From Candidatus Woesearchaeota archaeon (GTDB lineage: Archaea > Nanobdellota > Nanobdellia > Woesearchaeales > JAFGLG01), in the NCBI GenBank assembly GCA_016928155.1, contig JAFGLG010000007.1, forward strand, positions 207,320 to 271,319: a stretch of DNA of 64,000 bases. The letters run 5' to 3'. Numbering within the stretch: the stretch's first letter is position 1; each line of letters begins with the position of its first letter. Made by a program: the position numbers and the translations under genes. This document shows, piece after piece, positions 1 to 64,000 of the stretch. The notes under the pieces are model-generated. The model was not told the DNA's origin and searched no databases. It saw only the letters and a list, made by a program, of their open reading frames with translations.

Positions 1-940
1 TGAAAATCTTCTCAATAGAGACCTTCACAATATGCAGGTTGAGCAGCTTCTCATTATGCGTCTCGATGGTATGCAGCACATCATGCAGTATGGATTCAGA
101 ATCCTTTGTATAAATGATTATCTTATGGCCCTCATCTTTCATACTGACAATCCCTTTCCCTGCTTTGCCGGTGTGTATGTGCTTAATCAGCCTGTCATAT
201 TTTCCAGGGGCGCTCTCAATATGTATCTCTTCAAATGTTCCGAACTTCTTCTTGACATCCTCCACAGAACCTATGATGGCAATCTTCTTGTCATGAAGGA
301 CGCATATCCTGTCGCAGAACTCTTCCAGCTCTTCGATGAAATGGGAAGCCACAATGATTGTGGTCCCGGTGGCATTTATCTTCTTTATCAGGCTCCACAT
401 CTGGTCCCTCAGGACAGGATCAAGGTCAGCGGTCGGCTCGTCAAGCAGAAGGACATCAGGGTCATTGACAATGGCACAGGAGATATCAAGCCTCTTCTGC
501 ATGCCTCCAGAAAGGTCCTTGGCAGCAGTATTCCTTTCCCTGTCGAGCGCTGTCAGCTTCAGTGCAGTAGTGATATTGTTCTTTATGACATTAGGCGCAA
601 GGCCGAACATCGTGGCAAAATAGTCAAGGTTCTCCTCCACTGTGAGATAAGGATAGAAGCTGGGGTCCTGTGTGGCGAAACCGAATATCTTCTTAGCAAG
701 ATTCATATGCTTCGACACTTCAGTGTAATGCTCAGATTTGGGATGCTTGAAGAGCACCTTGCCGGTGTCAGGCCCTATTATGCCTGTGATAATGTTCATT
801 AGGGTGGACTTCCCTGCACCGCTCATGCCGATCACACCAAAAATCTCACCCGGTTCTATATCCAAGGAGAGATTCTTCAGAACCTCTTTCTGGCCATATG
901 TCTTAGAGACATTCTCAACCATCAAAAGCGCTTTCCCCAT
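1..940 (-). CDS. ABC transporter ATP-binding protein, C-terminal end cut by window edge
   Basis: Reading leftwards from the ATG at 940, the protein is an ABC ATPase. Walker A is GMSGAGKST near residue 37, the signature is LSGGMQKR near 142, Walker B is VLLLDEPTADLDP near 160, and an H-loop (VASHF) follows near 190. The sequence then continues into the roughly 80-residue C-terminal extension typical of drug- or Nod-type exporters (DrrA/CcmA class). The reading frame is open to base 1 and ends in a V-S-I-E-K-I-F stretch, usually close to the C-terminus of this family, so few residues are missing. The ATPase would energise an ABC-2 type permease, which should lie just outside the left edge. An AT-rich TATA-like stretch near 963-977 could be its promoter. 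The substrate is unknown. Confidence 0.9.
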   Translation of the reverse strand, partial: MGKALLMVENVSKTYGQKEVLKNLSLDIEPGEIFGVIGMSGAGKSTLMNIITGIIGPDTGKVLFKHPKSEHYTEVSKHMNLAKKIFGFATQDPSFYPYLTVEENLDYFATMFGLAPNVIKNNITTALKLTALDRERNTAAKDLSGGMQKRLDISCAIVNDPDVLLLDEPTADLDPVLRDQMWSLIKKINATGTTIIVASHFIEELEEFCDRICVLHDKKIAIIGSVEDVKKKFGTFEEIHIESAPGKYDRLIKHIHTGKAGKGIVSMKDEGHKIIIYTKDSESILHDVLHTIETHNEKLLNLHIVKVSIEKIF

Positions 941-1009
941 TTTTAAATCAAAATAGGGGTGGCTTTTTAATTTTTACTGTTGCGTGAATACTACTGTCAA
1001 GTGTTAAGA

Positions 1010-1022
1010 ACTATTTAAATAT
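1010..1022 (+). promoter_or_regulatory. Archaeal TATA box for the permease-methyltransferase fusion
   Basis: TATTTAAATA at 1012-1021 lies about 25-34 bases before the ATG at 1046, the usual TATA-to-start distance for a leaderless or nearly leaderless archaeal transcript. No Shine-Dalgarno sequence is seen before this ATG. Confidence 0.55.
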
Positions 1023-1045
1023 CTATTTTTAAAGGAAAAATCCTA

Positions 1046-3607
1046 ATGGCAGAGCTGAAAAGGACCCTCAGTTTCAGGGTCATACTCTTTGTAAGCATAG
1101 CTTCGATCATCGGCACAGGTGTATTCTTCCTGCCGGCAATGGGTCTCAAATATTCCGGCCCCATGTCAATAATAGCGTGGGTAATCCTCATAGCAGTCTC
1201 GATATACATATCGATGATGTTCTCAGAATTGAGCTCGATGTTCCCCAAGGCAGGAGCGACATACGAGTATACCAAGCAGGCATTCGGCAGATTCTCCTCA
1301 TTCCTCGTCGGCTGGATAATGTTCATAACCTCCTCTGTGACCATAGCCATCCTTGCAGTCGGAGCGATACAATACCTCATGCCATACGGATCGAACCTGA
1401 TAAAGATGATCATCTGCCTGTTCTTCCTTTTCGCATTCAACTATGTCTGCTACAAAGGGATGCAGACCAGCGCAATGATGATGGTCGCATTCTCGATAAT
1501 CACCCTGGGAGTGCTCGGGATCGTCATACTCCCCGGATTATTCAAGGCAGATATCAGCGCTTTCACGCCTTTCTGGGTATTCCCGACATCATCAATCTTC
1601 CTCACGCTCTTCTTCATCCTCGAGACATTCTTCGGCTGGGATTCAGCAAGCCAGCTCGCAGAAGAGGTGAAAGATGCCGAGAAAGTGATGCCAAAAGCCC
1701 TCATCTACGGCACCTTCATCACAGGAATCTTAGTGCTGGCCCTTGTAGTCGTGATGATAACAAGCGGGCACTGGCAGGATATAGCAGAATCAGGCGCACC
1801 CCTGTCATACCTTGCATCAAGACATCTCGGCCAGTTGGGACATTATATCATAACAATGGGGACGTACCTCTCCCTGCTGGGGACCCTGGCAATAATGGTC
1901 ATCACATCACCCCGTCTTGTCTATGCACTGACACGGGACAGGCTTTTCCTGCCGAAGTTCAGGAAGATCCATCCAGTCTATCACACACCCCATTATGCCA
2001 TACTCTTCCAGGCCATAGTGAGCTGCTTCTTCATAATACTGGCTTTCGGGTCATATGACCTGCTGCTGAACCTCATGATCCCCCTTGATCTGTTCACCTA
2101 CTGCTTCCTGTTCCTCAGCCTATTCATGCTGAGATTCAAGATGCCAAATGCAAACAGGCCCTACAAGGCCCCTTTCGGAAAGATGATGTCCCTGCTGCTT
2201 GTCGGATTCAATATAGCACTGGTGGTCGTGTGGCTGCTTCTCGAGCAGAATGCACCCGGGATAATGAAGCTCCTGGGCTCGATAGTCTTCATAGGATTCC
2301 CGATATATTTCCTCCTTGAGATGTACTACAACCCCAAGACAATAAGAAATGTGAACAATTACCTTGCTGAATACACCCTCTGGACAGAGAGGATATATTT
2401 CCCGATAGGAGTGAGGAAAGAGATAATAAAGATACTTGGAGAGCTGAAGAACAAGGTCATCCTCGAATTCGGATGCTCTGTCGGGACTCTCACCCAGCAC
2501 CTTGCTGAAGAGGTGGGCAAGAAGGGCAGGGTGTATGCTACAGACCTCAGCGAGAACCACCTCCTGCTTGCCCAGAACAGGATGAACAAGCGGGGGCACA
2601 GCCATGTCCATCTTATGCATGACGAGAAGCATGACCACAGGATACACCCCAAAGTGCCCCATGTGGATGCAGTCGTCTCCATGGGCGTGATAGGGTACAT
2701 ACAGGATGTCAAGAATGTGCTGAAGGACATGAATGAAAGGATGGAAGTGGGAAGCAGCTACTGCATAGTCGATTATGACAAGTATTTCCATCTCATCCCG
2801 AACATCGAATGGCTCTCAAATGACACAGAGATAATAAGGCTCTTCCACAATTCAGGGTTCACATGCCATGTCGAGAGGAAAACAGGCATATTCTGGCAGT
2901 ACATATACATATATGGGAAGAAGTTCAAGAACATAAGCGAAGTGAAAGCCGAGAAGGAGCTGAAGGTCTATAACTATGTATATGAGATAAACCAGGGCAT
3001 ATTCAACCAGGGGAAGATCTTCGTCGACAGGAAGCACATGGATATCGGGGACGGCCTGGACTATGTGAGCGCGCAGTTCAGGATGAAGAGCAGGGCGATA
3101 AAGAACTACTTCTTGGAGAGCTATATAAACTCCAGGACACTCATGCCTGAGCAGTTCAGGGTCACGCTCTACAAAGGGAGGGAGGCAGCTCTCGACAATG
3201 AGGTCATGTTCAGGAAAAACAAGGTTTTCACCATGGGCAAGGGTGACCAAGAGCCCCAGGAGATGGAGGTGCCGAAAGACGTGCATGATGTGTTCTCCGC
3301 AATCCTCAAGATAAAGAGAGAGAGGCTGGAAACAGGCAAGAGATTCGCCATCAATGTCTTCCTTAACAATGATGTCTCTGACTTCACATTCACTGTACGG
3401 AAGAAGGCATTCACTGTATTCGAGGACATAGCCATGGACGCCTATGTGCTTGATGTCGATTTCAAGCGGGACCTGCTGCCTGATGTCAGGAGGATGGAGC
3501 TGTTCATCGGCGATACGCCTGGCAATGACATAATGATGGCGAAGCTGAGGCTGAAGAACCACATGTGGCCGGTCAAGGTGATTGTGCAGGGAGAAACAGG
3601 ATTATGA
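1046..3607 (+). CDS. APC-family permease fused to a methyltransferase and a DUF3108-like domain
   Basis: This 853-aa protein has three parts. Residues 1-430 are a polytopic membrane protein with the APC-superfamily start (IIGTGVFFLP, then a pro-rich GPMSIIAW helix), expected to carry about 12 membrane helices and move amino acids or polyamines. Residues 455-630 are a class I SAM-dependent methyltransferase: motif I LEFGCSVGTLTQHL near 472, followed by the acidic YATDLSENHL strand. Residues 635-853 resemble DUF3108, a beta-rich domain usually found on secreted or envelope proteins. The joins show no stop or frameshift and base use is even, so the fusion looks genuine. I know of no characterised protein with this order. 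One possibility is that the methyltransferase acts on the imported substrate at the membrane. The permease and methyltransferase calls are firm, the third domain is tentative. Confidence 0.9.
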   Translation: MAELKRTLSFRVILFVSIASIIGTGVFFLPAMGLKYSGPMSIIAWVILIAVSIYISMMFSELSSMFPKAGATYEYTKQAFGRFSSFLVGWIMFITSSVTIAILAVGAIQYLMPYGSNLIKMIICLFFLFAFNYVCYKGMQTSAMMMVAFSIITLGVLGIVILPGLFKADISAFTPFWVFPTSSIFLTLFFILETFFGWDSASQLAEEVKDAEKVMPKALIYGTFITGILVLALVVVMITSGHWQDIAESGAPLSYLASRHLGQLGHYIITMGTYLSLLGTLAIMVITSPRLVYALTRDRLFLPKFRKIHPVYHTPHYAILFQAIVSCFFIILAFGSYDLLLNLMIPLDLFTYCFLFLSLFMLRFKMPNANRPYKAPFGKMMSLLLVGFNIALVVVWLLLEQNAPGIMKLLGSIVFIGFPIYFLLEMYYNPKTIRNVNNYLAEYTLWTERIYFPIGVRKEIIKILGELKNKVILEFGCSVGTLTQHLAEEVGKKGRVYATDLSENHLLLAQNRMNKRGHSHVHLMHDEKHDHRIHPKVPHVDAVVSMGVIGYIQDVKNVLKDMNERMEVGSSYCIVDYDKYFHLIPNIEWLSNDTEIIRLFHNSGFTCHVERKTGIFWQYIYIYGKKFKNISEVKAEKELKVYNYVYEINQGIFNQGKIFVDRKHMDIGDGLDYVSAQFRMKSRAIKNYFLESYINSRTLMPEQFRVTLYKGREAALDNEVMFRKNKVFTMGKGDQEPQEMEVPKDVHDVFSAILKIKRERLETGKRFAINVFLNNDVSDFTFTVRKKAFTVFEDIAMDAYVLDVDFKRDLLPDVRRMELFIGDTPGNDIMMAKLRLKNHMWPVKVIVQGETGL

Positions 3608-3734
3608 TAAAATAGTATCATGATAGAATAGTATTGTGATAAAATAGTATCATGATTAAAAAGGATTATGATTAAAAGGTATAATAAATACAATAAGACA
3701 ATAAAATAAGAAAAAGACAATAAAATAAGAAAAT
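3605..3734. repeat. 16-bp and 19-bp tandem repeats between convergent genes
   Basis: Five 16-bp units run head to tail from 3605, 3621, 3637, 3653 and 3669. The first is TGATAAAATAGTATCA; units 1 and 3 are identical, unit 2 differs at three bases, and units 4 and 5 drift further. Units 1 and 3 are themselves inverted repeats (TGATA...TATCA). The array begins exactly at the TGA stop of the upstream gene. It is followed by two copies of a 19-bp unit (GACAATAAAATAAGAAAAA type) at 3697 and 3716. The block lies between two convergent genes, so it may serve as a transcription end region, but iteron-like protein binding is also possible. Confidence 0.85.
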
Positions 3735-3755
3735 AATAAGCTATCCCGCGAACCC

Positions 3756-4241
3756 TTACTTAAGCCTGGCCTCAATCATGCAGACCTGCTTGGAATTGTC
3801 CCCTGTGAACAATGTCAGAGCACTTCTTCGGGTCATCCTCCATTCACCATCACCGCAGTCAATGAAATACCTGTAGTTCTGCGATATCTCAGCAGGGTTC
3901 CAGTGGAGCGTGAACATCTGGTTCGGCTCCCCGCTCTTGAACACGAGCTTCCATTCCTTGACAGGCTTTGTGAAAGTCGGATATTTCTTGAACCACTTGC
4001 TGTACTTCTCCCCGTCTTCCTTGAAGAAAAGGCCCACACCACCTTCGAAATACTCATCCTTCTGGAAATCAAAACCATCTACAAAACCATTATTCACGCC
4101 GAATTCGGCAGTGTATGTCATGCCATCGTGGCTTGCATGAATCTGTATCTCCCCCCTGTGGTACGGCTTGTACGGGAAAGCGGCTGCAACCAAAGAGACT
4201 GTCAAGACCATGCTGAATAGAATCAACACCAGCTTTTTCAT
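3756..4241 (-). CDS. Small secreted protein, paralogue of the next gene
   Basis: The 161-aa protein starts at the ATG at 4241, which has a GGGGGTGC ribosome binding site and is followed by a clear signal peptide (MKKLVLILFSMVL...). A further upstream start would only add a polar extension before the signal peptide. The mature part contains a FGV...DGFD motif and a W-K-L...L-H-W-N-P...Y-R-Y-F-I-D-C block shared with the neighbouring 4404-4868 gene, so the two are tandem paralogues. The spacing of hydrophobic and aromatic residues suggests an all-beta (Ig-like) fold. A TATA box (TTTATATATCC on the minus strand, near 4290-4300) places transcription start about 25 bases before the RBS. I do not recognise the family; a small cell-surface or extracellular role is inferred from export only. 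Confidence 0.75.
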   Translation of the reverse strand: MKKLVLILFSMVLTVSLVAAAFPYKPYHRGEIQIHASHDGMTYTAEFGVNNGFVDGFDFQKDEYFEGGVGLFFKEDGEKYSKWFKKYPTFTKPVKEWKLVFKSGEPNQMFTLHWNPAEISQNYRYFIDCGDGEWRMTRRSALTLFTGDNSKQVCMIEARLK

Positions 4242-4403
4242 TATAGCACCCCCAAATTTATTTTGATACTGGAAATCCCAAATCAGAAAAGGATATATAA
4301 ACATTTGCCTATTGCGCTACATCATTATTTAAATGCCCAAATACCACTAATGTCGGACAAAAGAATGCCGGAACCGCCTAACAAAAAGTAAAAAAATAAA
4401 AAT

Positions 4404-4868
4404 TTATGTCATGCCCATCGTAATCGTGCATGCAAAATCTCCATCTGTGCCTGAATTTATTATCAGCCAGTTCTTCATCTTCATATTGAAGACCCTGCCG
4501 TTGTAATACTCGGGGCAGCTGATATAATAATGGAAATTTGATGTGAGCTCTCCGGTATTCCATGTCAGCACAGCCTGTGGGCCGGCGCCATTGTACTTCA
4601 GCCTGAACTCCTTTGTCTGGTACAGTGTTGTTGGAGCCTTCATTATCCATGTGTTCCAGTTGCTTCCCAGATCCTTCAGGAAAAGCTTCCCGTTCTTCGG
4701 CAGATCAATGCCTGCATCATACCCGTCGGTATAAAGATGCGAGACACCGAATGTCGCATAGTTAATATTGCCACCTTCATACACACTCAGGGTTGTAGAG
4801 CTGTGAAGAGCCAAAGCAACAGAAGCGGCCAGCACAGCACCCAACAACAATGCAAAAAACTTTTTCAT
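4404..4868 (-). CDS. Small secreted protein, paralogue of the previous gene
   Basis: The 154-aa protein starts at ATG 4868 behind GAGGTGAT and carries a signal peptide ending near ALAL. Its mature region aligns with the neighbour: FGV...TDGYD, then FRLKYNG...VLTWN...FHYYISC. The single Cys of this block is kept, while the C-terminus differs. A TATA box (GCTTAAATAC, minus strand, 4909-4920) gives it its own promoter, so the pair are separately transcribed tandem duplicates rather than one operon. Family unknown; probably a small beta-sandwich protein at or outside the membrane. Confidence 0.75.
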   Translation of the reverse strand: MKKFFALLLGAVLAASVALALHSSTTLSVYEGGNINYATFGVSHLYTDGYDAGIDLPKNGKLFLKDLGSNWNTWIMKAPTTLYQTKEFRLKYNGAGPQAVLTWNTGELTSNFHYYISCPEYYNGRVFNMKMKNWLIINSGTDGDFACTITMGMT

Positions 4869-5173
4869 GATATCACCTCTTGAAATTCTCTGCATCAACC
4901 CATCTCTGCTGTATTTAAGCTTTTGGGTCATATATCAGAGGATGTCTGCTGGGTATTTAAGAGCCTGATGACTACTGTGTTTAGACGAATATTGGACAGG
5001 GCTGTGTCGTCAAGAGGAAAGACAACAGTCTGATCCCATCCATTTCGCGGCTGAGGATTGATGGTCGGGACCTATAGGATAAGATGTGTGATGAAAATGC
5101 ATGACAAGTACTGATTATGCATCTAATATTTGACAGATCTATTTGATATATAGCAAGAAGATAGCTAATCTGT

Positions 5174-5773
5174 TTATCTTGCGCCGTCTGCCTGTCGCTC
5201 GACCTCGAGCTTCTTCGAGATGGCGTTGGACTTCGCATCACTGCTGTATGCCCAGATGATCTCATCAGCGAGGCACTCCTGAATACGCTTCTTTGAGTTG
5301 AAAGACTTCTGGAAAGCGCCCTGCGTCATGAGCCTCAAAGCAAGATCTATCCTCCTCTGCGGAGAGCACTCGACAGCCTTAGGATACCTCGCCCCACCAT
5401 ATTCTATTGTGATTATCTCCTCTCTCTGTGAGGCATTCTCAACAGCACCCACAAGAACCTCTACCGGATTCTTCTTCAGCCTCTGTTCAATGAGCCTGAA
5501 AGAGTCAAGCGCTATCTGGAAAGCCTTGTTGCCCTTCCCTGTCTTTGTCCCGGAAGTCAGCTTGTGCTTCTTGGACTTGTGGCCCGGGATCATTATCTTG
5601 TTGATGAATCTCTCGACGATGGTCAGCTTTGACTTGCGGAACATGGTACCTATATGCCTCCCTGAAGTCTTAGGGACAATCCTCGGCTTGAGAGTGACAT
5701 ATCTCTGGAGGCCCATGTCGCCTACCACTATGCCCTCTGTGCTCCATTTGTTGAATATCTTTATATCATCCAT
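5174..5773 (-). CDS. rps7: 30S ribosomal protein S7 (uS7)
   Basis: The 199-aa protein has the long archaeal/eukaryotic form of uS7: the N-terminal IFNKWS segment, the RFINKIMIPG block, and GGARYPKAVECSPQRRIDLAL, which binds the 3' major domain of 16S rRNA. It organises the head of the small subunit. It lies 84 bases after rps12 in the same direction, the usual archaeal order. The ORF ends at 5174 and nothing of the usual downstream elongation-factor genes follows, so the conserved string breaks here. Confidence 0.97.
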   Translation of the reverse strand: MDDIKIFNKWSTEGIVVGDMGLQRYVTLKPRIVPKTSGRHIGTMFRKSKLTIVERFINKIMIPGHKSKKHKLTSGTKTGKGNKAFQIALDSFRLIEQRLKKNPVEVLVGAVENASQREEIITIEYGGARYPKAVECSPQRRIDLALRLMTQGAFQKSFNSKKRIQECLADEIIWAYSSDAKSNAISKKLEVERQADGAR

Positions 5774-5857
5774 CTTATCATCTGCACCACAATAATCTAT
5801 CCCATAATGATAATCGTCATGATAATAAATATGACCTATCTGATAAATCTGCTCTCT

Positions 5858-6295
5858 CTATTTCCTTGCCTTCTCTATCCTTCCTTTCAATAATGCATCC
5901 AAGCTCTGATCATTGACCTTGATGACACACCATCTGACACCAGGGATATCCCCTTTAGCCCTGCCCATCTTGCCGCCTATGCATTCGATCATGACCTCGT
6001 CGTGCTCATCAATGAGCTTTGTGGCCCCATCGCCTGGACAGAATGCAGTGACCTGCTTGCCGTTCTTGATCAGCTGGACCCTCACGCACTTCCGCATGGC
6101 GGAGTTAGGCTGCTTTGCCTCAAGCTGAATCTTCTCAAGGACAATCCCTTTTGCCTGGGAGCTGCCTTCCAAAGGATCAGACTTCTCCTTCAGGTTCAAT
6201 ATTCTCCTGACAAAGTACTTGTTGTTCCATTTAAAAGTGCTCCTTCTCTCCCTGAGCTTCTTTCCAGCATTCATCCCCCTTGATTTCTTTGTCAT
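5858..6295 (-). CDS. rps12: 30S ribosomal protein S12 (uS12)
   Basis: This is the decoding-centre protein. Diagnostic stretches are [20 protein letters not shown] and [17 protein letters not shown]. The start at 6295 ([16 protein letters not shown]) matches the length of archaeal uS12; a start 60 bases further upstream would lie on the TATA box and is rejected. The gene has its own promoter within the long transcription/translation cluster, and rps7 follows. Confidence 0.97.
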
Positions 6296-6317
6296 AGTAA
6301 TCCAGATTTTTTTGGGT

Positions 6318-6331
6318 CCTTTATATAGTTT
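6318..6331 (-). promoter_or_regulatory. TATA box for rps12-rps7
   Basis: On the minus strand AACTATATAAAGG lies about 25-35 bases upstream of the rps12 ATG at 6295. The position implies a very short leader and a separate ribosomal-protein transcript inside the larger operon. Confidence 0.6.
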
Positions 6332-6378
6332 TCCTGTTATTATTATACAATTCAAGGCTTAAAAAAGGCAGGCCCAGC

Positions 6379-6798
6379 TTATATAACCTTTATCTCCTCA
6401 AGTTCAAAAAATCTCTTGACAATTGATTCAGTGTTGCGCAGATTCTGGGCATTCCTGCCAATAAGCAAGCCCTTTGTATTTGTATCAGCTCCATTGATGG
6501 TCAAAATACCACCTTCAAACCTGAAACCAGTTATTTTAAGCGGGAAAACCAGATTAGAGATGAATTTGTTCATTTCTGGGTCAAACTCGACAATCCTAAT
6601 CTTCTTCTTGAGCAAATCCTCAATCTTCTTTATATTGATGCCTTTCTTGCCGATGGCCTTGCCTATATTATTAGGCATGACAACAAAGACAACACGCTCA
6701 AGCTTATCGATGAAGCAATCCTTGAGCTTAGCACGCGTAAGTGTCTCAAAGAGCTCCATGTACTTCATGAGGTTCATGTCGTATTTTATCCTGGTCAA
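6379..6798 (-). CDS. nusA: NusA-like transcription factor with two KH domains
   Basis: The 139-aa archaeal NusA-like protein consists almost only of tandem KH RNA-binding domains: the first contains GKAIGKKGINIKKIE, the second GLLIGRNAQNLRNTE. It lacks the N-terminal RNA-polymerase-binding and S1 domains of bacterial NusA. It sits between rpl30e (9 bases away) and rps12, as in most archaea, and is thought to act in transcription elongation or termination of rRNA and ribosomal protein genes. Confidence 0.93.
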   Translation of the reverse strand: MTRIKYDMNLMKYMELFETLTRAKLKDCFIDKLERVVFVVMPNNIGKAIGKKGINIKKIEDLLKKKIRIVEFDPEMNKFISNLVFPLKITGFRFEGGILTINGADTNTKGLLIGRNAQNLRNTESIVKRFFELEEIKVI

Positions 6799-6807
6799 TT
6801 TAGATCC

Positions 6808-7074
6808 CTACTTCAGAACGCCAAGAACAGAAATAGCATGCCTTCTCTTGCACATCGCACCAAGCTCATCATTCGTGGCATCCACCTTCTCAATCCTGAA
6901 CTCACTTATCCCCTGATACCTCTTGAGCTCTGAAAGAGTCGAATCTGCCGCATTGCTTGCTACAAGGACCCTGTCGATCCTGCCAAGCTTGATGCTCTTG
7001 ATGGTCTTCTCAGTGCCCATGATCGCCTTTCCTGATTCCATCATTTTCAACAATTCAGATCCTTTCATTTTCAT
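6808..7074 (-). CDS. rpl30e: 50S ribosomal protein L30e (eL30)
   Basis: The 88-aa protein is the L7Ae/L30e-fold ribosomal protein, with the VLVASNAADSTLSEL segment that binds kink-turn RNA. It follows rpoA2, the standard archaeal position. The start at 7074 (MKMKGSELL) is preceded by GCAGGG; the Met two codons later is possible. A TATA-like AAATTTAAATC near 7092-7104 suggests a promoter between rpoA2 and this gene. Confidence 0.93.
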   Translation of the reverse strand: MKMKGSELLKMMESGKAIMGTEKTIKSIKLGRIDRVLVASNAADSTLSELKRYQGISEFRIEKVDATNDELGAMCKRRHAISVLGVLK

Positions 7075-7135
7075 CCCTGCATAACAATTGATTTAAATTT
7101 TTTATCCTGCTGCCGCACCATATATCACTGATACA

Positions 7136-8260
7136 TCACTTGAACTTGGTCACAAGCTCAGGAAGGCCTGTACCCAGCGGGATAGGCTGGTTGAGCATAA
7201 CATTCTCAACAACGCTTGTCAGCTCATCCTTCTCCCCGACAAGAGCAGCATTGATTATATGCCTAATAGGCGTCTCGAAAGAGGCCCTTGCCAGCACACT
7301 GGACTTGTCCCTCACAACACCATACCTGGTGATGCCCTTGATGCTCCCTGTCAGGCACATGGTGTCTGCGACAAGCATGATGTGCCTTATGTCCACATTC
7401 AGGCCCTGCCCCTCAATGACCTTGTAGACCTCATTGATGACCGACTGCCTTGCAGCCTCTATACCCAGTATCTTCGCTATCTCAAGCACATCATTGGTGG
7501 TGGTCCTCTGCGAATCGACGCAGTCGATGTTCAGGACCTCCTTGAGATTGCTTCCTGCAGTTATTATCACGAACTCCTTGCCTCTCTTCACAGGGAGGAC
7601 CTGGCTGATGCCCTTGACACCTTTGATGTGTATCTCCTTGAGCCTCTCCTTTATCTTATAGATCTCATTGAGGTTCCCTTCCTTCTCCTTGACCTTTATC
7701 CTTATGATATCGCCGTCAAGCTTCACAGAGAACTCCTTGTAGGTCTTGTCAAGCATCTTGGAGACATCCTGGCTTGAAAGCTCATAATCCCCAAGCTTCC
7801 TGATGTTGAGCCTCACCTCAATCTCATTCTCCGCCATGTTGACGATGAACTCAGAGGTGACCTCTTTCAGTGTGGTCTCCTTGATCATGAGGGCATATTT
7901 CTTTATGTTATCGCTTGTGGCATCAGTGAAATAGATCTCCATCATAGGGGTGCTTATCTTCTTCCTGCCGTCGAGAATCTCGATTATCCTCGGCAGTCCC
8001 ATGGTGACATTCATCTCTGCGACACCGGCGAAGTGGAATGTGTTCAGTGTCATCTGGGTGCCTGGCTCGCCGATGGACTCGGCAGCCACAAGACCGACAG
8101 CCTCGCCGGCCTGCACCTTGGACCCATCGTATTCCTTCACTATCCTGTCGCATATCTTCCTCAGCCTGGCTGCAGGTATCTTTTCAGGAACATATTTCCG
8201 GATCTCGTCTATGACAGAAAGCGGGAGCTTGTCCTTGTATTCCTCAAGTATCTTATCCAT
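7136..8260 (-). CDS. rpoA2: DNA-directed RNA polymerase subunit A''
   Basis: The 374-aa subunit is the C-terminal part of the largest RNA polymerase subunit. [20 protein letters not shown] is the start of the trigger loop, followed by [17 protein letters not shown]. The start at 8260 lies one base after the TAA of rpoA1 with GGAGGG upstream, so the two are translationally coupled; an in-frame codon 27 bases upstream is not needed. The A'/A'' split is the normal archaeal arrangement. Confidence 0.97.
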
Positions 8261-8261
8261 C

Positions 8262-10883
8262 TTAAGCGCCCTCCATCTCCTGCTCAACGATCTTTTTCAC
8301 ATTGATCTTGCCGCCCTCGCTCTTCGATACATCCATGGAATCCTCTCCATACCTGAACTGGATGATCCTGTTGGAAGCTTCCCTCACAGTATCATCATAC
8401 TCCACCTTCAGATCCTGCAGGGCATTGGCGAGACGCCTATAAAGATAACCTGACTTGGGAGTCCTCAGCGCAGTGTCCATCAGGCTGTCCCTCCCTGTCA
8501 TTGCCTGGAAGAAAAACTCATGCGGCTTCAGGCCGTCCCTGAAACCCTTCTTGATGAAACCATGGGCATCAGGTCCGAGATCATCCTTCCTGAAACTGGG
8601 AAGAGTCCTTCCTGTGTAGCCCCTGTTGATCCTGCTGCCCCTGAGAGCCTGCTGTCCTACACAAGCAGCCATCTGAGCCATGTTAAGCGGGCTCCCTTTT
8701 GCACCGGACTCTGACATGACCAGACTCCCGGTATGCTTGGTCGTGTATTCAGACACCAGCCTTCCTGTAGTGTTCCTTGCCTTGTTGAGGACCTCAAGTA
8801 TCTTGAGCTCAAGCGTATCACTGATGCTCTTTCCAGGGAAAGGCTCCAAAGTGCCGTCATAGAATGACCTGATGAACTCATCGACCTTCCCGAAAGCCTC
8901 TTCCCTTGTCTCCTCTATCTTCTGGGCAGCTTCCTTGCTGACATCGCTGTCTGATATAGAGCAGGTGAATCCGAGCTCGAATAGCACCTCGATGCCAAGC
9001 TTGAATATCTTGCCGATATACTCCACCATCCTGTCCTGGCCATACCTCTTATGGAGGTTCCTCAGGAGCAATCCCTGGCCTTCGCCGAGATTTGCCTTGT
9101 CCATGACCCCCTCAATGAGCTGGCCTTTCCTGATCGTGACATAATAATTGCCCCTGTCCTTCTTGGAGATCTTGTCCTCCATCCCGGGCTTGAACTTCTT
9201 TGTGTATCCTGTATAATTGAAATCATCCGGCAGGATCACAGAAAATATCTCCTTGCCGCTCACCATCTTCTTGTCAGGCAGCTTTGAGAAGTCATCGACG
9301 CCGGCATTCGCAAGCATCCTGACAGCCTTCCATTTAGGGACCTCGAACCAGTCCTGGGTCAGCAGATAGTTGCCTGATATGGCGTCCTGGGTGCAGCCGA
9401 TTATGCTCAGGCCGAACCTCGGCGAGATGAGCTGGGTCTGGACCTCCATGAGGATCTCAGCCTCTGCACGCGCCTCCTCTGTCTGCGGCACGTGGAGGTT
9501 CATCTCATCACCGTCGAAATCAGCATTGTAAGGCGTGCATACAAGAGGATTCAGCCTGAATGTCTTGTAGGGCAGTATCCTCGCCCTATGGCACATCATG
9601 GACATCCTGTGCAGCGAGGGTTGCCTGTTGAATATGCAGACATCCCCATCCATGAGATGCCTCTCGACGACAAAACCTGGCTGAAGCTCTTCCAGCAGCT
9701 GCTCCTTGGTCTCATCTGTGATCTTCTTCTTCCTGCCGTCCGGCCTCACTATATAATTGGATCCCGGATACGCAGCCGGCCCCCTCTCGATAAATCCTTT
9801 CAGATACTGCATGTTCCATGTGTTGACCACTTCAGGAACAGTTAGTTTCATGGCGACAGACTTAGGAATCCCGACCTCATTAAGCTTGATCCTCGGATCA
9901 GGCGATATGACTGTCCTTGCAGAGAAATTTGTCCTCTTGCCTGCAAGATTGTGCCTTATCCTCCCCTCTTTTGACTTGATCCTCTCTGTCAGTCCCTTGA
10001 GGGGTTGGCCTGACCTGTGCCTTGCCGGCGGGAGCTGCGGGACATTATTGTCGAAGAATGTAGTGACATGATATTGCAGCAGATCCCAAAGGTCCTCGAT
10101 TATGATCTCCGGAGCTCCTGCATTTATGTTCTCGAAAAGCCTCTGGTTGATCCTGACGATATCACCAAGCTTGTGGGTGAGGTCGTCCTCTGACCTCTCG
10201 CCAGATTCAAGAGTGATGGAAGGCCTCATAGTGACAGGAGGGATAGGCAGCACTGTAAGCACGACCCATTCAGGCCTCATCATCTGCGGGTTGATGCCGA
10301 ATACAGGGAGATCCTCATCAGGTATCTTCTCCAGCCTGGACCTTATCTCTATAGGTGTTATCCTCTTCTCATTCTCGAGGAAGATGGTCGGCTTTTCAAG
10401 AGTTATCTTCTGCTGCCTTGCCTTGCAATAAGGGCATTTGTTGATTGTCTTCATCGATGCGATGATCTCCTTGATCTTGCTCCTCCTGGCCTCCGGGCCG
10501 TATTCCTCGTCTATCTGTTCAAGGGTCTCGGCATTCTTGTCTATCTTGTTCTTGGGTATAAGTATCCTGCCGCACTCCTTGCATGTGCACCTCAGCAGAT
10601 TTAGGATTATATCGACGAACTTAATGTGGATCACAGGCCTGGCCAGCTCGATATAGCCGAAGTGGCCTATGCATTCCTTGAGCTTAGAACCGCAGGTCTT
10701 GCATTTGAGCCCAGGGTCGATGACTCCGAGCCTAATGTCCATCAGGCCTCCGTCGACCGGATAGCCTTCCTTGTCATAGAGCTCAGGAGTCACTATCTTG
10801 GCAGAAGCCATCTTCTTGACCATCTTAGGTGAAAAAATGCCGAAAACAATGCTTTCGATCTTCTTATGAACATAGTCTTCCAT
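8262..10883 (-). CDS. rpoA1: DNA-directed RNA polymerase subunit A'
   Basis: The 873-aa subunit is the N-terminal part of the largest subunit. The catalytic magnesium-binding loop [12 protein letters not shown] is at about 450-462. Zinc-binding Cys/His sites lie in the clamp ([16 protein letters not shown] near 58 and further CxxC pairs CTCKECG and CPYC near 98-145). The bridge-helix region [15 protein letters not shown] is intact. It is 8 bases from rpoB1 and one base from rpoA2. Length is normal for archaea. Confidence 0.98.
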
Positions 10884-10891
10884 CTGATCAC

Positions 10892-12694
10892 CTAGTATTT
10901 GTTCTTGAGCATCAGCTTAGGATAGATGCCCAGGGATTTCAATTCATCCAGTATTAGCTTGAAAGCGTACGAGACCTCAATCTTGTTGACCTCGGTGCTG
11001 TCGCCGCACACTGTGCAGTGGCTTTCATTCTTGAACTCATTGTAGATAGCGATGATGCCGCACTTCTCGCATACAGGGACAATGGTCCTGTCGCTGTCGA
11101 ACCTCTCCTTAAGGAGCAAAGAAGCGCCGTGCGCGACAAAGGTGTCCTTCTCCATCTCACCAAGCCTCAGGCCTCCTTCCTTCGCCCTGCCTTCTGTAGG
11201 CTGCCTTGTGAGAAGCTGGATAGGCCCTCTTGCCCTTGCATGCAGCTTGTTCGCCACCATGTGCTTGAGCTTCAGATAATACATGCTCCCGATATATATC
11301 TTGGCCTCAAGGATCTCGCCAGTGATGCCGTTGTACATGCATTCAGTGCCGTCTTCCCTGAAACCCATCGCCAAGAGGTCTTTCCTCAGGTCGCTGACCT
11401 TCTCTGCAGAGAAGGTGGTGCCGTCGATATACCTCCCGATGAGAGATCCTGTCTTCCCGGTGACAAGCTCTATCAGGTGTGAGATGGTCATCCTAGAAGG
11501 GATACCATGCGGAGAGAAAATGATGTCCGGGGTCATGCCGCTTGCTGAGAAAGGGAGATCTGTCGGCGGGACTATGAGCCCGATGACGCCTTTCTGGCCG
11601 TGCCTGGATGTGAACTTGTCGCCGACCTCTGGGATCCTCTGGTCCCTCACCCTCACTTCGACAAGCTTGTTGCCTTCCTCATTCTCTGTTATCATGACAA
11701 AATCGACTGTGCCGCCTTCGCTGTGCTTCACTGTAGTGGAAGATTCCCTCCTTATATTCGAGGTCAGCGAGTATTCCTCGACATCGCTCAGGAACCTGGG
11801 GGGACTTGTCTTGCCGATGATGACGTCCCCTTCCTCAATGACCGCTTCAGGGGAGATGATGCCATCGTCCTCAAGGAACCTGTAGTCCCTTTCGCTCTTG
11901 TAGCCCCTGACCTCCTTGTCGGGGATGCAGACCTCGTCAGTCAGGCCTCCTGCATACCTCATCTCCTCAGCCACTGCAGGCCGGTAATATGTCGACCTGC
12001 CAAGGCCTCTCTCTATGGAAGCCTTGTTGATGATGATGGAATCCTCCATATTGTACCCTTTGTATGACATGACAGCCACGACCACATTCTGCCCGTTCGG
12101 ATGCTTGTCATATTTCGCGATATCATAGGTCACTGTCGATGTTATAGGTATCTGCGGCGTGTGCAGGATATTCACATCCATATCCATCCTTATCAGATAG
12201 TTCGCAGCGTAGAAGCCGAGGGCCTGTTTCTGGTTCTTGCCCCCCATGGCTATCCTGATAGCCTGCGAATAATTGGCATAAGGGACAAGCGATGTGACGA
12301 TCCCGAACATTGTGACAGGATCAATCTCGAGATGCGTATTGTCCTTCGTGAGCCCGGCTGATGTGTATGCGATCAGCGCGTTCTCCTCCTCAGAAGCGTC
12401 GAGGTATTCTATGACCCCCTGCTTGACAAGGTCAGAGAAGGATATCTCGTTTTTCCTCAGCTGATCGACATGCTTGTCCAGGAGGAGACCCTGGCCATCT
12501 TTCACGACGATAAGCGGCCTCCTGACCCTTCCCTTGGAATTCTCTATCCAGACATCCTTAGTGGTCTGGTCAAGATGGATGTTGCAGTTGATAGATATGA
12601 GGCCTTTCCTCCTGTCCTCGATGACCTGCTGCACAAAGCCTTTCGGCTCCTCGATGGTGCCTATGAATTTGCCGTTAAGGAATACATCAGACAT
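10892..12694 (-). CDS. rpoB1: DNA-directed RNA polymerase subunit B' (C-terminal half of B)
   Basis: This 600-aa subunit is the C-terminal half of the second-largest subunit. SYKGYNMEDSIIINKAS and KFTSRHGQKGVIG line the active site, and a zinc ribbon CEKCG...CTVCG near 540-560 precedes the anchor region SYAFKLILDELKSLGI. The B subunit is split in two here, as in methanogens, Archaeoglobus and many DPANN genomes, not single as in Thermococcales or Crenarchaeota. The 4-base gap to rpoB2 shows they are co-translated. Confidence 0.97.
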   Translation of the reverse strand: MSDVFLNGKFIGTIEEPKGFVQQVIEDRRKGLISINCNIHLDQTTKDVWIENSKGRVRRPLIVVKDGQGLLLDKHVDQLRKNEISFSDLVKQGVIEYLDASEEENALIAYTSAGLTKDNTHLEIDPVTMFGIVTSLVPYANYSQAIRIAMGGKNQKQALGFYAANYLIRMDMDVNILHTPQIPITSTVTYDIAKYDKHPNGQNVVVAVMSYKGYNMEDSIIINKASIERGLGRSTYYRPAVAEEMRYAGGLTDEVCIPDKEVRGYKSERDYRFLEDDGIISPEAVIEEGDVIIGKTSPPRFLSDVEEYSLTSNIRRESSTTVKHSEGGTVDFVMITENEEGNKLVEVRVRDQRIPEVGDKFTSRHGQKGVIGLIVPPTDLPFSASGMTPDIIFSPHGIPSRMTISHLIELVTGKTGSLIGRYIDGTTFSAEKVSDLRKDLLAMGFREDGTECMYNGITGEILEAKIYIGSMYYLKLKHMVANKLHARARGPIQLLTRQPTEGRAKEGGLRLGEMEKDTFVAHGASLLLKERFDSDRTIVPVCEKCGIIAIYNEFKNESHCTVCGDSTEVNKIEVSYAFKLILDELKSLGIYPKLMLKNKY

Positions 12695-12698
12695 TTTA

Positions 12699-14192
12699 TC
12701 ACCTTAAAGTCTTGAGACCGTAATTCTTGAGGTTCAGCACGAGATCCTCCTCCGGGAGAGCCTCTGTGACAGACGAGAGCAGGGCAAGGTTCTTCCTCAG
12801 GCCGATGTTGGTGCCTTCAGGAGTCTCTGAAACGCACAGCTTGCCATAATGTGTGGGATGCAGCGCCCTTGCCTCAAAATTCTCCTGCGATGCCGAAAGC
12901 GGGCTGACGACCCTCTGCAGATGAGAGAGTGTCTCGAGGAAGTTCAGCCTCTGGATCCTCTGGCTGATGCCTTTCCTGTTCCCGACCCATGCGCCTGTAG
13001 CCATGGAGCTGTATATCCTCGATGTCAGCAGGTTGTCCCTGATTATGACCTTTATCGACGGGAACTTGCCCCTCTTGACTATCCTCTGGAAATTATAGAG
13101 CAGGTCGCCTATGAGGACCCTCAGGTTCACCCTGATGAGGTCGGCAAGAAGATCGCCTGAAAGCTTCAGCCTCTTGTTCATGTAATGATCCTTGTCGTCG
13201 AGATGGAGCTCGCCGTTGGACACCTTGATGTATTTCCTGACAAGCTTGCACAGGTTGTGCGCCTTGAACAGCCTGTCCTTCTCTGTTATGCCCAGGTGAG
13301 GGAGCAGGTATTTGTCGATGATCTCCTTGATCCTCTCCACCCTGATATCCTTGGACTGGGTGATGCCTGACTTCTTGGCGATATAATCCAGGGCCTCTTC
13401 TTCAGTCTTGATATTGACGAACTCATACAGGTTGATGAAGATCTCGTCCATCTGGTCCTCTCCGGCGATGGCCTTCATGATGTCCTCATCCTTGAGGAGG
13501 CCCAATGCCTTGAGCATGACAACGATGGGGATCCTCTTGACCCTGGTGAATGTTATGTAGATTATGCCATCCTTGAGCTCTTCAATCGTGTGCGGTATCT
13601 TGTACGAGCCCTGCTCTGCAAAGATCTTGCCGACATACTTGCTTAGGCCAATCGTGGCCTCTTCGACAAGCATCCTGTTAGGCGCAAGGTCCTCTATATT
13701 GACAAGGACTTTCTCAGTGCCGTTGATTATGAAATACCCTCCCGGATCATCAGGGTCCTCCCCATTCTTGATGAGGTCTTCCCGGCTCAGGCCGTGCAGG
13801 TGGCAGAACCTCGACTTGAGCATCATCGGGAGGTTGCCTATCTGGGTCTTCAGCGAATCCCTCTGCACACCATTGATGTGGGCAGAGACCTCTATGAAGA
13901 TCGGGGCAGCATAGGTTATCTTCCTGAGCCTCGCCTCAATAGGGTAGATCACCCGTTTGGAGCCGTCAGCCTCAGTGATCTCAGGCTTCGAGATCCAGAT
14001 CTTGTCGAGCCTTATCTTGAACTCGTCGACATTATGGGGGATGATTGTCGGCTCAATCTCCTTGTTCTCCTCAATGATGTTCTGGAGCTCTTTCTCGATG
14101 AGATTGTTGAATGATTCGATGTTAGAATTGACGAATCCGGTCTCCTCGAAATATTTCTTCAGAACAACCTTTGAAGCCTTATGATCATACAT
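12699..14192 (-). CDS. rpoB2: DNA-directed RNA polymerase subunit B'' (N-terminal half of B)
   Basis: The 497-aa protein is the N-terminal half of subunit B, with the fork-loop region RVVSPLSASQENFEARALHP and CVSETPEGTNIGL near the C-terminus. I place the start at 14192 (MYDHKASKVVL): it has GGGTGGT just upstream and overlaps the rpoH stop (ATGTATGA). The longer in-frame version starting 54 bases upstream would sit inside rpoH and lacks a ribosome binding site. Confidence 0.95.
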   Translation of the reverse strand: MYDHKASKVVLKKYFEETGFVNSNIESFNNLIEKELQNIIEENKEIEPTIIPHNVDEFKIRLDKIWISKPEITEADGSKRVIYPIEARLRKITYAAPIFIEVSAHINGVQRDSLKTQIGNLPMMLKSRFCHLHGLSREDLIKNGEDPDDPGGYFIINGTEKVLVNIEDLAPNRMLVEEATIGLSKYVGKIFAEQGSYKIPHTIEELKDGIIYITFTRVKRIPIVVMLKALGLLKDEDIMKAIAGEDQMDEIFINLYEFVNIKTEEEALDYIAKKSGITQSKDIRVERIKEIIDKYLLPHLGITEKDRLFKAHNLCKLVRKYIKVSNGELHLDDKDHYMNKRLKLSGDLLADLIRVNLRVLIGDLLYNFQRIVKRGKFPSIKVIIRDNLLTSRIYSSMATGAWVGNRKGISQRIQRLNFLETLSHLQRVVSPLSASQENFEARALHPTHYGKLCVSETPEGTNIGLRKNLALLSSVTEALPEEDLVLNLKNYGLKTLR

Positions 14193-14427
14193 CTGTGACC
14201 ACCCTGTAATATTTTGAGACGCCTGCTGTGGGGCTTGATCTCTCAATCATAATGATGTCCCCTTCTTCAGGCTTCAGGTCAGCTATCGCGGGGTCGCTCT
14301 TGAATATCTTTGGGAGCCCTTTTGAAGTCACTTGATAAGTCTCATACAATGCTTTGGACTCAGTCTTATTGAGCTTGGTGTGTTTGGGCACCAGGTTATG
14401 TGTCTTGATATCAAATTTTTCTTTCAT
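14185..14427 (-). CDS. rpoH: DNA-directed RNA polymerase subunit H (RPB5 C-terminal type)
   Basis: The 80-aa subunit is the archaeal H/RPB5 assembly domain: HNLVPKHTKLNKTE at the start and PAIADLKPEEGDIIMIERSS in the middle are characteristic. It opens the RNA polymerase operon and overlaps rpoB2 by 8 bases. The tRNA-Lys gene ends only 44 bases upstream on the same strand with no strong TATA between them, so tRNA-Asp, tRNA-Lys and rpoH may share a primary transcript. Confidence 0.95.
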   Translation of the reverse strand: MKEKFDIKTHNLVPKHTKLNKTESKALYETYQVTSKGLPKIFKSDPAIADLKPEEGDIIMIERSSPTAGVSKYYRVVTDV

Positions 14428-14471
14428 TTTGACTCACAAGCTTTGTTTTTGCCCATATCATCAGCGAAATA

Positions 14472-14610
14472 TGGGCCGGACGGGACTTCCTAAACCACTT
14501 TTTTGAAATTTTTAGTGGCCTTTTCGGACCCGCGACCACCTGATTCCCTCAATTTCGCCTTATTACGAAATTTAAAAGTCAGGTGCTCTACCAGGCTGAG
14601 CTACCGGCCC
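14472..14610 (-). tRNA. tRNA-Lys(UUU) with two introns (37/38 and T-loop 59/60)
   Basis: Folded by hand. The acceptor stem is GGGCCGG/CCGGCCC with discriminator A. The D arm is GCTC/GAGC, the anticodon stem CCTGA/TCAGG and the T stem GCGGG/CCCGT. Exons are 14573-14610, 14523-14544 and 14472-14485. Intron 1 (28 nt, 14545-14572) follows A37 of the loop CTTTTAA; its exon-intron helix CTTT/GAGG and inner helix AATTTCG/CGAAATT resemble a relaxed bulge-helix-bulge. Intron 2 (37 nt, 14486-14522) splits the T-loop after position 59, with 3-nt bulges AAA and AGT flanking TCCG/AGGA and a GCCACT/AGTGGT inner stem. Removing both gives 74 nt. The restored T-loop TCCGAAT has C at position 55, where U is almost universal. 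Confidence 0.88.
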
Positions 14611-14619
14611 AAATTTAAA

Positions 14620-14712
14620 CGCCCTGGCCGGGATTTTCGTTTCTTGATCGAATTCGAACCCGGGTCGAAGCCTCGACAGGGCCTCATGATGGACCGACTA
14701 CACTACCAGGGC
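14620..14712 (-). tRNA. tRNA-Asp(GUC) with a 19-nt intron in the T-loop (59/60)
   Basis: The acceptor stem is GCCCTGG/CCAGGGC with discriminator G, the identity base for Asp. The anticodon stem AGGCC/GGCTT holds the loop CTGTCGA (anticodon GTC, uninterrupted). The T stem is CCGGG/CCCGG. The T-loop TTCGAA^T is broken by a 19-nt intron at 14634-14652. A central helix TTCG/CGAA forms between exon and intron with bulges at the splice points, a short bulge-helix-bulge. Removing the intron leaves 74 nt. It lies 9 bases upstream of tRNA-Lys on the same strand. Confidence 0.92.
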
Positions 14713-14942
14713 ATTTTATCTAAATAAGGCAAAACTTCGGCCTTTCGACTAAAAAGCGATATTTCCAGCTTTAGAAGTCAAAAGAACCTTTTATGGCCAT
14801 AACTGCTCCAAATTTCTTTTATTTTTAAATGTTATGTTTTTTGCTTTTATTGATTTAAAAATCATTTTTGATCAGTACTTCACCACATTTATCATTATTA
14901 TGTAGTAACTATAGAAATATTTATAAAAACTTCCTAAAGCCC

Positions 14943-15647
14943 ATGCTCATGGCACTTGAGGAGGACATTGCATCCATTCTGAAGCATAAGAAGGTCTATG
15001 TTGGTGTCGATATCATGATCCTCTGCTGTGCTGAGCCTTCTAAATATATTGCAAACTCCCTGAATGCCGGATCAGGATTAGTTAGGCACCATAAATGCCC
15101 GGGATTCGACAAAAATCGGGAAACAGTGCTCAACCATAGGATAAGCAAGCTCCTGATTAATTTTGACGCGCAAGGCAGGATGATGATGGATGGTTACAGC
15201 CACTACAGCCTCATTGAAGACAGATCCGGGATAGAATTCTATGGTCCTTCAGATTCTCGCATAGAGGGTGCAGTCCAAATCGGTTTCCATCCGACAAATG
15301 GAATTGCCATGATAGGTGTGCCTGGCGGAGCCCTCTCACTTAGCCCAGGCCTATCAGGCCAGGGTTCATTTGTCAAAGCAACCATAGGAGGCATGCTGAT
15401 ATATGAGGACAGGGCGCTGATGAGAAGCAAGCTAGTGAAGCTGGAGAGATACCCCACAGATGTTGTCGTCAGAGAAAAGGGATGCACCCATATGCTCCCC
15501 GGCTTGCAGCGAGGACCCTTCAGCAAATCCCAGACAGATCAGGCCTGGATGGCAGGGATTGATGAGCTGGCAGGATATGTCTCTATGCTGGAAGCAGACC
15601 ATAAGATTAGGCTCCAGAGAACTGCAGTCGATTACATCCGCTTTTAG
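14943..15647 (+). CDS. Hypothetical protein
   Basis: About 234 aa, family not recognised. A TATA box (AAATATTTATAAAAAC, 14915-14930) is about 25 bases before the ATG at 14943, so I start there (leaderless; ATG at 14949 equally possible) and not at an earlier in-frame ATG upstream of the TATA box. The protein has no signal peptide or membrane helix. Features are an early VGVDIMILCCAEP strand, a Gly/Ser-rich middle (IGVPGGALSLSPGLSGQG) and a charged end. It stands alone, with the Ham1-like gene 53 bases further on in the same direction. Confidence 0.65.
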   Translation: MLMALEEDIASILKHKKVYVGVDIMILCCAEPSKYIANSLNAGSGLVRHHKCPGFDKNRETVLNHRISKLLINFDAQGRMMMDGYSHYSLIEDRSGIEFYGPSDSRIEGAVQIGFHPTNGIAMIGVPGGALSLSPGLSGQGSFVKATIGGMLIYEDRALMRSKLVKLERYPTDVVVREKGCTHMLPGLQRGPFSKSQTDQAWMAGIDELAGYVSMLEADHKIRLQRTAVDYIRF

Positions 15648-15700
15648 TCCCAACCTCTAGTTCGCAAACTTTTTTATATCCACAAATGATTCTTCTGATA

Positions 15701-16303
15701 ATGAAACTGCTTATCGCAACAACAAACAAGAGCAAGTTCGAGAGATATAAGCTCCTGCTCTCACAGTTCATGGATGCTGAGATAAGCTCACTGCTGGATT
15801 ATGGAGTCATCGATAATGTCGAAGAGGATGGGGCCAACGGCGCAGAGAACGCCCACAAGAAAGCCCTCGCCTACATGCAGGAGCTCTGCATCCCGACGCT
15901 GGCGATCGATGAGGAGCTCTATCTGGATTTTCTCCCTGCAGACAGGCAACCCGGGATGAATGTCAGACGTGTAAACGGGAAGAGGCTTTCAGACGATGAG
16001 ATGATCGGGCATTATGGCAGGCTCATCGACAATGCGCTGCCTGAGAAGAGGAAAGGATGCTTCATACACAACATCTGCCTTGTGCTGCCGAACGGAGAGT
16101 CTTTCCATGCAAGATGGAAGCATGATGGCCTCTATTTCAGGACATCCCCTCCTGGGCCGAGGCTTCAAGGATACCCCTTCGCATATTTTGTATACGACAA
16201 GAACTCCGGGAAATCAAGGGCGGAATTCAGCGATGACGACTGGATAAGGAATGATGCAGAACTGATCGAAGTGCTGCGCAAGCTTTTCATAAGGGCATTC
16301 TGA
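15701..16303 (+). CDS. Ham1/RdgB-like nucleoside triphosphate pyrophosphatase, divergent
   Basis: The 200-aa protein starts at ATG 15701 (MKLLIATTNKSKFE), with TATA TTTTTATATCC about 30 bases before. The opening beta strand plus TTNKSKFERYKLLL is the Ham1/ITPase nucleotide-binding signature. VEEDGANGAENAHKKALAY matches the EE-G-ENA-KA catalytic motif, and QPGMNVRRVNG matches the later PG-x-R loop. The family's DSGL motif is altered to AIDEELYLDFLP. The family hydrolyses ITP, dITP and XTP to the monophosphate to keep deaminated purines out of nucleic acid. The altered motif may mean a changed substrate. Confidence 0.72.
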   Translation: MKLLIATTNKSKFERYKLLLSQFMDAEISSLLDYGVIDNVEEDGANGAENAHKKALAYMQELCIPTLAIDEELYLDFLPADRQPGMNVRRVNGKRLSDDEMIGHYGRLIDNALPEKRKGCFIHNICLVLPNGESFHARWKHDGLYFRTSPPGPRLQGYPFAYFVYDKNSGKSRAEFSDDDWIRNDAELIEVLRKLFIRAF

Positions 16304-16317
16304 ATGGATTCGGGAAT

Positions 16318-17298
16318 TCATGATGCCTTTCTTGCATGGATCAGATGATTCGGCTGGTTGTGATGATACCTCTGGCAGACCGGCCTGAATCCCATGCCAA
16401 TCCCATACCCAGCATCTGACAAGCCTTTAGCCACTGCCAGATTGACGAGCTGCTTCGCTGCTATGGCCACCCTTGACAGATAAAATTCTGATCCATCATA
16501 GCCCGACCCGCCAGGATCCCTGCCAAGCTCTTTGCCATCAAAGATGAAAGACCTGAAATCACCTTGCAGCAACCTGAGAAGATTCCCAGTCTGCAGGCCA
16601 TCAAGCCCGCAATTCTGCTGTGTCAGGCCGATAATGACATCCTCCCCTGCTAATTTCTCAAGAGCTGAAAGGGAGAGCAATATTTCGTGAGGCTGCCTGA
16701 GTTCTGCAAACCTCAATGCCCAATAAGCAAGATTCCTGGGGCTCTTGAGAGATATGAGCACAGAGTGCCTCATCCTCAGATCAGGGAAAAAAGCCTTGCT
16801 CTCGCCAGAGATAACTCTTTCCAGGTCTGCATTATGAAAAAATATATTTCCATAGCCAAGAAAGTCAGAAGCGTGGTCATAATGATCATATGCATGGAAT
16901 TCTGCCTGAGGACTCCTCTCTGCAATCCTTTTAAGATAAGCATCTCCAGTATGAGACCCGAAATCCAGGACCAAGGAAGAGTTGTCAAGGGCGTTCAGGA
17001 GATTATCAGGCCTGCCATCAGGATCCATTCCAGAGACAATGCCTCTGAAAGCTTCTTCCACTCTGTCTACATGAGTGATTGTCTCCTTGTAGATGTCATG
17101 CTGGGGTGTGCAGTCATCAATCTGATCCAGGTCTGCCAGGCAATATGTCCTGAAAACAGACAGATCCCTTGCAACAGGCATGACAACTGAAGAAGACAGA
17201 GAGCCGTACCTTTCAAGGAAACCTAATGTGGAATGTATTGAACTATGCAGGTCCATAAAAGGGGGGTGATGTGACAGGTTTATTATTTTTCTGGTCAA
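16318..17298 (-). CDS. Hypothetical protein with a methyltransferase-like Rossmann core
   Basis: The 326-aa protein begins at a TTG at 17298, supported by a TATA box (GTTTTTATATTTATT, minus strand, 17323-17337) about 25 bases upstream; an ATG at 17256 is the alternative. LVLDFGSHTGDAYLKRIAER near residue 110 followed by FHAYDHYDH looks like SAM-binding motif I and the acidic second strand. RMRHSVLISLKSPRNLAYWA could be motif IV. The C-terminal third is Gly-rich with no recognised domain. A SAM-dependent methyltransferase is likely but the target is unknown. It faces the unrelated gene at 17402 across a short divergent promoter region. Confidence 0.55.
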   Translation of the reverse strand: MTRKIINLSHHPPFMDLHSSIHSTLGFLERYGSLSSSVVMPVARDLSVFRTYCLADLDQIDDCTPQHDIYKETITHVDRVEEAFRGIVSGMDPDGRPDNLLNALDNSSLVLDFGSHTGDAYLKRIAERSPQAEFHAYDHYDHASDFLGYGNIFFHNADLERVISGESKAFFPDLRMRHSVLISLKSPRNLAYWALRFAELRQPHEILLSLSALEKLAGEDVIIGLTQQNCGLDGLQTGNLLRLLQGDFRSFIFDGKELGRDPGGSGYDGSEFYLSRVAIAAKQLVNLAVAKGLSDAGYGIGMGFRPVCQRYHHNQPNHLIHARKAS

Positions 17299-17401
17299 AT
17301 CACGCCGAAATAAAAATCCCTGCCCAATAAATATAAAAACCTCTGCAGATACCTATCTGATGATAATTATTTGATGATAATTATCTGTTCGGGGGTGCAC
17401 C

Positions 17402-18520
17402 ATGAGCCTAGATGTGATTGTCCTAGTAAAGCCAGAAGCATACCAAAGACTGGATGTCAAGGCTGCTGAAGGCTATTTCAAGGCTGAGCAGAGAGTATTA
17501 TCTGCGCTGAAAGAAGGCCTGATTGAGCGGGGCATAGAACAGATTGCAGGCCTTACCGGGTTCTCAGACCAGAACCTGCCGGCCGAGTCACCAGCAAGAA
17601 CTGTGATAGAGCTTGATGACATCAATTTTGTCTTATCGACAAGTGTGAGGAGGACAAACCCCCAATACCAGAAAGCGATGGACAAGATAACAGGATTCCT
17701 AGAGGTCCTCGCAAATGACTGGAAAAAGGGCATAAGGAAAGACAATGTCAGGACCTATGATGGCAAGCCTTTTGTCGAGTGGGATTATCTCATGCAGAAT
17801 GTCCTTTTCTATACTTCCAGGGTGACAGGACTCGGGGTGCAGACCCAGATCGAGAGCATCAGCGCACCTTCCCAATATGATGAGCCTCTTGACAGGCTGG
17901 CTGTCCCTGTCGCGCTCATGAGAGACTTTGACATCAGGAGACCAGGCACTGCAGAGCTGTGGTACAGGGGCAGGAGATTCTATGACGATGTCGAGAATGC
18001 TTCTGTGAAGCCTGTGAAGAAAGAGCTGGCCCGGAAATCCAAGGTTACTCTCGACGAGATGCCTCCTGAGACGCAGAAATACTGGGAACAGCTGGGCGCT
18101 TACCTGTTCACTGTGCAGAGCATCCCCTCCCCAAGACGACAACCAGGAAAAGTGCATGACAGGCTTTTCCTGATACCAGAAAAATCAAAGCCGAAGGGAA
18201 GCACAGCACTCCCCCTGATACACGACCCTGATAATTACACTGCGCTTCTTGAGGAGTACAGGCCAGGAATCCAGACCGCATTGAAGAGATGGAAGAACCT
18301 GGAGGGCAATATCGGAGAGATTGTGACCTTCTATTATGGGATAGAAGATGAGGCGAAGGTCGCAGAGCAGTTCCCTTACCTGCCTGAATACAGCGTGAAG
18401 CGCGACGGCAGCAAGACATTTGTCTCAATACAGGCATTATACGACCGCATCATGGCCCTGGAACAGGACTACACAAAGAACAGGCTGCTCAGGAGACATA
18501 CGCAGTCGCCGATAGTCTGA
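17402..18520 (+). CDS. Hypothetical protein
   Basis: The 372-aa protein starts behind a good ribosome binding site (GGGGGTG). It has no signal peptide or membrane helices, and the composition is charged and soluble. The N-terminus (MSLDVIVLVKPEAYQRLDV) suggests a beta strand of an alpha/beta fold. I recognise no motif or family. It is convergent with the small membrane protein gene at 18564. Confidence 0.7.
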   Translation: MSLDVIVLVKPEAYQRLDVKAAEGYFKAEQRVLSALKEGLIERGIEQIAGLTGFSDQNLPAESPARTVIELDDINFVLSTSVRRTNPQYQKAMDKITGFLEVLANDWKKGIRKDNVRTYDGKPFVEWDYLMQNVLFYTSRVTGLGVQTQIESISAPSQYDEPLDRLAVPVALMRDFDIRRPGTAELWYRGRRFYDDVENASVKPVKKELARKSKVTLDEMPPETQKYWEQLGAYLFTVQSIPSPRRQPGKVHDRLFLIPEKSKPKGSTALPLIHDPDNYTALLEEYRPGIQTALKRWKNLEGNIGEIVTFYYGIEDEAKVAEQFPYLPEYSVKRDGSKTFVSIQALYDRIMALEQDYTKNRLLRRHTQSPIV

Positions 18521-18563
18521 CCTGGAAAGGATAATCATCCAGATTGTACCCTTGATCCAGATT

Positions 18564-19097
18564 TCAGATTGTGCTGTTGAAGCCGAAATGATATTTCCAG
18601 TTAGAATCCACGTCCTCAAGGCCGCAGCCATCATCAATGCCGCCTTCGGCAAGGGCGTTGTACCACTCTTTCCTGTTGCTTTCAGAATTCATCAGGACAG
18701 TCCTGCACTTATCCCCATCTACTATAGTGCCCCCTGTCATGCATCTGTCATTAAGGACAAAGCAGGGTATCTTGTCCTCGCAGAAATCCCATTTCCCTTC
18801 TGAGATCTTATCGTTCTTGATCTGGTTCCTGTTCCAGTCAAGGCTGTGATAAGTCATGCAGAAATCCATGATCGACCCAAAATCCTTTATATTGTCGCAC
18901 AAGGATTCGCAATTGTCAATAGCCTTCTCCTGGGTCTGTCTCACATCATACTCAGTGGAAGCTCCCTGCATCTTGGTAGTGCTCTTCTCTGTGAACCTGA
19001 AGAAAAGATTGAGGACAACCAAAGAGATAATCAACAATAGGAATAGCCCAAATATCATTGTCAGTGATTTTTCACCCTTTTTCAAAGACATGGCCAT
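18564..19097 (-). CDS. Membrane-anchored Cys-rich protein with pilin-like N-terminus
   Basis: The 177-aa protein begins MAMSLKKGEKSL and then has one strong helix (LTMIFGLFLLLIISLVVLNLFF). A short positive leader ending KGE before a single hydrophobic segment is how archaeal class III (pilin-like) signal peptides look, although cleavage is not certain. The extracellular part holds eight cysteines, including CESLC, which would form disulfides outside the cell. The TATA box TTTTATAAATCC (about 19111-19122) fits a leaderless start at 19097. It may be a minor pilin or an anchored surface protein. Confidence 0.65.
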   Translation of the reverse strand: MAMSLKKGEKSLTMIFGLFLLLIISLVVLNLFFRFTEKSTTKMQGASTEYDVRQTQEKAIDNCESLCDNIKDFGSIMDFCMTYHSLDWNRNQIKNDKISEGKWDFCEDKIPCFVLNDRCMTGGTIVDGDKCRTVLMNSESNRKEWYNALAEGGIDDGCGLEDVDSNWKYHFGFNSTI

Positions 19098-19176
19098 GCA
19101 AAGAGGGAAAGGATTTATAAAATAGATTGTTTTGAATGCCTATTTTGGCAATCTCATTTAGAGTGATAGAGATGCA

Positions 19177-19527
19177 CTACCCAATATAATTCTCAGGGTG
19201 CTCGTAAATATACTGTCTTGACACACCAATCTCGACCACCTTGCTATCCTCTGCGGACGGCTTCGCATAAAATGCGCTTATGACAATCACTGGAGAGTAG
19301 CCTTTGCATAGGGTGTTGTTCCTGTCAGGTGCGCAGTGAGAGCAGTCGCCCCAGCCTTCTGGCTTCACATTTGCCGGAAGGCGGTCATGCTCAGAGCACT
19401 GCCTGATGCACATAATGACTTCATCTAAAGAACTGGTCACATCAGTTGTGGTGCATATCTCTGCAAGCTCTGCTGTCTGTGGCAACTTGAGATCAGGTAA
19501 GCATAGCTTATATTTATATGTTATCAT
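19177..19527 (-). CDS. Hypothetical Cys-rich small protein, start uncertain
   Basis: The reading frame gives up to 116 aa with seven cysteines (for example CIRQCSEH and CSHCAPDRNNTLC). There is no signal peptide in the version from 19527. An AT-rich TATA-like stretch (ATATAAATATAAG, 19508-19521) lies inside the first codons, so the true start may be further in or the gene may be a remnant of a longer exported protein. The Cys content resembles the extracellular part of the neighbour at 18564, but I cannot align them convincingly. Confidence 0.4.
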   Translation of the reverse strand: MITYKYKLCLPDLKLPQTAELAEICTTTDVTSSLDEVIMCIRQCSEHDRLPANVKPEGWGDCSHCAPDRNNTLCKGYSPVIVISAFYAKPSAEDSKVVEIGVSRQYIYEHPENYIG

Positions 19528-19562
19528 ACTTTATCATATATTAGGACACAAAATAGGAATAC

Positions 19563-19630
19563 TGGTTGGAATATCGTGTCTGGTTGGGATATCATGTTTT
19601 GTAGGAAGATCAGGTAATCATCAGGTGATC
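19563..19630. repeat. Imperfect 18-bp and 11-bp tandem repeats
   Basis: TGGTTGGAATATCGTGTC at 19563-19580 is followed directly by TGGTTGGGATATCATGTT (15 of 18 bases equal). Just after, ATCAGGTAATC (19609-19619) is followed directly by ATCAGGTGATC (19620-19630). The block lies between the divergent genes at 19527 and 19710, where regulator-binding sites would be expected. Confidence 0.7.
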
Positions 19631-19709
19631 ATTTATCAGCTGAAACCAATGCCCTGATCCAGCCTTGATTTAAGAAAGATATATAAATCAACGCCCAATA
19701 AAGTGCTCT

Positions 19710-20273
19710 ATGGAACAAAAATTCATCATATTGTTGCCATGCATTTTTCTGATTGCAGTTATCATTGCCGGCTGCGGGCATTCCGGGGATCGGGATGTGG
19801 AGCAGCCTGCTCTCCCTGATGAAGGACCCGGAGCTTATGATGCACCTGGGGCCGAACCTGAGCCAGACACAGGGACAGCAGAGGCTGATGAAACAGAATC
19901 AACAGAACCAGAAGAGCCTGCTGCTGATATTGAAGTGAGACTGACAAAAGAGAAGACCATGATCCCGTCTAAGCTGACCATCAGCAAAGGCACAACTGTC
20001 CGGTTCTTCAATGAAGAGGAGAAATATAATCATAACCTGATAATACATCTTGCGGATGTGAAAGTGACGTCGAAAGATGACATAGTGATCCAGAGCGGAA
20101 ATTTCGGGCCGGGAGAAACATGGGAATTCGAGTTCGAAGAGTCAGGCATCTACACTATCAAGGACATCTACTCAGGCACAATGAGAGGCGAGATAACAGC
20201 AGAGGTTGTCGCCGGGGGATTCATGGAGCTCTACAATTCAGCAGAAGAGATCAGCAAGGTCTTTGTCAGATAA
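19710..20273 (+). CDS. Cupredoxin-like lipoprotein
   Basis: The 187-aa protein has a lipoprotein signal with lipobox IIAGC at about residue 22, a 45-residue acidic Glu/Pro/Thr linker, and then a cupredoxin-like beta-sandwich: the ISKGTTVRFFNEEEKYNHNL strand pair and a GETWEFEFEESGIYTIKD hairpin. Typical blue-copper proteins bind Cu through His, Cys, His and Met. Here one His is present, but the usual YxCxxH...M loop reads YTIKDIYSGTM, with no Cys or His. It is probably anchored outside the membrane and may not bind type 1 copper. A TATA box at 19678-19688 (GATATATAAAT) fits a leaderless ATG at 19710. Confidence 0.75.
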   Translation: MEQKFIILLPCIFLIAVIIAGCGHSGDRDVEQPALPDEGPGAYDAPGAEPEPDTGTAEADETESTEPEEPAADIEVRLTKEKTMIPSKLTISKGTTVRFFNEEEKYNHNLIIHLADVKVTSKDDIVIQSGNFGPGETWEFEFEESGIYTIKDIYSGTMRGEITAEVVAGGFMELYNSAEEISKVFVR

Positions 20274-20309
20274 ACCATCTAAACCCCAAAATTATCAAAA
20301 TTATCTTAA

Positions 20310-21041
20310 CTATCTCCTCATCATATCCCATATGGCTTCCCCAATAGCCTGCCTCGTTTCTCTGCAAAGCTTGACTGCAGTATCTTTACTATCATCTTGT
20401 GGATGGAGTGCCGGAAGTATCCTGAGATGGATTGTGCCAGGAGTGACATCCAGGCTTTTTTTAGGAAGTATGCCTGCTGCCCCGTATGAAGCAACAGGGA
20501 TTATTGCCAGACCTGCCCTTGCTGCAAGATTGAAGGCTCCCATCCTGAAATCACTCATGGAATAATCTCTTGAGGAGCTTCTGGTGCCTTCAGGGAACAT
20601 CACGAGATAATATGATTCAGGATCCGGGTCCTCCCCCATCCGGCGCACTGCGTCTTCAAGACTGCTGTAAGCCTGGCGTGGATTTGACCTGTCTATGATC
20701 GGCATCCCTACAGCATGCATCCCCTGCCCAAAAATTGGGATGTGAAATAGCTCCTTCTTTGTGCCGAAATACTTCCTTCCAGGAAACATGAGGAGAGCAG
20801 GGATGTCAAGCAGAGAAGTGTGGTTCTGGCAGATGATGCCAGGTCCGCGGACGAGATCATCAATCCCATCAACCTCAACATGCACACGGAGCATATCAAG
20901 GACCCTCTTTGAGAAAGTGAAGGCATGCTCATACACATCCTGCGGTGTGACACCCTCTTTGAAGGAATCAGATCTGATTCTTGCGACAGCATCAATAACA
21001 TAGTATGCAGCCATAGCGGCCTGATAAGTCTTCTTGAGCAT
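20310..21041 (-). CDS. PlsC-type 1-acylglycerol-3-phosphate acyltransferase
   Basis: The 243-aa protein carries the LPLAT acyltransferase motifs in order: NHTSLLD (HX4D catalytic motif, near residue 91) and FPEGTRS (near 150). The N-terminus has a short hydrophobic helix. The bacterial enzyme adds the second acyl chain to lysophosphatidic acid at the inner face of the membrane. Archaeal membranes use ether-linked isoprenoids, so the role here is not obvious; acylation of another lipid or scavenged lysolipid is possible. The gene is monocistronic with a GCATAAATATC TATA box upstream. Confidence 0.85.
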   Translation of the reverse strand: MLKKTYQAAMAAYYVIDAVARIRSDSFKEGVTPQDVYEHAFTFSKRVLDMLRVHVEVDGIDDLVRGPGIICQNHTSLLDIPALLMFPGRKYFGTKKELFHIPIFGQGMHAVGMPIIDRSNPRQAYSSLEDAVRRMGEDPDPESYYLVMFPEGTRSSSRDYSMSDFRMGAFNLAARAGLAIIPVASYGAAGILPKKSLDVTPGTIHLRILPALHPQDDSKDTAVKLCRETRQAIGEAIWDMMRR

Positions 21042-21156
21042 AATGCGGGGTAAAGAATGAGATATTTATGCTTTGCTATTGGTCTGATCAACATGGTTAT
21101 AAGAAGATAAAGAAATCATTGCCTTTTCCTGCTTTTCATCGAGAAAAGCACAAGAG

Positions 21157-21657
21157 TCATTTTATCATATCTGCGACTGCTGCGCTCATTGAAGCAGGGA
21201 AGGTCACAATGATTACTCTCTTGACTGCAAGGATCCAGTCAGTGCTCCAAGGGGCCCTCTGGATAAGGGTCAACAATATAGCGACGACAAAAAATGAGAA
21301 CACATATGTGAAGATGACCCTCTTGAGGAATTCTTTCCAATGGTCACCCATCTTGTTCTTATAATAATTGTAATAGACAAATGAAGCAATGAACATCAAT
21401 GAGATTGCCAGAAAACCTGTGATATTCCTCAAAGGCAATGATGCTGCAAGATTCCAGACCTCTTCTGTTAAACCAACCGGAATCGCTAATATCGAAGCCC
21501 CTATCATGACCTGCAGCATATCCTTAGGCCTGAACCTGATCATCAACGGAGTGATGAACTTATGCAGTATGTGACCTTTTTCATCACGGACTGTGACAAC
21601 CTCCTTGAACTGGTTGCCGGCCATGACAACTTCTTTCTTAATCTTGGTTTTTCTCAT
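21157..21657 (-). CDS. DUF2391-like integral membrane protein
   Basis: The 166-aa protein has about four membrane helices (DMLQVMIGASILAIPVGL, FLAISLMFIASFVYY, VIFTYVFSFFVVAILL, VIIVTFPASMSAAVAD). The pattern resembles the DUF2391 integral membrane family, whose function is unknown. It is the third gene of a small operon; GTGATATC upstream of ATG 21657 overlaps the stop region of the lipoprotein gene (4-base gap). Confidence 0.65.
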   Translation of the reverse strand: MRKTKIKKEVVMAGNQFKEVVTVRDEKGHILHKFITPLMIRFRPKDMLQVMIGASILAIPVGLTEEVWNLAASLPLRNITGFLAISLMFIASFVYYNYYKNKMGDHWKEFLKRVIFTYVFSFFVVAILLTLIQRAPWSTDWILAVKRVIIVTFPASMSAAVADMIK

Positions 21658-21661
21658 GATA

Positions 21662-22303
21662 TCACTGGTTCAGTGCCACATAAAGCATGAATTGGCCGCT
21701 GTCTTTTGACAGCTTCCCGCTAGTGATCTCTTTGCTCACCTTGGTAAAATGACCAGAGGAGCATGCTCCTTTCACATACCATTCAACAGACCGAATGCTG
21801 CAAGCCTCACAAGGGTTCTGATAATCCAATCCGCCAGAACCGCAAACCTTATCTTCCTCACCTTCACATATCTCTGGCCTTGGAGAAGTGCAGTAATAAA
21901 CAGGAACAACACCCTCTGATATGAGGACTTCAAAATCCTTGATAGGCCGCTGTTTGAGCTCATTCCACTCATTGTCAATAATGGCCTGGATGACCCCACC
22001 ATTCTGGATGACAACATCCATTATGTGAGGTGTGATGACCTGCGCGACCACCTGACCAGACCTATCACCATAGCCGGCGTGGGAGGAATCGAAAGAGAAA
22101 ATGAAAAGGAAGCAGTTGTCGCATCCCAAGACCTTTGATTCCTCCAAGACCAGATCCTGCCCATCAAACCCGTATGTCTGGCTGCCCAAAACATAAAGTC
22201 TTGCCTTTTCCCTGCTGTCATCCAAGCTGTAGCTTCTCGGTACCGGGGCACATGCTGCCAAGACGAGTGAGCATATAATAATGCAGATCGCCAAAGACCT
22301 CAT
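21662..22303 (-). CDS. Lipoprotein with a Kazal-type domain
   Basis: The 213-aa protein has a lipoprotein signal (lipobox LAAC near residue 17). Near residues 140-185 six cysteines are spaced C-7-C-7-C-10-C-2-C-12-C and include VCGSGGLDYQNPC. This is the Kazal serine-protease-inhibitor pattern (family consensus VCGSDGxTYxNxC). The other half has no recognised domain. If the Kazal domain is active, the protein would block serine proteases at the cell surface; Kazal-like modules also serve as plain structural disulfide domains. It is in an operon with two membrane proteins. Confidence 0.78.
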   Translation of the reverse strand: MRSLAICIIICSLVLAACAPVPRSYSLDDSREKARLYVLGSQTYGFDGQDLVLEESKVLGCDNCFLFIFSFDSSHAGYGDRSGQVVAQVITPHIMDVVIQNGGVIQAIIDNEWNELKQRPIKDFEVLISEGVVPVYYCTSPRPEICEGEEDKVCGSGGLDYQNPCEACSIRSVEWYVKGACSSGHFTKVSKEITSGKLSKDSGQFMLYVALNQ

Positions 22304-22306
22304 CTT

Positions 22307-22522
22307 CTATCTCCTTAATGCAGAACCAACAATAGCTGCTGCCGTGACAATACCTGCTGTCATCACAACTGTGTTACCAGCCACATTACCTAATCCGGCC
22401 CATCTTGCACCTATCTTGACCATCCACACCGTAAGCATGAAGTACACGATGCCCAAGAGTATCATGAAGACAGACGCAAGAAGTGTCACACCGATACCCT
22501 TCATAGTATCAACAAACGACAT
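22307..22522 (-). CDS. Small membrane protein
   Basis: The 71-aa protein starts at ATG 22522 behind GAGGTGATCT. Two membrane helices (VTLLASVFMILLGIVYFML and NTVVMTAGIVTAAAIVGSAL) make up nearly all of it. An in-frame extension upstream of the ribosome binding site is not supported. First gene of the three-gene operon ending at 21157; function unknown. Confidence 0.7.
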   Translation of the reverse strand: MSFVDTMKGIGVTLLASVFMILLGIVYFMLTVWMVKIGARWAGLGNVAGNTVVMTAGIVTAAAIVGSALRR

Positions 22523-22638
22523 ATAGATCACCTCAAAAGCATCTAGGAACCGGTTATTTATATAATTGACCCAAATCATCCAATAAATTGAGAGAATATT
22601 TATAAATTCTGACTGCAAACAATGATCTGGGAGTCGAT

Positions 22639-23682
22639 ATGAGCCAATATATTTTCAAATATGCACTAGCATTGCTCAGCATAATATTCATAGGCCTTGT
22701 TGACTTTTATTCCGGGTATCTGATCGGTTTCTCAATCTTCTATCTCATCCCCATCATATTCATCGCCCTGAATCATGGCAGGAACAAATCCACAGCATCA
22801 GCAATATTCGCAGCTTTTGTCTGGGGTGTGGCAGAATTCTATCACCCGGAGGTGCCCATAGCTTACACAATATGGAACTCCTTTGTGCGATTGGCCATAT
22901 TCATCATTATATCCCTGACTGTGAACCGACTCAAGGAGAATATCGAGAATGAGAAGAAGCAGAAAGAGAAGCTTGACGAGCTCAACAAGCTGAAGAACAA
23001 ATTCCTGGGCATAGCAGCACATGACCTGCGAAATCCTATGGGTATCATCAAAATGTATTCAGCCATCTTGCTGAGCAAGGATATCAAGAGTCTCACTGAG
23101 GAGCAGAGAAGGTTCATAAAAACAATAGATGAGCAAAGCAATTTCACGCTCAGGCTCGTAGATGACCTCCTGGACTATTCGAAGATCGAAGCCGGCAAGA
23201 TAGATCTTCAGCTGGCAGAGCAGGATTATGCAGAGATGCTGACCGGCATCGTCAGCCTTAACAAGACATTTGCCGGAATCAAAAAGATCGAGCTAAACCT
23301 GGACATCAAAGATAAGCTGCCCCATATCATGATCGACAAGAGCAAGATCAATCAAGTCCTAAACAATCTGGTGATGAATGCCATAAACTATTCAAATGAG
23401 AACACCAAGATAATCATTGTAGTGGAAAAGCAGAAAAATTCGGTCTTGACCAATGTCATTGACCAGGGCGCCGGGATACACAAGAAGGACCTCAAGACCA
23501 TATTCGAAGAATTCGTCAGCGGAAAGAACCAGACAAGGACCATAGAGAAAAGCACAGGCCTCGGCCTTGCAATTGCCAAGAAGATAATCGAAAGCCACAA
23601 TGGAAAAATAGGTGTCAAGAGCAGTCCTGGCAAGGGGTCAACCTTCTATTTCACATTACCAATAAAAGAGCATTCAAACTGA
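22639..23682 (+). CDS. Membrane sensor histidine kinase
   Basis: The 347-aa protein has three to four N-terminal membrane helices (residues 5-90) resembling a small integral sensing domain, a short coiled coil (about 95-118), then a HisKA domain with H-box AAHDLRNPM (phosphorylated His near 131) and an ATPase domain with N-box [12 protein letters not shown]1 DQGAGI and G2 [11 protein letters not shown]. All catalytic boxes are intact. There is no PAS domain and no response regulator in the window, so its partner is unknown. The promoter TATA is near 22597-22608 (ATATTTATAAAT). Confidence 0.93.
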
Positions 23683-23685
23683 TAC

Positions 23686-24948
23686 TCATTCATATCTCAG
23701 CGCATCAACCGGCCTCAGCTTAGAGGCCCTGTACGCGGGTATGACCCCTGCTATTACACCAATGACTATCGAGAATGCAAATGCGAATATCAAGAGCTCT
23801 GGGGACAATGCTGTTGAGCTGAACATCCTCGTAAAACCTCCTCCGGGGCCGCCACCATTTGACACCCCTGAGACCAATAAGCTTATGTAACCTGATGCGA
23901 CTGAACCGAGAATCACACCCCCGAGACCGCCGACAAAGCCGATCATACCAGAGTTTATCAGGAAAATCATCAATATATCCCTGTTCTTCGCTCCTATGGC
24001 TTTCATCACACCAATCTCCTTTGTCTTCTCAAGGACTGAAGTGAACATGGTATTAGAGATGCCGACTGCACCGACAACCAATGAGATGGCAGCAATGGCG
24101 CCTAAGAATATGGACATGGTGTTGAGTGTCTCAGATATGGTGCTCCTGAGATTAGCAGACGATAAAATGCTGAAATCCTTGTCGTCAGCCTTCAATATCC
24201 CCCTTGACAGCATCAGTTTCTTCTCTATAGCGGCCTCTGTCTCATTCACCTTATCGACGTCGGCAACCTTGACAGTTATAGAGCTCACTTCATCATCCTC
24301 GATGTCATCAAGCATATCCCTTGCCGGATTTAGGGGGATTATAACTGCATTATCATTATATCCCTCCTTCAATATGCCGACGACCTTGAAGATCTTACCT
24401 TCCAAGGCAATCTGCCTGTTCAGCTGGACTTCCTTATCAAAGAAAGTGGTGGCTCTCCTATGGCCCAGTACGACCGAATAGGCATCTCCCTGAGTGAGAT
24501 ATCTCCCGGATCCAAGCTCATCAGTGGTCATATCCTTCCAGACAACAGTATCGACACCTGTGACAGTCACATCTCCTGTCTCCCCCAGGTATTTCATCTT
24601 TGCACTGCCTGAAACCTGCCCCATGACAATCTTCACATTCGGAATGGTTCTAATCGCCAAAATATCCTTCTCTGTAAGAGGATCCTGATCAGTGCCTGAT
24701 GCTACCCCAAAATTCCCGCCCGGCCCCCTGAATCCGCTTGCCCTGGAAAAACCAGGAGAGATGGTCAAAAGATCAGCGCCGAGATCACTGAAGCGGGATT
24801 CAAGATTCTGCTTAGCACCCTGGCTCACTGATACGATCGAGACCACAGCGGCAATGCCGATGATAATGCCTATTATGGTAAGCCAACTCCTGAGCTTACT
24901 ATGAGCCAGGATGTTCCATGCAAGTTGGACTATCTTCCTGAGCCTCAT
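23686..24948 (-). CDS. MacB/FtsX-type ABC transporter permease
   Basis: The 420-aa protein has the MacB layout: a first membrane helix after SKLRSWLTIIGIIIGIAAVV, a large extracellular MacB-PCD domain (about 45-270), and three C-terminal helices in the FtsX domain (SNTMFTSVLEKTKEIGVMKA is the conserved cytoplasmic motif). It ends the three-gene operon with the ATPase (25928) and the surface protein (24945), each overlapping by 4 bases. MacB-type systems work as mechanotransmission exporters for peptides, lipoproteins or toxins rather than as channels. Confidence 0.92.
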   Translation of the reverse strand: MRLRKIVQLAWNILAHSKLRSWLTIIGIIIGIAAVVSIVSVSQGAKQNLESRFSDLGADLLTISPGFSRASGFRGPGGNFGVASGTDQDPLTEKDILAIRTIPNVKIVMGQVSGSAKMKYLGETGDVTVTGVDTVVWKDMTTDELGSGRYLTQGDAYSVVLGHRRATTFFDKEVQLNRQIALEGKIFKVVGILKEGYNDNAVIIPLNPARDMLDDIEDDEVSSITVKVADVDKVNETEAAIEKKLMLSRGILKADDKDFSILSSANLRSTISETLNTMSIFLGAIAAISLVVGAVGISNTMFTSVLEKTKEIGVMKAIGAKNRDILMIFLINSGMIGFVGGLGGVILGSVASGYISLLVSGVSNGGGPGGGFTRMFSSTALSPELLIFAFAFSIVIGVIAGVIPAYRASKLRPVDALRYE

Positions 24949-25931
24949 CGTTTCTTCTTCCTGGCCTCCTCCTCTTCCTTAAGCAGCCTTCTTTCCCTGA
25001 TCCAGGAAATGCCTTTCCAGACGATGAACAAAGCTGCGATGATGATGAGCCAGAACCACCATTGCTGATAGATAGAGGTCTGTGTTGCCGTCGTCATCCC
25101 CCTCTGGCTGAAATTCTGCCTGGACATTCCGTTCGGCAGGGTTCCATTGAAAGAGTAATCTGCAGCAGGGTAAGACACCTCTTTTGTGACGCTCCTGCGT
25201 TCACCGAAAAGATCAGTATAATCTATCTGCACCCTCAACATACTGCCTTCAGCGCCTCTCCTGCGGTTGATCCCGAAACCTACCATAGTATAATCCCCAT
25301 TCTCAAGATTGCCGACCATCTGACCATCAGTTCCATCCACTGTGAAATCAGGCTGTTCGGGGATCCTCACAATAACCGAATATGCGACATTCTTTCCGAC
25401 ATTGGCGATTGCGATAGATGCCTCATCATCACTGACCTCCTGGATCACCATGTCAAAATCAGTCTGGGCATCTGCCAATGTTATGTCAAACTCCTTATAG
25501 AGCCAATGATTCTCCTTGCCGTCGATGCTGTATTCAAGCTTCAGTTCATTGGTGCCCTTGACAGCATCCTTATCAACCCTGACCTTGTATTCGAGGATAA
25601 CCGGTCTTCCGGGGATGAGGCTCCCAAACTCCCTTACAGAATTTTCATTAGAATCCAATGAGAAAGGATATTCCGGCGCAAGCCTGAAAATTGCATCCTG
25701 TGTAACCTCAGATCCCACATTCTCTGCCTGTATCCAGACCGTGACATACTCACCCGGATTAACAGGATATGGCTCATACTTGAGCTTGCTGATCTGGATA
25801 TGCGACAGAGAATCACCGGAACGGAATGTCTTGAATGTCGTGAAGTTTATCTCGAGCTCTGCAGCCGAGGAGAAACCAACAGCTATCAGCATAATAAACA
25901 CAAAGAACAATACGAAACCAGCCTTCTTCAT
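24945..25931 (-). CDS. Membrane-anchored COG1361-like extracellular protein, partner of the MacB-like exporter
   Basis: The 328-aa protein has a signal peptide, two NEW3/CARDB-like beta-sandwich modules (starting near SKLKYEPYPVNPGEYV and VIQEVSDDEASIAI) and one C-terminal membrane helix (QWWFWLIIIAALFIVW) followed by a positively charged tail. It sits between the ATPase and permease genes with 4-base overlaps on both sides, so it is made in step with them. Its place in the operon is that of the periplasmic adaptor (MacA) in Gram-negative bacteria, but the fold is different. It could gather substrate outside a single-membrane cell. Confidence 0.82.
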   Translation of the reverse strand: MKKAGFVLFFVFIMLIAVGFSSAAELEINFTTFKTFRSGDSLSHIQISKLKYEPYPVNPGEYVTVWIQAENVGSEVTQDAIFRLAPEYPFSLDSNENSVREFGSLIPGRPVILEYKVRVDKDAVKGTNELKLEYSIDGKENHWLYKEFDITLADAQTDFDMVIQEVSDDEASIAIANVGKNVAYSVIVRIPEQPDFTVDGTDGQMVGNLENGDYTMVGFGINRRRGAEGSMLRVQIDYTDLFGERRSVTKEVSYPAADYSFNGTLPNGMSRQNFSQRGMTTATQTSIYQQWWFWLIIIAALFIVWKGISWIRERRLLKEEEEARKKKR

Positions 25932-26632
25932 TTTCTCACCTTTTCAGTGTCTTTAATGATAATCCCATCCCTCAAGTAAATAACCCTCTTCGCATATCTT
26001 ATAAGATGAAGATCATGGGTGACGAGGATTATTGTCTTATTCTCCTCGACATTCAGCTTATGGAGGAAATCCATGACATACTTCCCTGTCTTTGAATCGA
26101 GATTCCCTGTCGGCTCGTCGGCAAGCACGACATCAGGATCATTTGCCAGAGCCCTTGATATCGCGACTCTCTGCTGCTGCCCTCCACTCAGCTCATTCGG
26201 CCTATGATGCAGCCTGTCGCCGAGGCCCAAAGAAGCGAGCAATTCCCTGGCCCTTCTCCTAGCAAGGGCGGATGGCTTTTCAATGAATTCCATGGGGAGC
26301 ATGGTGTTATCAAGTGCGCTCAATGTAGGGATGAGATTGAACTGCTGGAAGATGAAACCTATTGTCTTGCCCCTCAGCACTGCAAGAGAAGACTCGCTCA
26401 TCCTGGCAACATTCTTATCATTCAGGAATATCGCACCGGTTGATGGGACATCCAATGCACCTACAAGATTCATCATTGTAGACTTGCCAGAACCGCTCGG
26501 ACCGGTAATCGCCACAAACTCACCCTTGTCGATCTTGAGGTTGATATCTTTCAGAACTGTAAGCTTTCCGGCCTTGCCCATGTCATAGGTCTTGGTCACA
26601 TCCTGCAATTCAATAAGAGTCTGGCCACTCAT
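25928..26632 (-). CDS. MacB/LolD-type ABC transporter ATPase
   Basis: The 234-aa ATPase has Walker A GPSGSGKST near residue 43, Q-loop FIFQQFNL, signature LSGGQQQR near 145, Walker B VVLADEPTGNLD and H-loop LVTHD. The PTGNLDSKTG stretch is typical of the MacB/LolD/FtsE group. It is the first gene of the operon with the surface partner and the permease. Confidence 0.95.
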   Translation of the reverse strand: MSGQTLIELQDVTKTYDMGKAGKLTVLKDINLKIDKGEFVAITGPSGSGKSTMMNLVGALDVPSTGAIFLNDKNVARMSESSLAVLRGKTIGFIFQQFNLIPTLSALDNTMLPMEFIEKPSALARRRARELLASLGLGDRLHHRPNELSGGQQQRVAISRALANDPDVVLADEPTGNLDSKTGKYVMDFLHKLNVEENKTIILVTHDLHLIRYAKRVIYLRDGIIIKDTEKVRK

Positions 26633-26691
26633 ATGCCTTAAAAATCAAGAACAATTTATAAATAAGATGGAGGGAAAGTGCATATCTGGAT

Positions 26692-26970
26692 TCAATGCTT
26701 GCTTGTGATGTCCTTGCTCTCCATGAACAGGTAATCCTTGAGCTCTTTAGAGAAATTTGCATCATTCTGCCTGATCCACTCAATCAGCATGGCAGCATGC
26801 TCCTTTTCCTCATCTGCATTATGGATAAGGATCTTCTTTAGATTCTCATCGGTGCATGCATCTGCCCGCTGGTTGTAATAATCAACAGCCTGCATCTCTT
26901 CTCTCAATGAGTCGATAGCACGTTTCATATCCAATGTCTTTGCTGAAACCTTATTCCTTTCTTCTTCCAT
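26692..26970 (-). CDS. Encapsulated-ferritin-like protein (EncFtn family)
   Basis: The 92-aa protein is nearly all alpha-helical. REEMQAVDYYNQRADACTDE followed by ILIHNADEEKEHAAMLIEWI and NDANFSKELKDYLF matches the encapsulated ferritins. The family's ferroxidase residues (Glu in the first helix, then E and H of EEKEH) are present. In that family two-helix subunits form a ring and oxidise Fe(II). In bacteria most copies carry a C-terminal peptide that targets an encapsulin shell; this one ends in SKDITSKH with no obvious targeting tail. The start at 26970 is preceded by GAGGTG; the upstream GTG is part of that ribosome binding site. Confidence 0.85.
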   Translation of the reverse strand: MEEERNKVSAKTLDMKRAIDSLREEMQAVDYYNQRADACTDENLKKILIHNADEEKEHAAMLIEWIRQNDANFSKELKDYLFMESKDITSKH

Positions 26971-27110
26971 AATAAACACCTCTTAAGGGTCTTATCATGC
27001 TTTATTTTTAAAGTTTTACCAGAAAAATGATACACCAATTCTTCAAAGCTATCAAGCTTAGTCAAATCTACAGAGATTATTTATAAGAATAAATCAAAAT
27101 TAGTCTATTC

Positions 27111-27599
27111 TTATGAATAAGTTGAAATAATATTCATGACTAGATCTTGTGCAGAAACAGGATTTTCACTTTCTACCTGGAAGGTGTAATACCCTGCTCT
27201 CCATAAGTATAGTGGGTCTTTATTGATTCTGTTTATTTTGGTTATGTCTTTCCCATTTAGTTGCACAATTTCATCTGAATAATATGCATCCATCTCAGCG
27301 AGGTTCTCTTTCATTTTATCATAACATGGATTATTCTCAGGACATTCCATTATCCATAAATTGGTGTTGCCAGAATCAAATTTGAAAAAATTCATTTGGG
27401 TATTACCATAAAAATGTTTTAGGGTGCTTATATCCGAATTCATTTCCGAATAGCTTATTTGGTCCCACTGTTTAGAATGCGTAGGCACTAAATACTCCAA
27501 TTGACCTTGAATTGTTGTGTCTGGATGAACTTTTTCAACACTGCACCCTAAGATAAATAATGATCCAACAACAAATAGGAACAAAATAACAGGTTTCAT
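27111..27599 (-). CDS. Putative lipoprotein
   Basis: The 162-aa protein has a lipoprotein signal with lipobox FILGC (Cys near residue 19). The rest is soluble with a possible disulfide pair (MECPENNPCYD). I recognise no domain. The gene is noticeably more AT-rich than its neighbours, and it stands alone upstream of tRNA-Tyr, a position where acquired genes are common; recent transfer is possible but not shown. Confidence 0.6.
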   Translation of the reverse strand: MKPVILFLFVVGSLFILGCSVEKVHPDTTIQGQLEYLVPTHSKQWDQISYSEMNSDISTLKHFYGNTQMNFFKFDSGNTNLWIMECPENNPCYDKMKENLAEMDAYYSDEIVQLNGKDITKINRINKDPLYLWRAGYYTFQVESENPVSAQDLVMNIISTYS

Positions 27600-27690
27600 C
27601 CAAACACCTCTTTAAGTATGATATGAAGGTCAAAATGAAGCTTTGTTTTTAAATGTTATTCAGAAATACGGGACCCCATGAAGATAAATA

Positions 27691-27863
27691 TCCCCGCCCC
27701 CGGAATTTCAGGAAACCAAGCAGGTGCATCTCTGCTTCTCGCTTGGCTCAGCATTTGAACCAGGAACCTTTCGGTATCAGCTGGCTGTGGGTCATCCATT
27801 CCCGAACGGGATTGTCACACAGAACGCTACAGCCGAACGCTCTAGCCGTTGAGCTAGGCGGGG
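27691..27863 (-). tRNA. tRNA-Tyr(GUA) with two introns (37/38 and T-loop 59/60)
   Basis: The acceptor stem is CCCCGCC/GGCGGGG (C1-G72 as expected for archaeal Tyr) with discriminator A. The D arm is GCTC/GAGC, the anticodon stem TTCGG/CCGAA and the T stem CCTGG/CCGGG. Exons are 27827-27863, 27754-27775 and 27691-27704. Intron 1 (51 nt, 27776-27826) follows G37. Intron 2 (49 nt, 27705-27753) splits the T-loop TTCAAA^T, with a perfect exon-intron helix TTCA/TGAA, 3-nt bulges AAT and ATT, and inner stem CCAAGC/GCTTGG. Removing both gives exactly 73 nt. Confidence 0.92.
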
Positions 27864-27899
27864 ATTGTGAGCAGATTTTTTCTAAAATCTTCGAAAAAT

Positions 27900-28003
27900 A
27901 CCCTCCAGATCATCGCAAATACTGGGCTTGAGCCGCAAGGCGAAACCCATGATGATGCCAGCTGACATCTCAGCTGCGCGTTAGCCGTTGAGCTAGGCAG
28001 GGT
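27900..28003 (-). ncRNA. tRNA-like structured RNA or degenerate tRNA next to tRNA-Tyr
   Basis: The minus strand from 28003 reads CCCTGCCTAGCTCAACGGCT, nearly the same as the 5' part of tRNA-Tyr 36 bases downstream. The ends can pair (ACCCT/AGGGT). Inside are a D-like hairpin TAGC/GCTA, a hairpin CAGCTGA-GATG-TCAGCTG and a long third arm ATCAT...ATGAT enclosing TGGG/CCCA. There is no anticodon loop with U33 and the D stem is broken, so it is not a normal tRNA. A TATA box lies about 27 bases upstream. It may be a decayed tRNA duplicate, the 5' part of a precursor, or an independent small RNA. Confidence 0.4.
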
Positions 28004-28026
28004 GCTTATAAAGAGGAAATGACTCC

Positions 28027-28039
28027 TTTTTAAATATTG
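28027..28039 (-). promoter_or_regulatory. TATA box upstream of the tRNA-like RNA and tRNA-Tyr
   Basis: CAATATTTAAAAA on the minus strand lies about 27 bases before the first base of the tRNA-like element at 28003. With no comparable TATA box closer to tRNA-Tyr, one transcript could carry both. Confidence 0.5.
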
Positions 28040-28107
28040 TGGCTCAGAATCGGGTGATTTATATATCTTGGATGCGTATATATAGGCAGGTGGTTTCAGG
28101 GTGGAAT

Positions 28108-28317
28108 ATGGCAAGGACATTCAACTGCAAGAAATGCAAGAATTTCTGTGAACCCGAAGTGAAGGCTGCATGCATATTGAGAGGGAAGTGCGAGAGATAC
28201 ACTCCAGTCAGCAAAATAGGGCCAAGGCTCATCTTCCTTGATGGGATAGACTTCCATGAAAGGATGAACAAGGACAACGAGATCACAAAGGACAAGAAAG
28301 AGATCCTGCTGGCTTAG
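28108..28317 (+). CDS. Small Cys-rich (putative zinc-binding) protein
   Basis: The 69-aa protein starts at ATG 28108 behind GGGTGG, with a TATA box (TTTATATATC) near 28058-28067. NCKKCKNFCEPEVKAACILRG plus a following C gives a CxxCxxxC...C...C pattern likely to hold a metal. No further domain is seen. It ends one base from the stop of the convergent zinc-ribbon gene. Function unknown. Confidence 0.6.
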   Translation: MARTFNCKKCKNFCEPEVKAACILRGKCERYTPVSKIGPRLIFLDGIDFHERMNKDNEITKDKKEILLA

Positions 28318-28463
28318 ATGCCCGCCCTTCCCTCGACAGTTATCCCGCGCGGCCTTATCTTATGCGACTTTCCGCACTTCGGACAGATGGTCTCGTTCCA
28401 ATCCTGATCCAGCGGATACCCACAGTTTTCGCATCTCCTCTGCTTGCCTTTCTTTATCAGCAT
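28314..28463 (-). CDS. 49-aa zinc-ribbon protein
   Basis: The reading frame from ATG 28463 gives MLIKKGKQRR followed by CENCGYPLDQDW and ICPKCGKSHK, a classic two-CxxC zinc ribbon. It starts one base after the stop of the lipoprotein gene at 28465 with AAGGACGAATTAAG upstream, so it is the last gene of the 30313-28314 operon. Its stop codon overlaps the end of the convergent small gene. Zinc ribbons this small usually bind nucleic acid or a protein partner. Confidence 0.75.
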   Translation of the reverse strand: MLIKKGKQRRCENCGYPLDQDWNETICPKCGKSHKIRPRGITVEGRAGI

Positions 28464-28464
28464 C

Positions 28465-28839
28465 TTAATTCGTCCTTATGTATACAAGATCAACATCATC
28501 GATGATATGATCATCCAAGCTGCACACAACACTGAACTCTTCCCCTTCAGGGACCGTGATATGGGCAAGCTGATTCTGCGTCGAGTACCAGCCTGGCTGG
28601 AAATCCACAACCCCATGACCCTCATCCTTCAGAACCTGCTTTGCCAGATCCTGATCCTTCGTATTGAACCTGACAAGGACCTTGCCAGGGGTGAAATCGA
28701 TGCCCGGTTTAAGGGACTGCAGACCCTTCTCGCATGACGACGATGATCTGCCTGAAAAAACCGAATCAGATGAATGCGTCGAAGCGTCGGGACTGCATCC
28801 GGCCAGCAGCAAAACAACGATAAAAATGAAGCATCTCAT
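28465..28839 (-). CDS. Lipoprotein resembling a subtilase prodomain
   Basis: The 124-aa protein has a lipobox LLAGC (Cys near residue 15) and a Ser-rich linker. The remaining 75 residues (PGKVLVRFNTKDQDLAKQVL ... DDHIIDDVDLVYIR) resemble the N-terminal prodomains of fervidolysin-like subtilases, which fold first and inhibit or chaperone the protease. No protease domain follows, so this would be a free-standing inhibitor-like protein at the surface. It is 4 bases from the upstream surface-protein gene in the same operon. The prodomain match is by eye and moderate. Confidence 0.6.
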   Translation of the reverse strand: MRCFIFIVVLLLAGCSPDASTHSSDSVFSGRSSSSCEKGLQSLKPGIDFTPGKVLVRFNTKDQDLAKQVLKDEGHGVVDFQPGWYSTQNQLAHITVPEGEEFSVVCSLDDHIIDDVDLVYIRTN

Positions 28840-28843
28840 GATC

Positions 28844-30313
28844 TCAGCTCTCGATGCTCAATGGATTCGAATATGATTTCAGAACCTTGTCGCCGTCCCT
28901 ATACTTGACAAGCACAGGCTCGAGCCTGATGTTGCCGATTATGCTCAGCTTAGGCCTGATCTCATAGACCAGCAGCCTCTCCTCATAAGGATCAAGTATG
29001 TCAAACTTCCACTCCACAATCCTTCCCTCCTTTGCATGTGAATAGGTCTTGTCAGGCTTGACTACTCCGGGGCTTTCCGAAAGCTCGATGCTGACTAGCT
29101 CATTCACACGGTCTATGACCCTTACATCCTCAAAGGGCTTGTTCCTCCTGTTTTTTAAGATAATCATGACTTTCACAGACGAGACAGCGCCTCCCTGCCT
29201 CGAGATCTCATGCGCATTCTTTATGACGATGACAGGATCCTTCATCATGAAATAGAACAGAAAGACAAGCAGCAGCACAACGAGCACAACAGCTGGGATC
29301 AAGTAAGATGTGGTGACTGTGAGTGTGGCGGTCTCATTCGGCTTGAGAGTCAGCTCCCATTCATATGCCTCGACGCTATTCTTTTCCACGATAGAAGAAG
29401 ACGGATCAGTCCTGGTGAATATCTTCCTGAATCCCGGGGTGACATAGCTGACCTTCTCTGTCTTCTCTATATTGCCATTGTTCTTCACAGTTATGACAGT
29501 CGAATGTGAGACGATCCCTTTCTCAGACTCGCTCCTGAGCTCGAAGCTCGGCAGGAAAGGCAGCACTTCCATCAATATTGATTCCTCCGAGACGGTCTTA
29601 TTGAGATAAAAAGCTGATGCAGTCACAAGGATCTTCTGAGGCATGACATCCTCAAAGTCAAAAGTGTACTCGACAGTCTTCTGGCCATCCGGACCCAGCT
29701 CGATATAGGATTCCTTGCTGAAAAGGTCGCTCCGGAGCTCCACAAGCAGATTGGGCATGTGCAATGCATTGTTGTTCTTCAGGCTTATCTTAACCGAAAA
29801 CTTCTTGGATGTATCGATGAAACCAGGAGAAGATATCGATAGGGTCACATTCGGATCATATTTCGGGGATTCCCTGAAGACCCTGACATTGAGCAGGATT
29901 TCGCTCTTCTCACCTGTAACAGAGGACTCAAGCCCGATGATCAGCTTATGGATGCCGAGACTGATGTTGCCATTGGAATTGAGCTTGAGGATAAACTCCT
30001 TGGTCTCGTCCGGCTTCAATGTGATGCCTGTTGTCATGAAATACACAGGATCTGTCATGGGGCTGAACTTGCCTATGTAGTCAGTCACGAAATAGAAATC
30101 AAGGTCCTCCTCCTTGGCAGTAGGATTGTAGACAGACATGCTGAAAAGGGCTTCTTCCCCCTGCATGATTGAATCCTTTATCGGGGTGAATTCTATCCTG
30201 ACCTCCCCGCCGCTGGAGGCATGAGGCGAGATTATCACCTGTGCAGATGCAGAGAACAGAGCACATAACAATGTACAGAACAAAATTATCAGCAACCCCT
30301 TTTTTGGCATCAT
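28844..30313 (-). CDS. Large membrane-anchored surface protein with beta-sandwich repeats
   Basis: The 489-aa protein has a signal peptide (cleavage near SASA), then three or four NEW3/COG1361-like beta-sandwich modules with N-glycosylation sequons. A single membrane helix follows near residues 345-365 (SYLIPAVVLVVLLLVFLFYF), then a further 120-residue beta domain (IIGNIRLEPVLVKYRDGDKV) on the other side of the membrane. A beta domain on both sides of the helix is unusual for plain surface anchors and suggests signal transfer or a scaffold. ATG 30313 or 30310 follows GGTGAT. First gene of the operon with the lipoprotein and the zinc ribbon. Confidence 0.75.
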   Translation of the reverse strand: MMPKKGLLIILFCTLLCALFSASAQVIISPHASSGGEVRIEFTPIKDSIMQGEEALFSMSVYNPTAKEEDLDFYFVTDYIGKFSPMTDPVYFMTTGITLKPDETKEFILKLNSNGNISLGIHKLIIGLESSVTGEKSEILLNVRVFRESPKYDPNVTLSISSPGFIDTSKKFSVKISLKNNNALHMPNLLVELRSDLFSKESYIELGPDGQKTVEYTFDFEDVMPQKILVTASAFYLNKTVSEESILMEVLPFLPSFELRSESEKGIVSHSTVITVKNNGNIEKTEKVSYVTPGFRKIFTRTDPSSSIVEKNSVEAYEWELTLKPNETATLTVTTSYLIPAVVLVVLLLVFLFYFMMKDPVIVIKNAHEISRQGGAVSSVKVMIILKNRRNKPFEDVRVIDRVNELVSIELSESPGVVKPDKTYSHAKEGRIVEWKFDILDPYEERLLVYEIRPKLSIIGNIRLEPVLVKYRDGDKVLKSYSNPLSIES

Positions 30314-30392
30314 ATCACCTGTATAAATATCTCCCTAATATCAAAGACTGACCTCATCAAAACTAACATTCCCTAATATATAAACTTTTTTG

Positions 30393-31895
30393 CTATAAGA
30401 GGCTCCTGCCAGTCATCTCCTTTGGCTTAGGGAGCCCCATGAGATGGAGCATTGTCGGGGTTATATCACTTATGCCCCCCTTTTTCAAGGAGGCCTTATG
30501 GCTGAATCTCCCTGAAACCAGGATAAAAGGCACATCATTCATGGTATGGGTGGTCTGATGTGGGCCTGACATCTCTTCTGCATTGCCGTGGTCTGCTGTG
30601 ACAATTATTGTCCCATCCAGTGATAAAATCTCACCCACGACCTTCTTCAGGCAGATATCCAAGGTTTCCACTGCCTCAATGGCTGCTTTGAGGGAGCCTG
30701 TATGGCCCACCATATCTGCATTGGCATAGTTCATCACAATGACATCATATCTCTTCTTCCTTATCTCCCTGATGACCCTGTCTGTGGTCAGGTATGCGGA
30801 CATCTCAGGCTTCTGGTCATAAGTGGTGACTTTCGGGCTGGGTATGATTATCCTGTCCTCCCCGGGCCAGGCCTTCTGCCTCTGCCCGTCGAAGAAGAAT
30901 GTGACATGGACGAATTTCTCTGTCTCGGCAATCTTCAGCTGCCTGAAGCCTTTTTTTGAGATGAATTCTGAGAATGTGTTCCTCAGCTCTATCTGAGGTA
31001 TGATAACCGGGAGCCTGAACTTATCATCATACTCGCACATGCAGTAATATTCCACATCAACTTTCTTCCTCCTGAAATCGTCAAACCTGCTGTCGACAAA
31101 AGCATGAGTGAGCTGCCGCGCCCTGTCTGAGCGGAAATTGAAGAAGATGATGGTGTCATTGTCCCTGATGCCCCTGAACCCGTCAATAAACCCCGGCTCT
31201 ATGAACTCATCAGTGATTCCTCTGTTATATGAATCCTGTATGGCCTCAATCGGATCTGCAAACATCTTCCCTTTGAGACTGACAAGGCAGTCATAGGCTT
31301 TTTTCTCGCGCTTCCATCTCCTGTCCCTGTCCATCGAATAGAACCTGCCCATTATCGTGGATATCTTGGCGTCTATCCTGTTCTTCCTGATGAAATCCAT
31401 GAGCTGCCCCATATATCTGATCCCTGATGTTGTCCGGGTATCCCTCCCATCCATGAAGCAGTGGATGCAGATATTTCTGACATTGAGCTTCTTTGCCTGC
31501 TTCAATATCGCAAAAAGATGGGTGATGTGGGAGTGGACTCCGCCGTCTGACAATAAGCCCATGAGATGTAGTGTGCCTTTGGTCTCTCTCAAGGCCCTGT
31601 TAAGCACCCTGTTCCTGAAGAATGAGCCGTCCTTGATTGCATTGGAGATGCGGGTCATGTCCTGATAGACAATCCTACCCGCTCCGATATTGAGATGATT
31701 CACCTCAGAGTTGCCTATGAATCCTCTCGGCAGTCCCACAGCCTCTCCTGCGGCTGCAAGATACCTGTTCGGATATTTTTTGAACAGGGAACTGATGAAA
31801 GGAGCTTTTGCCAGGGCAATCGCATTGTCCTTCCTTGCAGACCTGTGGCCGAAACCGTCAAGGATGACAAGCATCAATGGATTCCTGAGTTTCAT
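30393..31895 (-). CDS. gpmI: 2,3-bisphosphoglycerate-independent phosphoglycerate mutase
   Basis: The 500-aa enzyme converts 3-phosphoglycerate and 2-phosphoglycerate. It is the long, bacterial-type iPGM of the alkaline phosphatase superfamily: VILDGFGHR at the start, catalytic Ser in GNSEVNHLNIGAGR near residue 60, the HCFMDGRDT and NFRSDRARQ substrate-binding stretches, and metal ligands in TADHGNAEEM. Most archaea use the shorter ApgM type instead. The start at 31895 has GGGAGAT before it and lies 14 bases after the enolase stop, so the two consecutive glycolytic steps are in one operon. Confidence 0.93.
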   Translation of the reverse strand: MKLRNPLMLVILDGFGHRSARKDNAIALAKAPFISSLFKKYPNRYLAAAGEAVGLPRGFIGNSEVNHLNIGAGRIVYQDMTRISNAIKDGSFFRNRVLNRALRETKGTLHLMGLLSDGGVHSHITHLFAILKQAKKLNVRNICIHCFMDGRDTRTTSGIRYMGQLMDFIRKNRIDAKISTIMGRFYSMDRDRRWKREKKAYDCLVSLKGKMFADPIEAIQDSYNRGITDEFIEPGFIDGFRGIRDNDTIIFFNFRSDRARQLTHAFVDSRFDDFRRKKVDVEYYCMCEYDDKFRLPVIIPQIELRNTFSEFISKKGFRQLKIAETEKFVHVTFFFDGQRQKAWPGEDRIIIPSPKVTTYDQKPEMSAYLTTDRVIREIRKKRYDVIVMNYANADMVGHTGSLKAAIEAVETLDICLKKVVGEILSLDGTIIVTADHGNAEEMSGPHQTTHTMNDVPFILVSGRFSHKASLKKGGISDITPTMLHLMGLPKPKEMTGRSLL

Positions 31896-31909
31896 ATCTC
31901 CCACCACTT

Positions 31910-33160
31910 TCACCATTTGGCATATTTTGCATTCGCTCCGAGCTGCTCCTCAATCCTGATGAGCCTGTTGTACTTCGCAGTCCTCTCACCGCGGCAGGGA
32001 GCGCCGAGCTTGATCTGGCCGCAACCGAGGCCTGCTGCCAGGTCAGCGATGAATGTATCTTCAGTCTCGCCGCTCCTATGGCTGACCATAACCTTCCACT
32101 TCGCCTTAGCAGCCATCCTCGCTGATTCCAGGGCCTCGCTAAGGGTGCCTATCTGGTTGACCTTGAGCAGCAATGCATTGCATAGCCTGTTGTCGATAGC
32201 CATCTTCACCCTGTGGGGATTGGAGACAGTGAGGTCGTCGCCGACAATCTGAATATTCGTCTTCTTCATAAGGGCCTGGAATGGCGGGAAATCATCCTGG
32301 TCAAAAGGGTCCTCTATCGATATCACAGGATACTGCTTCGCAAGGCGCAGGTAGAGATTCAGCATCTGGATAGAGTTATACTGCTTGTCCATCTTGTAGA
32401 TGCCTCCTGCATAGAACTCTGAAGCCGCTATATCCATCGCTATCCTGACCTCTTTCGAATACCCGTTCTCTGCGATGGCGTTGTCAATCATGCGCAACGC
32501 TTCTTCTGGATCCTCGATCGGAGGCGCAAAGCCGCCTTCGTCGCCGACATTTATTGCATTCCTTCCATACTTCATCTGGATAATGCTCTTGAGGGTGTGA
32601 TATATCTCAGACACGGCCTGCACGCCCTCGCTGAAGCTCCTTGTCTTGACAGGGCATATCATGAACTCCTGGAAAGGCAGCTTGTTCCCTGCGTGCTTCC
32701 CGCCGTTGATTATGTTGCAGAAAGGCACCGGAAGCATCACCTTCTTCGAGCCAGAAAGCCTGTTGAGATATGAATAAAGGGGCTTGCCTGAGGCATTGGC
32801 AGCGCACACAGCACCGGCCATCGAGACACCAAGCATGGCATTCGCGCCGAGCTTGGACTTGTTCTTGGTATCATCAAGGTCTATCATCACCTTGTCTATC
32901 CTCTCCTGCTTCCTCACGTCGAGACCCTTGAGCTTCTTGGAGATCTTTTCGACATTGGCAATGGCCTTGAGCACACCATTACCATGGAATTTCCGGTTAT
33001 GATCCCTGAGCTCATGCGCCTCATAGACACCTGTGCTGGCGCCGCTTGGCACAGCAGCCCTGCCCACAGACTTGCTGCAGAGAACATCGACCTCAATGGT
33101 GGGATTTCCTCTGGAATCAAGAATCTCGCGCGCTAAAATCCTCTTTATCCTGAATGGCAT
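31910..33160 (-). CDS. eno: Enolase
   Basis: The 416-aa enzyme converts 2-phosphoglycerate to phosphoenolpyruvate. AREILDSRGNPTIEV and VPSGASTGVYEAHELRD are the N-terminal active-site loop, SIEDPFDQDD and QIVGDDLTVSN carry metal ligands, and VSHRSGETEDTFIADLA is the C-terminal signature. Its product partner gpmI follows directly. Confidence 0.97.
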   Translation of the reverse strand: MPFRIKRILAREILDSRGNPTIEVDVLCSKSVGRAAVPSGASTGVYEAHELRDHNRKFHGNGVLKAIANVEKISKKLKGLDVRKQERIDKVMIDLDDTKNKSKLGANAMLGVSMAGAVCAANASGKPLYSYLNRLSGSKKVMLPVPFCNIINGGKHAGNKLPFQEFMICPVKTRSFSEGVQAVSEIYHTLKSIIQMKYGRNAINVGDEGGFAPPIEDPEEALRMIDNAIAENGYSKEVRIAMDIAASEFYAGGIYKMDKQYNSIQMLNLYLRLAKQYPVISIEDPFDQDDFPPFQALMKKTNIQIVGDDLTVSNPHRVKMAIDNRLCNALLLKVNQIGTLSEALESARMAAKAKWKVMVSHRSGETEDTFIADLAAGLGCGQIKLGAPCRGERTAKYNRLIRIEEQLGANAKYAKW

Positions 33161-33333
33161 GAACTCACCCCTTTTTAGCCATTTGTTTCTGGAATCTCAA
33201 TAATTTCTATATGAAAAATATTTTACCACTATTATAAATAATTATTGGGGGTTAAATTAGGAGCTCATAGTAGTAAATATATTGGTGAAATTTATAAATA
33301 TATGCGGATTCCTCAAAAATCGGCCTATCCAAA

Positions 33334-34095
33334 ATGGTACAATTCCTAAGCCAAAAGCAAGAATATCTGGACAATTTCAGGAAGTCAGTAATAAGATCCT
33401 ATTCAAGCCCTGAGGAGGTCAGACTCTATCAGGAAGAGCTTGAAAGAGGACTTTCCAGGACTGAAAAAGCAGCCTGCAGAAGATATCTCAAACCAGGAGA
33501 TGCAGTGCTTGATATAGGGTGCGGAGCAGGAAGAGAAGCTATGCAGATCACAGATATCTGCTCGAGACTTGACTGCATCGACCTCTCTTTTCCCATGGCA
33601 GCAGCTGCCAGGAATAATCTTGACGGGAGAGCGACAGTCCTGAACTGCGACTGCACAAGCCTGCCCTATGCCGACGGATCATATGACGCAGTGCTGATGT
33701 TCAACAAGGTACTGAGCCTTGTCCCCGGCAAAGAAGGGAGGATGAAAGCGCTGGCTGAAGCAAACAGGGTCCTCAAGCCCGACGGCTATCTGATAGCTGA
33801 AGTTGTCGAGGCGAATTTCACTGAGTCACTGCTGAGACCGATCAGCCCCATACTGTTCTTCGATTTCCAGGTAGGCGACAAGATAATAAACAGCATGCAC
33901 TACAGGACGACCTCGACAGGGATATATGTCCATTCCTTCACAGGCAACGAGATCCTGAGCGCAACTTCAGGTGCAGGTTTCAGGTTCGAGAGGAGACTTG
34001 AATCAATCCTCGACTGGCTTATGGGAACAGAGAGTGTCCTGGTATTCCGGAAAATGCATGATAACCACCAGAAAATGAATGAGAACCAGCGATAA
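33334..34095 (+). CDS. Class I SAM-dependent methyltransferase
   Basis: The 253-aa protein has motif I DAVLDIGCGAGREAMQI near residue 57, the acidic strand LDCIDLS, motif LPYADGSYDAVLMFN and the post-motif NRVLKPDGYLIAEVVE: a complete Methyltransf_11-type fold. The C-terminal extension (SFTGNEILSATSGAGFRFER) is common in this class. The gene is monocistronic with a TATA box at about 33290-33302 (TTTATAAATATA). The substrate cannot be told from sequence. Confidence 0.88.
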   Translation: MVQFLSQKQEYLDNFRKSVIRSYSSPEEVRLYQEELERGLSRTEKAACRRYLKPGDAVLDIGCGAGREAMQITDICSRLDCIDLSFPMAAAARNNLDGRATVLNCDCTSLPYADGSYDAVLMFNKVLSLVPGKEGRMKALAEANRVLKPDGYLIAEVVEANFTESLLRPISPILFFDFQVGDKIINSMHYRTTSTGIYVHSFTGNEILSATSGAGFRFERRLESILDWLMGTESVLVFRKMHDNHQKMNENQR

Positions 34096-34137
34096 TAACC
34101 CTCATTAGGGGCGGTCGCAATCATCAGCACCATCGCG

Positions 34138-34902
34138 CTATCCTATATACTCCATCTCTTTCCCTTCCTTCATGCCCTTGATCCTGTTCAGGCCCTTGAT
34201 CTTCCTCATCTCATTCTCAATCTCCTTTATCTCCTTGTTGAGCTCGCTGAGATTCAGGCCTAAAGAGAGCTTCTTGTTGAGTATCTTCATGACTTCCCTC
34301 GCTCCCTTGATGCCGAGATACATGGGGTGGCCGTAGGTCTCTGCAAGGAGAGCGATTGCGTCGATACCCTGTCTCTCTGCGAGCCCTATCAGGAGCCCTG
34401 TGACGCCGACAATCGGGCCTATCTTGCCATAGCTCTTGGGATTGAGTGAGGTGGATCTGCAGTACTTATCCAGTATCCTTTTGCTGTTCGCAGTCGCGAA
34501 AACCACGGGGCTCCTGGGCACTGTGGGGAGGCCGATGCCGCCCATAGTGATGATCTCTGTGCAGCCCATCCTCTTCAGCATGTCGATTATGGTCTCGCTG
34601 AACTCATAGCTTGATTCCTCATTCACAGGCTGGACATCCCCTGCGAGGAACAGGAAGTCCCTGCCCTTTATCCTCTTGTGGTATATCTCTATCGAGGGAA
34701 GCTCGACGAGATTCTCCTCATTTATGTAGACAGACGGAGGGAATGAATGAGAGACAAGGTCGATGACCTTCCTCGCCTCAAGCTTGTCGACTATGAAATC
34801 TATGGTTATCTTGCCGACATTGCCTATGCCGGGCAGGCCCTCGATAAGCACCGGCCTGCTCAATTTCGGGAAATCCCTGACCTTCTGAAGCTTCCATGTC
34901 AT
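34138..34902 (-). CDS. PAC2-family protein (proteasome assembly chaperone-like)
   Basis: The 254-aa protein has the PAC2 signatures PVLIEGLPGIGNVGKI near the N-terminus and GVTGLLIGLAERQGIDAIAL further on. Members are ATP-grasp-adjacent chaperone-like proteins; the archaeal ones are linked to proteasome assembly mostly by homology. It overlaps nop10 by 4 bases and ends the operon rpl44e-rps27e-aIF2a-nop10-PAC2, conserved in many archaea. The C-terminal 40 residues are a charged helix. Confidence 0.88.
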   Translation of the reverse strand: MTWKLQKVRDFPKLSRPVLIEGLPGIGNVGKITIDFIVDKLEARKVIDLVSHSFPPSVYINEENLVELPSIEIYHKRIKGRDFLFLAGDVQPVNEESSYEFSETIIDMLKRMGCTEIITMGGIGLPTVPRSPVVFATANSKRILDKYCRSTSLNPKSYGKIGPIVGVTGLLIGLAERQGIDAIALLAETYGHPMYLGIKGAREVMKILNKKLSLGLNLSELNKEIKEIENEMRKIKGLNRIKGMKEGKEMEYIG

Positions 34903-35075
34903 AAGAACCCCCTCTGCTTCAGCTCCGGCTCCTTGACTTTCCTGCGATAGCGCCCGTAAGCGTCCTCAGGGCTGTACTTCGGCGGCCTGGGTGTGACAGC
35001 CTTCGAACCGCAAGAGCAGGTCTCAGACATGGTGTAAGCGCCGCATCCTGTGCACTTGAGTATGTGTCTTGCCAT
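34899..35075 (-). CDS. nop10: Nop10, H/ACA ribonucleoprotein subunit
   Basis: The 58-aa protein is the small H/ACA RNP component, with the zinc-binding loop CTGCGAYTMSETCSCG and the PPKYSPEDAYGRYRR segment that contacts Cbf5. It is needed for guided pseudouridylation of rRNA. The start is ATG 35075 (MARHILKC), 5 bases after the aIF2-alpha stop. Confidence 0.95.
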   Translation of the reverse strand: MARHILKCTGCGAYTMSETCSCGSKAVTPRPPKYSPEDAYGRYRRKVKEPELKQRGFL

Positions 35076-35080
35076 GACAA

Positions 35081-35863
35081 TCAAGCCTTGACCTTGCGCT
35101 CAAAGACGAATTCTCCACCTTTCTTGACGAGGTATTTCTCGATGGCTGACGTGGAATGACCAAGGACTTTCTCAGCCTCCTTGTAGTTAGAATGGGTGAC
35201 TGTGATGCCGAACCTGCCGCCGCCCGCATACCTGATCGAGGTGTGGTCGTCAAGCCCTTTCTTCGCAGCCTCCTTTATTATGCTCAGCCCGTCTGGATCA
35301 TATGACCTGAGCTTCAATGTGCCTGTTATCGTGACCTGAGGCGGCTTTATCCTCTGCTTTATGAGAGGGATGAGCACGTCGAGGACCTTCCTGTCAATGC
35401 CATACCTGTCAAGAGCCTTCTCGTCGTAGATCGCTTCCTCGAAGGCGTCATGGAGACTGTCCACGGATTTGTATATCCTCGGTGTTATCTCATCATAGAG
35501 CTTATTGAAGTCCTTCTTGAGCTCCTTTGCCGCGAATTCTATTATCTTCTCTGACTTCTGCTCGAGCTTGATCTGGTTAGACTTGAAGCGCTTCTCTGAC
35601 TCATTGACCCTCCTGAGCGAGAGGTCAATATGGTTCCTCTCATGGTCTATCCTGAGTATCTTGCAGATGACTGTCTTGCCCTCCTTGACAAAATCGCCGA
35701 GATTCCTTATCCTTCCAGGGCTCACTTCAGAGATGTGTATCATGCCCTGCCTCTCGTATTCATGGATATTGCAGAAAACAGAATGATGGTACACTTTCGT
35801 GACTGTGCAAAGGACTAATTCTCCTTCCTCGGGAAGACCTTCCCTTTTCCTAAGCAAAGCCAT
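35081..35863 (-). CDS. eif2a: Translation initiation factor 2 subunit alpha
   Basis: The 260-aa protein has an N-terminal S1 domain (GELVLCTVTKVYHHSVFCNI, GMIHISEVSPGRIRNL), a helical middle domain and a C-terminal alpha/beta domain (PPQVTITGTLKLRSYDPDG) that binds aIF2-gamma. With beta and gamma it delivers initiator tRNA to the small subunit. It is placed between rps27e and nop10 as in most archaea. Confidence 0.96.
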   Translation of the reverse strand: MALLRKREGLPEEGELVLCTVTKVYHHSVFCNIHEYERQGMIHISEVSPGRIRNLGDFVKEGKTVICKILRIDHERNHIDLSLRRVNESEKRFKSNQIKLEQKSEKIIEFAAKELKKDFNKLYDEITPRIYKSVDSLHDAFEEAIYDEKALDRYGIDRKVLDVLIPLIKQRIKPPQVTITGTLKLRSYDPDGLSIIKEAAKKGLDDHTSIRYAGGGRFGITVTHSNYKEAEKVLGHSTSAIEKYLVKKGGEFVFERKVKA

Positions 35864-35875
35864 TTTTGAGAATTA

Positions 35876-36049
35876 TCATTCAAGAACTTCAAGGATCCTG
35901 GCCTTGACCCTCGCCTTTCCGCCGCCGGATTCAGCGAGGATTTTGCCACAAACTAAGCAAGCTATGTTCGTGGCAGACTTACCGAATATGATCTGCTCAT
36001 TCTTGCATTTTGGACATCTTACTTTTATGAACTTGCTTGTAGGCTCCAT
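35876..36049 (-). CDS. rps27e: 30S ribosomal protein S27e (eS27)
   Basis: The 57-aa frame from ATG 36049 gives MEPTSKFIKVRCPKCKNEQ, then NIACLVCGKIL and a basic GGGKARVKARI tail. The two CxxC pairs form the zinc ribbon typical of eS27. It begins one base before the end of rpl44e's stop region and lies 12 bases upstream of the aIF2-alpha gene. Confidence 0.95.
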   Translation of the reverse strand: MEPTSKFIKVRCPKCKNEQIIFGKSATNIACLVCGKILAESGGGKARVKARILEVLE

Positions 36050-36050
36050 C

Positions 36051-36359
36051 TTAGACGAACTCCACCCTCTTTGACCTGATGCCCTTCCTCTGGCTTGTCA
36101 TCTTCTTGCACTCCTTGCATTCATACCTGAAGTCTGTCTTCTTGGTCTGCTTCTTGCCGTATCTCTTCCATTTGGTGAGGGCACCTTTGGAAAGCTTTCC
36201 GAGATTGCCTGAACCTCTTGCCCTGCCCCTCTTCCTCATCCTCTGCTTGGCCCCTTTTGTCAGAGAACTGGGACTCTTCTTCTTATTCTGGGCAATCTTC
36301 TGATCTGTATGCTTCCTGCAAAAAGGACAATATCTCATCTTGTGCTTTGGCATCTTCAT
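36051..36359 (-). CDS. rpl44e: 50S ribosomal protein L44e (eL42)
   Basis: The 102-aa protein has the zinc-binding YCPFCRKHTDQKI start and the FRYECKECKKMTSQRKGIRS end of eL42, which lies near the ribosomal E site. It is the first gene of the operon; a TATA box (TTTTATATAAC, minus strand, 36385-36397) is at the right distance from ATG 36359. Confidence 0.96.
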   Translation of the reverse strand: MKMPKHKMRYCPFCRKHTDQKIAQNKKKSPSSLTKGAKQRMRKRGRARGSGNLGKLSKGALTKWKRYGKKQTKKTDFRYECKECKKMTSQRKGIRSKRVEFV

Positions 36360-36384
36360 CTAAATCACTGGTCTGCGAAAATTA

Positions 36385-36397
36385 GAGGTTATATAAA
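36385..36397 (-). promoter_or_regulatory. TATA box of the rpl44e operon
   Basis: TTTTTATATAACC on the minus strand lies about 26-38 bases upstream of the rpl44e ATG at 36359, consistent with a very short leader. Confidence 0.6.
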
Positions 36398-36503
36398 AAA
36401 CTTGTGTTTATAAACAAGTTTCTGACGGATAAATAGGATTTATAGAGAATTTCAGGTAAAATTCAGGTTTATAATCTTTATTATGGGTTGAAAAAATGTT
36501 ATT

Positions 36504-37328
36504 TTAGCTGTTTGAGACTAATTCTGCCCTTCTCTTCTCAATCAAAACATTTGCCAGAATCTCAGGAATATTGGCCATGTCATCAGGGGAGAATGGACCA
36601 TATTCTTCCAGCTCCAGACCCACAAACTTGGGCACGTGCTGGAGGAACCTCAATGTGATGAAAGCATCCTCTTTCGGTTCTCCTGACATCCCTTCAGGCT
36701 GTGCTCCGGATCCGGCAGTCGGCATCCGGCCAGCCACAGGATCACGCACAGCTCCGGAAGAGCTGCCGGAGTCAGGAATATAATCACCGAGTGTATCCTC
36801 ATCATCCTTCTCAGGTGCAGGTGTGATCTCCCTGAATATCTCAGAGAGCTTCTTCTCATCCCTGAGCCTCTCCTTCTGGTCAAAATAATTCTCAGTCTCA
36901 TGGATGGACTCCTTCACTTCCCTCACTTCGATAAGCTTCTGGATTATCTCGGTCCTGAACAGAAGCAGAGTGTTGACGACAGAATCAAACAGCTGCCTCT
37001 CCTGGGGAAGGAGCGAGCCTGTGTCGATGAGCTTGGAGCCTGTCTTGGCCTTGTCAGCAGCCATCGACAGCACCTTCTTCTCTCTCCGGTCATACAATTC
37101 CCTCAGTATACGCCTGATATTGAAGAGCTGCTTCTGGGCTTTCTCCTTCTCGCCGAATGAGAATAGGTCTTCCTGGACATCATCTGCCATCATCTTCTCC
37201 TTGTCCTTCAGGTAATCAACGACATCCTTGAAGAATTCCCTGTCGAGCTTCTGGAGCTCTACCCTGGACTTCTCTCTCCTCAGAAGATCAAACAATGTCT
37301 CATAAGTGATAACAATATCCTTCTGCAT
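36504..37328 (-). CDS. GINS complex subunit (archaeal Gins51/15-like)
   Basis: The 274-aa protein has a helical A-domain (residues 1-150, charged; includes NIRRILRELYDRREKKVLSM), a roughly 60-residue low-complexity acidic and Ser/Gly/Pro linker, and a C-terminal B-domain ending EEYGPFSPDDMANIPEILAN and VLIEKRRAEL. The last block, with the YGPF...GD-x-IP pattern, is the archaeal GINS signature. GINS joins MCM and Cdc45/GAN in the replicative helicase. Only one GINS gene is seen in the window; some archaea form a homotetramer of a single subunit. The order A then B fits the Gins51 type. Confidence 0.82.
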   Translation of the reverse strand: MQKDIVITYETLFDLLRREKSRVELQKLDREFFKDVVDYLKDKEKMMADDVQEDLFSFGEKEKAQKQLFNIRRILRELYDRREKKVLSMAADKAKTGSKLIDTGSLLPQERQLFDSVVNTLLLFRTEIIQKLIEVREVKESIHETENYFDQKERLRDEKKLSEIFREITPAPEKDDEDTLGDYIPDSGSSSGAVRDPVAGRMPTAGSGAQPEGMSGEPKEDAFITLRFLQHVPKFVGLELEEYGPFSPDDMANIPEILANVLIEKRRAELVSNS

Positions 37329-37485
37329 GATAACCCCCTTTTACCCTCAATACAAATCTTATCGGTGTATAATAAATTTTGCGTTCCAGCAAACATATTA
37401 CTGGGAAGCATGACCCCAGATGAGGAAACATTTAAATATAAATATGTATTAATTTAGGATAAATTTATAATAAATTGTGATATTT

Positions 37486-37752
37486 ATGTCAAGACTTATC
37501 AGCAAGCATGCACCGACACTCAGGACAATCAAGATGGTAGAGAAGACAATGGAGGAGATGGACAGCATATTCTCAATTGCTGATCTCAAGAAGAGATTGC
37601 CAAAACAGGTGAACCACAACACACTGATTGAGATACTTGAATACCTGGAAGAGAGCCGGAAGATCCATGTATGTGTCAAAGGAATCACATGGATATACAA
37701 TGACAGCCCGAAGATGAAGGAGGCTTTAAGGAAAGCCAAACGACATATCTAA
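37486..37752 (+). CDS. Small winged-helix-like protein
   Basis: The 88-aa protein starts at ATG 37486 with an AT-rich TATA region at about 37458-37470. LRTIKMVEKTMEEMDSIFSI, ADLKKRLPKQVNHNTLIEIL and KIHVCVKGITWIYND fit helix, helix-turn-helix and beta wing of a winged-helix fold, so DNA binding is likely. Such stand-alone wHTH proteins are frequent in archaea. No partner gene is close by. Confidence 0.65.
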   Translation: MSRLISKHAPTLRTIKMVEKTMEEMDSIFSIADLKKRLPKQVNHNTLIEILEYLEESRKIHVCVKGITWIYNDSPKMKEALRKAKRHI

Positions 37753-37872
37753 AAATTCTTCAGTAATCCTCAGTGAGGATTCAAGTTCTATCTCCTGAAT
37801 ATGACAAAGCATGACAATCCATGTAGATTATGTTGATGAGGCTGAGATAAAATTTGATTCACTGAGGGTAAT

Positions 37873-38064
37873 GTGATAGCAAAGAAGAAGATCCCCTATA
37901 AATATGTGGTCAAATATAATGTCAATAACCTTTCCAGAGTGAAACTGGCAAATTTCTGGAGAAAGATATATACCCTCACAGATAATGATGGAGAGATTAT
38001 TGTGCTTATTGTTGATATACTCAACCATGAGGAATACAACAAGGTTTTTGGATATAGAAATTAG
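37873..38064 (+). CDS. Doubtful small protein
   Basis: A 63-aa frame begins with GTG at 37873, overlapping the end of a 21-codon frame (ATGTG). Its composition is protein-like (KYVVKYNVNNLSRVKLANFW, then IIVLIVDILNHEEYNKVF) and it is basic at the start, but there is no ribosome binding site or recognisable family. It may be a real small gene, or a remnant broken from the upstream short frame. Confidence 0.3.
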   Translation: MIAKKKIPYKYVVKYNVNNLSRVKLANFWRKIYTLTDNDGEIIVLIVDILNHEEYNKVFGYRN

Positions 38065-38108
38065 GTGTTTTACTAGTATTATCCTTTTCCTTGCTAATTC
38101 TGTGGCAG

Positions 38109-38178
38109 GAAAATTCAAGGGATAAAACCTTTCTTATCCAGATTTGCAAATCTGGCGAGAGGACCTTCTTGAATTTTC
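38109..38178. repeat. Inverted repeat enclosing a perfect palindrome
   Basis: GAAAATTCAAG (38109-38119) and CTTGAATTTTC (38168-38178) are perfect 11-bp inverted repeats. Between them CCAGATTTGCAAATCTGG (38138-38155) is a perfect 18-bp palindrome. In RNA this is a two-level hairpin; in DNA it could bind a dimeric protein. It lies 113 bases after the end of the S-layer gene (38291). Confidence 0.8.
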
Positions 38179-38290
38179 AATGAAATGAAGGAAGCAGGGC
38201 AAAGGATCAATGAGAACTACTTACTCAAATCTATTTCTATCCAGTCATTAATCATCAAGAAAAAGTAAGAAAAAAAGGAAAAAAATTTCC

Positions 38291-40699
38291 TTATTCTGTT
38301 GTTGGCGCGCTGACAGTGATGTCAGACATGCTGGTTCCGCTGACCCACATCTCGTCTCCACTCAAGGTATAGCCGTCATAGTCACCAAGGACAGTTGTGG
38401 CTCTCCTTGTGTCATCTGCTTCCCATCCTGCAACGATCAGGCCGACCTTGCCGCCGTTCTCAACAAGCTTCATGATGGCTGAGTTCTCTGGAATACCAGA
38501 ATCAGCTCCACATGCCGGGTATGATAGACCCAACAGGCTTGCAGTGACCTTGTTGACGCAGCTACCACCGACTGAGATCACATTCTGTGCTGTTGCGCTT
38601 GCGATCTCTGAGGCCAATTTAGCAGCTCCAACCTCAATCTTGGTGACTGATGTTGCAGCAGTGCCCTCGATGGTTGATGACGTAACCTTACCAGCTGTCA
38701 CAAAGACCTGAGCGACCCTGTACTCTTCTGGGTGCCAGATCTCTATGGTCTTCTGGTCATCATCTGTGTCATACTCCCATTCCATACCATAGTTGTATGT
38801 CACACCATGCTTTATCTTATTGCTGGCGTCAGATTTGGCTTTCTCGTCCCATTCTACTCCTTCTGCACCCATAACTGTCTTGTTTAGGGTGGCATCCATC
38901 TCTGTGCCGTCCCATGTGAATTTGACAACGATAGAGTCTGGTCCAGCCTCATTATACTCGTCGCTGCCTCTCACACTGATCTGGGTTGCATCTGACAGGT
39001 TGATGTATCCATTGTACCTGGTCCATACGTGGTCCATCTGTACTCCGACAATGGTGAAGTTCTCTGCTGCTTCATTGATGGCATTGAAGGTAATTGTCTG
39101 GCCATCCAGTGTGTATGTTCCTGCTGTTCCAGAGTATGACCATTCATACTTCTCCATGGAACCCTGCTCCTTCAATTGCAGAACCTTCTTGTCGTCGTCT
39201 ATTCCAGTGAACTGGAAGATCCTTGTCTTCTCCATGTCATCATTGTTGACGATGAAATAGTCGTCTTCAGTTATTATTCCCGGGTCAGTCACCAAGGCAT
39301 TCGGGTCAGTCTCGTCGTATTCACCAAACTCGAAACCACCATCATAATACACAAGCGGGATGCTGTACGAATCTCCCATCTTGTTGGTGAATTTCAGGTC
39401 ATACTGCTCATCACCATTTGGCACGAACTCGATCTCCTCAGAGTCCATTCCCTCCAGGCCTTCAAAGATGAAATCAAAGCCATGCAGGAGGAAATAGCCT
39501 TCTTCGCCTTCCCTGTCATCTGCTTCTTCACTCATTGAGCCGCCTACAGGCACATAGAGATCCTCACCAGCTGTATAGTTGAAGTATAAGCTGGCAATCT
39601 TGACTTCCTCACCATTACTGCAGTTGACTAATGCATCAACCTCAGTCTCGATGTCCAGTGAGTCATCTCCTACCTTGATGTTTCCTCCACCTGCAGCCTG
39701 AGTGTCTGAATCAGTGATCTCTACACTGTTGGCTCCTAGATAGAACTCAACCAGGTCACCGCCGGTTGTCTCACCCGCTTCGTTAGGCAAAATCTCCCTG
39801 ATGCCTATCTGTGTACCATCAGTCAAGGTATATGTGTCGCTCTCTTCCAGGCCCTTTGTGACTTCGCCATTGATGTTGAACTTGACTGAACCATCACCAT
39901 CGTTTGCTGTGTCAGAGACAATGATTGCCTTGACTTCATAATCTGTCCCTGAAATGGTGTATGTCTTGGTCTCTCCTTCCTCAATGGTGTCCATTGTTGA
40001 GCCGCCCATCAATTCCAAGGTTATATCATGGTCGTCATTGCATGTGGCCTCGATGATGACATATTCCTTGCCGAACAGCGTGATTGAAGCGTCTTCAATC
40101 TCGTCAATCGTTGTACCTCGATTATCGTCTACGTCGGTTTCACCCTCCAGATGCGGAGTGAAAGTGACTGTATACTCATAGACCAAGGCGCCATCTTCAG
40201 CCAGCAGATACCAGCCTGCGACTTCATCATCATCCTCATTGTCTATAGTCCACAAGACAGTTGCATCAGGCAGATACAAGTCTTCTGTATATGTGTGGGT
40301 GCCGTACTGATTCCTGATCGATCCGCCAGACAATGCTTCTAGCTCATTATCATCGATTGCAGAAATCACCTCCTTGACATTCTCTCCGAGTGTCAGATCA
40401 TCACTTGCATCTGATACCTGGAAGCTGTCACCGAACACAACAACTGACGATCCGCCGCCTGTTCCTGTGGTTGTCTTCATGCTGAACTGAAGCCCTGTCG
40501 CAACGTCGATTGCGCCGACAATATCATCAGCCTTCGCATCGTCGCCGACCACGATCACACCATTGAACACGCCATTCGCAACGAACGGGGCCGGGTAATC
40601 CGCCAAGTCAGCTGCCATTGCGCCCAACATGGTTGCTCCCAACATTGAAGCACCTACGCCCAGCGCAACGATTCTTTTTACTGTTTTCTTAACTTCCAT
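38291..40699 (-). CDS. S-layer protein (Methanocaldococcus-type)
   Basis: The 802-aa protein has a signal peptide ending near AMAAD, then DYPAPFVANGVFNGVIVVG and DIVGAIDVATGLQF, the N-terminal signature of the MJ0822-like S-layer family. The C-terminal S-layer domain (NKVTASLLGLSYPACG, then LIVAGWEADDTRRATTVL) is also present. The mature protein is strongly acidic with many Thr and Asp and few Lys, as for extracellular lattice proteins. It is expected to be the main cell-wall protein. The ribosome binding site AGGAGGTG is the strongest in the window and the gene has a long leader, both fitting very high expression. Confidence 0.93.
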   Translation of the reverse strand: MEVKKTVKRIVALGVGASMLGATMLGAMAADLADYPAPFVANGVFNGVIVVGDDAKADDIVGAIDVATGLQFSMKTTTGTGGGSSVVVFGDSFQVSDASDDLTLGENVKEVISAIDDNELEALSGGSIRNQYGTHTYTEDLYLPDATVLWTIDNEDDDEVAGWYLLAEDGALVYEYTVTFTPHLEGETDVDDNRGTTIDEIEDASITLFGKEYVIIEATCNDDHDITLELMGGSTMDTIEEGETKTYTISGTDYEVKAIIVSDTANDGDGSVKFNINGEVTKGLEESDTYTLTDGTQIGIREILPNEAGETTGGDLVEFYLGANSVEITDSDTQAAGGGNIKVGDDSLDIETEVDALVNCSNGEEVKIASLYFNYTAGEDLYVPVGGSMSEEADDREGEEGYFLLHGFDFIFEGLEGMDSEEIEFVPNGDEQYDLKFTNKMGDSYSIPLVYYDGGFEFGEYDETDPNALVTDPGIITEDDYFIVNNDDMEKTRIFQFTGIDDDKKVLQLKEQGSMEKYEWSYSGTAGTYTLDGQTITFNAINEAAENFTIVGVQMDHVWTRYNGYINLSDATQISVRGSDEYNEAGPDSIVVKFTWDGTEMDATLNKTVMGAEGVEWDEKAKSDASNKIKHGVTYNYGMEWEYDTDDDQKTIEIWHPEEYRVAQVFVTAGKVTSSTIEGTAATSVTKIEVGAAKLASEIASATAQNVISVGGSCVNKVTASLLGLSYPACGADSGIPENSAIMKLVENGGKVGLIVAGWEADDTRRATTVLGDYDGYTLSGDEMWVSGTSMSDITVSAPTTE

Positions 40700-40888
40700 C
40701 TAAACACCTCCTGTGTTTAAACTCTTTTTTTTAGCTATCTTAACCAAATGCACAAACCTTTGGCCTGTGCTATGCGAAACCAGCTGGTAGTGCACTAACA
40801 TTCTCTCTCAACCCATTACACATAACAGGTATCAAGGGAACTGCCACTAATGATGGTTACTGATTCCACGACTTGAAAATCAAGGGAA

Positions 40889-40901
40889 TCTTTTATAAAG
40901 T
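40889..40901 (-). promoter_or_regulatory. TATA box of the S-layer gene
   Basis: ACTTTATAAAAGA on the minus strand is the best TATA box in the divergent region. Transcription would begin near 40866, giving a 5' leader of about 165 nt before the S-layer ATG at 40699, much longer than other leaders in the window. Confidence 0.65.
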
Positions 40902-41154
40902 TTTTCCCAGGGTCAATGACTTTTTTGGGACATGGTAAAATGCAAGGCGTATAAGGTCTGAAAAACGGGCTCTCAGACTTTCATTACTCTTGGATAGAAA
41001 AAATATGGCAAGGAAGCGAGGTATATGATAATATGAATAAACCATCCTGTGTCACACCCACAGCAGTAATTCTGATCTTATCAGGTAGGTCCACTTGAAA
41101 TAATTTTTTCACTACTCTAAAATAGAACACAATCGAACATATGAAAAAAAGAAA

Positions 41155-41165
41155 CTTTTTAAATC
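41155..41165 (+). promoter_or_regulatory. TATA box of the exported-protein operon
   Basis: CTTTTTAAATC sits about 60 bases before the start at 41220, so transcription should begin near 41187. The two direct repeats AATATTGTG (41186-41194 and 41200-41208) would then lie exactly at the start of the transcript. Confidence 0.5.
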
Positions 41166-41219
41166 AGAGGAGAATTTGCTTTAATAATATTGTGTTTGCA
41201 ATATTGTGATTAGGGGAGA

Positions 41220-43463
41220 TTGATGGGAAAAAGAGGCCAGATAACAGTATTTATAATAGCAGGATTGATACTCCTCATCGCGTTCTCTATTATTATATAT
41301 ATCACAGTCATCAGACAGGAGTCTGAGTTTGAGACCGGAAAAGCAGAGACAATAGAGAAAGCGCCGATAGAAGTCAGGCCGGTAAGCTCTTTCATCACAG
41401 ACTGCATAGAATCAGTCGGCAAGGATGGCCTGCGCAAGCTCGGGATGCAAGGTGGATACATAAGCCTCGAAGAAGCAGGCATAATATCAAACCCTGACCC
41501 TACATCAGGCAAAGCATTGAAGTTCTATCCTGACTATGAATTCGAGATCCCTTATTGGTGGCACCTGAGCTCGCCGAACTCATGCTCAGGCGGATGCGAG
41601 TTCGACACCCAGAGGCCCCCGCTCTACGGGCCCAACTCTATCCAGATACAGCTCCAGGATTATATGGACAAGAGGCTCAGGTCTTGCCTGAGGCAGTTCG
41701 AGGATTTCCAGGGGCAGGGGTACATATTCAGGGACCTATATAACATATCCACTGAAGTGAAGTTCACAGAGAAGGACATAATATTCAATGTAAGATACCC
41801 ATTGGACATACAGAAAGGCGAGCAGACATACAGGCTCGAGAGATTCACGAATGCACTTCCTGTCAAATTCCTCACCATATACAGGACAGGGACAAAATTG
41901 ACCCTTGCGCAGGCAAACTTCTCATTCCTCGAGAAAGAGGCTAAGAACATCATCTCTATATATTCAGGCGTGGACGAGAACAAGCTTCCGCCGATTGCTG
42001 CATCTGAATGGGGGCCCATGAATTTCGTGCACTGGAGAAAATCCGAAGTGCGCGAAAAGGTCGAGGACATACTCGTCTCATTCATGCCGCTCTTCCAGAT
42101 ACCTGGCACGAGGAATTACCAGGCAAGGAACGAGAGCAACATCTTCACGCAGGGCGTATACAAGCTGTCAGACCTTGCGATCACAGGAGAGCACGAGACA
42201 GAATTCTCCAACATGTCAGTCAGGTTCTTCTACCTCGACTGGTGGCCGATATACTTCGACCTGACAGGCAGGGGGGCAAAAGGCGAGCTGATCATGCCTG
42301 AGTTCATGATGAACACAGGAATACTGCCCATAAGCATACAGAGATACCTGTACTATTATGACCTGTCATTCCCTGTTGTCGTCGAGATATATGACCACGA
42401 GGCATTCAACGGGGAAGGATACAGGTTCATGTTCGCCCTCGAAGGGAACCTGAGAGACAACGGCTACATGAACGCAGGCTATGTCGACATGAGCACAGAG
42501 GCCCAGCAGTTCGGCACAATGCTCTGCAACTATAATATGAGGGACTCAGGCAACATAACGACTGAGACATATGATAAAATCACAAATGAGCCTGTGGATG
42601 AGGTCGGCATCTCATACAGGTGCGGAGACGAGACATGCGCAATAGGATTCACAGAGATGAACAGCATGGGCACCAAGGCAGACTTCACCTCAAAATACCC
42701 CATATGCCTGGGGGGTTACATAATGGCAGACAAGTTTGGGTACTTCTCTGTGCCGATAAGATATGACACCCAGATTGATGAGAATGAGGATTTCAGGATA
42801 CCCATGGTGCCGGAGAAGGAGATAACCTTCAATGTGCTCAAGAAGCCAGTCGAGAAATTCGGGAATATGTGGACATTCATAGATACGCCGAGAAGACTTT
42901 ACGACACAGAGATGGCCATTGTCCAGATAGACAAGGTGAAGGAGGATCCATTGGAGCCGGACTTCAGCACCACAGGCATATTCTACGGCAACCAGACAGA
43001 CCCGACAATGATCAAGCTTGTGCCGGGGAAATACCAGGTGGACATAAACCTCATATACAACCTACCTGCAGGAAGCCAGGAGGCAGTCATCATACCAGAA
43101 GAGGAGAGATGCGAAGGGGGCACATTGTTCACTGACTGCGAGAAGATAATACTGCCAGAAATAGTCTTCAACAAGACATTCCCATCAGGAGGGTTGCATA
43201 TGGGCCCGATATACATGTATGACACAGAGAACACGACAAACGGCACCATGCCCCAGTCATACCAGGTGGATGAGACCCAGCTGTGGGAAGTCAAGGCATC
43301 TGACCTGTACCAGAGCAAGACAGTAAGCTTCTTCGCTGTCGGGATGCCCGGGTCAGGCATCAAGGAGAATACACTGGTGTATGACGACCTGAACACGCTG
43401 AACCAGAAGGATAACCTTTCAAAAGTCTACAGGAACAGCCTGGAGCCGAGATGGATAAGATGA
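41220..43463 (+). CDS. Exported protein with class III (pilin-like) signal peptide
   Basis: The 747-aa protein begins MGKRGQITVFIIAGLILLIA. The KRGQ-plus-hydrophobic-helix start is the class III signal processed by prepilin peptidase, often seen in large DPANN surface proteins. GGGGAGATTG upstream is the ribosome binding site; I set the start at 41223 or 41220 (TTGATGGGA), with the ATG at 41223 preferred. The rest is extracellular, with paired Cys (CSGGC, CGDETC, CEGGTLFTDC) and aromatic-rich beta segments, and no family recognised. It opens a co-directional operon reaching 52324, and overlaps the next gene by 13 bases. Confidence 0.78.
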   Translation: MMGKRGQITVFIIAGLILLIAFSIIIYITVIRQESEFETGKAETIEKAPIEVRPVSSFITDCIESVGKDGLRKLGMQGGYISLEEAGIISNPDPTSGKALKFYPDYEFEIPYWWHLSSPNSCSGGCEFDTQRPPLYGPNSIQIQLQDYMDKRLRSCLRQFEDFQGQGYIFRDLYNISTEVKFTEKDIIFNVRYPLDIQKGEQTYRLERFTNALPVKFLTIYRTGTKLTLAQANFSFLEKEAKNIISIYSGVDENKLPPIAASEWGPMNFVHWRKSEVREKVEDILVSFMPLFQIPGTRNYQARNESNIFTQGVYKLSDLAITGEHETEFSNMSVRFFYLDWWPIYFDLTGRGAKGELIMPEFMMNTGILPISIQRYLYYYDLSFPVVVEIYDHEAFNGEGYRFMFALEGNLRDNGYMNAGYVDMSTEAQQFGTMLCNYNMRDSGNITTETYDKITNEPVDEVGISYRCGDETCAIGFTEMNSMGTKADFTSKYPICLGGYIMADKFGYFSVPIRYDTQIDENEDFRIPMVPEKEITFNVLKKPVEKFGNMWTFIDTPRRLYDTEMAIVQIDKVKEDPLEPDFSTTGIFYGNQTDPTMIKLVPGKYQVDINLIYNLPAGSQEAVIIPEEERCEGGTLFTDCEKIILPEIVFNKTFPSGGLHMGPIYMYDTENTTNGTMPQSYQVDETQLWEVKASDLYQSKTVSFFAVGMPGSGIKENTLVYDDLNTLNQKDNLSKVYRNSLEPRWIR

Positions 43464-46400
43464 ACAACAGGATTAACAACAAGATTAACAATAATATGAA
43501 CAAGATGAACGATAAGATGAACAATAATATGAACAAAGCGCATATGATGCAGAGGAGGGCGCTGTTCTTCATATTCCTCATCATATCGCTCCCGTTCTAT
43601 ATCTCAGAGGCCATGGCTGCTCCGATGGTAAGGGAGACGCATGTATTCGGCGAGAACATGATATATGACTACAGGAAAGCGCTTGACTACACATATATAA
43701 TCACTGAAGTCAGGACCGATGAGACGAACATGACAGCAGAAGAGATGGCCACGAGGGTCAAAGTCTCGAACCAATGGTTCCACACATGCGAGCCCCTGCC
43801 GAACAATTTCTTCAAATGCTACTACACGCCGTCAAGCAGGGACGGGCCGATCGTGCCAGATACGCACACACTGAAGATCGAGCTTGAGGATGAGAATGAC
43901 GAGGTGGTCGCATCAAGGATAGTGACATACCATGTCGACAACAAGGCACCGGAGATAAAATCCTTCTCTATCTCGCCGGCAGTCGCGGGCCCGGAAGACA
44001 ACATATCCCTTGACTTTGTCGTCGAAGACCATGCCTACAGCAACACTGACACCGCAAAGTGCGTAGGCACGGCATATGTGACCATACTTTCAGGCGGTAC
44101 AGAACTCGGCCAGCTCGCTGTCAACAAGACGACATGCAGGGTGAGCATGAGCGAGAAGCTCCCGGCCACAGCATTCACTACAGATACAGGCACAACACAG
44201 ATATGCCTGTACGGCACAGACAATTTCGGCCAGACAGGAGAGAAAAAATGCACTGCCCTGACCACAGATTTCAACCTCCCTGAGCTCACGGGATTCAGCG
44301 TGAACCTCAAGAACGGGTCACCTCTTTACTGGGTCAATGAGCAGGGGACCACCGCTGATGTATTCCTCAACATAACTGAGGATGACACGGGGCTGGATAC
44401 AAGCAATATCTGGGCAGATTTCGGCAACCTCAGCGGATCGAGGCACAGCTACAAGAAAGGCTCATGCACGCAGAGGGACGAGAAATACAAGTGCAAATGG
44501 AGCAATGTGGAGGTAAAGGTGGAGGAGAGCATTTCAGCCATCATCGTCTTCAACATATCAGACATCGCAGGCAATGAGGTCATCACAGAAGCGAGCTGGA
44601 ATGTCTATCTCGACAACATAAGGCCGAATGTCACCATCGTGGCACCATACATAATGCCCCTGAATGGGACATATTATGTCGGGCCGCAGGAGATGGATTA
44701 TTACGCGCAGTTCATTGAGCTAGAATCCGGCATTGACTACAGGAATGTCTTCATGGATTTCAGCGTCTGCGGAGGCTCCGGCAAGGACCAGGCAGACAAC
44801 TGCTCAGCAGACCAGACATGCTTCTGGTACAACAGGACATGCGACGCAGCAGACGGCACAGAAGGCAAGCTGAGGATAAGCCCGGACAGCGCTGACAACA
44901 TGGGCAATCCGGTCCGTGGGAATATGACCGGCGACATCATAGTCGACAGCAAGCCGCCGTATATCACGGAGGTTGTGATGAACACCACAGGCTCCCAATG
45001 GTTCAACCAGCCTGACATAATAAACCAGACCAACCTCACAATCGTCGTCAAGGATGATCTGCTGATCATAAATGCTACAATATATGACACAGTCAGCCCG
45101 GAGACAATGGTGTATGCCAACTTCACAGAGCTGAACGGGCCGGACTTCTGGCCGGGCGACTGCATAGTCGTATCCCCGAGGAAAAGCGAATGCCTGTTCG
45201 CGACCTACATAAACGTCACCGGAGGCAGGAACTACAAGTTCTACCTGAATGCATCAGACATCGTGGGGAATTACCAGACCAAGGAACTCGAGATATTCGT
45301 CTACAGGATGGAGAACGAGAGCCAGGACCTGTGGAGGCATTCCAAAGGCGATCCCAGCCCCAACCCCATAGACAAGCAGATGCTCGAAAGGTATATCATG
45401 TTCCAGTACTGGCCAATACAGCTGACTTCCACGAAGCCAGACAACTGGCCGTACTATATCTATATCGCAGACGCGTGCTACAATGTCACCACAGAGGACG
45501 ACGAGGACATAAGCGCAGAGGACATCATCTGGGGCCCATACCCTGAGATTGTCGACTTCAACACGCCGACAGAGCCCGGAAGCCTGCCATACAACATGTT
45601 CCTCAAGTACAATCTTTATACTGTTGCTCCGGAGGACGATACTGTCGAGGTGAAATGCCCGATAGGCATCCTTTCGATACTTGACGGCAAGACGATCTAC
45701 GGGCCTGAGATCGAAAATATCACTATAGAGATAGAATATTACAACCTGCCTTATGGTGAGGTCGGTGACGAGCTTTATGAGGAGCTCAAGAAAGTCATGG
45801 AGGGCATCACCTCGGAGTGGGGAGAATGGATGGATGACATCGAGGGTCTGATAAAGGTCCTCGAGGCTTTTTGCTCCCTGGTTGACTGGATCAAGAAACT
45901 CTCTGATGCCTACAGCATGTCAGTCGCGATACTGACCAACTGCGCGAACAATCCTGGATCAATGTCTTTCTGTGAACCGGCGAGGCAGACATCTAATGTC
46001 GCCCATGAGACAACGGATCAGTCCCTGGCGCAGACATATGTCCAGGTGAAGAAGTACTGCAATTACCTTAGCTGCAGATACACAAATGAGAAGACAGTGA
46101 AAGATGACCTGAATAAACAGATGGGGACTGCTGGCATGACTGAACCATCTACTGGCGCTGAACCATCAGAAGGCAACACTGACCCTGGCGGAAGAGGCGA
46201 GTACGGGACTTTTTACACAAGAGCCGGAGCAGGATACGGGTGGTTCGGGAACACTGTGATTAAGGAGAGCATGATATATTCGATAATATTCCTGTGCCTG
46301 CCGGGTATCGTCTATAACGGGCAGAAGTGGAGAGGCATCGAGTGCAGCTATGCAGACTGCCTGATGGCAGTCCCTTATGGCACGCCAAAATACCTGTGCG

Positions 46401-46783
46401 ACCAGAGGAGGGAATATGAGCAGTGCATGTTCCTCTGGGGCCAGATATTCAACATGATACCATTTGCAGCAGCTATCTCCTCGCTCGGCCAGAACATAAT
46501 AGCTGCATTCTCTGACACAGGCGTCTTTGCCCTGAGAGTTGTCAAATTCACCTGCACTGGGATATGCAAGGAGAAAGCTACAGGAACAGGATGCTTCGCG
46601 TGCAATGTCATCAACTGGCTCAATATGATGGTGGATGTGGCATGCGACCTGGGAGTAGATATGGGCAAGAAGGAATGTGAAGGATACTGGGAGGGCCAGA
46701 CCTTTGACTTCGACAGCCAGACAGCCTGTGAGCAGACAATAGAAAGGTTCGAGAACATAACAAAACAGATGGACGATGACTGA
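43451..46783 (+). CDS. Large exported Cys-rich protein with Ig-like domains
   Basis: The 1110-aa protein opens with about 30 residues made of Met, Asn, Lys and Ile in a near 12-base repeat, followed by a signal-type helix (RALFFIFLIISLPFYISEAM). Residues 60-560 are a chain of Ig-like modules linked by DNKAPEIKSFSIS-type motifs with N-glycosylation sequons and Cys pairs. Residues 700-1110 are more helical with several CxxxC pairs and two or three hydrophobic segments (SMIYSIIFLCLPGIVYN, FNMIPFAAAISSLGQNIIAA) that may enter the membrane. GGAG before ATG 43451 supports the long start. Family unknown; likely forms a surface complex with its operon partners. Confidence 0.78.
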   Translation: MDKMNNRINNKINNNMNKMNDKMNNNMNKAHMMQRRALFFIFLIISLPFYISEAMAAPMVRETHVFGENMIYDYRKALDYTYIITEVRTDETNMTAEEMATRVKVSNQWFHTCEPLPNNFFKCYYTPSSRDGPIVPDTHTLKIELEDENDEVVASRIVTYHVDNKAPEIKSFSISPAVAGPEDNISLDFVVEDHAYSNTDTAKCVGTAYVTILSGGTELGQLAVNKTTCRVSMSEKLPATAFTTDTGTTQICLYGTDNFGQTGEKKCTALTTDFNLPELTGFSVNLKNGSPLYWVNEQGTTADVFLNITEDDTGLDTSNIWADFGNLSGSRHSYKKGSCTQRDEKYKCKWSNVEVKVEESISAIIVFNISDIAGNEVITEASWNVYLDNIRPNVTIVAPYIMPLNGTYYVGPQEMDYYAQFIELESGIDYRNVFMDFSVCGGSGKDQADNCSADQTCFWYNRTCDAADGTEGKLRISPDSADNMGNPVRGNMTGDIIVDSKPPYITEVVMNTTGSQWFNQPDIINQTNLTIVVKDDLLIINATIYDTVSPETMVYANFTELNGPDFWPGDCIVVSPRKSECLFATYINVTGGRNYKFYLNASDIVGNYQTKELEIFVYRMENESQDLWRHSKGDPSPNPIDKQMLERYIMFQYWPIQLTSTKPDNWPYYIYIADACYNVTTEDDEDISAEDIIWGPYPEIVDFNTPTEPGSLPYNMFLKYNLYTVAPEDDTVEVKCPIGILSILDGKTIYGPEIENITIEIEYYNLPYGEVGDELYEELKKVMEGITSEWGEWMDDIEGLIKVLEAFCSLVDWIKKLSDAYSMSVAILTNCANNPGSMSFCEPARQTSNVAHETTDQSLAQTYVQVKKYCNYLSCRYTNEKTVKDDLNKQMGTAGMTEPSTGAEPSEGNTDPGGRGEYGTFYTRAGAGYGWFGNTVIKESMIYSIIFLCLPGIVYNGQKWRGIECSYADCLMAVPYGTPKYLCDQRREYEQCMFLWGQIFNMIPFAAAISSLGQNIIAAFSDTGVFALRVVKFTCTGICKEKATGTGCFACNVINWLNMMVDVACDLGVDMGKKECEGYWEGQTFDFDSQTACEQTIERFENITKQMDDD

Positions 46784-47828
46784 AACACTGGTTGAGTATA
46801 TCAGGGAACAGCTGCAGAACGGCTTCACCATAGATCAGATCCGGGACTATCTGATAAGATATGGATACCACGAGCAGGACGTCAACATAGCTGTAGATGC
46901 AGCGATGCATGGTATAGATACTCATCCTATTGTCCAGCAGGTGCCCATACACAAGCATCCGCTTGCGATGAAAATAATGATAATACTAGCAGTGGTCACA
47001 GTCTCGCTGGCTGTCTTCATGTACTTCAGCAGGACAGTGGACGAAGGGATGATACAGGCTCCTATGACTGAAGGGGTGACTCCGGTTATATTCCAGCCTG
47101 AGCCTGAAACCCCAAAGATCCCAAAGAATGTGCAGGACAGGATAGACAATGTGATGAAGGATCTTCAGAATGCAGAGAAGACGCAGAATTCATACCAGCA
47201 GCGCGTCGATTATCTTGACAATGCCATAGTGAACCTCAGGGTCATCATAGATGAGGAGCCCAACAGCGCAGATGCCCACAACTTCCTTGCAGATGCCCTC
47301 GAGGCAAAAGGGCTCTATGACGAGGCAGAGTCTGAATACAGGGTTGCCATGGAATTGGATCCGGACAATCCCGAGCTCTACAACGACCTCGGATACCTCT
47401 ATGCCCGGAAAGGGGACATGTCCACAGCGACGCAGTATTACAACAATGCTATAGCGAAGGATCCCACATTTGATGTGGCATACAGCAACCTCGGGATGTA
47501 TTATTATGAGACAGGGAACTATGATGAGGCAATAAGGAATTTCGTCATAGCAAAGGAGCTCAAGTCATACAACTACAAGACAATAAACAACCTGGGATTC
47601 GCTTATCTAAAGAAAGGGATGCACGAGAGGGCGCTTGCAGAGTTCAGGGAATCGCTGAAGATAAACCCGGATTTCCCTAATCCCTATTTCGGGATCGGGC
47701 TTGTGTTCATGGAGCAGCAGCAGTATGACAAGGCAGTGTATGAGCTCGAGAAGAGCATCGTGCTCGATCCTTCGAATTTCATCTACCAAGAGGCATATGC
47801 CAGGGCCAAGAAGAGCCTGGAAGTGTGA
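46776..47828 (+). CDS. Membrane TPR protein with N-terminal helical motif
   Basis: The 350-aa protein starts inside the end of the previous gene (ATGACTGA overlap). Residues 1-45 form a small three-helix motif (LVEYIREQLQNGFTIDQIRD, then LIRYGYHEQDV). A single membrane helix follows (MKIMIILAVVTVSLAVFMYF, about 65-85), then a Pro-rich spacer and six or so TPR repeats from about 165 to the end (EPNSADAHNFLADALEAKGL, DPDNPELYNDLGYLYARKGD and so on). The TPR region should lie outside the cell, with the helical motif inside. TPR proteins usually scaffold assemblies, so this may hold the operon's exported proteins together. Confidence 0.88.
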   Translation: MTETLVEYIREQLQNGFTIDQIRDYLIRYGYHEQDVNIAVDAAMHGIDTHPIVQQVPIHKHPLAMKIMIILAVVTVSLAVFMYFSRTVDEGMIQAPMTEGVTPVIFQPEPETPKIPKNVQDRIDNVMKDLQNAEKTQNSYQQRVDYLDNAIVNLRVIIDEEPNSADAHNFLADALEAKGLYDEAESEYRVAMELDPDNPELYNDLGYLYARKGDMSTATQYYNNAIAKDPTFDVAYSNLGMYYYETGNYDEAIRNFVIAKELKSYNYKTINNLGFAYLKKGMHERALAEFRESLKINPDFPNPYFGIGLVFMEQQQYDKAVYELEKSIVLDPSNFIYQEAYARAKKSLEV

Positions 47829-47833
47829 TAATA

Positions 47834-48382
47834 ATGGCAAGAAAACTACCAAGACCGCCGGCACCGAAAGTCTATGAGACAGAGAGGAAGATGGGAGCGA
47901 TAGTCTCAGGCATATTCGTGATAATCCTTGTCTTCATGATAGTCTTCCTCACTGAGTCCATGCAGAAGACAGGCACTTCACAGAGCCTGACGATATCAAA
48001 TGCGCAGTTCGCATACTATGTGGATGACGACTATAACTTTGAGCCCAATCCCACAGCAGCGTACAATGCAGGTGATGACATTTTCCTGTATTTTGAGGTC
48101 ATAGGATATAAGACAGCCGAAACTCCGACCGGATATCGCACAGAGCTCACATCAGATGTGCAGGTCTCAGATCCGGAAGGACAGCTTGTGCCTCAGCTGA
48201 GCAGGAAGAACATCTTCGACGAGGTTTTTGAATTCGAAGCGGATTATGGAGCGATACCGGTGAAGACACAATTTTCAGTGCCCTCACATTTCCCGTCCGG
48301 AGAATACACATTAGAACAGTTCGTATACGATAAGATGACAGGAGACGCAGTCAAGCTGTCAAAGAGATTCACGATAGAATGA
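47834..48382 (+). CDS. Small membrane-anchored Ig-like protein
   Basis: The 182-aa protein starts at ATG 47834 (a GTG nine bases earlier overlaps the TPR gene's stop). A Pro-rich basic N-terminus (RKLPRPPAPKVYETERK) precedes one membrane helix (MGAIVSGIFVIILVFMIVFL). The remaining 130 residues form a single beta-sandwich outside the cell (NAGDDIFLYFEVIGYKTAET, then GEYTLEQFVYDKMTGD). Fits an accessory or adaptor role in the operon. Family unknown. Confidence 0.75.
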   Translation: MARKLPRPPAPKVYETERKMGAIVSGIFVIILVFMIVFLTESMQKTGTSQSLTISNAQFAYYVDDDYNFEPNPTAAYNAGDDIFLYFEVIGYKTAETPTGYRTELTSDVQVSDPEGQLVPQLSRKNIFDEVFEFEADYGAIPVKTQFSVPSHFPSGEYTLEQFVYDKMTGDAVKLSKRFTIE

Positions 48383-51300
48383 AGAAGAAGAGCATATTAT
48401 GGATTGTTGTATTATTAATAATTGTAGCATCAGCAATATCTGCAGATGATTACTGCATTGTAGAGATACAAGTATCAAGAGCTGGCCACAACTATCACTT
48501 CTGCAATAATGGCAATAACTGGCAAGACCTATACGGAAATAACGAGCTGCTTTACCTTGTTGGTGATGCAAATTCAATTCCGGATGCCTACAATAATATT
48601 AGGTGGCATTTCCTCTCCGAAGAAGAAAACAGCTGGTGGAGACAAGATTACATAAGGACAAAGTATATGGGTCAAGAAGAATTCAGCCAATACTACAGGC
48701 CCAAGGACTGGCGACCAGACCCTGCACAGTTCACAAGCACATTAGAGGCAGAGATTAACAGACAAAGGCAATTGGCTACTCCAGGGAGAAAAGAAGATGA
48801 ACCAATAAGTATTGAAACAGTTACAGGATCAGCTGGTTCCCCAATCATCTCTAAACAAGATGGACCATCAGGAGGAACAGGAGGGGACACATCACCACCC
48901 TCATCAGGACCACCATCCTCAGTGACAGGGCTTGAGGAAAAGGCACTGAAACCGGATTCTGTGTTCAGCGGAAATGAGATTGGAGACCTTATGGGATCAC
49001 AAGGCATAGATGCCACGAGCCTGAATCTTGTCGGCGACAGGAAGTATAATATCCGTTATGAAAATGGAGAATTCAAGGTCTATGATACGCTTGACCAGAT
49101 TGGAAAACCTGCCGGGGAAGATTTTGACAATTATATGTTTTATAGGAGAACTGAAAAAAACCAAGCGCAGATAGCTGGCGCAGAGTATCAGTACGGCCTA
49201 TCTGCTGATGACAAAGGGATCAGGATCTGGACAAATATAAATAATGATATTGATCTGAAGCAGGATGGCTTCAGGCTGCCTGAGGGGAAAGAAGGGGAAT
49301 TCAAGGGTTTCAAGCCCCTGTCAGATTATAAAAAAGGTGATTATCTCACTTTCAGCGACGGCAAGCAGACAGACAATCTGATGATGACAAAAAGCGGGGA
49401 CAGCACCGGACAGATATGGGGCCATCAGACAGGAGATACATTCCAGCTAAGCTTCTACGGCGATGACGGCAGGATGAGGCAGATACAGGGCAAGGATTTC
49501 CAGCCGGCTGTATCCACTAAGGCAATGGATGCACTGAAAGGATTTGAACAGGCAAAGAGAGGTGAGCTGGACAATACGCTTGCAATACTGGAAAAATATG
49601 GATTCAGCACATCTGATGCAAGAATAAACAATGCCATAATAGGGGGTAATCTAGGTTTCGGGGTACAGACTGTTGACAATGTAGCATTGACTTTAGGGGG
49701 AGGAAGCACAGCTAACTTCGCAAGCATAACAACAGAAAAAAGCTCGATGACCCTGCCAGATGGCAGAATGGTCGATGTTCCCGGCGGAACCACCTATGTC
49801 AACATGGGCGCACTGACAGGAAACTGGCAGGAAACATATAAAGACAGGGATGCAATGCTGGCCAACATACCTCAAAATGCTGTGATTACACTGCAGACAA
49901 AAGACGGACCTATGAATTTCCTTATCGGGAACAGTAAGAATAACCAAAATGCATTGACTATGATACCTGTCGGCCAGCAGGATTTCGGCGCAATGAACAG
50001 CCAGCAGACAATAAACAGCGTACTCAGCCTCAATAGTGGCACAGCAAATTCAGGATATGGCATAGCAGGCAACACAGTGTTTGACCTGAGAGGAGGAACA
50101 GCTTTGGGTAACTATATCAACCTGCAGGGCGCTGGCGGATTCAAACCAGGGCAGATACCTGAAGGGTCAATCACATGGACTGATGACAAGGGCAATATCT
50201 GGGTGAACAGGCCAGCCACAGGCGCAGACGGGACAAAGACCGGAGACAATTCAGTTGTCGGGCAGTATCAGAGCTATGGCGCCGGAGTGAATCGGATCAC
50301 ACCCACAGGAGGGAACGCCTCATACACGTGGACAGATCCGAAGGGCAATAGTCATGACATGACTGATGTGGATCAGATGTTCGCTGGAGGAGCCCATGTA
50401 GATTCCGAAGGCAATTTCTTCATGCCGCCGAATGAACAAAATCCCAATGGTGTTTCCCTGGATGGATGCAAATGGTCAGGCGGAAGCAGGTGCACAATGG
50501 ATTATGGTGATACCAGCATACAGGTGAACTGCGGAGCAAATGGCTGCTCAGCTTCATATCACGGGTTCTCCCAAAGCTACCTCGGCATTGGGGCTCACAT
50601 GACAACGATGTCAGGCACTACATTCAACGGACAGGACTACACAGGAGACCTCATGGGAACAGCCAAGGGTAATGCGCAGTCAGGCGGTGGTCCATGCAGC
50701 AGCATAGGCAACAACACATGGTGCTATTATGACCATGATTTCATCCTATTTGATACGCAATTCTGCACCCTTAAAAATGAGATATACGCATGCGGGAGCA
50801 ACACGACATACAAGGACCAATATGGCCTAGACGATTATAATGCCAGGTTCGGCAGTACTCCCAGCTGGTCTGCGTGGCTTACGAACATAGGACAGATACT
50901 AAGCCAGTGGATAGAGGCAACATCAGGATATCCAAACCTCGAAGGCTTCCTGTATGACCCTGCAGAGGAAGAGGCATGGATAGATTTCAGCGCACAGGAA
51001 TGGGGTTACCTGCTCTACGGGATACAGGGGTGGAGCTCGCAGATATGCCAAGTGGACAATCCAGTATCTGACACAGATCAGTACGGATTCGCCTTCTCAG
51101 CAGATTCAATGCTGGGGGCAAGCGCACACATAGAAGCTGAGAGGACAACATTCTACAATTATTCCGACGAGGATGCAGAGGAGATGTATCTTTACAAGCT
51201 CTCTTTCAGCGTGAACCCGGGGACATGTTACCTTGATTTTGAAGTGGATGCGAAACCGCTGTTCTACGAGGAGTATGACCATGAGGAGATGATAGACCCG

Positions 51301-51561
51301 GATGAGGATGAAGAAGGGGAAAGTAATGAAACAATAGAGCTCATGGCCGCTGTGGGAGGAAGAACGATGCAGCCGTCTGTGAGTGAGTTCATCATAAACA
51401 CATCAACATCACTCATCACGAAAGTATGCATCAACTTCAAGGATATGGACCCGGAGAACTGCTTCGGCAATGACATGGGGCCGGGCTCCCATCTCTGCAG
51501 GGAAGTCAATGACGGCGACCAATATGAAGAGGGATGGCATGAGGAACAATATGGATACTGA
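48379..51561 (+). CDS. 1060-aa exported protein of unknown family
   Basis: It begins with an ATGA overlap with the previous gene and a signal peptide (MKKKSILWIVVLLIIVASAI). Residues 25-100 hold Cys pairs and many aromatics, 130-175 a Gly/Ser/Pro/Thr linker. Residues 180-680 are long and Gly/Asn/Asp-rich, with beta-hairpin-like repeats (ITWTDDKGNIWVN and YTWTDPKGNSHDM are alike) and NTVFDLRGG-type turns that suggest a beta-solenoid or propeller. Residues 690-900 are Cys-rich (CKWSGGSRCTMDYG, CGANGCSASYHG). The C-terminus is acidic. No enzyme motif recognised. It is probably the main extracellular product of the operon. Confidence 0.75.
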   Translation: MKKKSILWIVVLLIIVASAISADDYCIVEIQVSRAGHNYHFCNNGNNWQDLYGNNELLYLVGDANSIPDAYNNIRWHFLSEEENSWWRQDYIRTKYMGQEEFSQYYRPKDWRPDPAQFTSTLEAEINRQRQLATPGRKEDEPISIETVTGSAGSPIISKQDGPSGGTGGDTSPPSSGPPSSVTGLEEKALKPDSVFSGNEIGDLMGSQGIDATSLNLVGDRKYNIRYENGEFKVYDTLDQIGKPAGEDFDNYMFYRRTEKNQAQIAGAEYQYGLSADDKGIRIWTNINNDIDLKQDGFRLPEGKEGEFKGFKPLSDYKKGDYLTFSDGKQTDNLMMTKSGDSTGQIWGHQTGDTFQLSFYGDDGRMRQIQGKDFQPAVSTKAMDALKGFEQAKRGELDNTLAILEKYGFSTSDARINNAIIGGNLGFGVQTVDNVALTLGGGSTANFASITTEKSSMTLPDGRMVDVPGGTTYVNMGALTGNWQETYKDRDAMLANIPQNAVITLQTKDGPMNFLIGNSKNNQNALTMIPVGQQDFGAMNSQQTINSVLSLNSGTANSGYGIAGNTVFDLRGGTALGNYINLQGAGGFKPGQIPEGSITWTDDKGNIWVNRPATGADGTKTGDNSVVGQYQSYGAGVNRITPTGGNASYTWTDPKGNSHDMTDVDQMFAGGAHVDSEGNFFMPPNEQNPNGVSLDGCKWSGGSRCTMDYGDTSIQVNCGANGCSASYHGFSQSYLGIGAHMTTMSGTTFNGQDYTGDLMGTAKGNAQSGGGPCSSIGNNTWCYYDHDFILFDTQFCTLKNEIYACGSNTTYKDQYGLDDYNARFGSTPSWSAWLTNIGQILSQWIEATSGYPNLEGFLYDPAEEEAWIDFSAQEWGYLLYGIQGWSSQICQVDNPVSDTDQYGFAFSADSMLGASAHIEAERTTFYNYSDEDAEEMYLYKLSFSVNPGTCYLDFEVDAKPLFYEEYDHEEMIDPDEDEEGESNETIELMAAVGGRTMQPSVSEFIINTSTSLITKVCINFKDMDPENCFGNDMGPGSHLCREVNDGDQYEEGWHEEQYGY

Positions 51562-52123
51562 GAAGTTGGATGCGGAAAGCACGAAGAACATAATCGGCGT
51601 GGACAATGGCTGCCCCGTATGCGGGGGCATTGTCAGGGGCAATGATGAATTCAGGTATGTCTGCCTGCACTGCAAGCTGTCATTCAAGGCAGAAGAGCTC
51701 AACAGCCCTGAAGTCAGGGATCAACTGGCATTCAAGAAAGAGCTCGATGATCTCAATGCGAGATGGGAAGAGTTCAGGAAGAAGCTCAGGGCAAAATCAG
51801 AAGAGGTCAGGCTTACGGTGCAGGAATATGACAGGGAGATAAAAGAGACAGATACAGGAGATATGGCAAAAAAGGATCCAGGATACATGGAAGCTGATGA
51901 TAGAAAGATGGATAGCGCGCATGACAAAGCAGGCATACAGGCAGAAGGGCAAGATGATATAGAGAAAGAAGACATAGAAAAACAGAGCATAGAAAATGAT
52001 GACACTGAGAAAGGTAATCCTGAAGGGAGCACAGATGAAGAGGACATAGAGAGCATCCTGTCTGCGCCACCGATCCCCCCGGCAGGACCGGATCTCGATG
52101 CGATATCCAGGCTTTTTAAATGA
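51539..52123 (+). CDS. Zinc-ribbon protein with long acidic tail
   Basis: About 194 aa. The start is ATG 51539 (behind GAGGGATGGC) or 51551 (behind GAGGA), both overlapping the previous gene. GCPVCGGIVRGN and YVCLHCKLSF form a CxxC...CxxC zinc ribbon in the first 55 residues. A coiled-coil region follows (LDDLNARWEEFRKKLRAKSE), then a Glu/Asp/Lys-rich low-complexity tail with repeated DIEKEDIEKQ-type units, ending in a short hydrophobic DLDAISRLF. There is no signal peptide, so this would be the cytoplasmic partner of an otherwise exported set. Confidence 0.7.
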   Translation: MRNNMDTEKLDAESTKNIIGVDNGCPVCGGIVRGNDEFRYVCLHCKLSFKAEELNSPEVRDQLAFKKELDDLNARWEEFRKKLRAKSEEVRLTVQEYDREIKETDTGDMAKKDPGYMEADDRKMDSAHDKAGIQAEGQDDIEKEDIEKQSIENDDTEKGNPEGSTDEEDIESILSAPPIPPAGPDLDAISRLFK

Positions 52124-52144
52124 ATCCGCAGGATAGGTGCTGAA

Positions 52145-52324
52145 ATGGAGCGTAAGAAGAAGACATTGGCAGAAGAAGCCCAGGATGGTGCAAAGGAATA
52201 CGAAGGGCTGGAAGAGCCCTATAAGAGCGCCAGAGAGCTGGATAATGAGGATAAGGAGTTCCAGGAAGAAGTGGATGAGCTGACCAGGAAGATGTTCAGG
52301 AAGCCTGATAAAAAAGAGAAATAA
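52145..52324 (+). CDS. 59-aa charged helical protein
   Basis: The frame from ATG 52145 (GGTGCTGAA just before it) encodes a highly charged, probably fully helical peptide (MERKKKTLAEEAQDGAKEYE ... FQEEVDELTRKMF). It has the same direction as the operon and comes 21 bases after the zinc-ribbon gene, so it is likely the last operon member. Unknown family; it may pair as a coiled coil with the helical part of its neighbour. Confidence 0.55.
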   Translation: MERKKKTLAEEAQDGAKEYEGLEEPYKSARELDNEDKEFQEEVDELTRKMFRKPDKKEK

Positions 52325-52331
52325 CAGTAAA

Positions 52332-52345
52332 ACATATAAATCTTA
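52332..52345 (+). promoter_or_regulatory. TATA box of iscS
   Basis: ACATATAAATCTTA lies about 18-31 bases before the iscS ATG at 52363, so the mRNA is probably leaderless; no ribosome binding site is present before this ATG. Confidence 0.6.
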
Positions 52346-52362
52346 ACAATGTTTAAGTTCTT

Positions 52363-53505
52363 ATGAGAGAGGTATATCTTGATAACGGCGCCACTACCAG
52401 AGTCGCAGACGAAGTGCTGAAGGCAATGAAGCCCTACTACACAGATGACTACGGGAACCCGTCCAGCACCCATACACCAGGCCAAAGAGCGCGTGAGGCA
52501 GTCGAGAAATCCAGGGAGACCATCGCCAGGAGACTGAATGCCGGACCGGAAGAGATAATATTCACGAGCGGCGGCACAGAGTCAGACAATCTTGCGATAA
52601 GAGGGGTTCTTAAAGCGAATCCTGACAAGAGGCACATCATCACATCAAGGATAGAACATCCGGCTGTGCTGAAAACATGCCGGGAGCTTGAGAAGAATGG
52701 ATACGGGGTCACATGGCTTGACGTCGACAAGTATGGGCTGGTCGATATGGATCAGCTCGAGGCTTCAATCAAAGACGACACTGCTCTCGTATCTGTAATC
52801 CACGGCAACAATGAGATAGGGACAGTGCAGGACATAAAGGGCATAGGGGAGATATGCAAGGAGAAGAATGTGATATTCCATACAGATGCTGTGCAGAGCT
52901 TCACAAAAGAGGAGATTGATGTCAGGAAGATCCCTGCTGATCTCATCAGCATGAGTGCGCACAAGATACATGGACCGAAAGGCATCGGAGCGCTCTATAT
53001 CAGGAAAGGCACCGGAATAAAGCCAGTGTCCTCAGGCGGAGAGCATGAGTTCAGGATGAGGCCCGGGACAGAGAATGTGCCAGGCATAGTCGGCTTCGCA
53101 GAAGCAGTAAGGATCTCGAGCGGGATAGACAAGGAAAGGATCATGATGCTCAGGGACAGGATCATAAGAAGAGTGCTTGATGAGATACCTGACACGAGGC
53201 TCAATGGGCATCCGAAGAAAAGGCTGTGCAACAATGCAAACATCACATTCAGCAGGATAGAAGGGGAGAGCATAATGCTGCACCTTGACCTTAAAGGAAT
53301 ACAGGTCAGCACAGGGAGCGCATGCAGCTCGCAGAGCTTAGAACCGAGCCATGTGATAACAGCACTCGGGCTGCCTCCAGAGGATTCGCACGGCTCAATA
53401 AGGTTCACGCTCAGCAGATATACGACAGAAGGGGACATAGATTACTGCGTCGACGAGCTAAAGCCGATCATAGAGAACCTCAGGAAGATAAGCCCGTTCA
53501 AGTGA
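52363..53505 (+). CDS. iscS: Cysteine desulfurase
   Basis: The 380-aa PLP enzyme removes sulfur from cysteine for Fe-S cluster and tRNA thiolation. SRIEHPAVLKTC carries the PLP-stacking His, FHTDAVQSFTK the Asp that binds the ring nitrogen, SMSAHKIHGPKG the PLP Lys, and STGSACSSQ the catalytic Cys on its mobile loop. This is the IscS/NifS group rather than SufS. IscU follows 221 bases later on the same strand. Confidence 0.95.
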   Translation: MREVYLDNGATTRVADEVLKAMKPYYTDDYGNPSSTHTPGQRAREAVEKSRETIARRLNAGPEEIIFTSGGTESDNLAIRGVLKANPDKRHIITSRIEHPAVLKTCRELEKNGYGVTWLDVDKYGLVDMDQLEASIKDDTALVSVIHGNNEIGTVQDIKGIGEICKEKNVIFHTDAVQSFTKEEIDVRKIPADLISMSAHKIHGPKGIGALYIRKGTGIKPVSSGGEHEFRMRPGTENVPGIVGFAEAVRISSGIDKERIMMLRDRIIRRVLDEIPDTRLNGHPKKRLCNNANITFSRIEGESIMLHLDLKGIQVSTGSACSSQSLEPSHVITALGLPPEDSHGSIRFTLSRYTTEGDIDYCVDELKPIIENLRKISPFK

Positions 53506-53520
53506 AAGCCTGTCAAAAAT

Positions 53521-53662
53521 TTTTCATCTGTGGTCGCCTCGCTGTGAACCAGGATGAAAATTGAGGGAAGTCAGATGATTTACCTCGGCCAAACCGAGGC
53601 CTGCATATTGCAGACAAAATTGCAGAGCAATTTTGATCAGACATTATCAGACCTCAATTTTC
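53521..53662 (+). ncRNA. Strongly structured spacer RNA between iscS and iscU
   Basis: Two large structures compete. Structure 1: TTTTCATC (53521-53528) pairs with GATGAAAA (53553-53560), continued by TGGT/ACCA. Structure 2: GAAAATTGAGG (53556-53566) pairs perfectly with CCTCAATTTTC (53652-53662) and closes a junction of three tight hairpins: CCTCGG/CCGAGG (53583-53599), CTGCA/TGCAG (53601-53613) and CAAAATTGC/GCAATTTTG (53615-53635). The GAAAA at 53556-53560 is used by both, so only one can form. This is how leader switches are built. It is read from sequence by hand; no known riboswitch class is recognised. Confidence 0.6.
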
Positions 53663-53726
53663 CAACCATTACATAAGCCTGGCAGAATCCACCAAATCCA
53701 AAATAATCAGAAGAAATGGTGATAAG

Positions 53727-54095
53727 ATGTACACAAAGGAAGTAATGGATCATTTCACAAACCCGAAGAACAAGGGGAAGCCTGAGAGCTATGATGCAGT
53801 CGGAGAAGTCGGCAATATAAGATGCGGCGACGTCATGCACCTGTACATCAAGGTCAAGGAGGACAGGATTGTCGATATAGGCTTCGAGACAATGGGATGC
53901 GCAGCAGCGATAGCGACGAGTTCGATGGTCACAGAGCTTGCAAGAGGCAAGACACTTGACGAGGCTGAGAAGATCACATTCAAGGATGTGGTCGATTCAT
54001 TGGGCGGGCTTCCGATGCTCAAGATGCACTGCAGCAAGCTTGCGATTGACGGGCTTCAGGCCGCTATCAGGGATTACAGGGACAAGATGGGCTGA
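53727..54095 (+). CDS. iscU: Fe-S cluster scaffold protein IscU
   Basis: The 122-aa scaffold holds the three cluster-binding cysteines in their usual settings: NIRCGDVMHLY (with the conserved Asp after Cys-Gly), MGCAAAIATSS and LKMHCSKLAIDG. It accepts sulfur from the cysteine desulfurase encoded just upstream and builds a [2Fe-2S] cluster. GGTGATAAG precedes the ATG at 53727. The ABC exporter gene that follows is convergent. Confidence 0.95.
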   Translation: MYTKEVMDHFTNPKNKGKPESYDAVGEVGNIRCGDVMHLYIKVKEDRIVDIGFETMGCAAAIATSSMVTELARGKTLDEAEKITFKDVVDSLGGLPMLKMHCSKLAIDGLQAAIRDYRDKMG

Positions 54096-54101
54096 GATTG
54101 G

Positions 54102-55829
54102 CTAGTTCTTCAGCAAACTATAGAAATGGCCCTTTTTCCTGAGAAGCGCAGGATAGGACCCTGTCTCCTTCAGCCCTTTATCCAGCACAAGTATCTCATC
54201 CAGCCACCTGAGGCTCTTGAGGCGGTGAGCGATGAAGATGAGCGTGATGTCAAGCTTTGAGATGTTGTCCAGTATCACAGATTCTGTACCCATATCGAGA
54301 TTGGATGTGGATTCATCCATTATGAGCACCTGCGGTTCCCTGTACAGCGCCCTCGCGATGTTTATCCTCTGCTTCTCGCCTCCGCTGAGCCTGTAACCCT
54401 TCTCTCCTATGCCTGTTTTTATCCCTTCAGGGAGCTTCCTTATGACATCGTCCAGATGGGATATCATTATGCATTCCCGGAAAAGCCTGCTGTTGAATCT
54501 TTTGCCCATGGTTATGTTCTCGCTGAAGCTCATGTCGAAAAGTTCGCATTCCTGAGGCACAGCTGATATCCTGCCAAGCAGATCATTGGGCCTTATTGAA
54601 GATATGTCCTTGCCTGAGATGATAATCTTACCGCTGTTAGGCTTCGAGAGGCCCAAGAGGATCTTCACGAGAGAGGATTTTCCTGCTCCGCATCTTCCTG
54701 CGATGCCTATCTTTTCACCCCGCTTTATCTCATATGTTATGTCAGTCAGGATATTCTTCCTGCCGATCCTGCATGAGACATGGTCTATAATGATGGATTG
54801 CCAATCATCCGGGAACTTTTCCCATTCTGCTTGCTGCGTCTTCATCTGGGTGATTGACACCATCCTGCTGAAGCGGTTCTTTATCTCAAGGAACTCAGGC
54901 CATTTGTCTGATGCCTTATCCAGAGAGGATCTCAGCTTCTCGAAATACACTGCATATGTCAGCACTGAACCGACAGTTATGATGCCGAGGATAGCATGCC
55001 TGGCAAGCAGAAGGATGAAGAGCGCGTATATTACGGCTGCTGAGGACTTGATTATCTTGCTCTTCAGCTGTGAGACCTTTTTTGCGTCTAGGTATGTCCT
55101 ATGGAGTCTCTGCTCTGACTTTTCAGAATACCTGTGGAAGGATGTCTCTGAGCCGAGGCTCTTGACTGTCAGGATGTTTGCTGAAGCCTCCTGCAGCCTG
55201 CCTGTGACATCTTCCTTTGCCTCGCTGAGCCTGTGGTTCCAATATTCTATCTTCCTGTTGAAGAGGAGCATCACCACGATATAGAACATGCCGAAAAGGA
55301 CAGCGAAAGCAGCATATGATGGGCTTATGGGCGGGAATATCATCATGCTCAGGGTTATTCCGACCAGTATCTCGATGCCATCATTGGCGAGGAGATTCAT
55401 GAACTGCTGTATCTTATCTGCTCCGCTATTAATCCTTTCGAGCCTCTTGCCTGAATTCTCCTTGCCATGCCAGTCAAGGCCCATCCCCAGCAGAGAATTG
55501 ACAGCGTCCAGTCTGGCTTTTTTCCTGATGCTGGCAGATATATCATAAAGGTGTATCTTTGCATGGAATCTCAGCAGCACCTGAAGTAATCCTGTAAGTG
55601 CTATCAGCAGCACCAGGATATGCAGTTCAGTGTACACCTTTGAAGGGGATGTTATGAAGTCAATGACTTTTCCGAGCAGGTAGGCGATAAGGAACGGTCC
55701 TGTGCCTGAGATATATCTCAGCAGGATATAGAAAATAAAAGCTGCCCTGTATCCATTGAGATAGTGCCAATAATCTTTCAGGAAATCAAGGGTCGAGTAT
55801 CTTATCATGTATTTTTCTGGTGTGCCCAT
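54102..55829 (-). CDS. ABC exporter with fused membrane and ATPase domains
   Basis: The 575-aa half-transporter has six membrane helices (residues 25-320) and an ATPase domain: Walker A GRCGAGKSS near 375, signature LSGGEKQRINIARAL, Walker B VLIMDESTSNLD and H-loop FIAHRL. It would act as a homodimer. It belongs to the MsbA/Atm1-like type IV exporters; the substrate cannot be told. It is convergent with iscU, with only 6 bases between stops. A TATA box (GGATATATAAATTTAAATAG, minus strand) precedes it near 55850-55868. Confidence 0.93.
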   Translation of the reverse strand: MGTPEKYMIRYSTLDFLKDYWHYLNGYRAAFIFYILLRYISGTGPFLIAYLLGKVIDFITSPSKVYTELHILVLLIALTGLLQVLLRFHAKIHLYDISASIRKKARLDAVNSLLGMGLDWHGKENSGKRLERINSGADKIQQFMNLLANDGIEILVGITLSMMIFPPISPSYAAFAVLFGMFYIVVMLLFNRKIEYWNHRLSEAKEDVTGRLQEASANILTVKSLGSETSFHRYSEKSEQRLHRTYLDAKKVSQLKSKIIKSSAAVIYALFILLLARHAILGIITVGSVLTYAVYFEKLRSSLDKASDKWPEFLEIKNRFSRMVSITQMKTQQAEWEKFPDDWQSIIIDHVSCRIGRKNILTDITYEIKRGEKIGIAGRCGAGKSSLVKILLGLSKPNSGKIIISGKDISSIRPNDLLGRISAVPQECELFDMSFSENITMGKRFNSRLFRECIMISHLDDVIRKLPEGIKTGIGEKGYRLSGGEKQRINIARALYREPQVLIMDESTSNLDMGTESVILDNISKLDITLIFIAHRLKSLRWLDEILVLDKGLKETGSYPALLRKKGHFYSLLKN

Positions 55830-56154
55830 GCCTCTAATCAGGCAAATTTACTATTTAAATTTATATATCCAAAAAGAATTGTTTGATAATATATATTATA
55901 AAATATAAAAAAATATTAAACAAGAAAAGGCATAACACTATGTAACAGATATTCTTAAGATAAGGTAGATTATTTAAGAGATTCTACAGATAAATGTCCC
56001 ACATGATATTTTAGATGGTCTTAAGATTGAAAGATTGAACAATCCAAAGAATGGATTCTGTCATGGGATTAATTTATTTCTATATTATAAATAATTAATT
56101 TGTTCAGTTAGGCACCAAACATTTATAAAGAGAACCCCTTTTAGTTAACCTTAT
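55830..56154. other. AT-rich intergenic stretch
   Basis: This 325-base stretch is very AT-rich with no reading frame of note. It holds the TATA box of the ABC exporter at its left end and that of the small gene at 56155 at its right end (CATTTATAAAGAG, near 56129-56141). A partly palindromic ATTAATTTATT...AATAATTAAT lies near 56068-56099. Nothing else is seen. Confidence 0.6.
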
Positions 56155-56439
56155 ATGTCAATGTTCGCAACAAGCTTTACTGTGATGCAGGTCAAGAAGA
56201 CCCATACAAGCCCATTCAAATACAGCAGGCTGTATATCAGTCCTAATGCTGCGACTTCAAAGAAGAAGTTCCTGGATTTCCTGAATGAGGCAACTGATTT
56301 CTGGGGTGACGGAACCTATATCCTGAAGCACCCTGAAGGCCTGTTCGCAAAATTTGATATTGCCAATCACAAGATTAACCTTTACAGGAAATCAGAGAAT
56401 ACCGGAAGAGAATTTCTTTGCTGGTCGCATTTCAACTGA
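56155..56439 (+). CDS. Hypothetical small protein
   Basis: The 94-aa protein starts at ATG 56155, about 26 bases after a clear TATA box (CATTTATAAAGAG), so the mRNA is leaderless; a second ATG two codons on is possible. The sequence is basic and mixed alpha/beta (VMQVKKTHTSPFKYSRLYIS, NEATDFWGDGTYILKHPEGL, FAKFDIANHKINLYRKS). No signal peptide, no recognised family. Confidence 0.6.
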   Translation: MSMFATSFTVMQVKKTHTSPFKYSRLYISPNAATSKKKFLDFLNEATDFWGDGTYILKHPEGLFAKFDIANHKINLYRKSENTGREFLCWSHFN

Positions 56440-56555
56440 GCCGCTGAGGAAGAGAGTTGACCGGCATGGCCGGCACTTCCTGTTTGGCATTGAACGCATT
56501 ACTTAGACCACAATTGAGACAGTAATTGAGCCAATAATCGAGGCAGTGATCAAGG

Positions 56556-58952
56556 CTATAAGAATCCACCGAGATCTTTCTGGTCCAGATTCTCCAGCAG
56601 TTTCTCCCTTGAAATGCCGAAGACCTCAAAAATCCGCTCAACAGAAGGGATGAGCTGGTTATCAATATAATACTCATCATCATAATCCTGAGCATCCTCA
56701 ATAGGCACAGCACGCTCCCTTATCAGTCCTTCTTTACCCATGATGACATAACTAATCATCATGCCGGGCTTTATGGAATACCCGCGGTCCTTCAGCTTCT
56801 GGGCAACAGCGACATGCGGAGCTATTGTCTCATACTTGTCCAGCTCCCGCGTAACCTTGGTAGAAAGCACCATCTGGTCAATATCGACTGCCTTATCCTT
56901 GATCCTGCCAATCGCATCCCTGAGCAGGCCCAAGGCACCCTCAAGATCATCCCGGATGAGCAGAGCTCCCAGGATATCCTTCTGCACATCCCTGATGAAA
57001 GGGCTCACATTGCTGCGGATGGTCTCAAAACCTTTTATGATCAGATTATCATCCTTATCCACCAGGACATATTTCTTCTTCGCACCCTTGGCATCCTCTT
57101 TCAGCGGAACAAAGAGAACTGTCCTGAAAACACCCTCAAGATCGAGGCTCATGGGATCAGGAAGACCCTTATTTATCCTTGCCACGACCTCAGAAGGATC
57201 AGGAGATGCAAAAATACTGTCTGTGTCAGAGTAAAGCACCTTGAATCCATCGAGCTCGAGCTCATCTATGACATCATGGATGTGCTTCCTGCCGATCCTC
57301 GCCACCTCTTCAGCTGCCTTGACTGAATACCATCTCGCAGAACTGAAGCCGAGGTAACCAAAGAAAGCGTTCGCCAGTATCTTGAGATTCTTCTCACGCA
57401 CATGCAGGGCTTCAGAAGATGACTCACCCCTTGACTCACGCCTCATGATGAGGTCCTTTATCCTCATCCTCCTCGACACAATGGACTCAAGCGACTTCAT
57501 GAAGAAGCTCTGCCTGTTGCTGCAGAACCAGACTTCAGACTTGCCTGCACAGCATGCGCAGCCTATCGTATCAGGCCCCACATTCCCGGAGAGCATGATA
57601 GACGGATAGAGAGACCTGAAATCATACACATAAACATCATGATACACACCAGGGTCCGGCTCCTTGACAAATCCGCCCTTGAAACGCTCCGCCTTCCTCG
57701 CCATCGATACACTGAATGAAGGCTTCTGCGGGATAAGGAGACCTGATGCCTTCGCCTGCTTCATGAGATAGCTCTCGACAAGCTGTGAGAAACCGAAAGA
57801 GCAGGCATCGAATATGTTGATACCGCAGATCTTGCTGAACTCCATCACCGCTTCCTTCACCTTTCCAAAGAGCCTGAATGCCAGCTCAGCGTCCCTCAGA
57901 TTATACCTGCAGTATCTGTCAAGCGCAGCTGGCTCCTCTTCCCACACCCTATAAAGGTCCTCTATATCTGCATCGATCTTGCCAAGCCCGATCAGCTCCC
58001 TGCTTATGGAATCCAGATCAAAAGAGTCTGTCTTCAGGACATCCCTGAAATGACGGATTATGTACTTGAATACATCAAGGCAGGTCAGGCCTTTTATCAT
58101 GAACTGGCCCCTCTGGAGATCCAATGAGGAATAATCCATCCCGAAATCCAGCCTCAATCCGTATTTCTCTGCCCTCGCCTTGATATAAGGCCAGTCAAAG
58201 GAATCGGAATCAAAGCCGACAAGCACATCAGGAGCCTGCTGGTCAATGAACTGCTTGAACCTCAGTATCATCTCTGCCTCTGAATCCACGAACTCAACAT
58301 CATCTGCATCGAACCTTTTCCATGTTATGGATCTCCTGAAGCCTTCTGAGAAGAGGCTTATCATGAGGATCGGATAAGCATCAGGATTCGTGTTCCTCCC
58401 CTTCGGATTATATGCCTCGATATCAAAAGCGAGCACCTTCAGATTCCCGATGGTGTCACCGTTTGTCGACACATATCTCTTGACCCTTATCACAGGAACC
58501 TTCATCTTCGCGGAAACCTGCTCGCCCTCCACCTCTACCAGGCTCAAAGGGGATATATTATTCTCCAGCAGATACTTCTCATCCAGAGGTATATCATGCT
58601 CCAGCATCCCTGAAAAGAACCCAGTGTCCATGAGGAGGGAGGACAGTTGCCTGAGATTATGGTGCCTCGTACGGATCTCCAGGCATCTCCTGCCTTCACC
58701 GGCATCAGCCTTATTGACGACAAAAGAGATATCCACCACCCTGGAACCGTCAATCATTATCTCAGAGACTGCAGACTGCGCCTGCTTCTCATCAGCATCA
58801 GGCCTGAGGCAGGCGAATATGTTCACAGAGAAATTAGCATCCTTCAAGACGACCTTCTGGCCCTCAATCGTGCGGCCGAAGATGTAGAACACAAGGCGGT
58901 TCTCCTCGACCTGGTTATAGACATTTGTCGGAAATATCTGATAAAGAGCCAT
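56556..58952 (-). CDS. polB: Family B DNA polymerase
   Basis: The 798-aa polymerase starts at ATG 58952, 2 bases after the stop of the upstream gene. The 3'-5' exonuclease motifs are intact: FDIEAY (Exo I, near 177), GFDSDSFDWPY (Exo II, near 245) and YCRYNLRDAEL (Exo III, near 335). Polymerase motif A is DFRSLYPSIM (near 440), motif B KILANAFFGYLG (near 520) and motif C YSDTDSIF (near 570). The extreme C-terminus QKDLGGFL fits a PCNA-binding PIP box (QxxLxxFL). It is a complete, probably replicative PolB. Confidence 0.96.
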   Translation of the reverse strand: MALYQIFPTNVYNQVEENRLVFYIFGRTIEGQKVVLKDANFSVNIFACLRPDADEKQAQSAVSEIMIDGSRVVDISFVVNKADAGEGRRCLEIRTRHHNLRQLSSLLMDTGFFSGMLEHDIPLDEKYLLENNISPLSLVEVEGEQVSAKMKVPVIRVKRYVSTNGDTIGNLKVLAFDIEAYNPKGRNTNPDAYPILMISLFSEGFRRSITWKRFDADDVEFVDSEAEMILRFKQFIDQQAPDVLVGFDSDSFDWPYIKARAEKYGLRLDFGMDYSSLDLQRGQFMIKGLTCLDVFKYIIRHFRDVLKTDSFDLDSISRELIGLGKIDADIEDLYRVWEEEPAALDRYCRYNLRDAELAFRLFGKVKEAVMEFSKICGINIFDACSFGFSQLVESYLMKQAKASGLLIPQKPSFSVSMARKAERFKGGFVKEPDPGVYHDVYVYDFRSLYPSIMLSGNVGPDTIGCACCAGKSEVWFCSNRQSFFMKSLESIVSRRMRIKDLIMRRESRGESSSEALHVREKNLKILANAFFGYLGFSSARWYSVKAAEEVARIGRKHIHDVIDELELDGFKVLYSDTDSIFASPDPSEVVARINKGLPDPMSLDLEGVFRTVLFVPLKEDAKGAKKKYVLVDKDDNLIIKGFETIRSNVSPFIRDVQKDILGALLIRDDLEGALGLLRDAIGRIKDKAVDIDQMVLSTKVTRELDKYETIAPHVAVAQKLKDRGYSIKPGMMISYVIMGKEGLIRERAVPIEDAQDYDDEYYIDNQLIPSVERIFEVFGISREKLLENLDQKDLGGFL

Positions 58953-58954
58953 AA

Positions 58955-59932
58955 TCAGCGCAGATAAGCATCGACAATGCTTCTCCTCCATCCCACGTTC
59001 AGCAATACCTCTCTTATCTTATCATCCGGGATGCCGGCATTCCTTGCTTTCCTGATATATAACTGCAGATCACGCACCTTACTGGCCTCTGCGAAGACAA
59101 CATCCACTATATGCCTTGCCCAGCCGGCACTCACAAGGCTCTCAGCGATCTGCTCCTTGGATCTTCCCCTCTCAAGGGCATGCTTGATGTAAAGGAAAAG
59201 CTTAGAGAAATCCTCGTGGGCGAAATGCACATTGAAATCCTCAAGATAATGTATCTCATCCCTGATCCCCTGCAGCATCTTCTTCTGGTCAGCGACCGCA
59301 GTGAGTATCTCTGATTCCTGGGCAGACACCTTCCTGAGCTCATCCCTGAGATCTTTCCTCCGCTTGGCACTCACAAGCATCTCTATCAGGGAGAAGACCA
59401 ATATGAAAAGAACGATTATCAGTATGATGAGAGCCCATATATTATCGATAAAATTCAGCGATTCAGGCACTATAATAGCTGCTCCTGTCGGTATTTCCGG
59501 CGCCTTCTGCGCCGGCTTCTCCTCAGCCGGCCTGAATATGCATGATTTTGTCAGTGCAGGCATATTCATGCCAGTCTCACATTTATTTACATCGGTGCAG
59601 GTCCTTCTCTGGAGATCATCAGACCCGCAAGGCCCATAATCAGAGCAAGTCCAATTAGGCTCGCAGTCGAAACCGCCTTTATCAGCGACTCCGCCCCCTC
59701 CTTTCATGATGATAGGAGAGCCACCTGATGGACGACGACAATCCGCAGGGCAATTTGAATATGACTCTCCAGAGTCACAGACCCCATTACCACAGGTCAT
59801 TGTTCCTGTGAGGCCGTCGACTGTTCCGCTCAGGGAACCACCGCCTCCACCCAATGTGCCTGTGATCTCTGCCAGGACCAGCGGTGCGACCAGCAAAACC
59901 ATCAGCCAGATGAGGATATTTTTCATTTTCAT
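58955..59932 (-). CDS. Single-pass membrane protein with disulfide-rich surface part and cytoplasmic GW helical repeats
   Basis: The 325-aa protein has a signal peptide and Gly-rich segment, then CGNGVCDSGESYSNCPADC (a repeat type frequent in archaeal and bacterial surface proteins). A thrombospondin-like Cys module follows (WTCSDYGPCG, RRTCTD). One membrane helix lies near 165-190 (IWALIILIIVLFILVFSLIE), then a coiled coil (about 195-235). Two copies of a roughly 38-residue helical motif end it, LYIKHALERGRSKEQIAESL...GW and LYIRKARNAGIPDDKIREVL...GW. The same motif begins the TPR protein at 46776. Between the giant surface protein (4-base overlap upstream) and polB; a signalling or scaffold role is inferred. 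Confidence 0.75.
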   Translation of the reverse strand: MKMKNILIWLMVLLVAPLVLAEITGTLGGGGGSLSGTVDGLTGTMTCGNGVCDSGESYSNCPADCRRPSGGSPIIMKGGGGVADKGGFDCEPNWTCSDYGPCGSDDLQRRTCTDVNKCETGMNMPALTKSCIFRPAEEKPAQKAPEIPTGAAIIVPESLNFIDNIWALIILIIVLFILVFSLIEMLVSAKRRKDLRDELRKVSAQESEILTAVADQKKMLQGIRDEIHYLEDFNVHFAHEDFSKLFLYIKHALERGRSKEQIAESLVSAGWARHIVDVVFAEASKVRDLQLYIRKARNAGIPDDKIREVLLNVGWRRSIVDAYLR

Positions 59933-62900
59933 GGGTAATCCTGTATTCCGTAGTCTGTTGTATATGTGCCAGCATGAGTGCCGAGAGGCAGGATCTGTCT
60001 TAATGTTAATGTAGTCTGGATGCCGTTTGTCAAATTTGAATCCTCATCAAACAAGGAGTCGACAACCTGCAAATCCTGATAATCATTTGAGATATCATAA
60101 ACCCTCTGCTGGCCAGAGCTGTTGGTGTATATCATGGTTGCATAGCCTGCAACAGGTATTGTATATCCATTCGATGACCAATCATCAAGCCTCATCCTCG
60201 CCCTGGTGTTGCCGTTATTGAGGCTTATCTGGAACCGGTATTCCCAATAATCAGAGCCATCAGCGACAGCATTTGCCTTAGTTGCCTGCAACCCAAGCAA
60301 CACAAGACCATATGTGGTGTCTATTGTTGTGTTGGCCTCTTCCACAATATTCCTTGTCTCTTCATTGCCACTTGTATCAGTGGCAACTGCCTCGAATCCA
60401 TAAGACTGCCCCTCCACACCAAGGAATACAGCACTTGTCAATGGGGTATCATCCATCCAGAGATACCATGAACCATTATAGACCCAGATATCATATGAAC
60501 CCATCCCCCAGTCTTCGTCCACAGCCCAAGAGACATTGAATTGGAGCGAATTCGTGATGTTGTCAAGCGGATTCACTGTAGCATTCGGAGGCCAGACATC
60601 ATAATAATAAGCCCTTGTCTCGTCTTCATCAACCACATTTCCAGCCCCATCTGCGCAAAGCAGAAAAATGCGGTTTAGGCCTGGATTGCTTGTCAAGGAT
60701 ATCAGATGTTTGTAACCATATGAATTGTCCGTGGTATTAGTGCCAGATCCATATGTAAAGGTATCATTGCTGTACTGGCAATAGGTGTTCTCATCTGTCA
60801 GAATATTTACATTGACTTCAGACCAGTTGCCTACTGTAGGGTACACCGCCATATTAGTGATATGCGGAGGTATATTATCCATTGTGAACAGGTACATCAC
60901 AGGATCATTCATCAGATGTCCTGAAGTGTCATTGCACTTGATGTAGTAAAGGTTCGTTCCTGTCATCGGAGTGATTGATGCATTGTGATAAGTGTTGTTG
61001 TCATTCATTGCAGTCATCAATGAATAATTCAATGTGCCGCCTGTCGAGTATCTGCAGGATGCATTCTCGTCTGTGACTGCATAAAGCATTGAAGGCAAAG
61101 TATTGTAAAGGTTTTCAGTGCCCAGATCGGTGCCCATCTCGACAACAGAAGGTGCTGAGGAATCAACAAGCACAGAGCTGCTTGAATAATTCAGATTGCT
61201 AGCTTCATCCCTGCATCCATAATAGATTGTGTATAACCCATCTGAGGGCACACCTATAGTAGAGGCATAAGCGCCTGATGATGCATTTATCAATGATAAC
61301 TGGTCAGCCATTGAGCTGAATTGCACATCTGACAATGAATACCTGCATTCAAGCTCGCTGTCCAAAGTGTCGTTTGCGATTATAGTATACATGAAGCTCA
61401 ATGAGTTCTTCTCTGAATATGTGGCAGGATAAACATTCGGTCGTGTAGTGTCTATCCAGAACACTCTTATTTCGCTCCATTCGCTTGTTATTGCTCCCCC
61501 GCCGATATTCCTTGAAGCCATTACTCTCCATGAATAATTGCCATCACTCAAATATTTAACCGAACTGGATGTGACATTCTCACCACATAGGGGAACAATG
61601 CCCCCTCCACCAGAGAGGTTGGTGACCTCAACCTGATATTGGTCCTCACCTGTAACATCATACCATCCAAGGGTTATGTTCGTGCTGTTGTGCCAGTGAT
61701 TATTCTCAGGCCATTTCAACTGTGGGGTGGCAAGCGGAGTGTCGTCGACATTTTCTGTATAGACAAGCACCTGGTTGCTCAATATCTCATTCAGGGCTGC
61801 ATCCTCGCACATGACCTGCAATGAGTGAGAACCGTCTGTCTCAAGAGAAGAGTTCCAGTTGTATGCGCCGATAAGATGTGTCGAATTCTCCCAGATTTTA
61901 TTTGTGATCAGTATGTACGGTTTTCCATCGATTGTAATATAACAATCCTCAATCCCATTCTCATCATAAGCAGTGAAGTTCACATCAACCATGCCCATCA
62001 AGGTTGAGCCTCCGAGTGGAGATGTTATGACAGCATTTGGTTTATAGACATCCTTTGTCATGCGCCAGTTCATGACCTGCCTATGGATTATGCCATAAGT
62101 GTCATTGATATATACTGAGTCTATTGTCCGCACTGAGCTGTCAGCGCCTGTCATCTGGTATTCGAGCTCCCAGCCCAGGGTAACAGGATTGAAATCTGCA
62201 GTGTGGTTGATGCCTTCAATCTCAAGCATTATCCAGGTTATGCCTGTCCCTCCTTCTGAGGCATTGCCAGTGATGGCAAAATATTCAGGCACGTAGGAAT
62301 CATTGGCTGGGTACAATATATCTACAACAGGCGGATCAGTATTGATGATGAACCATCTTTTCTCAGTATCATTCACATTGCCTGCCCTGTCTGCTGCTGC
62401 TGCAGTCACAGTGTAGTTGGAATCAGGATAGAGATTGGGATCGAATGTCGCGCTCCAGTAATCACCATCCTGGGCTGCTGCAATCTGGGTGACAAAAGCG
62501 CCATTTGAAGAGTTTGTTATGTTGAAGACCACAGATGCGACACCTGCAAGAGTGTCATTCGCAGTCACATTTATAGTCCTGTTGGTCACTACCCAATTCT
62601 CGCCGTCAGCTGGATTGTTGAACCAGACTCCAGGATTGACTGTGTCGATTGTGATTGTCCAAGGTGCTGATGTATCTGTGTTTCCGGCAAGATCTGTGCA
62701 GTTGACCCACCAGTCATAGACATTATCTGCAAGCTCTGTTGAGGTTATCCCTGTATTGGTGTTGTTCAATACAGCAGCATCGCTTCCAAGGTTATATGTT
62801 GTTGTAGTATCATTTGCATATAATGCACAGCTTGCATTAGGGCTCAAAGCGTCTGTATAATTGAATGTGAATGTGGTTGTGTTGTCATTTGTGTAGGTGC

Positions 62901-64000
62901 TGTCTGGCGGTGCGATGTTGGCGACTACAGGTGCTGTCCTGTCAACAACAAAATACCATGTTTCGGACAAGCCATAATTATTTGCATTATCTGTGCAATT
63001 CACATTCCAATGCCATAACCCTTGATCATTAGTGTTTATTGAATAATTGGTTGCAGTACTATTAGGGGAATCAACCCAAGGTAATAGAGGTCCACTGCCA
63101 ATTGGTCTTATTGGGATAGGAAGACAATTGAGCATTGTGTCACTATTGTCAAAAGCAGTCCAGTTGAGGTTTTGACTTGTGGCACTTGAATAAGTCATAT
63201 TATATGGTGTATTCAATACAACAATCGGATCCTGTGTATCAACAGTGATATACCTTGTCTCAGAAACATTCCAGTTGCCTGCAAGGTCAGAGCAGTTGAT
63301 GTACCATTCATGATTCCCGTCTGTCATCTCAGCTGAAGTTATATTAGTCGGTGTGTTGTTCAGCACAGAAGTGTTTGCGCCATATACAGAACCATCAACA
63401 TATAATGAGCAGTTGAATGCCATGCTCTGATGGTTATATGCATAGAACCCAAAATCGGTTGTGTTGTCAGATGAGTTGTATCCATCAACAGGGTCTGTGG
63501 AGACAACAACAGGGGCTGTTGTATCTATTGTGAAGGCCCTTGTCTCGCTGGATGCATTATTGCCGGCAATATCCCCACATGTCACATTCCAGAACCATAT
63601 GCCCTCTATTGTGGTGATGTTTACCTGGCTGCCAAGGGTATTGTTGGCAGTGGCATAAGGCCCTGATGTGCTGGGCGCAGATCCGGGCTGCTGTACTGTC
63701 ACATAACAGTCCAGATATCCGGAAAGATGATCTGTAGGCAGCCAGCTGAGGTTGAGTGAAGCATTGAAGGTGGAAATATCATCCGGCGGACTGATCAGTG
63801 CAACAGCAGGACCCTGAGTGTCGACTGTGATTTCTCTTATGCCTGAAATACCCGAGTTTCCCGCTAGGTCAGTGCAGTTAATCAGCCACGAATATCTGCC
63901 GTCAGGAATCTCAGATGAGGTTATGTTTGTTGCAGTGTTGTTCCAGACAGAAACATTCTGGCCATATTGGATTCCATCCAACAGCAAAGTGCATGATGCA
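59929..64000 (-). CDS. Giant Ig-repeat surface protein, N-terminus beyond window
   Basis: At least 1352 aa are visible, and the frame is open at the right edge, so the start lies outside. It is a chain of about twelve Ig-like modules of 85-110 residues, each ending in a D-T-x-x-P linker (for example FTIDTTAPVVVSTDPVDG, YITVDTQDPIVVLN). Many modules carry WxxxCxDLAGN with a second Cys, so one disulfide each. N-x-S/T sequons are extremely dense, implying heavy N-glycosylation. The final 150 residues differ and may be the anchoring or terminal domain. Probably a long adhesin or stalk. It is directly followed by the membrane protein at 59932-58955 in an operon. Confidence 0.85.
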   Translation of the reverse strand, partial: ASCTLLLDGIQYGQNVSVWNNTATNITSSEIPDGRYSWLINCTDLAGNSGISGIREITVDTQGPAVALISPPDDISTFNASLNLSWLPTDHLSGYLDCYVTVQQPGSAPSTSGPYATANNTLGSQVNITTIEGIWFWNVTCGDIAGNNASSETRAFTIDTTAPVVVSTDPVDGYNSSDNTTDFGFYAYNHQSMAFNCSLYVDGSVYGANTSVLNNTPTNITSAEMTDGNHEWYINCSDLAGNWNVSETRYITVDTQDPIVVLNTPYNMTYSSATSQNLNWTAFDNSDTMLNCLPIPIRPIGSGPLLPWVDSPNSTATNYSINTNDQGLWHWNVNCTDNANNYGLSETWYFVVDRTAPVVANIAPPDSTYTNDNTTTFTFNYTDALSPNASCALYANDTTTTYNLGSDAAVLNNTNTGITSTELADNVYDWWVNCTDLAGNTDTSAPWTITIDTVNPGVWFNNPADGENWVVTNRTINVTANDTLAGVASVVFNITNSSNGAFVTQIAAAQDGDYWSATFDPNLYPDSNYTVTAAAADRAGNVNDTEKRWFIINTDPPVVDILYPANDSYVPEYFAITGNASEGGTGITWIMLEIEGINHTADFNPVTLGWELEYQMTGADSSVRTIDSVYINDTYGIIHRQVMNWRMTKDVYKPNAVITSPLGGSTLMGMVDVNFTAYDENGIEDCYITIDGKPYILITNKIWENSTHLIGAYNWNSSLETDGSHSLQVMCEDAALNEILSNQVLVYTENVDDTPLATPQLKWPENNHWHNSTNITLGWYDVTGEDQYQVEVTNLSGGGGIVPLCGENVTSSSVKYLSDGNYSWRVMASRNIGGGAITSEWSEIRVFWIDTTRPNVYPATYSEKNSLSFMYTIIANDTLDSELECRYSLSDVQFSSMADQLSLINASSGAYASTIGVPSDGLYTIYYGCRDEASNLNYSSSSVLVDSSAPSVVEMGTDLGTENLYNTLPSMLYAVTDENASCRYSTGGTLNYSLMTAMNDNNTYHNASITPMTGTNLYYIKCNDTSGHLMNDPVMYLFTMDNIPPHITNMAVYPTVGNWSEVNVNILTDENTYCQYSNDTFTYGSGTNTTDNSYGYKHLISLTSNPGLNRIFLLCADGAGNVVDEDETRAYYYDVWPPNATVNPLDNITNSLQFNVSWAVDEDWGMGSYDIWVYNGSWYLWMDDTPLTSAVFLGVEGQSYGFEAVATDTSGNEETRNIVEEANTTIDTTYGLVLLGLQATKANAVADGSDYWEYRFQISLNNGNTRARMRLDDWSSNGYTIPVAGYATMIYTNSSGQQRVYDISNDYQDLQVVDSLFDEDSNLTNGIQTTLTLRQILPLGTHAGTYTTDYGIQDYP

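Follow-up and report, generated by a model that had tools for sequence, protein, structure and literature searches.

In the Sulfolobus bindosome (Bas), non-pilin surface proteins with class III signals are held at the cell surface; Bas carries solute-binding proteins and has an ATPase and platform proteins dedicated to it. In phage receptor-binding proteins and polymorphic toxins, one part is constant and serves for docking, and the other, which recognises or acts as effector, is freely exchanged. Archaeal and bacterial type IV pili with tip adhesins of the PilY1 type (Makarova et al. 2016, PMC4858521) have a class III-type site and large secreted proteins beside class III proteins. In those parts of Castelle et al. 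2021 (PMC8204110) that deal with the lineages of interest here, function-less families specific to DPANN lineages are found throughout Pacearchaeota and Woesearchaeota, many of them extracellular or membrane proteins (module 98 / fam00969), and giant proteins with a murein transglycosylase domain are proposed to act on bacterial walls.

The source genome (1.48 Mb, 17 contigs) is that of an archaeon of the Woesearchaeota order, and nearly all named genomes with related loci are also Woesearchaeota. The window, i.e., the whole stretch of 64,000 nucleotides that was analyzed, contains a run of seven genes with the following features:

41223..43463, + strand: gene A, 746 aa, with an N-terminal class III-type anchor, a conserved helical/beta module and C-terminal beta domains
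41223..41297, + strand: class III-type signal/anchor of A, MGKRG before the cleavage site and QITVFIIAGLILL after it, with Q6 invariant in 30 aligned relatives
43451..46783, + strand: gene B, 1110 aa, with a signal peptide, about six Ig-like domains (residues ~58-760) and a helical, Cys-rich C-terminal region (residues ~770-1110)
46776..47828, + strand: gene C, 350 aa, with an N-terminal helical motif common to the neighbouring fam7 family, one TM helix and TPR repeats
47825..48382, + strand: gene D, 185 aa, with one TM helix and a small Ig/FnIII-like domain
48379..50883, + strand: head of gene E, residues 1-835, signal peptide and variable part
50884..51507, + strand: tail of gene E, residues 836-1043, a conserved docking-like domain with nearly invariant cysteines
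51539..52123, + strand: gene F, a zinc-ribbon protein with an acidic tail
52145..52324, + strand: gene G, 59 aa, a charged helical peptide

Our analysis bore out all seven open reading frames proposed in the earlier note, on the + strand and in the order and sizes given there, although the start it had placed at 41220 is a TTG just ahead of gene A, which begins with the ATG at 41223. The coordinates also agree with its description of genes that overlap or nearly touch: A and B overlap by 13 nt, B and C by 8, and C and D, like D and E, by 4, while F overlaps the end of E and G begins 21 nt past F. Since nifS (52363) begins only 38 nt past G, the transcription unit may extend into nifS and the iscU-type gene that is also downstream. 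The per-gene features that had been read from the translations stood as well, with a class III-type N-terminus in A (KRG/QITVFII, the slash marking the cleavage site), 33 cysteines in B, a TM helix and TPRs in C, a single N-terminal TM helix in D, a signal peptide in E, and F and G without TM helices. In a hydrophobicity scan, A, C, D and E each showed a single hydrophobic segment at the N-terminus; B showed a signal segment, and F and G had no such segment. At Pfam and NCBIfam cut-offs, only the TPRs of gene C were matched among the seven genes, and an Rfam search of the window returned no match. Directly upstream of A, on the opposite strand, is an S-layer protein gene (PF05124; window 38291-40699).

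Comparison across genomes shows that A, B and E belong to a cluster with the ancestral, or full, gene order A-B-E-f5-A2-f8, where f5 is a protein of ~265 aa with six predicted TM helices, A2 a second A-type gene, and f8 a giant Ig/FnIII-type protein. As in Bas, A would be a non-pilin surface protein with a class III-type signal; unlike in Bas, the mapped clusters contain no BasE/BasF-type ATPase or platform genes and no solute-binding proteins, and the platform domain T2SSF is absent in 19 genomes that bear B. As in phage receptor-binding proteins and polymorphic toxins, E joins a constant, docking-like part to a freely exchanged part, but in E it is the N-terminal part that varies and the C-terminal part that stays constant. 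Unlike type IV pili (PMC4858521), the A-B-E set generally has no linked assembly ATPase or platform gene in the mapped loci and persists without the platform protein, and A, unlike type IV pilus subunits, is large and has no Glu at +5. The families of Castelle et al. 2021 (PMC8204110) are listed by co-occurrence, and the sections of that paper that present them describe no operon, class III anchor, f5 or constant-tail/variable-head protein; relative to those sections, what is new here is that giant transglycosylase proteins are coupled to a module with a class III anchor, and that the architecture allows heads to be exchanged. Some of A, B, E and f5 may belong to the paper's 51 families. The E tail and scaffold have no sequence relation to any known family in Pfam, NCBIfam and PDB sequence searches: A, B and E gave nothing above curated cut-offs in Pfam or NCBIfam, a PDB sequence search with A, B and the E tail gave no meaningful match, and f5, searched in Pfam only, was without a match. 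For A, B, E and their partners, the earlier proposal is upheld: they are a conserved set of genes, not described before, whose products are surface or exported proteins.

Gene E is modular, with a conserved C-terminal tail and an N-terminal head that is replaced wholesale, with sharp DNA boundaries. The conserved domain comprises the last ~200 residues, and is present, in one copy each, in 59 of the 117 genomes scanned in the order and undetectable in the other half; 58 of these 59 genomes also have B, with the tail within 12 kb of B in 46 genomes and on other contigs in the remainder. When 48 E proteins were compared by blastp, any match was seen in only 16 of 2256 ordered pairs for the heads, vs 625 for the tails, 1886 for A and 2180 for B, and the head in the window has no relatives among the 47 others. 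For example, G110 and G051, two members of the same genus, share 90% identity in A, 81% in B, 81% in f5 and 83% in the E tail, with no detectable similarity between their E heads. Examination of the DNA demonstrated that the flanks are 84-87% identical, that this similarity ends 18 nt past the B stop codon and at the tail boundary, and that the unrelated blocks (3.1 and 2.9 kb) hold the head and the preceding gene. The same layout is seen at greater distance in L140/L141 (same genus), L051/L059 and L164/L165 (same genus), and in more distant pairs fast divergence could take the place of exchange. Some close pairs (L172/L173, L170/L171) retain related heads, so exchange is frequent, not constant. 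Replacement of a whole head with sharp breaks differs from the pattern of diversity-generating retroelements. In addition, the gene exchanged together with the head in G110 (L044:7738-8700) encodes a YhcG/DUF1016 PDDEXK nuclease, and its counterpart in G051 an unrelated protein with no named domain. At L177 and L178, repeated paralogous segments downstream of B align with each other at several places, and are possibly duplicated head genes.

The heads also differ in composition from the genes around them. At 4-fold degenerate sites, their GC content is on average 6.4 points below that of B in the same locus (45 loci, p=3e-5), with no significant difference from B for tails, f8 or unrelated neighbours. 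We rejected odd amino-acid use as the source of the low GC3 of heads, since the signal persists at 4-fold sites and against the f8 control. In the window, 4-fold-site GC is 39.9% in the E head, 49.4% in the E tail, 60.6% in B and 57.6% in other genes; with these values the window's head also looks acquired, as judged from composition in a genome with no same-genus relative for direct comparison.

Domain searches give an indication of what some heads may act on. Of 51 E proteins scanned, two (from G052 and G228) have an SLT (murein lytic transglycosylase) head with a catalytic-type ES motif, one contains TPRs, and the others contain no named domain; the SLT domain (PF01464) is absent from E in the window, whose head shows no recognisable function. 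Among the giant proteins encoded beside A class-wide, SLT is found in three and an SH3 domain in a fourth, and in the window's own genome two large proteins whose genes adjoin short A-like genes contain LysM. More generally, 118 of the phylum's 236 genomes carry SLT, 29 of the order's 117 carry LysM, and the four archaeal control genomes carry neither (0/4). To our knowledge, archaea make no murein. The presence of SLT and LysM in some heads and in partners from the wider class makes bacteria a likely target in at least some lineages. Most SLT matches in the order sit away from the A-B-E locus, so they speak more for a widespread tendency to act on murein than for a trait of the A-B-E complex itself. 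Elsewhere in the same genome we observed a protein of 1041 aa that combines an SLT domain with a membrane part of many helices, in a layout reminiscent of conjugation-type components (L154:8254-11379, contig C6), a protein of 454 aa in which an SLT domain is preceded or accompanied by a Tat-like signal (L155:7208-8572, contig C8), and tandem pairs in which short A-like proteins (341 aa) each adjoin a large exported LysM protein (L122:2826-11818, contig C17), with further short A-like genes adjoining giant ORFs at L123, L124 and L125.

We propose, at what we judge to be even chances, that A, B and E, together with f5, A2 and f8, form a surface complex that presents exchangeable heads for contact with other cells. 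The class III-type signal of A would direct its export, after which the prepilin peptidase (PibD, Peptidase_A24) would trim the protein and the N-terminal helix would hold it in the membrane; B, an exported chain of Ig-like domains on a disulfide-rich helical base, would be the scaffold; and f5, the six-helix membrane protein encoded beside A-family genes, would be a dedicated membrane partner. E would be secreted, with its C-terminal tail docking on the scaffold and its head, of 100-2000 residues, facing other cells. Heads would be swapped between strains as cassettes, via recombination within the conserved sequence on either side (the E tail and the 3′ end of B), and each swap would alter what the cell binds or acts on. 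The earlier note had offered attachment to another cell or substrate export as the purpose of the genes; the former is possible and now better supported, through the exchangeable heads and murein-directed domains, with the mechanism we infer as above, and nothing was found in support of the latter. More tentatively, and with the balance of probability somewhat against it, the cluster may define an undescribed class of archaeal contact machine, independent of a pilus motor, with a peptidase-processed anchor, an Ig-chain scaffold, a six-helix partner, and a cassette-exchanged head on a constant docking tail, used for switching between hosts or prey and, in some lineages, for cutting murein. It has long been asked how uncultured DPANN archaea recognise their partners and hold on to them, and little is known of whether Woesearchaeota live on bacteria or on archaea; the A-B-E genes supply concrete candidates, in which the constant tail is a handle for searching and the variable head a handle for typing, so that head types can be set against host identity in metagenomes, and E heads can be made as soluble proteins for binding tests.

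Antigenic-type variation against viruses is the strongest rival to a contact complex, although we consider it unlikely. Here E would be an abundant envelope protein, an S-layer-like decoration that binds no prey or host, and its exposed part would be varied to evade viruses or host defences. Wholesale exchange of heads with a foreign-like composition fits such variation, as does the lack of a named domain in most heads, and a separate S-layer protein gene (38291-40699) adjoins A. What counts against it is that the SLT heads with a catalytic-type motif (two genomes), and SLT, LysM and SH3 domains in related modules, point to an outward activity on murein, and that several conserved partners exceed the needs of decoration. 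Relatives of A and E were sought in viral contigs; none were found, and a viral origin of either gene was rejected on that basis.

The conservation of the cluster bears on whether its proteins work together at all. Synteny was counted for 57 B genes out of 71 mapped loci, and contig ends depress the counts: A is directly upstream of B in 45 of 57, a protein with the E tail is within three genes after B in 42, f5 is within five genes after B in 39; a further A-type gene (A2 or A) accompanies 29 of the B genes, and f8 accompanies 20. Adjacency of A and B, and the order A-B-E-f5, recur in dozens of diverged genomes, which is beyond chance. In the window's own genome the cluster is split, with A-B-C-D-E in the window and f5-A2-f8-f5 at 49-59 kb of contig C7; f5, A2 and f8, which were outside the earlier seven-gene list, are therefore members of the conserved cluster encoded elsewhere in this genome. 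Ten A loci come from other orders of the class; in all ten a giant ORF of 732-2410 aa comes after A, and f5 follows in seven; eight of the ten comprise a giant ORF and f5 or, in one case, a giant ORF with B-like sequence. This recurrence outside the order makes A-giant-f5 look like an older, class-wide module. Gene order is thus kept across relatives for A, B, the E tail and f5, and not for C, D, F and G, so the seven genes are not a single conserved unit: F and G have no relatives at related loci, and C and D are specific to one slot. The idea of one machine, put forward for all seven, is plausible for A, B, E and their partners, which plausibly form one complex, and probably excludes F and G by their lack of conservation.

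The alternative, that these are separately working surface proteins united by co-regulation only, with E heads that just evolve fast, is in our view improbable. C, D, F and G are indeed not conserved with A-B-E, and E is missing from half of the genomes; against this, the A-B-E-f5 order persists at 20-30% identity across the order and is found again in a paralogous B-E-f5-A set in the window's own genome (L039, contig C5), and the sharp DNA breaks between G110 and G051 are unlike gradual divergence.

With a threshold of E<=1e-15, a profile of B detects the gene in 97 of the order's 117 genomes; in other orders of the class the profile gave weak matches only, with E no better than ~1e-12. Since B is undetectable in ~17% of the 117 genomes scanned, and the E tail in half, the complex is either non-essential or diverged past detection, and the E tail could anchor alone, without A or B. 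The structure model of B (mean pLDDT 74.8) has about six Ig-like domains in a chain, followed by a poorly modelled helical Cys-rich region that carries invariant cysteines; structure comparison returned generic Ig-chain matches only, with poor overall superposition. The profile of A, in contrast to that of B, gave strong matches across the whole class. Its model (mean pLDDT 83.6) starts with a long helix, continues with a module of mixed helical and beta structure and ends in beta domains; a transthyretin/CnaB-like domain at residues 438-531 is the sole clear structural match (Z up to 11). The N-terminus of the family reads (K/R)(G/A/S), the cleavage site, Q(V/I)T and then FIIIG, and the Q after the site is invariant across 30 aligned rows that are otherwise ~30% identical. 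Of 94 A-family proteins, 87 fit the strict prepilin-type pattern, and most of the others either miss it narrowly or have a late start codon.

The class III-type site in A, a near-universal prepilin peptidase, and T2SSF in most genomes of the order all speak for a reading in which A is a minor pilin, while B and E make up a PilY1-like adhesin complex at the tip or base of a filament (a type IV pilus or one like an archaellum); we nonetheless find this reading very doubtful. A is large (650-780 aa), and none of 30 rows has a Glu at +5 of the mature protein (which starts QITVF), with F, Y or another non-acidic residue in its place. The T2SSF platform (PF00482; PilC/TadC/FlaJ), although present in the window's own genome, is undetected in 20 of the 117 genomes of the order, and 19 of these 20 have B, so that the gene set is independent of the platform protein and pilus-dependent assembly is weakened. 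A first impression that B is enriched in T2SSF-less genomes was dropped, as the association between B and T2SSF absence is not significant (Fisher p=0.19). Linked PilB/PilC-like genes, which the earlier note suggested looking for, were not the rule: among the matches listed, T2SSF is within 15 kb of B in two genomes only, G048 and G010, and no assembly ATPase is found within the cluster in mapped loci, the ATPase profile PF00437 matching all genomes but including other ATPase families. Of the 117 genomes, 107 have a prepilin peptidase (PF01478), and among these are all 20 that lack T2SSF. The natural reading of B in 19 of those genomes and the peptidase in all 20 is that the peptidase has clients beyond pilins, A probably among them. 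This is a sign that archaea make use of class III anchors and the prepilin peptidase where a pilus platform protein is lacking. Equally doubtful is contact-dependent delivery of toxins or lysins, in which E heads would be exchangeable effectors released onto neighbours and the genes between B and the E tail co-inherited helpers: the heads of G110 and G051 are exchanged along with the adjacent upstream gene and two heads are SLT domains, but most heads contain no enzyme domain, the co-exchanged genes are mutually unlike (a YhcG/DUF1016 nuclease vs an uncharacterised protein), and the cluster has no injection apparatus or ATPase.

The remaining genes of the window's run vary between lineages. 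Between B and the E tail there is a slot of variable content, which holds C and D; both genes are lineage- or cassette-specific, with D recurring in the same slot in some relatives. Matches to F elsewhere are mostly confined to the zinc ribbon, G returned no relatives, and F and G are probably outside the core of the cluster. Two further observations were made in the window. On the - strand at 58955-63987 there is a pair of genes encoding a 325-aa protein weakly related to fam7 and C, and a 1352-aa protein with bacterial Ig-like domains (Big_13). At 10892-14246, RNA polymerase subunit B is split in two genes, which encode the N-terminal and C-terminal parts of Rpb2.
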